Assembly (NCBI RefSeq): GCF_000003195.3
Contig: NC_012871.2
Coordinates: 14,268,293 to 14,332,292, forward strand
Direction: 5' to 3'
Length of the DNA stretch: 64,000 nt
DNA from: Sorghum bicolor
Taxonomy: Eukaryota > Streptophyta > Magnoliopsida > Poales > Poaceae
The notes under the pieces were generated by a model. It was not told the DNA's origin. It worked only from the letters and a program-made list of their open reading frames with translations, and searched no databases. This document shows positions 1 through 64,000 of this stretch, in pieces; positions within the stretch are counted from its first letter, which is position 1, and every line of letters starts with the position of its first letter. Made by a program: the position numbers and the translations under genes.

Positions 1-92
1 CGGCGGCTCCCCCCTTGCCTCCGGTGGCCTCTTTGGCGCAACAGGGCGGCGGCTCCCCCCTTGCCTCCGGTGGCCTCTTCGGCGCAAGAGGG
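1..92. repeat. Edge of a 46-bp tandem repeat array
   Basis: Two adjacent 46-bp units (1-46 and 47-92) begin CGGCGGCTCCCCCC and differ at only about two positions. The array is cut by the window start, so its full copy number is unknown. The unit is GC-rich, unlike the AT-rich DNA that follows. I see no coding signature. Confidence 0.85.
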
Positions 93-2375
93 TGGGGGAC
101 CTCGATTTAGGTGGTGAGCGCATATATCATATACTACTAGTAGGTTAGGTTCAATTTATCACATATTAACTAAAGGTAATAGATGATTGTAACCATGCCA
201 TCTAACTAAATAAATATCTCATAACTACTTTAGACTACCATAGCAAAATCCAACATAAAAATACAAATTAAAATGGAAAAATGATGAATAGATACCTTTG
301 GGACAAGCCTCTGTTCCCTTCGCCGGCACTGAGCAGAGAAAACTATTGGAATACGGTTCTTGAAAATTGGAATAGTAGCGGTGCGGTGAGCTAGTACTCC
401 GGAGATGCAAAATACTACCGGCGGCCGCGGGTATTTATCGATGTGTGTGGCCCTAAAAATTACTAAATTGCCCATAAAAAGTTGAAGCACTAAATACAAT
501 TATATATCTATATTAATATAATATAGTATCTGGAAGCAGACAGTTATTAAGTGATATAGTACATTTATTCATACTACTAAACTATGATGTATATAAAGAT
601 ATATACATTAATTTTATTGAATAATATAGATATCATCATCTTTGGCATTTATTTCTTTAGATGGTTCATTATGTCATGCTTCATTATTGGTTGTCATAAC
701 TAGCACCATTTCATAACTTCTTATTTGCTTCACTGTGAGTTATAATTTCTTTTGGCAATGCTTAGATGTGTCCAAACTAATGCTACCAATTTATCGTATG
801 CACCACCAAGAAAAGCTATACAACATTAATATATTTGGTTTATTAAAAGCACCCTTCATTTGATAGAATTCTGAGCATGGGTGGCTCTTGAGCGTGTGAT
901 GCGTGTCATTGCCTATTTTGTAAAAAGTCCTCTTACATTTTGGAAATTCAAACGTCCGCCTTATTGTACTCTCTAAACAATAACCGTGTTTGGGTATTTT
1001 ATTACTAGAGCCTTGATGTAAATTTTATTTCAATGTGAAGAAGGCAACATTCGGTAATCTCGTCATTATGCAGCAACCTCCTTGAAGTTTTGTGGAGAGC
1101 CCCTTGCAGCTGCATAGCCCAGCCCTAGCGCAACGCATAGTCTCATCTTCCCTCCTCTTTCTTAGGACTAGCAGCATGGGTTGCAACATCCTAGATTGAC
1201 AGCAAATGGGAAGGTGGCTTGACCATGAGCATCGTAATTAGTCTTAGAGGGCATTCAACAAACAATCTACACCACGCCACATCCAAAATGTGGCTCTCGA
1301 GCAACCATTCCTCAATGTGGCTCTTGAATCATTGAATAGTTTGATAGGGCATAGATGTAATGTTGTCACAACTACACCACGTCACCCTTCACACCGAAAT
1401 CGCACGATAAGTCAGTCGTCACCAAGTAATCAGCTTATCACCCGTATTTGTGACAAGGGGTCTGTACGGGTGGTCAATCAGACTTGCTATCCCATGAACA
1501 GTCCTTAACTACTCCACGAGCTATGTCACTTGAGATCCTACACTCATAATGATGTAGACAAAGCCCGATCTTCCGAAAGGTATGATAGCGTCAATTGGTG
1601 GAGACTCAATATTCACGATCTAGGCTTCAAACCAAGACTGATTCAGATCCCCACAACCATTACACCACTGCTCCTTTGGTTATCAACCACACGAACACGA
1701 TTAACCTCGCCGAGAAGGCTTTCCTGCAAGCGAATCGAGAACACAAGCAAGAATGAGTGAACACAATCTAAAATTGCAAATAAGTATGAGACTCTGAATA
1801 TTAGAAGAAGTTTAAGTCTTTATTCAAAAGGAGTAATCGCCATAGGCGAATAATATAAAGAACAGGGGCCCTGGTGTAACAGTAAACAATCTTCATGATA
1901 TAGTTACAGCAAACGATGTTTGTTTCACATGAAAAACAAGAACACAACAAAGCCCAAACCCCTGGATGCACCCCCTAATCGATCCAAACATGATACACGG
2001 TCCAACGGACCAAAAGACGGTGTGGCAGCACTCTAGTAGATTCTGGATGTTGATTTGTTTTGACAAATCTCGTTAGTTTCGAAAGCCTTTTGATGTGATA
2101 CTAGTGGCATTGGATTCCTGATCAAATTAACTTTCCATCCATATATAGATCATCGAAAATGGAGTCTGGATGCACCTATGTGACCAGTTTTATGACAGAC
2201 TTGTCATAGAACACGAGAAGGACTCCGATTTTAGTTGGACTAGGTCTCCGCTATAAGAAAGATGAATTGGACGCCCGTGCTGGACCTCCTCCACTCCTTG
2301 TACATGATGGAGTGATGTCCTCATCTCATAATGACCTTACTCCTTGCTTGAGTAGAAATTTTCAAAGTTGGTCAT
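93..2375. other. Unassigned AT-rich DNA, no supported gene
   Basis: Short open frames on both strands (for example 230-499 minus, 1290-1508 plus, 1530-1760 plus) show no domain, no recognisable motif and no codon-usage signal. The part from about 1330 to 2375 has the texture of a decayed minus-strand LTR, with AT-rich transcribed-looking segments and scattered direct motifs, but I found no paired end or TSD. I cannot say more. Confidence 0.4.
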
Positions 2376-3650
2376 TGTTGACACTTCTTAACAACACTAG
2401 CAGAGGACAGAGGTTAACTAGTGGTACTAGAAGCGTCGGGTCAGTAGTTCTTAGCTACACCTAAGGTGAGGCTAGAGTTGGCTAGTCTACTAATGCCTAG
2501 TGGGGTTGTCAATCCTGACACTAATAGGGCCAACATGAGTGATTGCAATCTACCTAAGATGAATGGGATCTGCAAGCGCACAGAACTATCATGTGTAGCA
2601 ATTCGTCTGGTGAGTAACCAGGTGTCAATTTAGAATTTCCCATAGGAAGACTAGGGAGATGTGGTCGAGTTGGGTAAGAATGGATGATCGGAGTTAGGAA
2701 TGGTAAGGGATGGGTTGGCTAGCAAGAACGGATGAATGGGTAATTAATATGCAGAAAAGAAGATAAAATAAAAGATAACCAAACTAACCTGCCAACTAAC
2801 CTGAGGGGGTTAAGAGATAAATAAGAGTGGTAGTAGTTTTAGGGAACTCAGTAAAAGGATAGCACTAGTTATTCAAGTCAAGCAAAGAGGCGTACCCATC
2901 CTGAACTCACCGTATGGTTGATCAGGCACGAAGCACAACGAGCCTAACATTTTAAGAACTAAAAACGAACGTGGGGGAATACGTAGGCAATCAGGGTTGT
3001 CACCACCTGGTGCTACCCCAGCTATCCAAGGGTCTAGCCGTATCTAAAGGTAAGCCTATAGCCTAAGCACTGTGCTTAATCTATATTTCTACTATCTTTA
3101 CCCCGAGCTCTAGAGTGAAGACGCCCTAACCAGACGACAGAGCAATTCCTTAGCTTGAACAACTAACACTAAACTAACCAAGCTATCTATCCCGACACAA
3201 TCAAACACCTAAGCTCACTAATGATATGATCACTATAAACTAAGTACTTGAAAAGTAAACAATCAATATAGTACTCAAATACTAAAGTAAATGATAAATA
3301 ATAAATGAGTACTAAGATAGCAAAGGTATAATACCAGAGTGGAGAGGAGGAAGACTCTTCCCGTCTCCAAGCTAAGTTACGCCTGGCTACTCTTCCCGCT
3401 TACAACTCCAAGCTACTAGATCTGGGCTAAGCTGGGGGCAGAGAGGCTATGGAGCTGAGCTGGCTACCTAAGCGAGGGAGCTACTACACTAACACTTGCT
3501 CTAAGCTTGAGCTCTTCTTATGTTCTCTTCTTTTCTCCCTTCCCTAAAACAGATGCCGAGGGGGTTCTTTTATAGGCTAGGGAATCTTCTGAAGGAAGGA
3601 GCTCACAGGGGAGAGAAGTAGAGTGGCGGGCGCTAGAATGGGGTGGCGGG
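2376..3650 (-). mobile_element. LTR of a Ty3/gypsy-like element (family G), split by a later insertion
   Basis: The left end TGTTGACACTTCTTAAC starts at 2376. A second copy of the family is recognisable at 11897-12067 plus 20980-21716, sharing the stretch around the GACGCCCTAACCAGACGAC block and the U3 region. A minus-strand TATA box (CTATAAAAG type) lies near 3570. The LTR stops at 3650, where another LTR begins with a similar TGTTGACACTTCTTAAC end. The duplicated gcggg (3646-3650) expected on the far side of that insertion was not found. The right part of this LTR is therefore missing or displaced. Confidence 0.6.
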
Positions 3651-5260
3651 TGTTGACACTTCTTAACGCAATTACTAAAAATAGACTCTTAAACCTATCC
3701 CTAGCAACTGTGTCAAAATTACTTAACATCACTTAAGCTAGGTTGTCATCTCTAACATGATGTAGAAGTGCTGGTATTAATCTATATGTTTTTCTAAGGA
3801 TAAATAAATAAATAAAGGATCCGTAAGCGCACAAATAATACGGATATAACATTTTAACCAGGAGTATTCCAGATATCATTATTTATATTTTTACCACTGG
3901 GAAGGGACTTGCAATGGATAATGAGCAATGAGCACTGCATGTAATCATGGAGACCTTAACCTTGTCTTTATCTATCCCTCATGTAGGGTAAGTGTCACAT
4001 AAGATAAATATATGAATATGAATAATAAGTGACAAATAAATAAGAATAAATCATCTCAATAAGAATAATCATCTCAATTAGATTACTCTAAGTCTATAGC
4101 ACTAGCATAGTATTAGGATAATCTATAAGAATAAATCCTAAGTATTCTAACTATACTATCAAAGCATACAATGATTAGTGCAAGTACACCTAGCATCATC
4201 ACTAGAAAAGGTTATATCTATGCATAGTGATATTAGCAAGAAAGATCATGAACATAGCAATCACTTCCTTGTAATAATGGTACTCTACAATTCTTATAAT
4301 CGAGAGAAGGAATACAAAGGACTCAACAAGACTGTCACTCCTGCGATCTACCTCAAGCTCCAGACTATAAGTGGTAATCGCACATAAATACGGTCTAGGC
4401 ACCTCGCCTACACAATATCTATCATTTACCCATCAGCCTAATGAGTAAGCGCTATACAAACCTATGCATAAACATAATTATAATCTAACTACACTAAGCA
4501 TATAATCAAAGTAAACTATAACAATATAATTAGAACATAAGCGAATAGAATAAAGTCAATTCTGATATAATCAAATAGATCAAAGTCACATTCATAGTAG
4601 CAAGAACTAATATAAATATAACAAATAGAATAAGAGTTTACCAAGAACTGAAGATGGATCTAGACCTCAAGATTGACTTGACTCCTTCTAGATCTATTCC
4701 TATGTAGCTATGCTAAAGAACTATAAAGATCTAATTGAGATGGTGGCTAAGAACCCTATAGAGATAGATCCATTCGAGGGACCCCTCTCTGTCTAATTCT
4801 TCTCTTGATCTTCTTAGAGAATTCTTGACTCCTCTCCAGGAGGGTCAAGGTCTTATTTATAGCCCCCTAGGAAGCACCACAGCCCTTTGATCAAACCGAC
4901 TTAAATGTACGCTTAAGATTACTCCTCAAAGGCAGTGGAGGCAGGATCCGTGAGGTTCACCCTGATTGGTTGAACCCCTCGGGCGGCCGCCCCTGACAAG
5001 GTGTGGTGCCCGCCCCTACCCTATGGTAGGTGGGCCCCACCTTTTAGGTGGTGTCTTCCTGAGTCTTCTAGAGTATTCCTAAATTGACGTTTCACGTATT
5101 CTCTCTATGTAAATCTGACATGCGGATCTTCTTTTGTTCTTATTCCGATAACCTCCTACAGAAATAGACAATCACCAAAACTTGTGGAATTCTGTTAGTG
5201 ATAACCCCTATAGCTAGATAGTATTTTGATTTAAGTCCTTTCTTATGCTATGTTGACGGT
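3651..5260 (-). mobile_element. 3' LTR of a minus-strand Ty3/gypsy-like element (main part)
   Basis: On the plus strand this LTR begins TGTTGACACTTCTTAACGC at 3651 and continues after a solo-LTR insertion at 9587-9614, ending CATCAACA. The net length is about 1.64 kb. Immediately right of 9614 is the minus-strand polypurine tract, which makes this the 3' LTR of an element whose internal DNA runs rightwards to about 11896. Its head shares the ACTTAAGC..GGTTGTCAT block with the LTR at 51035-51552, so the two belong to related families. A minus TATA box lies at 4853-4862. Confidence 0.75.
4853..4900 (-). promoter_or_regulatory. LTR promoter: TATA box plus GTCGGTTTGATC motif
   Basis: Read on the minus strand, the motif GTCGGTTTGATCAA (4887-4900) lies about 25 bp upstream of a CTATAAATAAG TATA box (4853-4862). 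The same motif recurs upstream of TATA boxes in LTRs of other families in this window (8243, 22585, 24055, 56797), which supports a regulatory role. That role is inferred, not shown. Confidence 0.55.
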
Positions 5261-7882
5261 TGTTAATCCCAAATTTTGGCAAGTCAGGAAACTGCCAGTG
5301 GGCCTACATCGTAAAAGGAGGGGCGGCCACACGAGTGGATCGACTAAACCAGAGGCGTAACGAAATTAGTCGATTAGAAGGGTGTCGGAACAAGGCAAGA
5401 CGAAAGAAGACATGTCGGGTTCAATTAGAAAGGAAATGTTAGAGTCTAGGTTACCCTTTTGAGGAAAGAGCCATATTAGGACATGAGACTAGAACTCCAG
5501 ACTATAAATATTAGGAACTCGATCCCTGTAAAAATACACACAATCATAATACAAACCCTTTTGGCTCTGGCCATCAACCTTAGGAGTAGGAGTAGAAGTA
5601 GATCTCGACAAGACCTTCAACAAATTGAGCTGCATTGGTTGAATTTGACCTTCGGTTTGCTTGTAAGTATTGTCATGGTCCATGTTTAGTTTGTCATGGC
5701 TGCATCATTCGACCTCATGTCAAGCTTAATTATGAACTAGTTATCAACTTGAATTGTGTTTGTAAGGCTGCATTGTTTCAATCTCTTATGAATCTCGGTT
5801 CAAGTTAGTTATCGGCTCTATTAAATTGGCAATTTAATAGATTCATCAAGTTATCAATATTGTTCAAAGCTTAATGTTTTATTTATTGTAACAATATTCT
5901 TCCCGATCAAGATTTAACGAGTTGGCTCGAGCTTCAAATCTAGACGCTTATCAAAGATCTCAAGTAAATAACAATTATTAAGTGAATATAAGATAGGTAA
6001 CTTGTTGATCTTGATCGTTTCATGTTGTGCGTTCGAGATATTTATTTTGTTATGATTAATTTGGTATTAATAACTAAATCCGATTGTAACAACATAGATA
6101 GATCTTGTTCGTGCCTCATGGACCCTGTATCGGCTAAAATAGTCGATCGAGTTAAGCTTAAACGAATAGTGCGAGTGCATGGATCTATTTATGCATTAAA
6201 TGAACTAGTAATATATGTTGAATTTATTGAAGCCCGCTGTTGATGGTCTTTAAGTACCAAATTTAATCATCAAATAAATAAAGAAAAGGATCCAAATGCA
6301 ACCAATACCCAGACTTAGGGTTTTATCTGATAGAATTCCACGAGTTTTGGTGTTTGTCTATTTCTGCAGGGGGTTATCAGGAAATATGGAGGAAAGGCCC
6401 ACACGTCGGGTTTCCTCTTACATGGATATGATAAATAGTTGCTCTGCCATGTACCTAGTTTTCAAGTTTGAGCTCTCTCTCAAGTTTAGGCATAACTGTT
6501 ATAATTTAAACCTGCTCTAAACCTGAACTTGTGGAAAGAGTACTTGATCTAAAGTCTAAGTCGTTAACGGAAATGATATGGAAAGGTTGAGCTGCTATTT
6601 ATCTGTTCCTAGAGTTGCTAGAATTCTAGAGAATTTTATCTTTGAAAATCTTTAAAATGTTGCATGATGAGTTCCTGTATGATGAGAGTATAAAATCCTA
6701 CCACAGCCATATATACATGCTTATTAGACTATGAACCATATATTTACTTTTTACTGCTTATGAGCATTGAGTGTGGTCAAGCTGTGTAGACCCTTAGGAG
6801 TTTGTCATGCGGTTAAAATCAAGATCCACTTGCACGTTCACTCACACATGCTACTTTTACTCCGGAAGTACGCATCCACATACATCCACTCACTTCCATC
6901 TCCAAATTGACCTAAAATTATTCTACTCCTATCCAGAAGAGAATAGCCAAAAATATTTTCCTATCCCTGTGAAATAAATGCTCCAATTATTTTGGTTACT
7001 ACCACTTGCTACATTATTCAAGGAGGGTGAGTGCTCTAAAAAAATGATGAATACGAGGAAATAAAAAGGGGCAAGTGCCCGGAACCTCGAAGAAAAGAAA
7101 AAGTGAGACGAGAGGTAAAAATGGACAAGTGTCCGACAGTAGAATTAGGGGTACAAGATACCCACCTGAGAGAAAAGGAAAAAAATATAGAGCATCTCAT
7201 TCTCCTCAAAAAAGCTTCAAAGTGCAAGAAAGGTATGTATCCCCTAAAAAGAGCAAAAGTAGAATTAGACTTTCACCATTGTTATCACCATGATCACCAT
7301 ACACCATTCACTCACCACACATGCACATCTTGATTTGACTTATTGACTTGTTCTTCTGGATCCATGGTTTGACTATGCAATAAATGTCTTGTAAGTATGT
7401 ATTATCTGTCTCCCACCTATGAGCTCCAGATATCAAAACCTTATTAGAGTAGGGTGAGAGAGAAGGCAATATCACTATGCCTCATACCAAAAATACCACA
7501 TACTTTGAGAGAAGGCATATACCATTACTACCTTGGTAAGGATCCAGAAATACCACAAAAGAGAGATTTGAGAGAGTCATACAAGGAATATCTGAGTTTT
7601 ATTTGAAAATCTACAAAAACTCCAGAGCTATAGTTAATCAAAGAACAAGAGACATGGCACTTGACTAGATTGTTCTATCTTTTAACTGCTCAAGACACAA
7701 GTGACGGTTGCAAGCCCCATGGTGAAAGGTAAAATGAGTAAGTTTTAAGTCTTAATAGTTTACTCTAACTCAGAGATGAGATCTTGCTTGAACGCATGTG
7801 TACTTTTAAGGCATGAAACCATTGCAGAAACTCTTGAGTCCATCCTTGCTCAGGGATGAGCAAGAGGTAAGCTTGGGGGAGT

Positions 7883-9065
7883 TGTTGACGGTCTTTAAGT
7901 ACCAAATTGAATCATCAAATAAATAAAGAAAAGGATCCAAATGCAACCAACACCCAGACGTAGGGTTTTATCTGATAGAATTCCACGAGTTTTGGTGTTT
8001 GTCTATTTCTGCAGGAAAGGCCCACACATCGGGTTTACATAGAGATATTAATGTGTGCACCAATTTTCTATCATCTAGAAGAGTCCAGAAGCCACAGGAA
8101 CAAACGGAAGGCTGAGCAGGCTCGGGGGCAGGGTGCCCGCCCTCCCCCCTAGGGCGCCCGCCCTGCTAGAGGGACCAATCAGGTCCCGCCTCATGGATTA
8201 TGCTCCACCGACCTAAAGGATTAAGGAAAACCGTGCGATTTAGGTCGGTTTGATCCGACGGCCCATGTTCATTTGGAGGGGCTATATAAGCAGGCCCCCT
8301 GGCCCCTGGAGGAGGGCAATCCCATTATTCATTAGCATATTTTCCAGAGAGGATTCAGAGAGAGAGGTCCCTCTAGGGTTCCAACCTCATAGGGCTTAGC
8401 ATCCAATGTGAGATTAGAATTAGTTCTTCTAGATTGAGAGAGATAGAGTGGAGGTGTAGATCGAAGTAAGCCCGGCCTATCGGTGTCTACTCCGAGGTTG
8501 TACCTGCGGGATCAAGTCTCCTAACTTGAGGCTTGCTCTTAGGATTCTTTAGTATTTCGACTTCTAAATTCTAGTAAGTTCTTTGTTCTTATTGTTCTTT
8601 GGTTTATGAGTTTACTTTAATCTCTTCTGGTAGAGTTTAGAGTAATCATTGCTAGCGTAAATGTGGTGTTTGGGCTAGGGTACTCATAGATATCCCCTAT
8701 CTAACCGGACCGTGGTAGTAGCAAGGAACGTGACATTTCAATAGCTACCTTTGTAGTCCACAATCCCGTTAGCAGGATCGGTAGGGTTTATCTAGATTCC
8801 GTAAGCCTCCCTAATAGAACAGTAGATCATCCTTACCAAGGTTAGAACGAGAGTGCGGTTGTAGTCTTCTCTATACATCGCTCACATCAAATCACATTGT
8901 TTGTATCCTAAAGGGTAGTAGCAATAGATTTGGTTAGTCAGATGCACGCTTTCTCCGAGTGGTAAAAATATAAATACAATACTCTGGATAACCTCCCGGG
9001 TGAAGTGCTCACCGATATCCATGCGCTTTTGGATCATTTCCTGATGGCGTTAACAAATATCAACA
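7883..9065 (+). repeat. 3' LTR of the deleted element
   Basis: It starts TGTTGACGGTC directly after the polypurine tract and ends ATATCAACA, 1183 bp. It lacks about 21 bp that the 5' remnant retains just after CTATTTCTGCAG. Two GC-rich blocks (8131-8143 and 8151-8164) lie upstream of the TATA box at 8283-8290. Confidence 0.88.
8243..8290 (+). promoter_or_regulatory. LTR promoter: GGTCGGTTTGATCC motif and TATA box
   Basis: The motif at 8243-8256 is followed about 27 bp later by CTATATAAG (TATA at 8283-8290). The two other LTRs of this family (near 43194 and 47860) keep the TATA region, including the downstream CCCTGGCCCCTGGAGGAG block, but lack the motif. This suggests that the upstream promoter part has been exchanged. 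Confidence 0.55.
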
Positions 9066-9586
9066 CCCGCTGGCCATTAGACCAAGTGAATATAGATTTA
9101 ATACAAATTATAAAAGTAATCTACTGAAACCGCAGGCTGTTAGACCAGTTTTAGTAAGTTATTGTTTATTTGGTGGATGAAAGGATAATGCACGTGAGCT
9201 ATCTTTTATCATTATACATAGCGTATCGGCTAAATAGCAGATCCGGTAATTTACACTCATAAGATACAATTGTTCAATACAATCGAGAATGCTTATCTTT
9301 TTGCATCATTTTAAGGAGTTGACTTTCTAGTTAATTTCCTTCATTCAACGGCTTCTTAAGGCCATACATCTCAGAACTGTCTGGCAATAACCGACAGGTT
9401 CCATAATTTGACATTTGTACTTTCACCTTATCAATTTTTAGGTCAAATTGACTGGCACACCTCGGAATCAATTCACCAAGCTTGTGTGTCTGTGACTCAG
9501 GAGGTCTAGGACTTCAGCTCTTGAACTCCCTCTGAGAGCCCCCGAGATTGTTGGTGTGAGAAACTAATTTTTGCACCAACAACGGT

Positions 9587-11896
9587 TAAAAAGAGTACTT
9601 ATCTACCATCAACAAACTCCCCCAAGCTTACCTTTTGCTCGTCCCTAAGCAAAGATAGACTCAGAGATGGATCAGGAGTTGCTACAATACTTTCACGCCT
9701 CACAAGTACACATGTACTCAAACAAGGACTCTCCTCCAGATTAGAGTGAACTATTCTAACTCAAGAATTACCCATATTACCTTTTACCATAGAGCTTATA
9801 GCTATCACTTGGGTCTTGGGCACTTGAAAGATAGAACAATTAAGTTGAGCACTATGCTACTCGCTCTTTGATCAACTATTACTTCAGAGTTTTTGCAAGA
9901 TTTTCAAATAATACTCATAGTTTCCTTGTATGACACTTTCCAATCTCTCATTTGTGGTATTTTTGGATCCTCTCCAAGGCAAGTGAGTATGCCTTCTCTC
10001 AGCTCTCAGAATATGTGGTATTTGTAGGACTAAGGCATAGTTGCCTTCTCTCTCTCACCCTACTTCTAATTGGCTTATGTGGAGCTCATAGGTGGGAAAG
10101 ACTATTCAAACCTACCTGCATGTATTGCATAGTAAACCATGGATCTAGAGACTAATTATACAATCAAGTCATATGTGCATGTGAGTGCAGTGAAGTGATA
10201 AGAATGAAAGTAGTTATGAGGGGTGATAACTAATGGTGAATATCTAATTCTACAATTGCTCCTTGGGGATAACATACCTCCCTAATCTAAGAATAAGGAC
10301 TTGGTTGTCTTTCTTTTCTTTTGCATTGGGACTTTTGTCCTATTTTTTTAGATCAGCCATCCCTTTTAATGCTATGATAACAGTAGGGAGTAGGGATGTA
10401 AACGGATCAGATACGGACGGATATCATCGATATCATATTTGTTTTCATATTTCTGGTCGGATTCAGATTCGAATACAGATAATGTCAATCATGTCGGATA
10501 AGATATGATTGGATGTCGACATCATAAATATATGATTTAAGTATTCGGATACGGATACGGTATCGGATGTTATACATTTGGACTCGGATATGGACAGATC
10601 TAAACCTCTCTAAACGAATTCGGTCTCGAATACGGTCGGAAAATATCCGTACCGTTTTCATCCCTAGTAGGGAGTATCAATTGGGATAACTAGAGCTTTA
10701 TTGGATAAGTAGAAAAAGACATCATGAATATTTTTGGGTGTGTTCTCCTAGTGTAGGAGTAGACCATTTTCTAAGTGGATGTGGAATGTGAATGGGTGAA
10801 TGAATGAATGCGTACTTCCAGGGTAGGAGCAGCATAGGTGCGTGTCTCTAGGATAGAAACAACATAGAGTGTAGTGCGTATAGTGGGTGGTACTTCCAGG
10901 AATAGAAGTAGCACATAGTGAATGTGGTGGATGTAAGTGGTTGCATACTTCTGAGGACAGAAGTAGCTAAGATCAATGGATGGAGACCACTTAATATTGA
11001 CTTTAACTACATGACTAGTTCCTCAGGGTCTACACAGCTTAACTACCCTCAATGCTTATAGGTTGAAAATAAGTAGAGGTTTTCCTAATCTAGTAAGCAT
11101 GAGTATTTGGCTGTGGTAGGAATTCAAAACTCTCGTCATAAAGGAACTCATCATGTAGCAATTTTAAGATTTTCAAAGTAAAATTCTCCAAAACTCTAGC
11201 ATCTCTAGGAGCAAGATTGATAGCAGCTTAAAACCTTCCCAATTATCATATCCGTCAACTAACTAGACTTAGATCAAGCATTTGCTACCCACAGGTTTTA
11301 GGCTCTGAGAAAATCTTAAGTCCAAATAGTTGCAAGGAATTACATCATAGCAACTATTCATCATATCCATATAAGAGTTTATTCTAGAGATTTATTTTAA
11401 CAGATTCATTAAGATCTCTCCTTAGCTAACATAGCTTAATTATGAAAGATAACATATTTATTGGGTTTCTAAGATTATTCATCTTTTTTATCTTGTCATA
11501 ACGCACTAAGAATAAATAGATGAGTAAGTAAGAGATACTTAGCTTGGTATACGGGGGTTGCTCTCCCCCAAGCTGGATGTTGACATAGTCTGTTGTGGTT
11601 GCTGACAGGCAGTGAAGGCGTACTGATTCTCCTGGAGTGTCATGGGTACTTGCTGTCAGATACAACACTTGCCTGATGTGGACAGTACTCCTTCTACCTA
11701 TTAATTTTTCTTGATCCTTTGAAGCCTATGAAGCTCAAATAGACAACAAAGCTTGTGGAACTGATTAAGAGTTAGTAATAAACCTTTAAGCTTTGGGAGT
11801 CTAGAACTTTCTTATGCCTATTTATCTTTTAGCAGGATCAATATATTTTTTGTGCTTTTCATATTTATGGTATGCAGACAGGGAAACAAATATTCC
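9587..11896 (-). mobile_element. LTR tail, polypurine tract and 3' internal region of a minus-strand element
   Basis: 9587-9614 is the last 28 bp of the LTR that starts at 3651. 9615-9629 (minus AAGCTTGGGGGAGTT) is the polypurine tract. The rest is noncoding 3' internal DNA of the type shared by the Athila-like elements here; the minus-strand ATGAATAGTTGCT-like block near 11350 recurs near 26920, 54560 and 54960. No gag or pol is recognisable. A fragment around 11700-11790 resembles the U3 head of these LTRs. The right boundary, where another LTR starts, is approximate. Confidence 0.6.
10391..10666. mobile_element. hAT-type MITE, 276 bp, TSD gtagggag
   Basis: The terminal inverted repeats are TAGGGATGTAAACGG (left) and TAGGGATGAAAACGG (right, read on the minus strand), 14 of 15 matching. 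The 8-bp direct duplications GTAGGGAG at 10383-10390 and 10667-10674 match exactly, as expected for the hAT superfamily. The interior is rich in GGATACGGATA-like repeats and has no coding capacity, so it would need a transposase supplied elsewhere. It is inserted in the 3' internal region of the surrounding retroelement. Confidence 0.92.
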
Positions 11897-12067
11897 TACT
11901 ATGTTCACCTGAGCTCTGGAGTAAAGACACCCTAACCAGACGACACAACAATTCCTTAGCTTGAACAACTAACACTAAACTAACCAAACTATCTATCCTG
12001 ACATAATCAAGCACCTAAGCTCACTAATGATTAATCAATATAGTACTCAGATACTAAAGTAAATGAC
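11897..12067 (-). mobile_element. Left piece of a family G LTR split by the 8.9-kb element
   Basis: Closely similar to 3098-3300 (CACCCTAACCAGACGAC block). It continues at 20980 with AAATAATAAATGAGTACTAAGATAGC, exactly where 3299 onward continues in the other copy. The left boundary is approximate. Confidence 0.75.
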
Positions 12068-13798
12068 TATTGGCAATCATTATAGACCAATCATAAACTG
12101 CCAACTTGATCCAAAAGGAGAAGAAGCAATCATATTATATACACACATGCATTTTATTACTAACAAGTTCCACTTGTACCATAGTGATTATATTTTGCAG
12201 GAATAATAGTGCAACAAGTGGAAATGTGCCATACCATGAAGAAAGCGCAAAGTACCAAAAGACGTATTCAGAAATGTGCAAACCAAGAAAATAGAGAAAG
12301 GCTTGAAAAACGCAGAACTGGGCCTGATCGTAACCACGGGAGAGATCTTGGCCCGGAGCCAAACCGACCACACAAAGGCGGTGGCCAGGGGGACCCACCT
12401 AGGGTGCGGTCGCACCCTGGTGCGGGCGCACCCCTGGAGCGGCAAACCGGGCCCATCTTTCTCAGGCGGTTGCATGCCGCCATGCATAGGACGGTTTCAC
12501 CTACTACAAAATTTAGATGCGACGAACCGTCCTAGTTTCACTATAAAAATATAGGCACTCCCCCCTTTTGAACACACACATCATTTTGGAGTCAATTTAC
12601 CTCACACCTCTCACTTGTATCTTTAGTCTAGATTAGTAGTAGAGCAAGGCAAGAGCTAGCAAGGAGAGCTTGTCTCCTTGGAAGAAAGGATCTTCTTGGT
12701 ATGAATAATATTCAATCTTCTTCCATGAGCAAGTTCTATTTATCTTTATATGATTATGCATATGAACTAGAGTATGGTTGTGTTCTTATCATGTTCATAG
12801 TACAAGAACTAGTTCTTAGTTCTTGTGCTATGTTCTTGATATGTATGATTAGGAATAGAATTAGGAATGGGATGATGGTTCACTATGCTGTGATGGTTGC
12901 TCTTAGCCTAGCCTATCACTCCGAAGGGGTGGGGCCCACAGGGGTTAGGAGTTGTTTCCAATTACGTGAACATGGTGTTCAGGTATGCGGGAATCAGTGG
13001 ATGTGCGGGTATCTTTTGGGTAGAGGGGTAGGTGGCAGGGTAGTGACAGCTCTATCATCCTTTGCATTCCCCCACGATCATGTATTCTGATAGGAGTTCT
13101 GTAAAGTCTCTATCTGCTAGGTATCCAGCTACGAGGATCTCCCCTCATCTCAGGTTTAGTTCTAACTCTATTTATTGCTAATTAGATGATCCGCTAACAG
13201 TTCTATGCATAGTTATATGTGACCCATGCCTACTCAAGAAGATTTATTTCTTTATTCTTATTTATTATTTCTCTTCTATTTTATCCTTGAGGTTGATCCA
13301 ATGTGTGTCCACTATCTTGAATATCATGTTTATTCCTGTTTACTCTATGTCTACTAAGCATTCAATAAGTAATCATGTTTACACCATGTTTGATCCCTTT
13401 GCCTTCCTACGGGAATTATAAATTCGACACCCTTGAATACTCACAGGTTGAAATGCTACAATGATAGTTCTGTCCGCTTGCAGTTATATTACTTCTTCAT
13501 TCATGAACTATCGATTGGCGTACATAAGTACCGTTACTTAAGATTGTAATCCTTGTGCACTTTCAAGCGTAGTGCCATAGCTTTGCATATCGCAAGTAAG
13601 GATGGTTAGGAAGGCTAATCCGGCATTCCTAATTATTGTTACCAGACTGCACTGCTAAGGCCGGCGCCCTCGAGTTGCCTTGGGTTATCTCTCTAATGTA
13701 GCGATAGTTACAGTATGCCAACACCCGACATTTCTGGTGCCATTGCTAAGGATGGATCTATGGTCTATTTTTAGTAGTGAGACTAAGAATTGCCAACA
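12068..13798 (+). repeat. 5' LTR of the Athila-like element
   Basis: It runs from TATTGGCAATC (expected TGTTGGCA) to TTGCCAACA. Two 14-bp dyads of the form GGTGCGGNCGCACC (12403-12416 and 12419-12432) lie upstream of the TATA box at 12542-12551. Compared with the 3' LTR it lacks a short TTCATCATTG-type tract near 12838. Confidence 0.88.
12403..12551 (+). promoter_or_regulatory. 5' LTR core promoter with paired dyads
   Basis: GGTGCGGTCGCACC and GGTGCGGGCGCACC start exactly 16 bp apart. A TATAAAAATA box follows about 110 bp downstream. The same pair with the same 16-bp spacing recurs in the 3' LTR (19545 and 19561) and in front of the env-like gene (15761 and 15777), so it is probably a functional promoter module. 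Confidence 0.65.
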
Positions 13799-13806
13799 AG
13801 CATTTC

Positions 13807-13824
13807 TGGCGCCGTTGCCAGGGA
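13807..13824 (+). other. Primer-binding site (tRNA-Asp type)
   Basis: TGGCGCCGTTGCCAGGGA lies 8 bases after the 5' LTR. It matches the 3' end of plant tRNA-Asp with one difference, the primer usually used by Athila-type elements. Confidence 0.85.
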
Positions 13825-13943
13825 AGGCAAAAATCATACTGGCATAAACATTGATTGCATAATAAGCATTGGTAGCCATAGATTAAGCAGGATAACTTTA
13901 CTATTTTCTTCCTCTTTTTATTGGAATGAAAATAGGATAGTGT

Positions 13944-15239
13944 ATGGGTGGCTTCAACTTACCGACAAAGTTCCACAGTGATCCAGAAACACTCCTAAGG
14001 AAGAGAAGGGTTCGTACCGTCTCTTCTTCTGCTACGCAACCGGCAAGCGAATCAACTGTTCCACCACCAATTGCACCAATCGCTATGGCCAAGACACTCC
14101 GTGACTACTCCACTCCCGCTGTTGCCAACATGTCGACTGGGCCCGCTGTCAATATGGGGAATGGAAGCTTCGAAATCCACACTGGCCTCATCTCTATGGT
14201 GCAGGCAAGCCAATTCTGTGGCCTGCCAAGTGAGGATGCCAATGCCCACCTTCACAACTTCCTTGAGCTGTGCGACACTGTCGTCATCAAGGACGTCGCG
14301 CAGAATAGCATCAGGCTCCGTCTGTTTCCCTTTTCCCTCACCCGAAAGGCGAAACAATGGTTTTATCAGAACAAGGAAGCTGTTGACACATGAGAAAAGT
14401 GCTCCGCGGCATTCCTCGCCAAGTTCTTCCCCATGAGCAGGACCAGCGCTCTAAGGGGGAAGATCTCTAACTTCCAGCAGTCTTCACTTGAGTCCATACC
14501 CGAAGCATGGGAGAGGCTCTAGGAGTACATCCGGGCCTGTCCTCATCATGGAATGGAAGACTGGCTTGTGCTCCAGAACTTCGATGCCGTAGCTGGAGGT
14601 GCATTCCTTTCTCTCACCATTAATGAAGCTACTGCCCTCATCGAGAAGATGGTGGCAAATCAAAGCTGGGGAGAAGGAAGGAAAACACAAAAAGGCTCAC
14701 AATCTGCGAAGGAGGCAGATGTGCTTGCCGCAAAAATAGACTTGATGCTGCAAAGGATGGACGCACAAGTTGCAAATCCCAACATGGGCACCGTCCAAGC
14801 AGTCAACTCACACACATCGTGTGAAGTTTGTGGTGATGATGACCATTCGGGGAATAATTGCCCCGAAACCCAAGAAGAAGCAGCATATGTCAACAATGAG
14901 TTTCGGCCACCACAGCAAGGTAACAACGGGTGGAACAGTCAGCACCGCCCGTAGGGTAATTTCTTCAATCAGCCTTCCTTGAAAGATCTGGTCATAGAGC
15001 AAGCTAAAATCAACCAGAATCTGACCAAGAAGGTGTCCTACAATGACAAGATCATTGAGAACATCAATGCCAAGCTTGAAACTCTTTGTTCATCTGTCAA
15101 AAGTCAGACGAGTTTCAACAAGATGATAGAAACACAAATAGCACAAATAGCTGCATCAATTCCAGTCACTGACACAAAGAGGATCCCAGGGCAACCAAAA
15201 ACCTCTAGTGAGTTTGTTCATGCAGCCACAGAAGAATGA
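13944..15239 (+). pseudogene. gag pseudogene (Athila type), three in-frame stops
   Basis: One continuous reading frame of 432 codons is broken by stops at 14391 (TGA), 14520 (TAG) and 14952 (TAG), with no frameshift. The product would be the structural capsid protein. The retrotransposon gag core spans roughly residues 70-200, with the FEIHTGLISMV start, the LRLFPFSL block and a KQWF motif. A CX2CX4HX4C zinc knuckle (CEVCGDDDHSGNNC) follows at about residue 295. A glutamine- and lysine-rich coiled segment follows. After the frame ends there is no protease or polymerase. The closest relative in the window is the gag remnant near 50373-50732 on the minus strand. Function in this copy is lost unless stops are read through. 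Confidence 0.88.
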
Positions 15240-15679
15240 AGGAAGGAAAGTCTTGCCAACAGACTATAAATATTGAGCCCTTGCCGAAGGCATTCGGTAG
15301 TTATCTAAAAAAACTATATATAATAAAAATAAATTTTGTGCTATTTGTGTTCCAATAAAGATATCTGAAGGGGGCCCACGACATTAAGCAAGCTTGGGGG
15401 AGGTGTCCCCGCTCAGGAATTATGTCTTTTTAAAATTCTTTAAATTTTGTTTAAATTCCCATTTTATAGAAAGTTTTTATTTTATTTCCCAAAAGTTTCC
15501 CTTTCTATAGTTTTATTTTAGTCAAAAATAAAGTTTCTCTGAAAATCTTATAAAAATTATTTTCTGGTAGAATAGATTTTCCCCATTTCCAAATCTTATT
15601 TTTATATAATTTTTGAAAACCAAAAATATTTTGAATAAATATGTGGAAAATCAAAATCTGGAGCAAGATTTTGAACCAA
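15240..15679 (+). other. Noncoding spacer between gag and the internal promoter
   Basis: AT-rich DNA with a CAAGCTTGGGGGAGGTGTCC block (15390-15409) that resembles a polypurine tract, a feature seen between genes in several elements of this group. No open frame with a recognisable product. This is where pol would be expected. Confidence 0.6.
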
Positions 15680-15905
15680 GTCTGATCGTAACCAGAGAGA
15701 CGTTTGGGGTGACCATTGGAGCCAGCAGCCAAAAGGCCGGGCAGAGACGGGCCCACCACTGGTGCGGGCGCACCATGGTGCGGCCGCACCCTGCCCAAGG
15801 CCTGCTGGCCTCGGCCTTTGGGCAATGGCTAGTAGCCGTTGAGGGGGGCGCTCCCCCACCTGCGATCAACTCTATAAATAGAGAAGATCCTGGGTGGAGC
15901 ACCTC
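15680..15905 (+). promoter_or_regulatory. Internal U3-like promoter in front of the env-like gene
   Basis: This segment shares TCTGATCGTAACCA with the U3 of the element's own LTRs (12324, 19464). It also carries the paired dyads GGTGCGGGCGCACC (15761-15774) and GGTGCGGCCGCACC (15777-15790, a perfect palindrome) with the LTR spacing of 16 bp. A strong TATAAATA box follows at 15873-15880, about 190 bp before the ATG at 16070. It is most simply read as a U3 module duplicated inside the element, giving the downstream gene its own transcript. Promoter activity is inferred. Confidence 0.65.
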
Positions 15906-16069
15906 ACCCCTCTCACACATATTTTTTTACTCTTCCCTTCTTCACTCTCTTGCTCCACTTTGCTTCATAGCCTACTCCACAAGCTTAGTGCAAGAAAATT
16001 CTATCAAAAACTTGTTCCACACTTCCCTCTCCAAGCAAAAACACATACACTTGTGCTATCTCGTCCATC

Positions 16070-17674
16070 ATGAATAGAATTTTCGGGCTTAGAAGGAGCC
16101 GCCGCCAACGCGGGGAAGATCCACCAACCCCTGCAAGGAACGAGCATCCGGCACATGGAGGAGAGGAGGAGGAGCCACACGGCCATGCCATTGACGAGGC
16201 CGACGACCCCTTCATCGACTTGGAGAGCAAGCGGGAGATGCAGGCATACAACCTCATGAAGGAACACGAGTTCCTCCATTCACCGGCATTCGACCCCGCA
16301 TTCTTGCACCAAATAGGAATGGATGTTGAGTTTGATACTATTTTCGAGCATCTTGGTTGGAGTAGAGTTGCCCCCGTTCATGAGCTTGGGTCACGTCTTT
16401 TGATGATCCAAATTTTGGGCACTCTACAAATTGTCGATTATGGTATTACCTTCCGTTGCTTTGGAATAGATTTTGGTATTTATTGGAAGGATCTTGCCAA
16501 CCGTTTGGGTTTCCACGAGCGGTGCTCCATTAACTTAGGTTTCTCCCTCGGGGGTTACCAACGTCATGCTTTCTGGCATTTGATCTCAGGGCAATACGTC
16601 GTTGGAAAGTTTCAGGGGCATTCTGCCAACATCCATCATCCCACTCTCAGGCTTCTCCATAAGTGGATCGCTAGTTCGTTCTTTTCAAGAGATGATACAC
16701 ATCTTAGTTACGACATAGAGTTGAAGTTGCTTTATGCTGCGCTCAAAAAGATTAAGGTTGCACTTGTTGTTGAGCTTGTTAATCATTGGTTGCATTCCAT
16801 TAAGACTTCAACTGCTATCTTGTGCACATCTCTTATTACTCGCCTTGTTGCAAGTGTTGATCCCCATGCTGCTAATACCATTATTTACATCACTACTCCT
16901 CATATCATGATTAATGAATCATATCTTTCGCATGCACATATGATTAAACATGACGAAACAGGTAAAAAGATTTTATATTATTTTCTGGGATATACAAATG
17001 AGATCCAGTTACCTAACCCGGATCTCGCTCTGTATAATTCCCCATCACTCACCTTCACCCTCATTGAGAGGGAAGGAGGACGCAGGAGCTCTATTTCTCG
17101 CAGGAACTCACGGAGGAGGGAACAAGAAGAGCAGGCAGCACAAGCAACTAGAGCAGCACAGGCAGCATAGCCAGCACCATCCGCACAACACACTCCACCA
17201 CCAGCTATGCCACGGATGGGATGGACCCCTGCTATACCTGCACCCGGATTTACCCCTAGGTATGGATATGGTATGGGATACGTTCCTCACCCCTACGAGG
17301 CTGGAGGTTCGAGCTGGCAGGAAGGAGGGTCGAGCTGGCAGGTGCACGGAGGCGTAGGCCCAAGCGAGCCAGAGGCATATGGGGTAGGGGGATCCAGGCA
17401 TCACGAGCCAGGACACTCCTCAGATTCCGAGGGAATGCCACCCCCTGTTCGCCCTCAGGTCACACTGGACGTCCTCAACACTCGCATGGGAGGACTGGAG
17501 CTCCAAAATAGTCAGATCCAAGGTACGCTGAATGCCCACATCCAGACTACTACCCAATGGCATCAGCAGACCCAGCAGAGCTTCATAGACCTTGAGGATG
17601 CAAGCCGTCACTGGCACGAGGCACATATGGCCTACTTACGATCCATGGGATATTTCCCTGGACCACAGCAGTGA
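16070..17674 (+). pseudogene. ATHILA ORF-1 / env-like gene, one in-frame stop
   Basis: A 534-codon frame broken only by TAG at 17168. The first 366 residues resemble the ATHILA ORF-1 family, the gene that occupies the env position in Athila elements. It has an arginine-rich N-terminus, an acidic linker, and a folded domain of about residues 80-320 containing FHERCSINLGF and a HAFWHLISGQ-type motif. The part after the stop is proline- and glycine-rich with a glutamine-rich C-terminus ending FPGPQQ. I see no clear signal peptide or membrane anchor, so an envelope role is not supported here. It has its own upstream TATA promoter. The role of the family is not established. The start is the first ATG after the TATA box. 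Confidence 0.8.
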
Positions 17675-18552
17675 GCTAGCTTGGGGGAAGACCCCCACAA
17701 GAGGTAACATGTATCTTACATTCTTGCACTTAATTTTAGTTCTTAATTTCAGTATTTAAATTTTATCAATTTTTCATCATCTTTCAAAAAAAATTCCACT
17801 CTCATGTGCTCTATGATATGTTAGTTTCTCTTCTGTTGAAATGATGAATAGTTGCTCTATCTATAATTCTCTAGTATCTAAGTTATAATTTAGTGTTCAT
17901 CAAGATTTAAGTTTGTTGGCTAAAAATCTCTCATTTTGAGAACTTGAAATCTTGTGGGTTGCAAATGCATGATCCTTTTCTAAGTTGTTGTGAGACATGA
18001 TATGGTATAAATAGATTGCTATGACTTTGTTCTAAGAGAAACTTGACATCCGGAGTTTTCTTTTAAAAAATTTAAAACAAAGAGTTCCTCATTGATTATG
18101 AAATACCTACCAAGGCCATATGACTTGCTTAGTAGTTTGTACACCTTTAGTCATATGCGGCTTGCGGCGCTTTGAGTTGAGTCAAATTCTAGGTATCCTA
18201 GAGTGAGATTATGGTCATGCACCCATGATATGACATTCATGCACCTAACAAATAAAGCCGACTCTCACACTGAGAAGTTGTGCACAACATGCACCCTTCC
18301 ATCCGCCAAAAAAATATGCCAACTCTTACCCTGAGAGTTGCACATTAGCTTCCACCAAATAAGTATGCCAAACGCTCACCCTGAGGTTTGCGCATCCCCA
18401 TACACAATTTTACTCCTTACATCACCATCATGACATATCTCCATTTTCCTCTTTGAGATCCCTTTGAAACATGTGGGCATCAGTTATCCATGAAAAAAAA
18501 TGAAGGAAAAGCCAAAGTGCATGGACGGGAAAATCAAAATCCCCGTCAGAAA

Positions 18553-18588
<36 letters not shown>

Positions 18589-19196
18589 CCATTTTTTAGG
18601 GCCCATATGTTTACATTTTCTCATTCTCCTCCTCAAATAAAGAGAGTCATGATACAAGGAGTAACCAAATATATTTAGATAGGACTACCACCAAAAATTC
18701 CACACACTTGCACATCTCAATCAAGGTGTATGACTTGTGTCTCCTCATGGTCCGGGCTTTGACTTGGCAACACAAGTGTCGTAAGTACGCCCACCTTTAT
18801 ACCTTCCCAAAGCTCCATTCTTAGCCTGAGTGGTAGGTCTTAAAGGCAAACACAAATGCCTTTGGTGAGGATTTCATACACATTGAGCGATCGAGAGAAT
18901 CATTCGAGGAACTTATTTATTTTGCAAAAATTTATAAAACCTCCGGATTGATGGTCTATCAAGGGATGAATGGAATGGTGAGTCTGTTACAACCATTCTA
19001 TCTTGCAACCACCCAAGAACTTGGAAAAGCTATAAGCCCCATGACAAGTCAAGGTAAAGAGTGGATAACATGCCAACTTATTTAAATTGCAAATGAATGC
19101 TTTGTTATAGGTATGGTACTCTTGAATTATATCGGCATAGTAGCAACTCCTGATCAACAACCATACTTAATTATTTGCTCGAGACGAGCAAAGGTT
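17675..19196 (+). other. 3' noncoding internal region
   Basis: No coding signal. It contains three loose repeats of an ACTCTCACNCTGAG-type block (18260-18390), a TA dinucleotide run (18557-18585) and the GATGAATAGTTGCTCT block (17840-17856) shared by the other Athila-like elements here. Confidence 0.7.
18557..18585. repeat. TA microsatellite
   Basis: An uninterrupted TA dinucleotide run of about 14 units inside the 3' noncoding region. Confidence 0.95.
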
Positions 19197-19210
19197 AAGC
19201 TAGGGGGACT
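19197..19210 (+). other. Polypurine tract
   Basis: AAGCTAGGGGGACT directly precedes the 3' LTR; it would prime plus-strand synthesis. The purine run is interrupted more than in its relatives. Confidence 0.75.
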
Positions 19211-20974
19211 TGTTGGCAGTCATTATAGACCAATCATAAACTGCCAACTTGATCCAAAAGGAGAAGAAGCAATCATATATATACACACATGCATTTTATT
19301 ACTAACAAGTTCCACTTGTACCATAGTGATTATATTTTGTAGGAATTATAGTGCAACAAGTGGAAATGTGCCATACCACGAAGAAAGCGCAAAGTACCAA
19401 AAGACGTATTCAGAAATGCGCAAACCAAGAAAATAGAGAAAGGACCAAACAACGCAGAACTGGGCCTGATCGTAACCACGGGAGAGATCCTGGCCCAGAG
19501 CCAAACCGACCACGCGAAGGCGGTGGCCAGGGGGACCCACCCAGGGTGCGGGCGCACACTGGTGCGGGCGCACCCCTAGAGGCATCAAACCGGGCCCATC
19601 TTTCTCAGGTGGTTGCATGCCGCCATGCATAGGACGGTTTCACCTACTACCAAATTTAGATGCGACGAACCGTCCTAGTTCCACTATAAAAATAGAGGCA
19701 CTCCCTCCTTTTCAACACACACATCATTTTGGAGTCAATTTACCTCACACCTCTCACTTGTATCTTTAGTCTAGATTAGTAGTAGAGCAAGGCAAGAGCT
19801 AGCAAGGAGAGCTTGTCTCCTTGGAAGAAAGGATCTTCTTGGTATGAATAATATTCAATCTTCTTTCGTGAGCAAGTTCTGTTTATCTTTATATGATTAT
19901 GCATATGAACTAGAGTATGGTTGTGTTCTTATCATGTTCATAGTACATGAACTAGTTCTTAGTTCTTGTGCTATGTTCTTGATATGTTCATCATTGTTCT
20001 TCATTGTTCATCAGATTAGTATGATTAGGATTAGAATTAGGAATGGGATGATGGTTCATTGTGCTGTGATGGTTGCTCTTTGCCTAGCCTGTCACTCCGA
20101 AGGGGTGGGCCCAATGGGGGTTAGCAGTTGTTTCCAAATACGTGAACATGGTGTTGAGGTATGCAGGAATCAGTGGATGTGCGGGTATCTTTCGGGTAGA
20201 GGGGTAGGTGGCAGGGTAGTGACAGCTCTATCATCCTTTGCATTCCCCCACGATCAGGTATTCCAATAGGAGTTCTGTAAAGTCTCTATCGGCTGGGTAT
20301 CCAACTACGGGGATCTCCCCTCATCTCAGGCTTAGTTCTAACTCCATTTATTGCTAATTAGATGATCTGCTAACAGTTCTATGCATAGTTATATGTGACT
20401 CATGCCTGCTCAAGTAGATTTATTTCTTTACTCTTATTTATTATTTCTCTTCTATTTTATCCTTGAGGTTGATCCAATGTGTGTCCACTATCTTGAATAT
20501 CATGTTTATTCCTGTTTACTCTATGTCTTCCAAGCATTCAATAAGTAATCATGTTTACACCATGTTTGATCCCTTTGCCTTCCTACGGGAATTATAAATT
20601 CGACACCCTTGAATACTGACGGGTTGAAATGCTACAATGATAGTTCTGTCTGCTTGCAGTTATATTACTTCTTCATTCATGAACTATCGATTGGAGTACC
20701 TAAGTACCGTTACTTAAGATTGTAATCCTTGTGCACTTTCAAGCGTAGTGCCATAGCTTTGCATATTGCAAGTAAGGATGGTTAGGAAGGCCAATCCGAC
20801 ATTCCTAATTATTGTTACCAGACTGCACTGCTAAGGTTGGCGCCCTCGAGTTGCCTTGGGTTATCTCTCTGATGTAGCGATAGTTACGGTATGCCAACAC
20901 CCGACATTTCTGGTGCCATTGCAAAGGATGGATCTATGGTCTATTTTTAGTAGTGACGCTAAGAAATGCCAACA
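19211..20974 (+). repeat. 3' LTR of the Athila-like element
   Basis: It begins TGTTGGCAGTC and ends ATGCCAACA, 1764 bp. The TATA box is near 19685-19692. The dyads at 19545-19558 (last base changed) and 19561-19574 keep the 16-bp spacing. Several percent divergence from the 5' LTR. Confidence 0.9.
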
Positions 20975-20979
20975 CTGAC

Positions 20980-21716
20980 AAATAATAAATGAGTACTAAG
21001 ATAGCAAATGCGTAATACCGGAGTGGAGAGGAGAAAGACTGTTCCCGTCTCCAAGTTGAGCTACGCGTGGCTACTCTTCCTGCTTACAACTCCAAGCTAC
21101 TAGAGCTAGGCTAAGCTAGGGGCAGAGAGGCTATGGAGCTAAGCTAGCTACCTAAGTGAGGGAGCTACTACACTAACACTTGCTCTAAGCTTGAGCTCTT
21201 CTTGTGTTATCTTCCTTTCTCCCTTCCCTGAAATAGGTGCTGAGGGTGTCCTTTTATAGGCCAGGGAGTCTTCTGGAGGAAGGAGCTCGTAGGGGAGTGA
21301 AGTAGAGTGGCAAGCACCAGAATGGTGTGGTGCGCACCAGGGATCAATGGCGGGCGCCACCCCTGAGCAGCCGCCTTAGCTTCCAACGGTCCACATGAGC
21401 TCCTAGTGGCGGTTTCAGGTAGGACACGTGTTAGAATAACATTTTGTCACATGTTGGAAAGCCAAAATCCTTGTGACAGCATCTTCTAGTCGTTGGATCA
21501 AACCGACGTAAGTTTGGACGCCTTAGATGGACTTTTGGAGGTGTCACATGGATCGGTGATGTGGCATGCCACGCTAGGGGTGGTGCCCGCTAGGTGGGCC
21601 CGGTGGCCGCCACCTTGGCATGGAGCCCGCCACCCTAGTTGGCCTATGTGGCGCCAGGTGTGGTAGGTTGCCTTCAGGTAGGTCCAATCCGCTCTTGTTC
21701 CTATTATTTCTTGCAT
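20980..21716 (-). mobile_element. Right piece of the split family G LTR
   Basis: It resumes the LTR interrupted at 12067. A minus TATA box (CCTATAAAAG) lies at 21251-21260 and a GTCGGTTTGATCCAA motif at 21493-21507. GC-rich GGCGGGCGCC-type blocks are present around 21300-21360 and 21570-21660. The right end is uncertain; I found no matching TSD. Confidence 0.65.
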
Positions 21717-21959
21717 ACAAATAAATTTCTATATACATATGGAACTAGGTAAGTAATAAGCAAAATTGCACATGTTCAATAGTATGATAAATGAAAAATG
21801 ATAATTGAGTAAATGAAGTAAATGGTATTCCAGAGATAGAGAATAGAGACTCACTAATATAGCAAGGCAATCTTAAGATTTAGTAAAAGTAAAAGAAACC
21901 TATGTAATTACTAGTATAAAGTCTACAGCCTATGCCATGCTATACATTTTCATCTATAG
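21717..21959. other. Unassigned AT-rich stretch between LTR fragments
   Basis: No open frame or recognisable repeat end. It may be the decayed tail of either neighbouring LTR. Confidence 0.4.
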
Positions 21960-22979
21960 TGTGATAAACTCAGAAAACATCACAAGGAGCATCAACTAAT
22001 GGGGATATTAAGACACAAGGGTCACCTCCTTCGCAACCGCACTCGGCTAGTCCTACGTACGGGGGGTGGACTATAGAGGAACCAACGCAGCTATAACCTA
22101 CACGAACTACCATATGACCCGGCACATCAGGGTGCCTCCATAGGTACACAATATATCTAGACACCACGTCTACATAATGTGCACCACCTAACTCACTCGA
22201 GTATTGAATTAGGCGCTTTATGATCATATAACGATAATCTTCATAAACCACATCTATATCGAATATGCAACTAGAATAAACTAAGAACTGAATAAATAGC
22301 AATATATTAAAGTAGAGCAAAGTCATAATGAAATACAAGATAATATTACCAATTTCTAGAAGATAGATCTGGAATCCCGAGCGGAGCGCCCGATCTCTAC
22401 TTGAACCTCGCTAGACGCCTATATTAAGAACTTGAAGAACTAGAGCTCTACTTCTAATCTCTGGAAACCCTAACTTCTGACTACTCTTGACAAATCAAGC
22501 AGGAGGAATGAATTGAATCTAGGGTGTCCTTGGGAGGGGGGTCTGCCCCTCTATTTATAGCCTGGTGGAGTGCACGTGCGCCGTAGGATCAAACCGACTT
22601 AACCAAGGGCCGAGATGCATCAAGAGAGGCGATGGAGGAAGCTTCCAGAAGGGGGGAGCCAACCCTAACCACAGTGGACTAGCAGCGCCAGGATGGGGAC
22701 AGCCGGCCCCACCTGGTGGCCTCTACCGGTCCCGTTGCTTCGGGTGTCTTCTTGAGTCTTCCTGACCCCATTGGCGGTGTTGTTGCATCGCGGATAAGTT
22801 TCGTGTTTATTTTGCACTTGAATCCCTCTTTTCAGCTCTCTATGAAATAAACCCTAGAAAATACAAAATATGCAAAACTCATGGAAATTGTCAGTTTAAA
22901 CTAATGTGTTTTCATGTTTTCTCTTAGGTCCAAAGTTCTAATAAAAGTTGATGTTATCGACCGTCAACATTGGGCTAGG
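21960..22979 (-). mobile_element. Minus-strand LTR fragment, same family as the LTR at 56421
   Basis: The right end is CGACCGTCAACA at 22979, the mirror of TGTTGACGGTCGATAAC at 56421. The segment 21985-22130 matches 57270-57440 in reverse. The U5 end of the LTR is missing on the left, so it is truncated there. The right flank begins TTGGGCTAGG, which is the middle of another LTR family, so this one inserted into that LTR. Confidence 0.7.
22551..22598 (-). promoter_or_regulatory. LTR promoter: GTCGGTTTGATCCT motif and TATA box
   Basis: On the minus strand the motif (22585-22598) precedes CTATAAATAG (22551-22560) by about 25 bp. It mirrors the arrangement at 56797-56849 in the sister LTR. Confidence 0.55.
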
Positions 22980-23365
22980 AACACTCGTAGATACTCCCTA
23001 TCTAGCCAGATTTGTGGTGGCATCGGGGGAAGTGACAATCCCCTTGGTGTCTCTATAATCCACATCACGTCAGGAGGTAAGGTAGGATACATGGTGCTAG
23101 GGTTAAGCACTCTCTGAGGTGTCTCTTTTCTCTAGGTACTCCCCTTAGAACAATATCTACACAGCTTACAATAGGTTAGAACAAGACTGACGAAGGAGTT
23201 CTCTCTATATTACTCATATCTCACTATCTTGTCTTGCAATCCCAGGGGTTAAGTATAGAATTAGGTTAGTCAGATGCACGCTTTCTCTAAGTGGTAAAAA
23301 TATAAATAACGATACTCTAGAATATCTCCCGGGTGAAGTGCTCACCGATATCCGTGCACTTGCGA
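22980..23365 (+). mobile_element. Plus-strand LTR 3' part (family of 7883-9065), truncated both ends
   Basis: It starts TTGGGCTAGG and follows the same order of blocks as 8668-9040, including GTCAGATGCACGCTTTCTC, the GGTAAAAATATAAAT block and GTGAAGTGCTCACCGATATCC. It stops at CACTTGCG (23365), a few tens of bases before the expected CAACA end, where a minus-strand LTR of another family begins. Confidence 0.7.
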
Positions 23366-23645
23366 ATTTCTCTGTGTGTATCTAATATCAATAAGGACTA
23401 CAGAGGACTCAATGAAGCTATAATAGTTACCTTCATGATCTACCACATGGCCCAAAATATAGGGTGCATTCATAGATAAACAATGTTTACCACCCACCCC
23501 TTGATCGTCAGGATGAGCGCTATATGAACAAGAGTATAAACACAAAAGTACTCCAACTATACTTAACATATAATCAATGTAGGCAATGAACATTATAATT
23601 ATGAATATAGAATTATGACAAGTCATATCAAGTATTCGACTCACA

Positions 23646-23790
23646 CACAAACTAGAACAAGAACTAGAGGAACACATGAACTAAACAATAAACTAAATGA
23701 ACTAGACAAGAACACAATAAACTAGACGATGAACTAGATGATCTAGATGATGAACTAGAAGAACAAAAGATGAACTAGAAGATAAATAAC
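23646..23790. repeat. Degenerate GAACTAGA(T/A)GA minisatellite
   Basis: About ten imperfect repeats of an 11-14 bp unit based on AACTAGANGA within the LTR. Confidence 0.6.
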
Positions 23791-24471
23791 ACAAATAGAT
23801 TAATAATGTTGAATACAAGAGAGAAGTACAAGGTTGTACCTAGCCTCCTCGCGACTAGATCTAGAATCCAAGCGTGGGTTGACTGCTCTAATTTCTATTC
23901 TTATGTTCTAGCTATGCCCTAGTTGGTAGATCTCTAGCTTATCCTTTAGAGAGACAACTTTGAACTGAGTGATGGATATGAGATATGATTATGGGATTAA
24001 TTCTAGGGGGTCTGCCTATACTTATATAGTCTGGTGGGATGAACCACAACCCTCGGATCAAACAGGCATAAAACAATGGTCAAGATGCATCGTAGGGGTC
24101 ACTTAGAGACCGTCATGCGAAGGAGAGTCCAATTGGTAGGGGACCAGGCTAGCTGGCCCAGCATGTGGAGCCAGTCAGCCCCACCTAGTCGCCTCTGGTC
24201 CTCTGCTTCATTCTTGTGTCTTCTTGTGTCTTCTACATCCTTCTAGTGTCACTTTCTGATCCATTTGCATAATGTGTCATGTAGAGGATGGATTCTTTCC
24301 TTCCCCATCTTCTAGATAAATCCATGGAAAATATTATTTCATAGAGCTATGCAATCTTGTTGATTTAGTCCCTTGTCTTATGATGATGATGGTTCTAGGG
24401 TCTTCTAGAGTCTTCTCAGTCGTATCCATCGAGGACTTTCTCTCTGGTGCTCTAATATAGCAACTAGTATG

Positions 24472-25726
24472 TGATGGATTATGAGGACGCTACGCTAGCT
24501 AGGAAGCAAAATTTTCAACCACATAAACAAGGATCAGCTACAAGTTATAGATCACGGGATTACCACTAGACGTGCAGATGCAGTAGAAGCGACTCGATGT
24601 AGTTGTGCGCATAGTAGCAGTGCCGTGCAGTTGCGTGGTCGTCCACCATGCCAATCCCTCTCCCATGGTTCGTCCTTGTGCTCCAGATGCAGCACCTCCA
24701 AGGTATCCTACACGTGCGGGGAAGAAGCGTTGCACCTCTGGACTGCTAGGTCCACGAGGAGCAAAAGGCACGAGCGTGGGTAAGTGGCGGCGGCTGCCTA
24801 ATGGCATGGGATTTACCCTGGCCGCAACCCCTCCCTCTCTTATATAGGCGTCCTCCAATCAACCCCTAAACGGGGGCCCAATTAGAAACCCTAAGCCTTG
24901 TCTAATTTGGGTCCAACCCGAATTAGGTGTCCAGTCCCTTAAGCGTGCGACCCTATGGGTTCACATACATATAGACATGGGCCGAGTACTCCTATTCGCT
25001 GAATAGTTGACCGCGGCCTCTAGCTAGGTGTGACAACTCCTATACGTACGCAAAAATCATATCAGACGAACCACTACATAGATATACATGTTATTCCCTT
25101 GCCACACGATATTTGGTTCAACTCGTGGGTTAACAATTAACCCAAGCACGGCCATGCATTTGTTGATCCAATCACTTGAGTGATCCAGTGATATCTCTCT
25201 CACTTAGAGAGGGGCAAGTTCCATCTTGATCATCTATGTCTCACAGCATGTTCCCTGACCAAACCCGAAGACTACCTTTATAACTACCTTGTAACGGAGT
25301 AGCATTTAATAGTCCCTAAGTAGGTCGTTTCACATCTTGAGAACATACGACAATCTCAGGTCTAAGGACATAACATACATGATGTATAAAGAGATAATAA
25401 GAACATCTCATGTTGGGTCAGTCCAGCCCCATGTCATACATGTGCCCACATTATTAGTTTGACATCTCTATGTCTATGACTTGTGAAACAAAGTCATCAA
25501 CTAATACATGTGCTAATCTAACATTCATGTGTATCCTCACACGAACTCTGATCAGGGACAACATTAGAATAACCATACAAGTAAAAGAGTTTCACAAACA
25601 ATTCACATAATTGTTAATTAATACAAGTTTGTCTATAATGGATATTCACTGAACTCATAATATATGTCATGGATACAATTGTAATATCATCATCTCTATG
25701 ATTACCTCTAGGGCATATTCCCAACA
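24472..25726 (-). mobile_element. Copia-type solo LTR, 1255 bp, TSD gtatg
   Basis: Read on the minus strand it begins TGTTGGGAATATGCCCTAGA, a start I recognise from grass Copia LTRs, and ends CATAATCCATCA. The GTATG duplications at 24467-24471 and 25727-25731 match exactly. No internal region is present. A minus-strand TATA (CTATATAAGAGAGGG) lies near 24840. It is inserted in the 3' LTR of the surrounding gag-protease element. Confidence 0.9.
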
Positions 25727-25954
25727 GTATGTCCATCTCAATTGTTTTGATGAGCTCTTTGCAACTGTGTGCTTAGATTCTTCACTTGAGATACTTTTAT
25801 ATGATGAAATATTGAATATCCTACAAGACAAGTGAGAACAACACAACTCGTGGAACTCATTAGAATAAACCCCTATAGCCCTACTTTACACATTAATTCA
25901 GCTCTCTTCCTCACTTAATTGGCGATTAAAAATTAGAGTTAATTACTGTCAACA

Positions 25955-27735
25955 AACTCCCCTAAGCATATCCTTGTATGTGTTGCCAAATCAAACCAGG
26001 ATCCTCGGAGGGGAAACCATACTCTTAGATCATGATGTGCATGTGTGTGGACCTATATATGTGGAATGGCTATGTATATGATGGTGGATACATGGTGGAA
26101 CAATGTGTGTAACATGGCAAGGGTGAAAATAATGGTAAGGGAACATGATGGAAACCTTATCTTTATTTGCTTGCTCCTTGAGAGGATACTTCTCTCTATT
26201 AAACTTTGAAAACTCTGAAGAACACTTGGGCTAGATAATCTTTTTTTCTTTTCTCTTCTCTTTCTCTTTTTTTTGAACTAGCATTCCCAAGCTTCTTTTG
26301 CTGATGAATAGCAAGAGATAATAACAAGGATTGTTGGAGCATTTACTGAATAGCGATTAAATAATAATAAGGTTTGATGGAATGGAAAAAGGAAATATTT
26401 TTGGTTGTTCATTCCCAAGGTAGGAATAGAACATTTTTTGGTGGATCTAGGTGGAAAGCATGTAGTTGCATACTTCTAGGGTAGAAGTAGCACATTTGAG
26501 TGGAGTGTATGTAATCTTGATCTTGAGAGTATGGTGAACCTCTCGACAAGGGTCTTACATGGGTTGATCAAACTCAACACAAAGCAAGTAGCCTATGATC
26601 TAGTTTTCCTAATCTAGGATATGTATGGTTATGGTAGGAATTTAATCACTCATTATATAGGAACTCATCATGTGGTAATTTTAGGTTTTTCAAAAGATAA
26701 ATCTCCAGAACTCTAATATCACTAGGAACAAGATAAATAGTAGCTCAAAACCTTTTCATATCATACTTATCAAACACCTAGACTTAGATCAAGCTTTTTG
26801 CAACCCATAAGTTTCAGGTTTAGAGCAATTTTTCATGTCAAAACAATCTTATCCTAAAACTCGAGAGAATCTAAGGTTGAACACTAAGCACTTGAAAGGG
26901 ATTACAGCAGAGCAACTATTCATCATCTTCATGCAAATAGATCATCTAGAGCTTAATTATTCAAGGGCAGGTAAAACAAACATGTACACTCTCTTTTTAT
27001 TACCTAATCATTTAATAACTAATACAAATAGTAGACTCTTTTTATTTTGTTTTATTTATTTTCTAAAAAAAATAAATCACACATAAGTGAATAGATACTT
27101 AGCTAGATACATGGGGGACGCTCCACTCCCAAGGTGGATGTTGACGTAGTCGCTCATCTTGAATCGTGATAGCGTAGAGGTCCCTCTCGGTCTCCTCAAG
27201 TGGATGCTTGATGAAGAGGTCTTCCTAGAGTGGATAAAAACTTCTAACTATTCTGGTTGAATCCTATCAACGTTAGCAGTAAAACCATTTATGCCTTATC
27301 TATTTTAGAAACTTTATCTATTTTCAAATAAGCACTTTTTTACAACATCTCGATATATTTTTGGATTTTTTATTTTTGTATGCAGATGTAAAATTATTTT
27401 TGAGCCTCCACAGTAAAAAGTCAAGACTTATTTACATGGGGGCAAGGTTTTTTAATTGCAATGCTATGATGCAACAAAATAAATTTTTATTTTCTTTTTA
27501 ATGCAATGGGAAAATATAAATATGTTGAATGCTCATGACTTGAATGCAAAAAAATAAATATGCTAAAGTTAAAACTATGCATGAAAGTAAATATAAGGAT
27601 GATTACCGATGTAACCTTTCAATGAAGGTTTGGAGATTTAGGTCCATCGAACCGGACCTTCTGGCTCTATCACATATTTGAAGGGGTGTCTAAGGGGACA
27701 GAGTCCTCCCCTAATTTCTCTTCTTCTGTTAGTAC
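25955..27735 (-). other. Polypurine tract and 3' noncoding region of the gag-protease element
   Basis: 25955-25966 is the minus polypurine tract (TAGGGGAGTTT type). The rest is AT-rich and noncoding. It includes the minus block ATGATGAATAGTTGCTCT (about 26916-26933) shared with the other elements. No reverse transcriptase or integrase is found, so pol has been lost between the protease tail and this region. Confidence 0.7.
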
Positions 27736-27888
27736 CTAAGTAATTGGTGGGTTGGGAAATAGTGCTTCCTCCCCTTGTGCTGGAGTGCTTGTTGGTGTTA
27801 TCTCTTTCTTTTTCCATACTTTCTTGGTTCTCGGTTTCTCTTTCTGTGACTCCACATCTAGAAACTTTTCTTCTTCTTTGGCCTCTAG
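27736..27888 (-). pseudogene. C-terminal tail of the interrupted gag-protease frame
   Basis: The minus frame ends in a lysine- and glutamate-rich tail (KFLDVESQKEKP, then KKVWKKKE) and stops at 27736. It is separated from the rest of its frame (48431 onwards) by the insertion of the 27894-48425 element at the TSD GGCAG. Reading on both sides of the insertion gives one charged tail. Confidence 0.65.
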
Positions 27889-27893
27889 GGCAG

Positions 27894-28083
27894 TGTTGAT
27901 ATTTGGTAATGCCATCAGAAAATGATCCGCAAGCGCACGGATATCAGTGAGCACTTCACCCAGGAGATTATCCAGAGTATCGTATTTATATTTTTACCAC
28001 TGAGAGAAAGTGTGCATCTGACTAACCAAATCTATTGCTACTACCCTTTAGGCTACAAACAATGTGATTCGATGTGAGCGATG
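27894..28083 (-). repeat. 3' LTR of the 27894-48425 element, left piece
   Basis: It begins TGTTGATATTTGG. It matches 47063-47250 closely up to the insertion point CGATG (28079-28083). Confidence 0.92.
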
Positions 28084-31000
28084 TGTAACACCCTAGGTGT
28101 TAAGCATGCACTTAGTCTCATCAAAGTCATGCATAAGCATTTCCATCAAGCATAAGCATCATGAGCATGACACTCTTTTCAAATTATGATTTTATGTGCT
28201 TCATTTCCTGTGCTTTAATTATGTTAAAAATGTGATGCTTGTTTCTAAAATTGTGAAATATTCAAATTAGGTTGCTTTATGTGTAAGAAGAATTAAGAAC
28301 ATTTTTGTGCAATTTTTGGAGCTATGGAATTTGAGAAATGGAATTTATACAAACTTTTCCAAAATGAATTTATTTAAAACCTAGAGCTGAGTTTTAACTT
28401 GTAATTCAAATTTTGTTTGGAATTTGGTCTTGCTTGTCAAAGCAAAGTTGTAGAGTTTTTAATTTGGAACAACTTTGTTTTTGGGAGCAAGAGGTGAAAA
28501 TGATTTTAAATTGGTCCAAATGAATTTAGAAAGAATTTGGAGAAAAGAAATTCAAAAAAAAAGAGAAAGGGGCAGGCGCTGCTGGGCCAACCCCGCTTCC
28601 CTTTCGGCCCAGCAAGCAACCCGGCCTGCCTCCCCTCTCCCTCTCCCTCCCGCGCGCGGACGCGCCTCGCTCCACCCGGCGCCGGCCACGTGGCGGCCGT
28701 ACGCCGGCGTTGGACGCGCCGCGGCCGGCCTCCAACCCCCCCTGGTCGGGACGCCGGCGCAGGCTCCCAGACCATTTCGCCCGTTCTGTCCCCCGCGCCC
28801 TCCTTCTCCTTCCTCCTCCGCTCGCACCGCGCAGCAGCAGCCGCTCCTCCGCGCGCCATTGCCGAAGAGAGCTCCGCCGCTCGTCGCCGGCCACACCAGA
28901 GCCTCAAGCTCGACGCCGAGAGCACCAGGGCACTCGCCGTCGCTAGGGTAAGCTCGTGCGAACGTTCTACCGAGGTGAGAGTCCGTCGAGCGCCGTGAAT
29001 CGCTCGCCGGAGTTACCCCGAGCTCGCCGGAGTACTCCGCCGCGACGGATCTAGCGTTTCCCTGCGTCTTTTCGCTCGTTCTCTGTTGCGCTAGGTCGGT
29101 AGGAAGGTGAGGAAGCTCGGAGAGGCGTTTGCGCACGCTCTACCGCGCCGGAGCAGCCTGGCCACGGCGAGCAGCGCCGCCATGCATGCTCGCCGGAGGT
29201 GTTCCGGCCGCCCTCTGGTCGATCCAAGGGTACCGTTGGGTGCGTCTTGCTGCGGGGAGCACGTTGGTGCTCACCCCGTGGCCGGAGACCTCACCGCCGG
29301 CGAGATCCGCTCGTCGGAGGTGAGCTCCCTCTCGGTCTCGCTGACTGGTGGGGTCAGGGACCCACTGTCAGTCGCAGGGGTACCCCGGTGGGTGTAGATC
29401 TGGGTGTGCGTAGCGTTTTTCGTCGGTTTTCTTGAAAAAGTATTTTTCAGAAATTGATTTAAAGTTTGTAAAATCTATATCTTGAGTTCTACAGCTCCAA
29501 ATTGAATGAAATAAATTTTGGTGTGCTCTATATTTCCAGATCTACAGTTTGATGTAATTGCATGTCATGTTGGAGCAACTTTTCTGTGTGAATATATTTT
29601 ATCCATGATTTTGTTAAACTTGGAAAATGCATAGTAAATGAAATATGGCTCAGAAAAATGTGAAACTTGATTTGTTGGCTTTGCATGTGTGTTTGCTCAC
29701 TGGGAAAAAGTGGGTACATATTATTTAGTGTATAAATGAATTTATGGTAATTTAAATGCTTGCATGGCAGTACTTTATGATTTTTAGTAATTAAATGGGT
29801 CTTGCAATAAATCTGGAAAAATTTGTGGGTGTTTCTTATGATATTATGCAAATTGTAAAAATATGAAATCTGTGGTTTAACACTTGTATCCCAGTAGAGT
29901 GATTTTACTTGCCTTATCAATTAATCTTGTGATTTTTGTGGCTCAAAATAAGTATCCAAAAATTATGAAAAATTTTCAGTAAACTTTATGCTTAGCTGGA
30001 AGTCTCGTGTAATTTTTGTGGAATTTATTGATGAACAGAATTGCATTTGATTTTTAATGGGCTTAGAAATGAATAAAGAAAACTATGAATGGTTGTATAT
30101 ATAGGTTGAATGGAGTAAGTTGGGTTTGGTGTATCTTTGAAGCATCATGGAGGTTGCTGGTTGCATTTGAAAAATAATTATAGAAGAGAATGTAATAGAT
30201 GTTTGATTCAATTGTTTATTCTTGGATGATGTTGACTACCTTGTAATAAGCATGACCCAGTGCATCACCTATGCATCATAACATGACTCCTTTGACACTC
30301 TCTCTTACAAGCATCCACTCGGGCATCTCACACTCCACTCATGAGCATATATGCATCATACAGGCTCGCAGGAGAACGAGGTGGGAACCGAGGAACCCGA
30401 GGAGCTTCAGGAGCAGGAACCTCCGGAAGCGCAGGAACCCGGAGAGGAACTGCAGGAGTGTCCGGATCACCGACCCAGCACGTTTGAGAAAGGCAAGCCC
30501 CGGAGCATTCTAAGTCTCCCTATTCTCGCTAACTTATATAAAGTGCTATACTTGTTCTACTGTATTGCATATTAAGTGATAGGAGTTGCCTGATACCGTT
30601 GCTGCATGAGTACTCCTTGTTATTCCTACTCATTCAACTACCTTGTCCTATGTAGATAGGCATGGAGTCTATGCTTAGCTTGCTTAGTTCGGTAGAAGTC
30701 GGGTGATTCCCTGTCACCTGCGAGATATAGGTGGATACCTGCTTGATTAAGCATTGGTTGCTCGGGGAAAAGAATAACCAAGTGTGGAATGAATTTGGAG
30801 ACCGGGCAGAGACTTATGGTGGGTTGACCATAGTGCCCCTGCCTGTGTCGATTAAGGACCAATCATTGACGGCCCTCTTGTCATGTTGAACGCATGCCCC
30901 ACATTTAGCTGGAAGGATAAGTCGTTCCGACCGCGAAGCCTGAGCACTATCCGGGCCGGGAATCGGCCCGATGTACGCGCTGTATTGGTGATGGTTGAGG

Positions 31001-31998
31001 AGAACGACGAGGGCGCGGCGTGCAACCTTGGTATACCTTGGATACCTCGGTCGCCGGAACGGTCCTCGGGTACGGGCGGTGCCTGTCGAACCCGCGAATT
31101 GGTCCCGGATAGTGCAACACGGTGACCTGTAGCTCACTTGATCAGTGAGTGTGGTTTGTGCGGGGAATAAACTCGCCAGCTGGTTAGAAATCGATTCGAA
31201 TCGCCATCGCTCCTGGATAGTGAGCACTTGACATGAGCCCTGTCCTCGTAGTAAGGACTATGGAACACTTGGGTTATAATGAAACGGGTTTATGACTGCT
31301 ATGATGAGGTACTATCATAGTCTCATACTTGCTTGTAATAGTGCAGGTGCAAACCTAGACGATAGGTAATGATACTTTCAATTTGAGCCAATTAAAAGAA
31401 GAAAGACTTATGTAGGTTATGTTAGCGAAATGCTGCGGTTTTGCAAAATGGTCGTTAGCTACCCCACTATATAGCCTTCATGATCCTTGATGAGTCTTTA
31501 TTTTAAGTTTATGACGGGTAAGTCTAGCTGAGTACCTTCTCGTACTCAGGGTTCTATTCCCATGTTGTTTTGCAGATGGTCAAATGTACTATGGTTATTG
31601 CATCCTCTGTCTGTACCCAGCTATGGGTGATGACTAGACCAAGGGCGATGGTCACTCCGTCTCTTCTTTTGCTTTTGTGCGAATGACCGAACTATGGCAC
31701 TGTATCAGACTTATCGTGTGTGTTGTAATTTCAAACTATGAAGCTTCCGCTACTTGAAGAACTTGGTTTGTAATAACTTTAAGCACTCCGATGTATTTTA
31801 TGAATGTTGAAATCTGGATGTACTTGTGGATGGCGACCGCTAAACTTATTACGATCTTGGCTGTTATGTGATGTGTGGTTTGAAATCCTTCGAGATTTCA
31901 CGGACTACCGGGATTATATGGGCTTAAGCGTGATAGTTCGACTATGCAAATGGTCACTATTAGGCTTAATCTCTTATAATTTGGTCGGTTCTGTTACA
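28084..31998 (+). repeat. 5' LTR of the chromovirus, 3915 bp
   Basis: It starts TGTAACACCCTAGG and ends GGTTCTGTTACA. The inside holds an AT-rich first 480 bp, a very GC- and CpG-rich core (about 28565-29400) flanked by TGGGCC/GGCCCA motifs of the plant proximal-promoter type, AT-rich DNA to 30350, a glutamate/proline-rich open frame (30351-30575), and a TATATAA box near 30536. Donor-like sites (GGGTAAGC at about 28945, GAGGTGAG at about 28974) follow the GC core. The many long open frames in the GC core are compositional and are not called as genes. Confidence 0.95.
30351..30575 (+). other. Glutamate/proline-rich open frame inside the LTR
   Basis: A 74-codon frame with repeated EPEE/QEPPE units is preceded by an acceptor-like CATACAG at 30356-30362. 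The copy in the 3' LTR (40936-41160) is identical in length and translation. I do not recognise the protein. It could be an exon joined to the GC-rich upstream part, a captured host fragment, or chance. Recent insertion alone explains the identity of the two copies, so conservation is not evidence of function. Confidence 0.3.
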
Positions 31999-32000
31999 GC

Positions 32001-32012
32001 TGGTATCGAAGC
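32001..32012 (+). other. Primer-binding site (initiator tRNA-Met type)
   Basis: TGGTATCGAAGC starts two bases after the 5' LTR. It matches the usual initiator-Met site TGGTATCAGAGC at 10 of 12 positions. Chromoviruses normally use this primer. Confidence 0.75.
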
Positions 32013-32824
32013 AAGGTTTAGCGAGTTACTGTTCATAAGTACGTTTTAAACAAAAATCTAAACCGGTTTAGTAAAAGATTTAATTAATTAATTAATAATG
32101 ATCAAGGTGTTAAACTAAGTTTTGGGAAAATTATCTAGTGTGCCATGGTCATAGCCTTTATGCCCAGTTAAGGACTCTAAGGTGGCTAGCTAAGTACTGA
32201 CTTGGGGGTTAGTGCATCATATTTTTATTTCGTCGCTCATACGGCGTGCAATAGTATGAGTGCCATTCATTTGAGTGGTAATGTATGGATCAATTCTTCC
32301 TCTACGCCATGGTAAGTGGGAGTTGTGAGAGCATGATCGGATACACTGCCGGTCTAGGGAAGTGTTGTCAGGTGCTGTGTCATGCACACATGTTGGTGTG
32401 TCTTGGGAACAGTACCGCATGCTGGGAATTCCGTCCTGAGAGGCGATGCCGTCAAAAGGGCGATGATGTGGGTAGTGACACATCGCATGCATGGACGGGT
32501 GTCTGTGTGTGCGAAGTGCCTAGTTTTAAATTCCTATTCTGCACGATCATACTGTGGGTGGGCTGAAATGAGTTTTCTGCAGGTACCCTAACCACGTTCT
32601 CGCTTAGAACGCTAGTTACGTTATGAGCGAACGTTGTATGCCACCGCGTATACCGCTTAGTGTTAACTTTTGTTTTCTAAGTTTGTGAGATCGTAAGTTC
32701 GTACATGCATCATGTGCATTTCATATCATTGCTTACTTTCCCCCTTAATTTAATCTATCCCAATTTTAAATGAAATAAATAAAGGTAATCCTCGCTCTTA
32801 CCCACGGTATTCCATTTGCAGCAG
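32013..32824 (+). other. Untranslated leader with splice-like sites
   Basis: About 0.8 kb with no supported gene. Notable sites are TTTTCTGCAGGTACCC at 32572-32587, which reads as an acceptor directly followed by a donor, and a TCCATTTGCAG acceptor-like sequence ending four bases before the ATG at 32825. These suggest that the downstream ORF may be expressed from a spliced RNA. Confidence 0.5.
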
Positions 32825-33868
32825 ATGGCACGCACTAGGCTCACCGCTCGCAAGTCCACTGGTGGGCGGGCCCCTCGCCGTCCGTTGGCAGCTAGGAGCT
32901 CGCGACATAAGAGCAAGTTCCTAGAGGAGTTTGGGATGCCCATTTTGCTTTGGAGGGTGCTCAGTTCGATGGGGTATCCCGAAGGAAGGGAGCCTCACTA
33001 CTATTGGGATAAGGAGCCGCTTGGGGATGAGACCCTGGTGGGGATCGAGGCAGTTGTCCCTACCAGTGGAGGAGACCCTGCTTGGGGCGGTTGGGTGTAC
33101 GAGTCCCGAGGTGTCACGCCTTTCCACGGTGCCAGCAGGGCAGCTTTCGCAGTTTTGAGGGACCTCATGGAGAGGTTTCCACAGGAGCTGGCCCACGCCT
33201 TCGCTGGGGTGTTTCCCCGGGGTGACCCTTACACTTCGGTGTGGGATCAGTCCGAGGTGAATGCTCTAGAGAGGAGTGCGGATGAGGACCAGCACAGTGA
33301 CAGTGCAGCTATGAGTGCCATGTACGCGTTGATGAAGACCTATGGAGGCCTGGAGCGTTGTTTGGGTCGCTTGTCCGGGTCTCTTCTCACCGTCCAGGAT
33401 GAGAAGCGTCAGTTGCAGCGTGAGTTTGACTCTGAGGTTGAGAGGCTACAGGCAGAGTTGGCTCGTGTGACCAGAGAGAGAGACCAGGCAGTCCAGAAGA
33501 ACAGTGAGCTGAGTCAGGACCTGCTTGCAGTACGGGAGCAGAAGGACAGGGTGACTACTGCTCACAGGAACTGCGAGCGCATGCTAGTCCATGTGCTTGG
33601 ACAGAGGAATGAAGCCTGGCACGAGGAGGACACTTTGAGAGCCCGACAGCTGGAGCTAGAGCAGCAGCTAGCTAATGCCGAGGAGTACAATGAGAACTTG
33701 CATGAGGAGATCCACCAGCTGCATAACCAGCTCCATCCTCACCACCTGCCTGGAGCAGCGGAACTAGACTCTGAGGACGAGATGGACGCGGATCCCGAGA
33801 TAGGAGCAGCTGCTAGTGGAGATGAGGATGAGGATGGCTCCGGCATGGACAGTGACCATAGCGACTAG
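32825..33868 (+). CDS. Extra retrotransposon ORF with histone H3 tail mimic, coiled coil and acidic tail
   Basis: An intact 347-aa ORF upstream of gag. The frame is open nine bases further upstream, but 32825 is its first ATG. After Met the sequence begins ART like mature histone H3. By eye 16 of the first 21 residues match H3, including TARKSTGG unbroken around lysine 9, then APR and LA. H3 lysines 4, 14, 18 and 23 are arginine here. Residues 35-160 form an unrecognised, probably folded region with WDKEPLG and a GGWVYESRG motif. About 175-315 is a heptad-rich coiled coil with many E/R/Q/L residues. The C-terminal 35 residues are strongly acidic (DSEDEMDADPE, GDEDEDGSGMD), as in many histone-binding proteins. 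Extra ORFs (orf0) upstream of gag are known from related rice elements; I do not know whether they carry this tail. Role unknown; chromatin binding or histone imitation is inference. Confidence 0.9.
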   Translation: MARTRLTARKSTGGRAPRRPLAARSSRHKSKFLEEFGMPILLWRVLSSMGYPEGREPHYYWDKEPLGDETLVGIEAVVPTSGGDPAWGGWVYESRGVTPFHGASRAAFAVLRDLMERFPQELAHAFAGVFPRGDPYTSVWDQSEVNALERSADEDQHSDSAAMSAMYALMKTYGGLERCLGRLSGSLLTVQDEKRQLQREFDSEVERLQAELARVTRERDQAVQKNSELSQDLLAVREQKDRVTTAHRNCERMLVHVLGQRNEAWHEEDTLRARQLELEQQLANAEEYNENLHEEIHQLHNQLHPHHLPGAAELDSEDEMDADPEIGAAASGDEDEDGSGMDSDHSD

Positions 33869-34192
33869 ATGCTAGGGCTCTAGAGCTAGTCTTTCCTCTT
33901 TTGTGATGTATGTTGCGTGGCATGTCATGTACTTTTGGATCTGGGCTGTGTAAGACTTTATGAGTTGATGCTGAAAGTCCAGTGTATGTATGCTGGCAAG
34001 TTGGATGTACGCGAACCTTGTTGCGTGAATGTTAAGTAATCTGTTAGTGATGTTGTGCGTGGATGATGAGTTGTTGTGCCTTTGTTTATTGTGTGAATTT
34101 ATTCCCTCAGTAAATTCAGTATGGCACGATTTTACACATTTTCTACCGGTTGATGGCAACTCCTAATGATTGCTTATCATTGGCGTATACAG
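33869..34192 (+). other. Spacer between the extra ORF and gag-pol
   Basis: 324 bp of T/G-rich noncoding DNA. It ends in TTGGCGTATACAG directly before the ATG at 34193, an acceptor-like context similar to the one before the upstream ORF. An in-frame ATG at 34166 would add nine residues. Confidence 0.55.
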
Positions 34193-37100
34193 ATGGTACA
34201 AACACGTGGCGGGGGTAACAGCAATCCGGGCCTTGGAGCAGGTACCTCCGGAGGTGGGGCTCAACGGAATGAGAACCGAGCGCCAACACCACCACCGCCT
34301 CCCCCGTACACTGCGGATGTGTTTTTCGCGCAGTTTCTGGGAAGCCAACGGAACATGGAACAGATGCAGCGCAACATGGAAGAAGCTTTGCGCAACATAG
34401 CTGACAACACCCGTCGCGGGGATAATCAGGGTGGCCGGGAGGTCAACCAGTACAGTTCGTTCAAGGACTTCATGGATACCAAGCCACCAATCTTCAAAGA
34501 GGCTTTGGAACCCCTCGAGGCAGATGAATGGATCAATACCATGGAGCAGAAGTTTCGTCTTCTTCGGATGACAGAAGAACTCAAGGCTGAATATGCGGCA
34601 CATCAGTTGCAAGGACCTGCTGGGATTTGGTGGTCCCATCACCGTACCACCTACCCAGAAGGGACACCAATCACCTGGAACCGCTTCACCACCGCTTTCC
34701 GGGGAAATTACATTCCTCCTGGTGTGGTTGAAATGAAGGTTGGGGAGTTCATGAGGCTGTCCCAAGGGACGAAGTCTGTGAAGGAGTATCTACACGCTTT
34801 CAACAATCTCGCTCGCTATGCCCCTGAGTTTGTGAACACGGAGGCTAAGAAGATTGCTAGTTTCCAGAGAGGTTTGAATCCAAAGATGCTGAAGACCATG
34901 GGTACAGGGGCCAGGGCTACTTTCAATGCCTATATCAGTGACTGTCTGACCCAAGAGAACAATAACAACAACTACAGTGCATCCAAGTCACGTAAAAGGG
35001 CTTTTGAAGCAGGATCATCCCAGTCCAGGGCACCAGTGGCAGGGCGACAGCAGTATCGTCCTCCTGCCCCGGGTGCTAGGTTCCGACCACCGCAGAGAAG
35101 GAACACCGGGCATCCAACACAGCAGAAGCCGTACAAGGTGGCGATAGCTCCTGCCAAGCCAAAGGCAATTCAAGCTGCAGCACCTGCCGTCAACAGTGCG
35201 CCCAAGGGTCCATGCTATAACTGCCACAAGATGGGGCACTTTGCTAAGGAATGTCCCAACCCCAAGAGGCAGCAGCCAACCTATCCAGCTCGTGTGCACC
35301 ATACCTCGATCGAGGAGATTCCGGAAGGAGAACCGGTAACAGCTGGTATGTTTCCTGTCAACCAACATCTTGCAGTTGTTTTGTTTGATTCTGGATCATC
35401 GCATTCATTCATGAGCCAAGCATTTGCACGAAAGCATGATCAGCCAGTTACTGAGTTAGGTTATGGCTATCGCATCAGCTCAGCCAGAGCCGATGTGTTG
35501 ACTAATAAAACGGTAACAGGAGTTACCTTGGATATCAGTGGTCGGAGGTTCCGTGTAAATCTTGTGGTCATGCCAGGGCTGGTTTTGGATGTCATCATTG
35601 GGATGAACAAAATGACTGATTGGGGTGCGGTTATAGATACCGGGAATAGAACTCTATCCCTTAGAGACCCGCAAGGGAAGGGGGTGCTTCAGGTCAAGCT
35701 ACCTAGACGATTGGACTTCGCCAGTCTTTCATGTGTAGTACAGGTAGTCTCTCTAGAACACATACCCGTGGTATGTGAGTTCCCTAATGTGTTTCCTGAG
35801 GATTTACCAGGACTTCCCCCAGATAGGGAGGTAGAGTTTGCGATCGAGTTGATACCAGGTACAGCACCAATATCTAGAAGGCCGTATCGGATGCCCCCAA
35901 ATGAACTCGCTGAGTTGAAGAATCAACTAAAAGAGTTGCTGGATAAAGGGTTCATCCGGCCAAGTTCGTCGGAATGGGGTTGTCCAGCGTTGTTTGTGAA
36001 AAAGAAGGATCAGTCGTTGCGCATGTGCGTGGACTATCGTCCACTCAATGCAGTGACAATCAAAAATAAGTATCCCTTGCCAAGGATTGATATCCTGTTT
36101 GATCAGTTATCCAAGGCAAGAGTGTTTTCTAAGATAGATTTGAGATCTGGGTATCACCAAATCAAGATTCGTCCGCAAGATATCACGAAGACTGCTTTTT
36201 CCACCAGATATGGGTTGTATGAGTATCTAGTCATGTCCTTTGGGTTGACAAATGCTCCTGCATACTTTATGTATCTAATGAATTCAGTCTTTATGCCGGA
36301 ATTGGATAAGTTTGTTGTGGTGTTTATCGATGATATCCTGGTGTATTCAGAAAATGAGCAAGATCACGCCGAACATCTGAGAATCGTGCTGACACGATTA
36401 CGAGAGCATCAGTTATATGCCAAGTTCAGCAAGTGTGAGTTCTGGTTGAAGAAAGTTCCATTCCTAGGGCACATTTTGTCTGAAGAAGGGATTGCCGTAG
36501 ATCCATCAAAAGTGCAGGAAGTCATGGACTGGAAGGCACCAACTTCTGTCTCGGAAGTTAGAAGTTTTCTTGGTCTGGCCGGGTATTATCGTCGTTTCAT
36601 ACCTGACTTCTCCAAGATTGCTAAGCCAATGACAAGTTTGCTACAAAAGGATCATAAGTTCGTCTGGACGGAAGGGTGTGAGTTAGCCTTCCGCACCTTG
36701 CGAAAGTTGCTAACCACTGCTCCCGTTCTGGCACAACCTGATATAGAGAAGCCTTTTGATGTGTTTTGTGACGCATCGAAGAGTGGCCTGGGGTGTGTGT
36801 TGATGCAAGATGGCAGGGTGATAGCTTATGCTTCCCGACAGTTGAGAAAGCATGAAGTCAACTATCCAACGCACGACCTTGAGTTAGCAGCAGTGGTACA
36901 TGCTTTGAAGATCTGGAGACATTATCTGCTAGGAAATAAGTGTCACATTTACACCGATCACAAGAGTTTGAAGTACATCTTCACTCAGTCCGAGCTGAAT
37001 ATGAGGCAACGACGGTGGTTAGAGCTAATCAAGGATTATGACCTGGAAGTTCACTATCATCCAGGCAAAGCTAATGTGGTCGCAGATGCTTTGAGTCGCA

Positions 37101-38659
37101 AACCGCACTATCAAATGGTTCAACCGTTGTTTGAAGATGGGTTCAATCTTATGCATCCTGAGGTCTTATGTCATATACAACTCAGTTGTTCACTCGAGAG
37201 TCAAGTCATTGAAGGTCAGAAAACAGACAAGGGTATTTTCCACATCAAAGAGAAGATTAAAGATGACCCAAAGACTCAGTTTCGGGTTGATGAGAAGGGG
37301 GTACTGTGGTTTCAACAGCGGTTAGTGGTCCCGAAAGATCGGGAGTTGAAGAATCGCATCATGGATGAAGCCCATCTCTCTAAGCTTTCTATTCATCCTG
37401 GCAGCAGCAAAATGTATCAAGATCTAAGGCCCCACTTTTGGTGGACCAAGATGAAGAAAGAAATAGCCGCTTATGTGGCCCGTTGTGACACGTGTTGCAG
37501 AGTTAAGGCCATCCATATGAAACCTGCAGGTCTGTTACAACCGTTATCAGTTCCGGAGTGGAAATGGGAAGAGGTCAGTATGGACTTTATCACAGGTTTA
37601 CCAACCACAAGGAAGGGGAATGACTCGATTTGGGTAATCATAGATCGATTGACCAAATCGGCCCATTTCATCCCTGTGAAGACTCGTTACAGACCTCCTG
37701 AGTATGCCGATATATATATGGCTGAGATTGTCAAGTTGCATGGTATTCCCAAAACCATCATATCGGATAGAGGACCGCAGTTCACTGCTCACTTCTGGGA
37801 GCGCATGCATAAAAGTTTGGGGACCAGTTTGATAAGAAGCACGGCGTATCATCCCCAGACTTCAGGCCAAACTGAGAGGCTAAATCAAGTGTTGGAAGAT
37901 ATGCTGAGGGCCTGTGTGCTATCATCCAGGGGATCGTGGGAATCATGGTTACCTTTGGCTGAGTTCTCATACAATAATAGTTATCAATAGAGCATCAAGA
38001 TGGCCCCGTTCGAAGCTTTGTATGGGCGGAGATGTCGAACTCCGTTAAACTGGGTGGAACCTGGTGAAAGGAGATACTATGGTATCGACTTTGTGAATGA
38101 TGCCGAGAAAAAGGTGCAGATTATACAGCAACATATGCAAGCAGCGCAATCACGACAGAAGAGTTATGCTGATAAGAGAAGAAGGCCACTTGAATTCAAC
38201 ATAGGTGACTATGTGTACCTCAAGGTTACGCCAATGAAGAAAGTTCAACGTTTCCGAGTTCGAAGCAAGCTTGCACCCAGATATGTGGGACCGTACCAAG
38301 TGCTAGAGAGGAAAGGCCCAGTGGCCTATAAGATTCAGTTACCTGAAGAGATGAGCTCGATCTTTCCGGTCTTCCATGTGTCGCAACTACGGAAATGTTT
38401 GAAAGTGCCTGAGCAAAGAATTGAACCTCGAGGGATCAAAATAAAAGCAGACTTAGAGTATAAAGAGCAGCCAGTGGGAATTGTGGATACCAAGGAGCGA
38501 GTAACCCGAAACAAAGTTGTCAGAACGTACAAAGTGGTGTGGAGTCATCATGACGATAGGGATGCCACTTGGGAAACAGAGGATTACTTAAAAGCAGTTT
38601 ATCCAAAATTTCATAAGAAATGGTTAGTAACCCAAAATCTCGAGACGAGATTTCCCTAA
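34193..38659 (+). pseudogene. gag-pol polyprotein of a Del/Tekay chromovirus, one in-frame stop
   Basis: One frame of 1488 codons broken only by TAG at 37988 (codon 1266). Numbering from 34193: gag core about 90-260; zinc knuckle [14 protein letters not shown] about 341-354; aspartic protease with DSGSS at D399; reverse transcriptase with FIDD at 711-714; RNase H with first catalytic Asp at 860; integrase with zinc-binding His at 1061 and catalytic D1131, D1192 and E1228 (DX60DX35E). After the stop come the integrase C-terminal GPY-type module and a chromodomain-like segment (YKVVWSHH and ATWE, about 1445-1470). The usual first aromatic cage residue is not evident, as in the Tekay-type subgroup. 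Intact enzymes up to the stop but loss of the targeting end suggest a copy that is defective or dependent on others. The alternative start at 34166 is less likely because ATG 34193 follows an acceptor-like CAG. Confidence 0.95.
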
Positions 38660-38671
38660 GGGGGGAAGGGC
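38659..38671 (+). other. Polypurine tract overlapping the pol stop codon
   Basis: AGGGGGGAAGGGC directly precedes the 3' LTR. Its first base is the last base of the pol stop codon, so the coding end and the plus-strand priming site are packed together. Confidence 0.9.
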
Positions 38672-41600
38672 TGTAACACCCTAGGTGTTAAGCATGCACT
38701 TAGTCTCATCAAAGTCATGCATAAGCATTTCCATCAAGCATAAGCATCATGAGCATGACACTCTTTTCAAATTATGATTTTATGTGCTTCATTTCCTGTG
38801 CTTTAATTATGTTAAAAATGTGATGCTTGTTTCTAAAATTGTGAAATATTCAAATTAGGTTGCTTTATGTGTAAGAAGAATTAAGAACATTTTTGTGCAA
38901 TTTTTGGAGCTATGGAATTTGAGAAATGGAATTTATACAAACTTTTCCAAAATGAATTTATTTAAAACCTAGAGCTGAGTTTTAACTTGTAATTCAAATT
39001 TTGTTTGGAATTTGGTCTTGCTTGTCAAAGCAAAGTTGTAGAGTTTTTAATTTGGAACAACTTTGTTTTTGGGAGCAAGAGGTGAAAATGATTTTAAATT
39101 GGTCCAAATGAATTTAGAAAGAATTTGGAGAAAAGAAATTCAAAAAAAAGAGAAAGGGGCAGGCGCTGCTGGGCCAACCCCGCTTCCCTTTCGGCCCAGC
39201 AAGCGACCCGGCCTGCCTCCCCTCTCCCTCTCCCTCCCGCGCGCGGACGCGCCTCGCTCCACCCGGCGCCGGCCACGTGGCGGCCGTACGCCGGCGTTGG
39301 ACGCGCCGCGGCCGGCCTCCAACCCCCCTGTCGGGACGCCGGCGCAGGCTCCCAGACCATTTCGCCCGTTCTGTCCCCCGCGCCCTCCTTCTCCTTCCTC
39401 CTCCGCTCGCACCGCGCAGCAGCAGCCGCTCCTCCGCGCGCCATTGCCGAAGAGAGCTCCGCCGCTCGTCGCCGGCCACACCAGAGCCTCAAGCTCGACG
39501 CCGAGAGCACCAGGGCACTCGCCGTCGCTAGGGTAAACTCGTGCGAACGTTCTACCGAGGTGAGAGTCCGTCGAGCGCCGTGAATCGCTCGCCGGAGTTA
39601 CCCCGAGCTCGCCGGAGTACTCCGCCGCGACGGATCTAGCGTTTCCCTGCGTCTTTTCGCTCGTTCTCTGTTGCGCTAGGTCGGTAGGAAGGTGAGGAAG
39701 CTCGGAGAGGCGTTTGCGCACGCTCTACCGCGCCGGAGCAGCCTGGCCACGGCGAGCAGCGCCGCCATGCATGCTCGCCGGAGGTGTTCCGGCCGCCCTC
39801 TGGTCGATCCAAGGGTACCGTTGGGTGCGTCTTGCTGCGGGGAGCACGTTGGTGCTCACCCCGTGGCCGGAGACCTCACCTCCGGCGAGATCCGCTCGTC
39901 GGAGGTGAGCTCCCTCTCGGTCTCGCTGACTGGTGGGGTCGGGGACCCACTGTCAGTCGCAGGGGTACCCCGGTGGGTGTAGATCTGGGTGTGCGTAGCG
40001 TTTTTCGTCGGTTTTCTTGAAAAAGTATTTTCCAGAAATTGATTTAAAGTTTGTAAAATCTATATCTTGAGTTCTACAGCTCCAAATTGAATGAAATAAA
40101 TTTTGGTGTGCTCTATATTTCCAGATCTACAGTTTGATGTAATTGCATGTCATGTTGGAGCAACTTTTCTGTGTGAATATATTTTATCCATGATTTTGTT
40201 AAACTTGGAAAATGCATAGTAAATGAAATATGGCTCAGAAAAATGTGAAACTTGATTTGTTGGCTTTGCATGTGTGTTTGCTCACTGGGAAAAAGTGGGT
40301 ACATATTATTTAGTGTATAAATGAATTTATGGTAATTTAAATGCTTGCATGGTAGTACTTTATGATTTTTAGTAATTAAATGGGTCATGCAATAAATCTG
40401 GAAAATTTTGTGAGTGTTTCTTATGATATTATGCAAATTGTAAAAATATGAAATCTGTGGTTTAACACTTGTATCCCAGTAGAGTGATTTTACTTGCCTT
40501 ATCAATTAATCTTGTGATTTTTGTGGCTCAAAATAAGTATCCAAAAATTATGAAAAATTTTCAGTAAACTTTATGCTTAGCTGGAAGTCTCGTGTAATTT
40601 TTGTGGAATTTATTGATGAACAGAATTGCATTTGATTTTTAATGGGCTTAGAAATGAATAAAGAAAACTATGAATGGTTGTATATATAGGTTGAATGGAG
40701 TAAGTTGGGTTTGGTGTATCTTTGAAGCATCATGGAGGTTGCTGGTTGCATTTGAAAAATAATTATAGAAGAGAATGTAATAGATGTTTGATTCAATTGT
40801 TTATTCTTGGATGATGTTGACTACCTTGTAATAAGCATGACCCAGTGCATCACCTATGCATCATAACATGACTCCTTTGACACTCTCTCTTACAAGCATC
40901 CACTCGGGCATCTCACACTCCACTCATGAGCATATATGCATCATACAGGCTCGCAGGAGAACGAGGTGGGAACCGAGGAACCCGAGGAGCTTCAGGAGCA
41001 GGAACCTCCGGAAGCGCAGGAACCCGGAGAGGAACTGCAGGAGTGTCCGGATCACCGACCCAGCACGTTTGAGAAAGGCAAGCCCCGGAGCATTCTAAGT
41101 CTCCCTATTCTCGCTAACTTATATAAAGTGCTATACTTGTTCTACTGTATTGCATATTAAGTGATAGGAGTTGCCTGATACCGTTGCTGCATGAGTACTC
41201 CTTGTTATTCCTACTCATTCAACTACCTTGTCCTATGTAGATAGGCACGGAGTCTATGCTTAGCTTGCTTAGTTCGGTAGAAGTCGGGTGATTCCCTGTC
41301 ACCTGCGAGATATAGGTGGATACCTGCTTGATTAAGCATTGGTTGCTCGGGGAAAAGAATAACCAAGTGTGGAATGAATTTGGAGACCGGGCAGAGACTT
41401 ATGGTGGGTTGACCATAGTGCCCCTGCCTGTGTCGATTAAGGACCGATCGTTGACGGCCCTCTTGTCATGTTGAACGCATGCCCCACATTTAGCTGGAAG
41501 GATAAGTCGTTCCGACCGCGAAGCCTGAGCACTATCCGGGCCGGGAATCGGCCCGATGTACGCGCTGTATTGGTGATGGTTGAGGAGAACGACGAGGGCG

Positions 41601-42583
41601 CGGCGCGCAACCTTGGTATACCTTGGATACCTCGGTCGCCGGAACGGTCCTCGGGTACGGGCGGTGCCTGTCGAACCCGCGAATTGGTCCCGGATAGTGC
41701 AACACGGTGACCTGTAGCTCACTTGATCAGTGAGTGTGGTTTGTGTGGGGAATAAACTCGCCAGCTGGTTAGAAATCGATTCGAATCGCCATCGCTCCTG
41801 GATAGTGAGCACTTGACATGAGCCCTGTCCTCGTAGTAAGGACTATGGAACACTTGGGTTATAATGAAACGGGTTTATGACTGCTATGATGAGGTACTAT
41901 CATAGTCTCATACTTGCTTGTAATAGTGCAGGTGCAAACCTAGACGATAGGTAATGATACTTTCAATTTGAGCCAATTAAAAGAAGAAAGACTTATGTAG
42001 GTTATGTTAGCGAAATGCTGCGGTTTTGCAAAATGGTCGTTAGCTACCCCACTATATAGCCTTCATAATCCTTGATGAGTCTTTATTTTAAGTTTATGAC
42101 GGGTAAGTCTAGCTGAGTACCTTCTCGTACTCAGGGTTCTATTCCCATGTTGTTTTGCAGATGGTCAAATGTACTATGGTTATTGCATCCTCTGTCTGTA
42201 CCCAGCTATGGGTGATGACTAGACCAAGGGCGATGGTCACTCCGTCTCTTCTTTTGCTTTTGTGGGAATGACCGAACTATGGCACTGTATCAGACTTATC
42301 GTGTGTGTTGTAATTTCAAACTATGAAGCTTCCGCTACTTGAAGAACTTGGTTTGTAATAACTTTAAGCACTCCGATGTATTTTATGAATGTTGAAATCT
42401 GGATGTACTTGTGGATGGCGACCGCTAAACTTATTACGATCTTGGCTGTTATGTGATGTGTGGTTTGAAATCCTTCGAGATTTCACGGACTACCGGGATT
42501 ATATGGGCTTAAGCGTGATAGTTCGACTATGCAAATGGTCACTATTAGGCTTAATCTCTTATAATTTGGTCGGTTCTGTTACA
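38672..42583 (+). repeat. 3' LTR of the chromovirus, 3912 bp
   Basis: Nearly identical to the 5' LTR. The three-base length difference is explained by one A in a poly-A run, one C in a poly-C run and one G. One substitution (39537 region, GGGTAAAC against GGGTAAGC) changes the +5 base of a donor-like site in the GC-rich core. Confidence 0.96.
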
Positions 42584-42588
42584 CGATG

Positions 42589-43748
42589 TATAGAGAAGAC
42601 TACAACCGCACTCTCGTTCTAACCTTGGTAAGGATGATCTACTATTCTATTGGGGAGGCTTACGGAATCTAGACACCACAGAGGATGTTCGACCCGCACC
42701 TATAAACCCTATCGATCCTTCTAACGGAATGTGGGCTACAAAGGTAACTCGGAAATATCACGTTCCTCGCTACTACCACGGTCCAGCTAGATAGGGGATA
42801 TCTATGAGTACCCTAGCCCAAACACCACGTTTACGCTAGCAATGATTACTCTAAACTCAACCGGAAGACATTAAAGTAAACTCATAAACCAAAGAACAAT
42901 AAGAACAAGAACTTACTAGAATTTAGAAGTCGAAATACTGAAGAATCCTAGGAGCAAGCCTCGGGTTAGGAGACTTGATCCCGTAGGTACAACCTCGGAG
43001 TAGACACCGACAGGCCGGGCTTCCTCCGATCTACACCTCCACTCTATCTCTCTCAATCTAGAAGAACTTAGAAGAACTAATTCTAATCTCACATTGGATG
43101 CTAAGCCCTAATTCTATATAGAGGAAAGGTTATCCTTCGAGGGCACCTCTCAACTCTATAATGATTTGTTCTCCTCCAGGGGCCAGGGGCCTTGCTTATA
43201 TAGCCTCCTCCTTTTGTGCCTTTTTGGTTGAGCAGGCGATGTGGTACTAAACTTTCCGCCATATCTCATTAAAATGCACATAGGCCTTAATGGACCAAAA
43301 TCTGATTTGGGCCCAATTAATCTCGTAGCTCTTTTATGTGGAGTTCTTCTTTTATTAATATCTCTTGATTCCGAACTCCAAATATAACAAACAATATATG
43401 CATTTCGATCAGCTCGACGAGATCTTTGTAATGGTGTACTCCATTCTGTAATTGGTGCTTGCACCAGGGCAGGCGCCCTGCCCCCGTGCCCGTTCGGCCT
43501 CCCGTTCGTTCCCGTGGCTTCTGGACTCTTCTAGATGATAGAAAATTGCGCAGCACGTTAATATATCTATGTAAAACCGACGTGTGGGCCTTTCCTCCGT
43601 ATTTCCTAATAACCCCCCGCAGAAATAGACAAACACCAAAACTCGTGGAATTCTGTCAGATAAAACCCTAAGTCTGGGTGTTGGTTGCATTTGGATCCTT
43701 TTCTTTATTCATTTGATGATTATATTTGGTACTTAAGGACCGTCAACA
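42589..43748 (-). repeat. 3' LTR of the 27894-48425 element, right piece
   Basis: It continues the LTR from 28083 and ends CCGTCAACA at 43748. A minus TATA box (CTATATAAGC) lies at 43194-43203. Its GC-rich block near 43465 has one GGGCGCC-type module where the partner LTR has two. Confidence 0.92.
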
Positions 43749-43763
43749 AACTCCCCCAAGCTT
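43749..43763 (-). other. Polypurine tract (minus strand)
   Basis: On the minus strand AAGCTTGGGGGAGTT directly precedes the LTR start TGTTGACGG. Confidence 0.88.
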
Positions 43764-43774
43764 ACCTCTTGCTC

Positions 43775-44674
43775 GTCCCTGAGCAAGGATAGACTCAAAA
43801 GTTTCTGCAGTGATTTCATGCCTTAAAAGTACACATGTGTTCAAGCAAGATCTCATCTCTCTCCGTTTTCTCAGTCGTCCTGGGATTCGCTGGATGGCGT
43901 AGTCGGTGGTTCCGGCGGCTATAACTATCTTCTCTTTCCACATCTGACTCAGTGCTACGGTCTCCTCAGGACGGTTCTGTTCAAGCTGTATGTCTTCAGA
44001 CCTTACCACTTCTCCTTCGTAGTCTGCCCATCCGTCCTTGATGATTTGCCTCTTCTGGTTTCGGTTGCGTCGCCTTCTTCTCATCCTTATCTTCTTAGAG
44101 GGGAAGTGCATGTGGACTTCTCCAGTTCCAATATAGATGATAACTTTGATAGTCTTGAGGAACGGCCTTCCAAGGATGGTGGGTGCATCATACTCGTCTT
44201 CTCCCATGTCAATGGCCTGAAAATCATCTGGAGCTGAATATATATTGGCTGTAGGGGCATGGTTCCATGCAGGAGCTGATAAGTGACTACGGCCATTATG
44301 TTGTCATCAGATCCAGTGTCATAGAGTGTCTTCTAAAAAGAGTATCCATTGATTGTGCACTCGATGCTTGGAACACCAGGGTCATCCTTCTTGATCAGGA
44401 AAGGCGACTTGAGTCGACGATTTTGACCTCCTCCGACAAGGATCCAATGTTTTAAGTCTTCTGGACAATACTTCTCACCGTCTTCATCCTTCAGGTGCAT
44501 CATTTGATTAGGTGTGGACCTTGACGTCTGCACCTCTTGATACGGAGTCACCCATGTTCTTTGTTTGCTCAGCAGTTCGAAGTGCGGTGTTGGCAATATC
44601 CTGCTCAGTGTGTTTGTGCTCGTAGATCCAGGTCCTTCACTTGGTGGAGTCTGGGAGTTGTAAAACTCCTCCAT
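43775..44674 (-). pseudogene. Aspartic protease region of an Athila-like element, broken
   Basis: Minus-strand reading gives a proline-rich linker, then a segment with KSPFLIKKDDPG and IECTINGYSF, a stop, then the active-site motif LYDTGSDDNIM (around 44300), and later the ILGRPFLK motif typical of the second half of retroviral-type proteases. A basic RMRRRRRNRN stretch follows. At least one in-frame stop (just before the active site) and a frame change break it. No reverse transcriptase follows, so the element ends its coding capacity here. Confidence 0.75.
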
Positions 44675-44731
44675 GTTTTGCTCGTAGTGTACCTGCTCAT
44701 AGAGACAAGGCAGAGATCAAGTGCATGGGCC

Positions 44732-44754
44732 CTGTTGGTGGAAAACACCAACAG
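44732..44754. repeat. Short perfect hairpin, 9-bp stem
   Basis: CTGTTGGTG and CACCAACAG flank a 5-base loop. A related hairpin (GTTGGTG...CACCAAT) occurs at about 52696-52715 next to the same CCCATGCACTTGATCTC sequence. It may be a conserved RNA structure of these elements; function unknown. Confidence 0.6.
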
Positions 44755-45992
44755 AACCAAAAGTGTATTTGTTCTTCTCTAACCTTAAGCATAGTGAGCA
44801 AGACAAAGTTGATGGATCATGAGTGTAGCATTTGTCAGATCAGATGGCTCAACCTAATGGAAAGACAATCTATCTATATTTATGTTTTGTTTATATCTTC
44901 CAAAGATTGAATGTGCAACATTTTAGCTTACTAGGAACAAAGATTAAAGGACTAAACATGCTGAATCAGTTGAGTTGGTTAATTTGGAGTTATAAATCAT
45001 ACATGTTTGTCTCTTTATTTTATGTGAATGCCAGAACCAAGGAGAGCTTATAAAAGTGATAGTCGAGTACCTTAAGATGTTACCTTACTTTGAAGAGTGA
45101 TGGTACAGTATCACCTTGTGGAAGCTTTCCTTTCTTAGCGGTTGTGCATCGTGTTTGTGGCACTCTTCATAGATCATCTCTTTATGATGAATGAGCTATG
45201 TCCTTCTTGTGCAAATTGTTAAACTTCATGTGTCTCCTTTATCTCCAATGAGTTTGTATCTCAGGACTTCCCAGGTTGATATTGAAAGTTTTCCTGGAGG
45301 GGTTAGTCCAAAAAAATATCCCATATCTACTATAGCATACTATCGGCTCAAAAATCAACCTAGACACCATGTTTAATTTGATTTAGGAGGGCATTTTAAC
45401 CTAAGCACCATGCTTAATTTAAAAATCCTTTGGAAGTAAGATCATCATTCCTAAACTAAGCACCATGCTTAATTAAGATATAAATAAAACTACTCCAAAC
45501 CTAGACATATACTAAAGCAAATAAAGGTAGCATGAGAGCATTTATAGAGATCTACTCAAGTGGAGATGAAGTAGTGTGATTAGTATTTAACAAATTGAGC
45601 ATGTCTCAAAGGTAAGGACAACCAACATAGCAACATGGCAAAGGAGGTTCTTATGTAAGGTATTTCCCCCAAGCTTGAATTTTGCAAAATTCAAGATTGG
45701 ATGAATTTAATTAAATGTTGCATGCTGATTGGTTGGGCATACCTTGCGCCTATCATTCCTCGTATCTTCTTGCTCCAATCCTAGAAAGGTTAGACAAGAA
45801 TACCCGAAGGAATATTTCTACAATTATCTTTATATGCTCAATACACAAGGCAATGTTGCAAATAGTTCATGTTACGATCTGATAAGTGCTTGTTTTAGGA
45901 CACTAAGCTTGTCCTTGGGAAACCATCAAATTATGTTGGTGAAGTGGTTTCCCCTCCAACACCAACCTAAGCGTGCCTATATCAAGATCGAC
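44755..45992 (-). other. Noncoding internal DNA of the Athila-like element
   Basis: No supported gene. A minus-strand polypurine-like block (CAAGCTTGGGGGAAAT, 45663-45678) resembles the block after gag in the 12068-20974 element. Parts resemble 52300-52760 in reverse orientation. Confidence 0.6.
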
Positions 45993-46940
45993 TCAACGAT
46001 ATCTACAATTTTTATTATAGACATATGCATCGATAACCACCCCTTTAAAGTTTTTATAAATAGAAAGAAAGAGGGGGTTGGAGATCTCAAATGCGGTGAT
46101 GTTGGAGAGACCAATTGATTGGGGAGATGTTTTATATGACCAAGGACTTGGTGAGGTATTTATGAAATAATTTCCATGCTCACTGTTTTTTCTCACATTC
46201 TCAAACTCCAAGGATGATTCTTCATGAATGCTTAAAATTCCTCTAGGATTGTCTCTCAAGTTTGTTTTATCCATCCATTCAATGGTGATAGCACATGGAT
46301 TTTTAATGCCCTCTAGCCATTGATGTTGCTCTTCTCGATCCTCCTTGTGGTCTTGGTGACTCTTATGCATGGGATGTCTAGAGAGATTCATAGGATCATC
46401 GGGAGGTTCAAGAGAAAGAGCATAGTAAAAATTATTAGGCTCAAGGATGGGTTGGATAGCCGAATCATGGGATTGGAATGTTTGGAAATTGGCTATTGAA
46501 ACTTCCTTTCCTCGTTTGGGAGATGATTCCTTCTCTATCTCTAGGATTTTTTTATGAAGACTAGTGCAAGAAGGATGTCCACGAATGAAGACATACCTTG
46601 CTTTACTAACAGATAAAGAAAGAAAAACTCTACCAAAGGTTATATGATTAAGACCAATGTGAAAATATTGAGGAAAAACATGGTCTTGTAGGGCTAGATT
46701 TAAACCAGAATTTATAGAAAGATTAAAAGATTCCCTAGGTGTAGCTAAAAGTTCATTATCTTCTTGATTAAAAGATAGGACCTCAGCTATAGAAAAGGGT
46801 TGGTTTTGACCTATTGCAATCAACTCCGGACACAGATCATAATTAGGGGCAAAGAAAGGACTTGTTGACTTCCATGGTCTATGGCTGGTCTCCGAAGGCG
46901 CAAAAAATTTAATAATAGGTGTGGAATTTGAGTTATCCAT
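45993..46940 (-). CDS. Intact 315-aa retrotransposon ORF after the primer site, gag-like start
   Basis: The first ATG after the primer-binding site (46940) opens an uninterrupted 315-codon frame. The N-terminus (FFAPSETSHRPWKS, then FAPNYDLCPELI) resembles the start of gag proteins in grass Athila-like elements. The rest, with KARYVFIRGHPSCTSLHKKI and a charged DHKEDREEQHQW stretch, I do not recognise. There is no zinc knuckle and no KAKQWF-type capsid motif, so it is not a normal full gag. It may be a gag start fused to other element sequence by an internal deletion. That it stays open while the neighbouring protease is broken is notable. The frame is also open upstream to 47123, but that part runs through the primer site and into the LTR. 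Confidence 0.55.
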   Translation of the reverse strand: MDNSNSTPIIKFFAPSETSHRPWKSTSPFFAPNYDLCPELIAIGQNQPFSIAEVLSFNQEDNELLATPRESFNLSINSGLNLALQDHVFPQYFHIGLNHITFGRVFLSLSVSKARYVFIRGHPSCTSLHKKILEIEKESSPKRGKEVSIANFQTFQSHDSAIQPILEPNNFYYALSLEPPDDPMNLSRHPMHKSHQDHKEDREEQHQWLEGIKNPCAITIEWMDKTNLRDNPRGILSIHEESSLEFENVRKNSEHGNYFINTSPSPWSYKTSPQSIGLSNITAFEISNPLFLSIYKNFKGVVIDAYVYNKNCRYR

Positions 46941-47036
46941 AAAGATGGAAAAGATAAAAAGATAAAAGAATAAAAGTATAAAAGTATAATACAAGATGAT
47001 AGCAAGACTCAAAGTTATCTCAGCAAACCGTCTTTC

Positions 47037-47054
47037 TCCCCGGCAACGGCGCCA
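47037..47054 (-). other. Primer-binding site (tRNA-Asp type)
   Basis: On the minus strand TGGCGCCGTTGCCGGGGA lies 8 bases after the LTR end, a perfect match to the site used by Athila-type elements. Confidence 0.9.
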
Positions 47055-47062
47055 GAAATGCT

Positions 47063-48425
47063 TGTTGATATTTGGTAACGCCATCAGGAAATGATCCGCA
47101 AGCGCACGGATATCGGTGAGCACTTCGCCCGGGAGATTATCCAGAGTATCGTATTTATATTTTTACCACTGAGAGAAAGCGTCCATCTGACTAACCAAAT
47201 CTATTGCTACTACCCTTTAGGCTACAAACAATGTGATTCGATGTGAGTGATGTATAGAGAAGACTACAACCGTACTCTCGTTCTAACCTTGGTAAGGATG
47301 ATCTACTATTCTATTGGGGAGGCTCACGGAATCTAGACACCACAGAGGATGTTCGACCCGCACCTATAAACCCTATCGATCCTTCTAATGGGATGTGGGC
47401 TACAAAGGTAACTCGGAAATGTCACGTTCCTCGCTACTACCACGGTCCAGCTAGACAGGGGATATCTATGAGTACCCTAGCCCAAACACCACGTTTACGC
47501 TAGCAATGATTACTCTAAACTCAACCGAAAGAGATTAAAGTAAACTCATAAACCAAAGAACAATAAGAACAAGAACTTACTAGAATTTAGAAGTCGAAAT
47601 ACTGAAGAATCCTAGGAGCAAGCCTCGGGTTAGGAGACTTGATCCCGTAGGTACAACCTCGGAGTAGACACCGACAGGCCGGGCTTCCTCCGATCTACAC
47701 CTCCACTCTATCTCTCTCAATCTAGAAGAACTTAGAAGAACTAATTCTAATCTCACATTGGATGCTAAGCCCTAATTCTATATAGAGGAAAGGTTATCCT
47801 TCAAGGGCACCTCTCAACTCTATAATGATGTGTTCTCCTCCAGGGGCCAGGGGCCTTGCTTATATAGCCTCCTCCTTTTGTGCCTTTTTGGTTCAGCAGG
47901 CGTGTGGTACTAAAATTTCCACCATATCTCATTAAAATGCACATAGGCCTTAATGGACCAAAATCTGATTTGGGCCCAATTGCAGCTCTTTTATGTGGAG
48001 TCCTTCTTTTATTAATATCTCTTGATTCCGAACTCCAAATATAGCAAATAATATATGCATTTCGATCAGCTCGACGAGATCTTTGTAATGGTGTACTCCA
48101 TTCTTTGAGTGCTGCTTGCACCAGGGTGGGCGCCCAAGGGGGGAGGGCGGGCGCCCTGCCCCGGGCCCGTTCGGCCTCCCGTTCCTTCCCGTGGCTTCTG
48201 GACTCTTCTAGATGATAGAAAATTGCGCGGCACGTTAATATCTCTATGTAAACCCAACGTGTGGGCCTTTCCTCCATATTTCCTGATAACCCCCTGCAGA
48301 AATAGACAAACACCAAAACTCGTGGAATTCTGTCAGATAAAACCCTAAGTTTGGGTGTTGGTTGCATTTGGATCCTTTTCTTTATTCATTTGATGATTAT
48401 ATTTGGTACTTAAGGACCGTCAACA
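47063..48425 (-). repeat. 5' LTR of the 27894-48425 element
   Basis: 1363 bp, TGTTGATATTTGG to CCGTCAACA on the plus strand. The minus TATA box is near 47860-47867. Two GGGCGCC-type modules occur at about 48126-48160. Confidence 0.94.
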
Positions 48426-48430
48426 GGCAG

Positions 48431-50732
48431 CTTCTCCTTTAATAGCTTTCTCTTCCAGATCAGTCTCTTCTTCCTTGATGGCTTGCTATTTTGTATGTCG
48501 AGAGCGACGTCTCCTATTCTTGTTCTTCTTGGGATTCCCATAAGTAGTATAGCTATTAAAGTAACAAAGTACCTTCTCCCTAGGGAAATGGAAATGAATT
48601 TCCTCTTGCTTCATATAGATGATTGTGCTGGTGGTGTGAAGGAATAGTCTTCCTATGATAAGGTGGACTTCATCTTCAACACCCATGTCCAGAACCATGA
48701 AGTTGGTGGGAATCTCCTGATCCCTGATCTTGACTGTTACGTTCGTGGCTATTCCTTCCAGAAATTGGAATGATTGTTCTGCTAGCTGCAACTACAAATA
48801 TGTTGGGCACAAGGTCTATCATGATACAAATGTTTATATGTTACCGTAGACATGATGTTGATGCTTGAGCCGATATCGCAGAACATCTTGTAGAAGGTGC
48901 TCCCCTCAATCATACAATTGATGGTAGGTACTCTAGGGTCTTCTATGTTCTCAAGGTGTGATGGAGGAAAAGTAGGGTCAATGGGTGGTTCAACAGTGTT
49001 GACCATCCAAACTGGTTCTTGAACATACTGCTTTGCTTTGCCCTTCCCCCTTCTTGTTGTTATTCTTGTTTGGAGTAGGTAAGTTGCCCTCATAAGTGTA
49101 GACATTTTTCTTAACTGGGGTCTTCTTTTCTAGACTTCTCTAGAATCTTCTTCTCTAGAATCTTGTTCTTCTTTTCTAAGATTTTGTAAAAGTCCAAGTA
49201 GTCATACGATCTCTGAGGATGGACTCAGGTTGTGAGCATATGATGCTTAAAGCTAAATCTCTTCTTAGTATTCCCAATTATGAAACAGATCTTGGCAGTG
49301 TCGGCGTAGATGATGGCTTTGGCTGTGCTGAGGAATAGTCATCCCAAAATGATGGGTGCTCTATCATCTCCTCCTATTTCTATCCACAAAATATACTCAT
49401 AGATACAAGTGTCCAACTTGTATGAGAATGTTCTCAAGGATTCCCTTAGGGTAGCACAAAGTTTGATGTGCAAGCTGTAAACACATGGTTATGTACAACA
49501 AAGGTTGACCACGAATTTCTCATAAATTACCTTAAGCATAATGTTGACACTTGCTCCAAGGTCACAGATGGCTACATCGAAGGTGTGAGCTATGATACAG
49601 ATGTGGATGACATGTCCTCCTAGATCTTCTTTATTTTGTGGCATATCCCCTTCTTCCCATGTAGGTCTCTATGATCTAGGTCGTGCGACGAAGTATTCTC
49701 TTGTATTGAAGATATCTACAAGATTCTTAGTTTCTAATTCATCTGGATTCCTGAAATCTTACCTCTTTTGTCCATTGGTACTAAAGCTGCTAGTTGAGAG
49801 ATTTGAGGTTCTATCATCTTGTTAAAGCTAAGCTAATTTTTTATGGTAGAAGTAAAGCTATCCATTCTATTATTTGTGGTTTCTAGAATTTGATCATTGG
49901 AAGCTATTTTTGTGGACACGTTTTTAGTAACTTTATTCTGATTAACAATCATCTCTCTCAAAGGTGGTTGGTTGAAATTGTTACCTTGGTAGTTACCTGA
50001 GTAGTTACCTAGGTAGTTTGGTCTTTGTTGTTAATTTCACCCTTGATTTTGTTGGTTCCATCCTTGATTCTGTTGAGGATGATAGTTAAGCGTTGTTGTT
50101 GATGTAGTTGACATCCTCTTGGACTTTAGGATAGTTGCTTCATGTGTGGCTAGTGCCTCTACACTCTTCACAAGTCATGTGGGAGTTGTGGATGGTAGGT
50201 CTTCCATGATAGAATGTCTGCATGAGTAGCCAATCCTCCATCCCATAGTGAGGGCATTCTAATATGTAATCTTGAAAGTGTTCCAATGCCTTAGGGATAG
50301 ATTCATCATACTGCTACTAAAAAGTTGAGATCTTTTGCATGTAGGGCATAAGTTTGCCTACGGGAAAGAACTTTACCTAGGAAGCAGTGTAGCAGATATT
50401 CCATGTAGTGTTTTTCTCTCTCTTGGCGTAGAACCATCTCTTTGCCCTTCCCAAGAGTGAGAATGGAAAAGGTGGAGTAGTATGGCATCTCTTTCAACTC
50501 CTTTTATGGTGAAGGTGCTGTAGATCTCCATGAAGTGTTGGAGATGGGCACTTGCATCTTCATGTGCTTTCCCACAAAACTGGTTGACTTGCACCATGTT
50601 GATCAAAGCTAGCTTGAGCTCGAATCCTTCATCACCTATGTTGACTGTTTGACCAGTCTTGATGTTGGTAGTGGTTGGAGCAGAGAATTCATGGAGAGTC
50701 TTGTTGGCCATGGCTTTGAACACTGATGTCAA
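48431..50732 (-). pseudogene. gag-protease pseudogene of the host Athila-like element
   Basis: Read on the minus strand. A gag core starts near 50732 (FELKLALINMV, then QVNQFCGKAHEDASAHLQHF), very similar to the gag at 13944-15239. A decayed zinc knuckle (CEECRGTSHT, then a stop and loss of the last Cys) lies near 50120. A protease remnant with CDIGSSINIMS (active site changed to D-I-G) lies around 48865. A LIIGRLFL motif and a basic tail follow. Multiple stops and frameshifts. The frame is cut at 48426-48430 by the inserted element and its last part is at 27736-27888. No pol follows. Confidence 0.75.
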
Positions 50733-51014
50733 ACTCCTTCTTGGCTAGTCTTCTCCTGATGAAGTGGTTGGGGATTTCTTCTTCCTGAGCTAGGCTCTAG
50801 CTTTTTTGATTATTTTCTATAGATCCTCAACATAGTTTGTCGGACAAAGAAAACTAGACATACATCACGCTTCCATAAGATATTCACAAATAGACAAAAG
50901 ACACGGTAAGCGTGTTTGAGTAAAAGATCAATAGTGTGGCTCGATTATCACATGTGTCAGACTTTTCCTAGATTTTTAAAACAAATCTATTCTAAACCTC
51001 CTTTGCCTTCCTCG

Positions 51015-51552
51015 GTAATGACACCAGAAATGCTTGTTGAGAGTTCTTAGTGTTGCTTAAGTCAGGTTGTCATCCCTAACAAAACACCAAAAAATGTGGT
51101 TGTACTTATGATCACAGCACTATAGAAAATGAATAAAGGTTATCCACAAGCGTACAGATAAAATACACCCATTGTAGCATTTCACCCACGAAAGTTCGAG
51201 GTATCGTTATTTATAATGTTACCACTCGAAAGGCACTTGGAGATATGAAGAATTAAAGCTATAACTTATACTTGTGATAAGAGTTCCACAAGATCAATAC
51301 TCAAAATAGGGATCAATCATATCATAAATAAGGATAATTAATAAGAGATCAAGATAATCCTAAAAAGGGATTCCATTGACCATTATCATATTTGGTCATG
51401 ACTCTAGAAAGAACTAGAAAACAGAGACTAACTCCTAGGGTTATTCTAACTATATGTGATTGAGCTACATTGATTAGTGAAATTACATTTAGAAATCATG
51501 GTCAGAATAACCTCACATTTATACTCAAGAGACATTGCTAAGGTGGGTCAGG
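51015..51552 (-). mobile_element. Decayed primer site and 5' LTR (partial) of the gag-protease element
   Basis: The LTR left end TGTTGAGAGTTCTTAG is at 51035. Before it (minus strand, about 51009-51026) is TGGTGTCATTACCGAGG, a decayed tRNA-Asp primer site. The LTR can be followed to about 51552 (GTGGGTCAGGAAC), where it is cut. The matching sequence appears inverted at 57865-58088. Confidence 0.7.
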
Positions 51553-54279
51553 AACAGAGCAAGACCAGGAGCTCTCACCAACAGATGAACCCGAACCCTC
51601 CTCTTCCAAGTAAGTTCGTCGTCACTTACTTTGATGAAGATATGAGGTACGTTTGTCCAAGCCTCATGCAACATGTAACTACAATTAACATCTCATACCA
51701 TATTGCTAATTTGTCTTGGTCATTTCTACCCTACGCTATGCTCAAACATAACTTGCTAATATATATATAATAAAATGCTCCTGTGGTTCACCATAGATAT
51801 TCTTGGTTCTATGTGAATAAATACCTTTAGTCTTGCAAACTTCCTTATTCTATTATAAGTATACTTTAGAATATTACTTAAACATTTTGAAAATCAAGCA
51901 TGCTTATATAAGAATTTAGTTGTACATATATACTAACCCCTCCTACTTAAAAAATGTTTAAATTATATTAGGAGACTATTCATAGAATCAATTCATGGTT
52001 AAGAGTATGCTTCAAAATAATATTCTTATTTTAACCTTGATAAAAAAATTAAAATAGTATGGAATCATTGAAAACATGAGCTACAAATCAATCTTTAACT
52101 CTTAGGCAAACACTATCCATACTTTGATAAATAGTATATTCCTTCGGGTATGTGTTGTCCACTAACCCCTTGCAGAAAAGACAATAAGAGAAGCAGAAGG
52201 TCTGAAGAGTGAGAAAGGAGTACAACATACGAGACAAGATGCTAACGAATAACCCATGATACAAGAAAAAAAGAGAGACCATTGAAATCCATTTACCCTT
52301 CATCATGCTCTAATGGAGGTAACATCTTAAGATAAGTGGTCATTAATTTCCTCTTGATCTTGGTATGCAATAAATGAAAATACAACCATGTTAGAGTTAC
52401 AACTTAGATTGCTCAATCTGATTAAACTCAACATGATTTATTCTCTAAGTTTGTTCATAGCGGTATTCTTGTAATCTCAGTCTTAACCGAGTAAGCTAGA
52501 AGTACTTCGCCTATTATTCTTGATATATTATAAATATGCATAGCCTTTCTAATGGTTAAGTAACTTTACTCTTTATCTCACAAGTTTAAATATCATATTT
52601 ATACTTCTAGTCCTCTCACCCATGATAGAAATGAAAAATATGAATAATATCAATCTTATTGTGCCCAAGGTTAGAGGATAAATAAATTTCAAGTTCCGTT
52701 GGTGTTTTCCCACCAATAGAGCCCATGCACTTGATCTCTACCTTGTCTTCATGAAGGTTTTCAACAAGTTATAATGATGCACATAAGATTGGCTTTGAGA
52801 CGCCTACAACAGAAAGAAATAAGGTGGCACCGCTATTGGGAGCCACTAGTAGAGGCACCATCTCAATCCTTACCATCAAGAGCAACTCAAAGTACTCAAT
52901 GAACCACTGCAAGGAGAAGTCCAGTTTGAAGGACTAAAAACATTGGACCTTCACCGTAAGGTAACATGAGTAGTTATCTATATCTACTTCCTTACATTGT
53001 ATGAGTTAATTTCTCTTTAGTATGTTTACTTTTCTATATTGGCAATGCATAGAAATAACAAAAATAAATAGTCTTGCATTAGGCTACATTCATGCATCTT
53101 AAGAAAATATATATATTAAGCTCCATGTGAAACCCTTGTAGTGTAAAAGTTGTAGGAGTTCTCACTGTGGTGGCCTATAGAATAAAAATATATATCATAC
53201 ATTTGCACTTACGGTTTTCTTAAAAAATACTTTGAATCCAAAATATATATATATTAACTGAGCATCCTGCTACAATACTGTTTTCTTAAAAAATACTTTG
53301 AAACCACCACAACACCCAATCCTCCAAAAACGATAATCATTAACATTTTATCCTAATACCGTTCCACGAGTTTTTGTGTTTTGTGAGAGCTTTCTGCAGG
53401 ATGACTCCAAGAGCCAGCTTACCTAGGAAGCTTCATCTTCATCACTTGAGGTACACCTTTCTAACATACAGCTGACCCCTGTATGAATGAAGTAACTTCT
53501 TGGGTGATGAGATTGAAGTATTCCAGGCAACACTTGCTCTTATAAGCATGAGCTCCTCCATGAGGCCACTCAGCTTCAACGATCAACCATAAGCAAACAT
53601 CTAGCTTGGGGAGAACATCCACTAGCTATCAGCACGGTTAGAAGCGTGGGAGAAAGAGAATAAAGTTGAAGAGCTAGAGCCAGAAAAGAAAGAAGCAAAA
53701 GAGACATAAATGAGATGGAAAAAGGCACGTGTGGCATCACCATGAAACAGGGAGATGACTTAGGTTACCTCACACGATGAACCCACTGAGTAAGTGTTCT
53801 CTTCTATCTAAGTCCTGTCGGTAGACTTTAAATTCCATATCCTAGCCATAAGGTTAGAGTGGTAGTTATCTCTTTAACTGCATTTGTAATTTATTTAGTA
53901 GTATAGTTTTGTTTACACACTAAAAGATATAAAAACAACAAAAATATTTACTGTACTCATGGTATCACAAGCCCCATGTGGACACCCTATGGTATTTTCG
54001 GAAGGAACATCCGCTGTGGTGGTATACAATAAAAATGATAAAAAAAATATAGCATTCATATTTAAATTCCTGCATCATAAACAGAAAATTAAAAAATAAG
54101 AGAAAATTGAAATCCTATTTAAATTAGACAACAATAAAGCTAGCTCATAAAGGTGATCAATTACTCTTTGGTTGACCGCTAACCTATTAACAAATTCGAG
54201 CCTCGAGTTTTGGTTTCTCTTTGTGGAGAGTATTTATGCAGGAATAACATCAAAGCAAGGAGAGAGTCTATCAGTGGCA
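51553..54279 (+). other. Decayed internal DNA of a plus-strand Athila-like element
   Basis: No intact gene. The stretch 52690-52760 contains the hairpin and CCCATGCACTTGATCTC block of these elements. Short polypurine-like blocks (CTAGCTTGGGGAG near 53610, CAGCTTGAGGGAGG near 54346) fit the repeated gene-spacer pattern. The downstream LTR at 56421 is probably this element's 3' LTR. The 5' LTR was not found. Confidence 0.5.
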
Positions 54280-55081
54280 CCCACTAGATCCGCTACTGGT
54301 TAGTTCACTCTAAAGGACATCTACACCAAGTATTGCAACCATCCAGCTTGAGGGAGGAGCATCCCCTAGTTATTAGATAATTATACCTAAGTGATTTTGA
54401 GTCTATATAGTCTTAAAAATACCAAAAATATGTGGGCACATGAAGGTCCACAAGTAATAGAGTTTTTTTGTGAGTTTATAATTAGTTAAGTGTTAGAGTC
54501 CATTTAGAGTCAGTCTAAACTAGAGCTAAACAAAAAATTGATGAACATTACAATTTTGTCTTGGAGATGATGAATAGTTGCTCTGTTATAATTCTTTACA
54601 AGTACCTAGATTCCAACGTTAGATTCTCTCGAGTTTTGGACACGACTGTTTTAATTTGAAGGTTTACTCTGAACCTGCAACCCACTAGATCCGCTACTGG
54701 TTAGTTCACTCTAAAGGGCATCTACACCAAGTATTGCAACCATCCAGCTTGAGGGAGGAGCATCCCCTAGTTATCAGATAATTATACCTAAGTGATTTTG
54801 AGTCTATATAGTCATAAAAATACCAAAAATATGTGGGCACATGAAGGTCCACAAGTCATAGAGTCTTTTTGTGAGTTTATAATTAGTTAAGTGTTAGAGT
54901 CTATTTAGAGTCAGTCTAAACTAGAGCTAAACAAAAAATTGATGAACATTAAAATTTTGTCTTGGAGATGATGAATAGTTGCTCTGTTATAATTCTTTAC
55001 AAGTACCTAGATTCCAACGTTAGATTCTCTCGAGTTTTGGACACGACTGTTTTAATTTGAAGGTTTACTCTGAACCTGCAA
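54280..55081 (+). repeat. Tandem duplication, 2 x 401 bp
   Basis: 54280-54680 and 54681-55081 are direct tandem copies that differ by about seven substitutions and no indel by eye (about 1.7 percent). The unit contains a polypurine-like CAGCTTGAGGGAGG and the GATGATGAATAGTTGCTCT block. The duplication occurred after insertion of the element, or in its recent parent. Confidence 0.93.
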
Positions 55082-56406
<1,325 letters not shown>

Positions 56407-56420
56407 AAGTTTGGGGGAAT
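56407..56420 (+). other. Polypurine tract
   Basis: AAGTTTGGGGGAAT directly before the LTR. Confidence 0.8.
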
Positions 56421-57864
56421 TGTTGACGGTCGATAACGTCAACTTTTATTAGAGCTTTAAACCTAAGGGAGAACATGAAAACACACTAGTCTAGGGTTTA
56501 AACTGACAATTTCCACGAGTTTTGCATATTCTGTATTTTCCAGGGTCTATTTCCAAAAAAGCTGAAAAGAGGGATTCAAGTGCATATTTACCACAAAACT
56601 TATCCGCTACGGAAAAGATCACAAACAGGACGTGGGAAGACTCTCGAAGACACCAGAAGAAACCGGGGGCCAGAGGCCGCCAGGTGGGGCCGGCCGGCCC
56701 CACCATGGCACCGGCCAGCGCCCCCTATTAGGGTTTTGGCCCCCCCTTCTGGAAGCTTCCTCCACCACCTCCAAGGAGTCATCTTGGCCCTTGGTTAAGT
56801 CGGTTTGATCCTATGGCGCATGTCGATCCCACCATGCTATAAATAAAGGGGCAGACCCCCCTCCCTGAAGGCATCAAGTCATTTGGAGATCCATTCATCA
56901 AGAGCCTTCTATAGTTCATCAGAGCCTCTCTAGTTCATAGTTTTAGCCTAGTTAGATTAGAAGTAGAAGAGTTCTAGTTCTTCAGCGGGATCCAGAGCCC
57001 CTGGCGTCTGTCTAGAGCACGGAGTTTGGTATAGCTCTAGTACCTTTCTCTTATTGTATTCATATTATGATTCTTATTGTATTCATATTATGATTCAGGC
57101 AACATTGTTCTTAATATCTTATATATTCTTAATTGCAATAGTAATTGTCTACTTTGATTATATGTCTAGGATAGTTGATTTGATCTTATTGAATCCATGT
57201 ATTGCTCGTATAGCATTTACCCAATCAATTGGTGGGTAGATGGTAGACAATATGTAGATGTGGTGTCAAGATATCTTGTTTATCTGCGAGGGCACCTTGA
57301 TGTGCCGGGTCATGTGGTAGTCCGCGTAGGTGACAGCTGCTTTGATTCCTCTGTAGTCCACCCCCCATACATAGGGCAAGCTTGGGTGCGGTCACGAAGG
57401 AGGTGACGGTTGCATCTTAAAATCCTCATTAGTTGATGCTCTTTACATGTGATCATGATATAGGTTTGACTTAACAATGATTTCTAGATGTAATTGCACT
57501 AATAGAGTTATTCATTGATGTAGTTATAGAATTACCTTAGTATTTCTTCCTGAGTTTATCCAATGGCTAGCTATTGATATGACTAGAAGAGCTCTGATAT
57601 TTATCTATTTATGTTGACTGATCATTATTTATCTTATATCTTTTATCAAGTGACTTATCCCTATTATGTGTAGGATTCTAGTTATGGTTTACTGTTCACA
57701 CCAATAGCATAAGTTATAGTTATAAGTCCTACATATAGACCATCCATGTGGATACGATATTTAAAACCCCCTGGGTAAAATGTGACATTGGTACGATATC
57801 TGTGCGCTTGCGAATAATCTTACTTAAATCTTATTTAGTGGAGTGCAGTTAATTTATACCAACA
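56421..57864 (+). mobile_element. 3' LTR of a plus-strand Athila-like element
   Basis: TGTTGACGGTCGATAAC to TTTATACCAACA, 1444 bp, preceded by a polypurine tract. Same family as 21960-22979. The right flank (ATGTTCCTGACCC) belongs to another LTR family. The left TSD could not be checked because the 5' end is missing. Confidence 0.85.
56797..56849 (+). promoter_or_regulatory. LTR promoter: AAGTCGGTTTGATCC motif and TATA box
   Basis: The motif is at 56797-56811 and the TATA box (CTATAAATAAAGG) at 56837-56849, the clearest example of the shared arrangement in this window. Confidence 0.6.
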
Positions 57865-58088
57865 ATGTTCCTGACCCACCTTAGCAATATCTCTTGTGTA
57901 TGGATACAAGTTACTCTAACCATAATTGCTAGATGTAATTGCACTAATTAATGTAGCTCAATGACCTATAGTTAGAATAACCCTAGGAGTTAGTCTCTAT
58001 TTTCTATTTCTTTCTAGAGTCATGCTCAAGTAGGGACTACATCTTTTGGTATTATGTTAGGGATAACAACCTAGCTTAAGCTGTCTGG
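57865..58088 (+). mobile_element. Plus-strand LTR fragment, inverted relative of 51035-51552
   Basis: GTTCCTGACCCACCTTAGC through CCCTAGGAGTTAGTCTCT to GTTAGGGATAACAACCTAGC matches 51552 down to 51070 in reverse complement, with gaps. It is cut on the right, at about 58088, by the element that carries the antisense gene. Confidence 0.65.
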
Positions 58089-58172
58089 AGAATCCTGTTC
58101 CTGAGAAGAGAATAGAGCTGAGATATTTGATAATCGAGTGCTGATAATAAAGGGTGGAGATCAGAAACTTAC

Positions 58173-60723
58173 TTGCTTCAGAGCAATTTCACGCCTTTGA
58201 CGAGGGGACACGGCCGGTACTATAGGTTGATCGGCTGGAGTTGCCGATGGAACAATGTCAGCTGAGAAATTACAAGAATAATTATAATTTGTAAAGATAA
58301 ATCCATCGGTGATAATTCTATGGTCATTACTTTACCTTGAGGAGGTGCAGTGCTTGTTTGTTCTGGCGGAACAACCGATGATATGATCAGATCAGCTGGA
58401 TCGGCAGTTTGCTTAGGTACGTCGGCTGGTGCTTATTGTGGCTGGGGTGCTGGTTGAGGAGGGGACGGTACTTGTTGTGTCTGGATTTCTGGTGAAGAAG
58501 GTGATGATTCTACATGGATCGGTGACGTTGGCTGAAGAGGAGGAGATGGTGCTGTCCTCTGGCGTTTTGGCTGTGACTTGGTGCTCTTGGGGCCTTTTCT
58601 CTTGACTTGGCTAGGCTGAGGGGCATCGGCACTTGTTTGAGTACTTCTAGTCTTTGCCGATTTGCCAGTTTGCTATTACAACAACCAAGATTTCATGAGT
58701 AAAAGTATGAAAGAATGTTGATCAAATATTGTTAAAAGGTAAAGCTTACCGATGAGGTTCCCATAAAAACTGATGTATCCTGAAAAGATTATGTGAGTAT
58801 GGGATAGAATCGGTATAAGCAAAGGAAATCAAAAGTCTACCTTGAAAGCCTGCGCCAGGGTAGTAGCAGCAACTGATGGGGATGTCTTTGACCGCTTGGT
58901 GGTTATCTTCTTAAAACACACATTTCGATGCATTAAAGCTGCCAGACTTGGTGTGTTGTGACCAATCAGAGAGATTGGACCTGACGGGAGGAGTTCGATC
59001 GGTCTTCCACTCCTGCTGACTGTCGGTGGTGGGTTGACAACCTGTTAAAAAGGAAAGAGTAAGTTACCGATAGGATCAAAAACAACGAAGGAACTGAGAT
59101 ATCAGTTGAAGACTTATAGTGTTATCGGGAACCTTATAGTTGGAGTCGATCATGCCACGGTATGTCACAGCTAATGTGCAGAATAGCTGCTCTTTCCATT
59201 CTTCCCACCACTGTTTGTACGCCTGAGTGATGAAGAGGGCCGGAATCCAAGCCGATAGATCGATATCTATCGTATCGGCATTTGGTTGAAGCTGGGCTAT
59301 CCTTATCCACTCGAGCCCACTGGTTATAGTTTCCCTGGGCTTCACCACGTCGGCGTAACAGAGTCTGATCGGCAGCTGCCCAAATGCCAGTTGACGAGCT
59401 AATGCCGATGGATTGTAAAACTCGTAAGTGGGGTTAGAGTTTTTCCCACTACCAAAGGTGTTTACTGGGATGGCCCTCAGAGTGATGATTGCCATCATCA
59501 GATCATTATCTTTATTAAGAGCATCATCAAAGGGATGAAAGATGAGTGGAAATATGGTTTCTGGATCTTCATAAGGCATCCATGCTCGTTGATCTTTGGG
59601 AAGACCATCATACAGAGTCTGGAAGAATCGGCTGACCTGGTCTTCATTACCGCCAGTGCCAGGTAGTACTATGGTAGCCTCACCGTAATTCAAGGGTGGG
59701 CGAGTTGCCGATTCTTCGTCACTCAGTTCATGGTCTTCGGTGATATCTCTGGGGAATTGTTGTGCAAAGAGGTCAAATCGGAGGCGTTTGTGCATGTGGA
59801 CATTAAGCCACATGTTGATGAACCACCAAGGACCTCCTAGGTTGCCAATGGGTTGGCCTAACAGGAGCTTCTCAGCTACTTGATGCAGGAGGTGATAGGC
59901 AGAACCAAGCAAGTATCGGCCGAGAGGAAATCGGCCGCCATCGGCTAGTCTTTCTGCTGCCGATAAGTAGACAGATGTTGGTCCTACCGATCGGCCACAG
60001 AAGACGAACTTGTCTAACCACATGTTCAGGAAAACAGCATGTTCCCTTTCACCGACTGGTCCCGTCCTCTAATACTTCTAGATATATCATGACCAACCGC
60101 CGATGTTGCGGGTTTTTACTTTGCGCTCGGGTTTGCGGTCGTATAGATGGCTATCATCGGCAGACGATATGTCTAAACCAGTGAGCATGAGCACATCGGC
60201 AAGAGTGGGGGAGCAGGGCCATGACCAAACAGAAAAGCATTGAAAGTCTCTGACTAGAAGTATGAAGCAGCTGTCAATAGTGATTCATTTCTTTCCATAT
60301 CGGCAATGGATAACCTAATACACTGGTCCAGTTTGCGCTCACCCCATTGGATTTCGTTTGAGTTGCCAACCCTCAAAAACCAATCTCTTCATCCCTTAGT
60401 AGAACTGGGCCAAGATCGGAAGGTATCTTTCCATAGATCTATAGAGAAATTTTTATCTCTAAAGGGGATTCTATTTGTCTCTACGTTGATCAGATCGGTA
60501 GGGTCCAGGTTACCCAATGGCCTGAGACATTGAAAGTGGGGTTGATCGGTGGGAATCACAATTTTATCTGCCAATTCCTAAAGGTTTGAAGTTTGGAAGA
60601 ACAGAAAAGGGAAAAAGAAAGAAAGAACGTACTCAGTAAATAGATTTGTAGAAGATAAAAGTACGATAAAAGAAAAGAAGATAGGATAGAATTGACCTCA
60701 GGGACGGTGAAGTTGATGGCCAT
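58173..60723 (-). pseudogene. Plant mobile domain (PMD-like) gene, six exons, decayed
   Basis: Minus strand. Proposed exons: 60723-60697 (MAINFTVPE), 60577-59133, 59041-58841, 58779-58750, 58672-58336, about 58262-58173, each bounded by GT and AG; reading frames join across the first four junctions. Exon 2 carries a domain resembling the aminotransferase-like plant mobile domain, with LADVLMLTGL, LDKFVFCG and GGPWWFINMWLN motifs and a tryptophan-rich QWWEEW end. Exon 5 is basic and proline/glutamine-rich. Defects: in-frame stops and a frameshift in exon 2 (about 60060-60390) and a TAA in exon 5 near 58434. The start is the first ATG after a TATA box at 60851-60858. The gene may continue left of 58088. 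In Arabidopsis this domain occurs in the MAIN/MAIL1 proteins and in transposon-borne genes. Confidence 0.7.
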
Positions 60724-60850
60724 GTCCTCCTGAAGAGGGAGAAGATCGAAGATTTGAAGAATTGCTGGGGAAGATCCTTGCTGGAAAGATGTCGGCGCCG
60801 GAAAGAAGGGTTTGGAGGATGTGGTGAAGGAAGAGTACCAAGGAAGGAAG

Positions 60851-60858
60851 TATTTATA
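60851..60858 (-). promoter_or_regulatory. TATA box of the antisense gene
   Basis: Minus-strand CTATAAATA lies about 130 bp upstream of the ATG at 60723, giving a normal plant leader length. It implies antisense transcription independent of the retroelement LTR. Confidence 0.55.
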
Positions 60859-61256
60859 GGGTAAAGTGAACAGGGGCAATTCTGACTTATCTCTTTGCCA
60901 TATCCGTGAAATTCGAGGGTGATCAGGTGGATATGGTAACTGTTCACACGGTAATCAAGGGATTGTGCAGGTGATTTGACAGCAAGCGGTCATGATTTTG
61001 AAGATATTTCACTTTATAAGATCTCCTGGTCAGTTCATCGGTAGTTTATTCTAACGGAAAACTTACCGATGAACGGATATTTAGGTGGTTTGGTTTGAGA
61101 GGTTGAAAGATTCGAGGTGTGTGCTAGAGATCTGGGCTGAGGTTGTTTGGATTTAGCAATTAATGATCGTCAGGAGGAATTAATTGCGAAAAGGGCGTTA
61201 TTATTAGAGAGAATTTCGGAGCATTCATGATTTTATACTCCAAAATTGAGGGTAAG

Positions 61257-62025
61257 TGTTGACACCGTTTTTGGACACGTATCTTTGGACCCGTATCTGG
61301 GGATTAATGGAATAAGTATCGGTAGGTGAAAAGAGTGATGATTGGTTATCAAAGGAATTGACGATAGGGATTGATGCCGATAGCGAAGTAGCAGGATGTG
61401 GCTAAGTCCAAGGATGGTGATTGATCTATGCCGATGGCCGATGCTGGTGGTTGATTTATGCCGATGACTGATACTGGTGGTTGCCGATACCAATGGAAGG
61501 TGGTTTGCCGATTGCCGATGATAACAAGAGGCGCAGGAATTGCTGATAGGATAGTGGTGATGTGTCGATCGCCTGTGGTAGGTAGATTAATGCTTTCCAT
61601 AGTTATTAGAGTTTGTTTTGTATATGGATTCCGTTCAATTTGGAATTAGAATCCTAGTCGTGTCTGGTTGTAATTCTTTTGAGCAGGGTATAAATATAAA
61701 CCCCGTAGCAATGTAATAGATATACACAATCAATCAAACACAAGTTTTTATATCTATTTCAGCATCTACTTTTTCGACGACTTTGTCACCTCGCGTATTT
61801 TCCTTTTACTTACGAGTTCTTAGGAATTCATCGAGTCAACCTCGGCGAGTTCTCAAGTTCCGCGTGAATACCTCATGACCGTGACATCCGGGCGCATCGC
61901 TATTGTCGGGACCAAAGTATTCGAGTTATCACCTTTGTCGATTGTAAGGTCAAATCGGTTGGCATGCCTTAACATCAATTCGGGTATTAGCCCTTTGTGT
62001 TTGCAGATCTATTTTTGCACCAACA
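61257..62025 (+). mobile_element. 3' LTR of the Tat-like element
   Basis: TGTTGACACCG to TTTTTGCACCAACA, 769 bp. A TATA box (TATAAATA) lies at 61689-61696. The interior 61420-61530 has repeated GCCGATG blocks. The right flank is CTAAT (62026-62030). A left TSD is not available because the 5' end is truncated. Confidence 0.8.
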
Positions 62026-62310
62026 CTAATTGAATAAGTGCATAGTTATCCGCTCTAGAGCTTTATTGAACTTGAGCTTCTTTAGTAGCTCACCTTAGCT
62101 ATCCTTAATTGAATATCTTTACCTAAGGTTTATTTTACCTATACCCACCAACTCGACTACCACACCTAAGGAATCACAGCCTGCCTTCCTTTGGGAAAAA
62201 AATAATTTCGACATCTAGTACTCTTAGGTGTAGTTCTGTGCACTTGTGAAATCCTTTAAATACCAACACACATTTTAGGCACATTTTAGGCACCGTTGCT
62301 GGGGATAGCC
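62026..62310 (+). mobile_element. 3' end of a plus-strand LTR with decayed primer site
   Basis: It resembles the last part of the 12068-13798 LTR (CTGCCTTCCTTTGGGAA, TTTCGACA and the GTAGTTCTGTG region), ending TACCAACA at 62268. An 11-bp direct repeat (ACATTTTAGGC) and a decayed tRNA-Asp site (AGGCACCGTTGCTGGGGA, 62288-62305) follow. The element is lost beyond about 62350. Confidence 0.6.
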
Positions 62311-62349
62311 TAAAGCCCTATCTTTGATAATAGCATTAAGGACTATCAA

Positions 62350-63816
62350 CAATGGCAAAGCATTGTGATCAATGATCCTAATAAAATTATTCTTGAGCAA
62401 GGTATCAAAGATATGATCACCAAAAGTAAAGTCAAAGGTGTACTTTGATTTCTTCAGCCAATTCTTTTGTGGCGTCAGCTTTAAATCTAGGAAAATGAAT
62501 GGATTAGATTTGACATCAATCCATTTGGCCACACCTTTGCAACTGCTTATGGGAGGTTTTAGCTTTGACAAAATCGCACTATCGGCCTTACCATATGGAA
62601 CAATATGTTGGCTGATAGAATCTGAATTATTTTGTCATCAAATAAAGTGTCATTCTCAATTGGTCTTTTATAACTATTTGCAAGGATGTATCTAACAGAT
62701 GTAGGAACTAAAATAGTTTGACCGGGTTGGAATTTAAGCAAACTATTTATATCTTGTACCTTGTTGATCAGGCTGGAGAAGTGCATATCCTTGATTTGAA
62801 TAGTGTTGCTCTTCATCTCTAGTAACCAATCAACAAGAAGGCTCAAATCACCCGGAAGCACCTTGACAACTACTGAAACAGAGGAAGTCAGCTTAGCCGA
62901 CTAGAAGTCAACTAGGCCGACTTGGGCACTAGCAAGGGCAGTCGACTTAGCTAACTAGAAAGTTGGCCTAGCTAACTATGGCAGGCGATAGTCGTAGTTA
63001 GCCTAGCCGACTGGGAAGTCAACCTTGCAGACTTAGAATTAGTAGGAGTTGGCTCAGCTGATTCTAGGCATCCCTCCTATGTTGCTTGTAGAGGCTTGAT
63101 CTCCATGAATGATGCGATAATCGCTAGATAAGTGTATAACCTCTTTAGCTCTTTCTGTTGTTTTCCATGTTTTTTTGTAGCAAGACTTGTTTGAGATATG
63201 ATTGATTCAGATGGGATAGCTTCTTTTTTCATACTCATGGCCAAAGACTTAGATATAATTGGCCTCTTGCTAGTACTCCCAAAGTATTTATTTATAAAAT
63301 CTTCATTTTGCTTCTCAAGCATTCTTTCAAACTCTAACATTGCCTTTTTGAAATCAATGTCTGATTGAGAATATTTTTCTGAATTCTTATTTATTACATG
63401 AGTTACTAGCAACATATGAAGATGAATCATGAGTACAAATATTTACCCACCTTTCATTGATTCGGCTAGAGTTAGGAGCAACATATGAAGCCGAATTATG
63501 AGCATCAATATTTGCATATGGTGCTAAATTTTTTAGAGTAATTGACTAAATAACTAGTATTGTCATAGCCAATTCTCTCATTCATCGGTATGTCTTGTGG
63601 CGGAACCACATATCGTGAGCTTATAGCCGATGAATAAGGATTTACATGTTGTATGTTGCTAGTAATATCAAAATTCAAAGAATTTATAATTGACATCGGC
63701 TCTTGATCATAGTATTCATAATCATTATGTGCATTATGAGGAGCATTATCAAAAGTAATAGCCAATGTGACATATCTAGTATCATTACAGCTAGCAACAC
63801 CAACATAAGAACTCAA
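62350..63816 (-). pseudogene. gag-like remnant of another minus-strand retroelement
   Basis: Several minus-strand frames can be read in order from right to left: 63816-63505, 63430-63077, 62861-62559 and 62571-62350. The last part (KWIDVKSNPFIFLDL, then KYTFDFTFGDHIFD and a DHNALP end) resembles the C-terminal gag region of grass Tat-like elements. Separating stops and frameshifts show decay. It ends abruptly where the plus-strand LTR/primer site lies, so an insertion or rearrangement boundary is near 62350. Assignment to gag is by resemblance only. Confidence 0.45.
62885..63060. repeat. Degenerate minisatellite, GTCGGCTTAGC-type units
   Basis: About seven imperfect repeats built on the words AGTCNRCTTAGC and GACTAGAAGTC, inside the gag-like remnant. 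Unit length varies between about 20 and 30 bp. Confidence 0.6.
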
Positions 63817-64000
63817 AGAACTTGCAAAATAACAATTGAGATCATAAGATGTATTTGCAAGTTGTACCTCAGGGTGATTGTAGTAAATTGTGATGAATCA
63901 CCTTGGTACTCCATAATTTAGAGCTTCACTGCCTTGCTGAATTTTTCAATAGCAAGCACAACGCAATGCAAAATTACACGCAAGATCACAGGGGTCAAAA
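63817..64000. other. No supported gene at window end
   Basis: AT-rich; probably continues the minus-strand retroelement remnant beyond the window. Confidence 0.4.

Follow-up and report, generated by a model that had tools for sequence, protein, structure and literature searches.

An open reading frame of a sorghum retrotransposon encodes a non-histone protein whose first residues match the N-terminal tail of histone H3. The frame, hereafter ORF0, resides in a window of 64,000 nucleotides of Sorghum bicolor DNA; the translation from position 32825 starts MARTRLTARKSTGGRAPRRPLAARSSRHKSKF and is open to the stop ending at 33868. Residues 2-22 are identical to H3 residues 1-21 at 16 of 21 positions, ungapped and with the start in exact register, and 17 identities are counted over H3 residues 1-30 (17/30). 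Permuted 400,000 times, these 21 residues gave 11 matches at most and never reached 16. Searched against PDB by phmmer, ORF0 residues 1-72 found 131 sequences at E values up to 10; the best 60 of the 131 are all H3-type by name (one is Cse4), with E between 2.2e-5 and 2e-4, and the three alignments displayed among the PDB matches listed begin at ORF0 residue 1 or 2. Upstream of the ATG at 32825 the frame is closed by a TAA (32786-32788), and the 36 bases between the two hold no other in-frame ATG, so that this ATG comes first in the frame. A preliminary description, made from the sequence, had claimed that the frame opens like the H3 tail after Met and that the match starts at the first ATG, and was right on both counts. 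At H3 lysines 4, 9, 14, 18, 23 and 27 the window copy retains K9 only, the changes being K4R, K14R, K18R, K23R and K27H. That ORF0 is an actual histone H3 was considered and rejected, as the tail is followed by a predicted fold of the dsRNA-binding-domain (dsRBD) type and a long helix, and no histone fold; histone families are absent among the 10 Pfam families matched at E up to 1.

ORF0 is carried by a young Ty3/gypsy chromovirus-like retrotransposon, 14.5 kb in length, with 3.9-kb LTRs and the target-site duplication CGATG (Table 1). Over 3,915 aligned columns the LTR pair differs by 17 substitutions and 3 gap columns, and the small number of substitutions marks the insertion as young. An in-frame stop at 37988-37990 ends the gag-pol frame of the window copy inside the integrase. 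In the related element L059 the integrase frame is uninterrupted where the window copy has the stop (37988-38000), and the order, ORF0 and then gag-pol after the 5' LTR, is the same. The chromodomain match (PF00385; E 7.5e-4, 19.8 bits) lies below the Pfam cut-off of 25.1. Two repeat pairs, about 95% identical, flank the element (42585-43748 and 47249-48425; 27894-28087 and 47063-47256), which seems to be nested inside another repeat. Elsewhere in the window, two direct repeats of some 1.8 kb (12070-13798 and 19213-20974; 93.7% identical) possibly represent the LTRs of another element, and two adjacent 403-bp copies (54279-54681 and 54680-55082; 98.3% identical) form a tandem duplication.

Table 1. 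Features of the ORF0-bearing element, in window coordinates
Feature	Position	Strand	Basis
5' target-site duplication CGATG	28079..28083	.	read beside LTR ends
5' LTR, 3,915 bp, start TGTAACACCC, end TGTTACA	28084..31998	+	99.5% identity with 3' LTR
In-frame TAA, then pyrimidine-rich stretch to TTTGCAGCAG; splice-acceptor-like, adjoins ATG	32786..32824	+	putative splice use
H3-like N-terminal tail, residues 1-22, MARTRLTARKSTGGRAPRRPLA	32825..32890	+	translation, PDB search, permutation; kept in relatives
ORF0, 347 residues: H3-like tail, dsRBD-type fold, long helix, acidic C-terminus	32825..33868	+	ORF translation, predicted structure
Predicted alpha-beta-beta-beta-alpha domain, residues 38-117, dsRNA-binding-domain type	32936..33175	+	predicted structure
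Predicted long helix, residues 159-303, probably coiled coil	33299..33733	+	predicted structure; profile matches to coiled-coil proteins
Acidic low-confidence C-terminal stretch, residues 304-347, plus stop	33734..33868	+	translation, predicted structure
gag-pol (gag, zinc knuckle, protease, RT, RNase H, integrase); putative start 34193	34193..37990	+	Pfam matches of 34166-37987
Integrase C-terminal part: SH3-like domain PF24626 (E 3.7e-26), weak chromodomain PF00385	38000..38659	+	Pfam
3' LTR, 3,912 bp	38672..42583	+	LTR pair comparison
3' target-site duplication CGATG	42584..42588	.	read beside LTR ends

In the predicted model of ORF0, mean pLDDT is 90-98 in blocks from residue 181 to 300; confidence is low at residues 1-37, as expected of a disordered tail, and the N-terminus is probably disordered. 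The alpha-beta-beta-beta-alpha fold of the dsRBD type is seen in the predicted structure only. With the full model, Foldseek gave a best E of 0.013, the first 5 rows being dsRBD proteins, with other folds mixed in thereafter; with the model of the domain the best E was 0.0035, and the first 10 rows are dsRBD proteins, followed by a mixture. No match of either model reached E 0.001. When the set A3 was used as a profile against PDB, 27 sequences came back, all at E 0.1 or above; most are coiled-coil proteins and none is a dsRBD, so that the dsRBD reading rests on the predicted structure. Among the best 25 of 38 Pfam families matched by 15 members of A3 there is no dsRBD family, and the domain of the window copy alone matched no family. 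The RNA-binding motif of dsRBDs is of the KKxAK type; it is absent in the window copy, which has TPFHGASRAAF instead. The predicted dsRBD-type fold, the long helix and the acidic end had been missed in the preliminary description, as had the assignment of the frame to a known kind of ORF (ORF0 / 5'aORF; see below).

The window family is large. Scoring of 3,355 candidates gave at least 117 copies, none with an E above 1e-227; they are spread over many contigs, and some contain stops. The tail is nearly invariant in 38 loci of this family found by whole-protein search, K9, S10, T11, G12, G13 and R14 being present in 38/38. These loci are the best-scoring copies, and decayed copies are therefore under-represented. 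The genome was also scanned for H3-like starts with the pattern M-A-R-T-K-x-T-A-R-K-S/T, which is found at 20 places, and at none when reversed. Twelve places correspond to H3 genes or H3-like sequences (GGK), and eight to ORF0: two members of the window family with K4 (L021, L023), five members of a second family (L011, L015, L020, L022, L028), and L016, a broken copy from a third. Since the pattern demands K4 and K9, the loci fetched with it (L009-L028) are no test of K9 retention. One of them, L009, has at 1501-1560 an H3-like start (MARTKCTARKSTGGKAPRKQLVRN) which loses the match to H3 after residue 20, and is perhaps an H3 pseudogene or a divergent exon.

Second-family proteins share the start MARTKQTARKSTGGRAPRG(Q/P)LA; the form beginning MARTKQTARKSTGGRAPRGQLA is identical to H3 at 19/21 positions, the count in L011, L015, L020 and L028, and L022 has 18/21. 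When a second-family ORF0 was used as whole-protein query, the same five loci came out on top (92-100% identity), followed by copies at 42-45%; the pattern had thus not selected tail-bearing members from a mostly tail-less family. All 116 matches listed in this search begin at query residue 1. The query P0012 found only copies at 51-53% identity, which belong to the window family where checked. Taking all 46 ORF0 loci together, K9 and R14 are each found in 46/46, whereas residue 4 is R in 38/46 and K in 8/46. In the L011 element, as in the window, ORF0 lies upstream of gag-pol. Chance resemblance or an assembly artefact was discarded as having negligible probability, given the 400,000 permutations, the at least 117 copies on many contigs, and the recurrence of the same start in the second family.

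Relatives in public databases were examined in 147 proteins, which include the best 120 of 211 listed in one search. The tail, taken as at least 9 of 22 residues, is present in 37 and missing in 110. K9 and K4 are each found in 36/37 tails, R14 in 37/37, K14 in none (0/37). Most of these tails come from one short-form family, and the 37 are therefore not independent cases. The short form (P0026 and kin, about 194 residues; an example starts MARTKLTARKSAGGRAPRHRLAP) keeps the tail without the middle domain; one MAFFT alignment placed the short-form tails against the coiled coil, and was not used for them. Many of the 110 proteins with no tail start at an internal Met, as P0001, P0005 and P0009 do (MPTLLW). 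As the tail is present in the genomic DNA matching P0001 (window family; L001-L008) and P0023 (L011 family; L011), the tail-less P0001 and P0023 are read as truncated gene calls. The presence of the tail at the ORF start in relatives, on which the preliminary description had made its reading depend, is thus documented in a second, strongly diverged family, in the broken copy of a third, and in a fraction of the public proteins. With residues 1-56 of ORF0 as query, 17 candidates led to 3 proteins, and no further tail came to light. Neither viral_contigs, scanned with A2 (18 pattern stretches) and P0026 (56 pattern stretches), nor genome_contigs, scanned with A2 (18 pattern stretches), yielded a relative. 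A 246-residue protein of Miscanthus floridulus (P0042) has an integrase-type SH3 domain joined to an ORF0 C-terminus, and is probably an annotation across pieces of an element.

In three H3 genes found in the scan (L010, L019, L025) an ATG opens a coding stretch that reaches K23, and the GT coming next is taken to mark the end of the first coding exon; the ATG of L010 has TTAATTAATGCAG in front of it. The resemblance of ORF0 to H3 trails off at residues 21-23, and this exon stops there in the three genes. An AG stands directly before the ATG in 46/46 ORF0 loci, compared to 4/12 H3 loci. The end of the match at the exon end and the AG before the ORF0 ATG both suggest the capture of an H3 exon along with its acceptor; the most likely source is an H3 gene of the host with introns (H3.3-type), whose first coding exon would have supplied the tail. 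Shared codons are about as frequent between ORF0 tails and H3 genes as among the ORF0 tails themselves, and codon comparison was uninformative on exon capture and on the donor H3 gene. The 826 bases from the 5' LTR to the ORF0 ATG hold 22 ATGs, and an unspliced mRNA would therefore probably translate ORF0 poorly. The number of upstream ATGs and the conserved AG argue for a spliced ORF0 mRNA. Four donor-like places, all within the 5' LTR, were found with a crude splice-donor pattern, which identified no donor. The likely gag ATG (34193) is also directly preceded by AG (TATACAG), and the starts of ORF0 and gag may be alternative splice acceptors.

Selection on the tail was monitored by comparing the window family to L011, with uncorrected Nei-Gojobori counts. 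The two families are 42% identical in ORF0 (tblastn) and 65-76% in gag-pol, and synonymous sites between them are near saturation. In the tail 17/21 residues agree, the same codon being used at 7 of these 17; pS is 0.60, pN 0.13, and pN/pS 0.21. At such a level of synonymous change the low ratio indicates purifying selection on the tail as protein sequence, and the H3 match is kept by selection, as measured on 21 codons only. The ten codons which follow keep 2/10 residues, with pN/pS 1.36 (0.97 when L028 replaces L011); the ratio is 0.48 in the dsRBD part, 0.71 in the helix, and 0.59 in residues 23-347 together. The tail is conserved, but not uniquely so within ORF0, since two other stretches of 21 residues (one starting at column 116, the other at columns 31-33) keep 16-17/21 between the same families. 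Equal conservation elsewhere in the protein, and the acceptor-like AG adjoining the ATG in every ORF0 locus, would also fit a tail that is a passive remnant of the captured exon, useful only for the start codon and the good splice acceptor it brings, and conserved because the whole ORF0 is. Such a remnant appears highly improbable, in view of both the sharp drop from the tail to the next ten codons and the short form, in which the tail persists without the middle domain.

The H3 tail carries import signals, and the tail of ORF0 might have been borrowed from H3 as a nuclear-import or basic nucleic-acid-binding signal, with no imitation of a ligand of chromatin factors. In favour of such a signal, Arg replaces four of the five lysines changed in the window copy, and nuclear localisation is predicted for grass Tekay 5'aORF proteins in PMC11728184. 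However, the H3 positions shared with the second family include T3, T6, S10, T11, G12, G13, P16, L20 and A21 among others, and a basic signal would not need these residues, which are common to both families at near-saturated synonymous divergence. Nor would it need the exact start at residue 1, or keep K9 while the other tail lysines are lost in the window copy (four to Arg, one to His). An import or basic signal is, on the whole, unlikely.

Plants methylate H3 K9 when silencing retrotransposons, and their LTR retrotransposons are main targets of this methylation. ORF0 is proposed to be an accessory protein with a selected mimic of the H3 tail, acting on host H3K9 writers or readers; this is the favoured reading, with roughly even chances of being right. 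What suggests a ligand of H3K9 writers or readers is the set of residues kept (A1-R2-T3, T6-A7-R8-K9-S10, G12-G13), combined with the loss of K14, K18, K23 and K27. The imitation of H3 put forward in the preliminary description is partly supported: the tail is real, sits at the first in-frame ATG and is not due to chance; production of the protein, and its binding or modification by chromatin factors, are putative. Beyond exon capture and spliced expression, Met removal is expected for Met-Ala, and ORF0 would then present ART(K/R)xTARKS(T/A)GGRAP at a free N-terminus, where K9 has its normal H3 neighbours and other residues stand in for K14, K18, K23 and K27. Binding or methylation by H3K9 writers and readers of the host would be the most likely role of the tail, candidates being SUVH methyltransferases and, among readers, CMT2/CMT3, SHH1 and HP1-like proteins. 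The coiled coil could display several tails together, making them multivalent, and silencing factors would be either drawn away from the element or called in by it at a step of its choosing. In plants, H3K9me guides CMT2/CMT3 and, with unmethylated K4, SHH1-Pol IV, as described in PMC7617993. Residue 4 of ORF0 varies, R prevailing in genomic loci (38/46) and K in public proteins (36/37), and therefore no single K4 reader fits all.

A more elaborate function, judged very unlikely, would make ORF0 a two-headed antagonist of RNA-directed DNA methylation, in which a decoy for readers of H3K4me0/K9me (SHH1) is joined to a dsRBD engaging the dicing machinery and to a multivalent coiled coil. The Arg replacing K4 in the dominant family could not be lysine-methylated, K9 would be available, and SHH1-like readers bringing Pol IV to elements would be drawn off; a dsRBD fold of the DRB/DCL type would engage the dicing machinery. 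The tail might otherwise serve the element as a life-cycle tether, its K9-methylated form being read by the integrase chromodomain or by heterochromatin readers and steering the integration complex towards H3K9me chromatin or away from it. The integrase of the same element has a weak chromodomain match, and the partner of type II chromodomains is called unknown in PMC6317226. According to the same source, type II chromodomains are without an aromatic cage, and among plant chromoviruses the cage motif is limited to non-seed plants. Reading of K9me would not be expected from a cage-less domain; the score of the chromodomain is moreover sub-threshold (19.8 vs 25.1 bits), and ORF0 is a separate ORF, not joined to the integrase. 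The tether is accordingly given a small probability.

By description, the window ORF is of a known kind, the ORF0 / 5'aORF of grass Tekay/Retrosat2-type elements. Grass Tekay (Del) chromoviruses such as Retrosat2, RIRE3, RIRE8, FRetro3, Sorsat2 and Sb7 have, as here, an extra ORF upstream of gag-pol, and the LTRs of rice ORF0 elements measure about 3 kb or more, to be compared with 3,915 and 3,912 bp in the window. The 10-bp LTR ends of Retrosat2/RIRE8 (TGTCACACCC/GGGCGTGACA), a trait of those two families and not of the lineage, are not found in the window, where the LTRs run from TGTAACACCC to TGTTACA. For maize Tekay and S. bicolor Sb7, a predicted long C-terminal helix and a weak structural resemblance to a DRBM protein (TM 0.35-0.37) are described in a 2024 paper (PMC11728184); functions proposed earlier for ORF0 were hydrolase for most elements and acyltransferase for Sorsat2 (PMC3485330). 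The word 'histone' occurs 0 times in the main text of PMC3485330 or PMC11728184. The likeness of the ORF0 domain to plant dsRNA-binding proteins (DRB7.2, DRB4, DCL4, HYL1) comes from the predicted fold, with no dsRBD match among the Pfam families listed.

Non-histone proteins with an H3-tail motif, held to act on chromatin factors, are known in viruses, as influenza NS1 (ARSK) and SARS-CoV-2 ORF8 (ARKS), described in PMC10208167; the HDV antigen is likewise presented as a viral histone mimic in PMC6972770, and the ORF8 case is disputed in PMC10833455. The NS1 and ORF8 motifs are four residues long, whereas ORF0 matches about 21 in register from residue 1, and its carrier is a plant LTR retrotransposon. 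In the literature searched, the coverage of which excludes most subscription papers, nothing was found that describes such a tail in a retrotransposon. ORF0 itself and its weak dsRBD resemblance are already in print; its H3 tail extends histone mimicry to a new kind of carrier, at an unusual length.

The H3 tail gives the long-unexplained ORF0 a concrete, testable function. Being selected, keeping K9 and residing in many copies, it permits a direct test of whether protein mimics serve transposons to fight histone-guided silencing or to exploit it. With a copy of the H3 tail, the element may be able to disturb its own silencing or turn it to advantage; if ORF0 were in addition an antagonist of both SHH1-like readers and the dicing machinery, a retrotransposon would be answering histone-guided silencing with a stolen histone tail.
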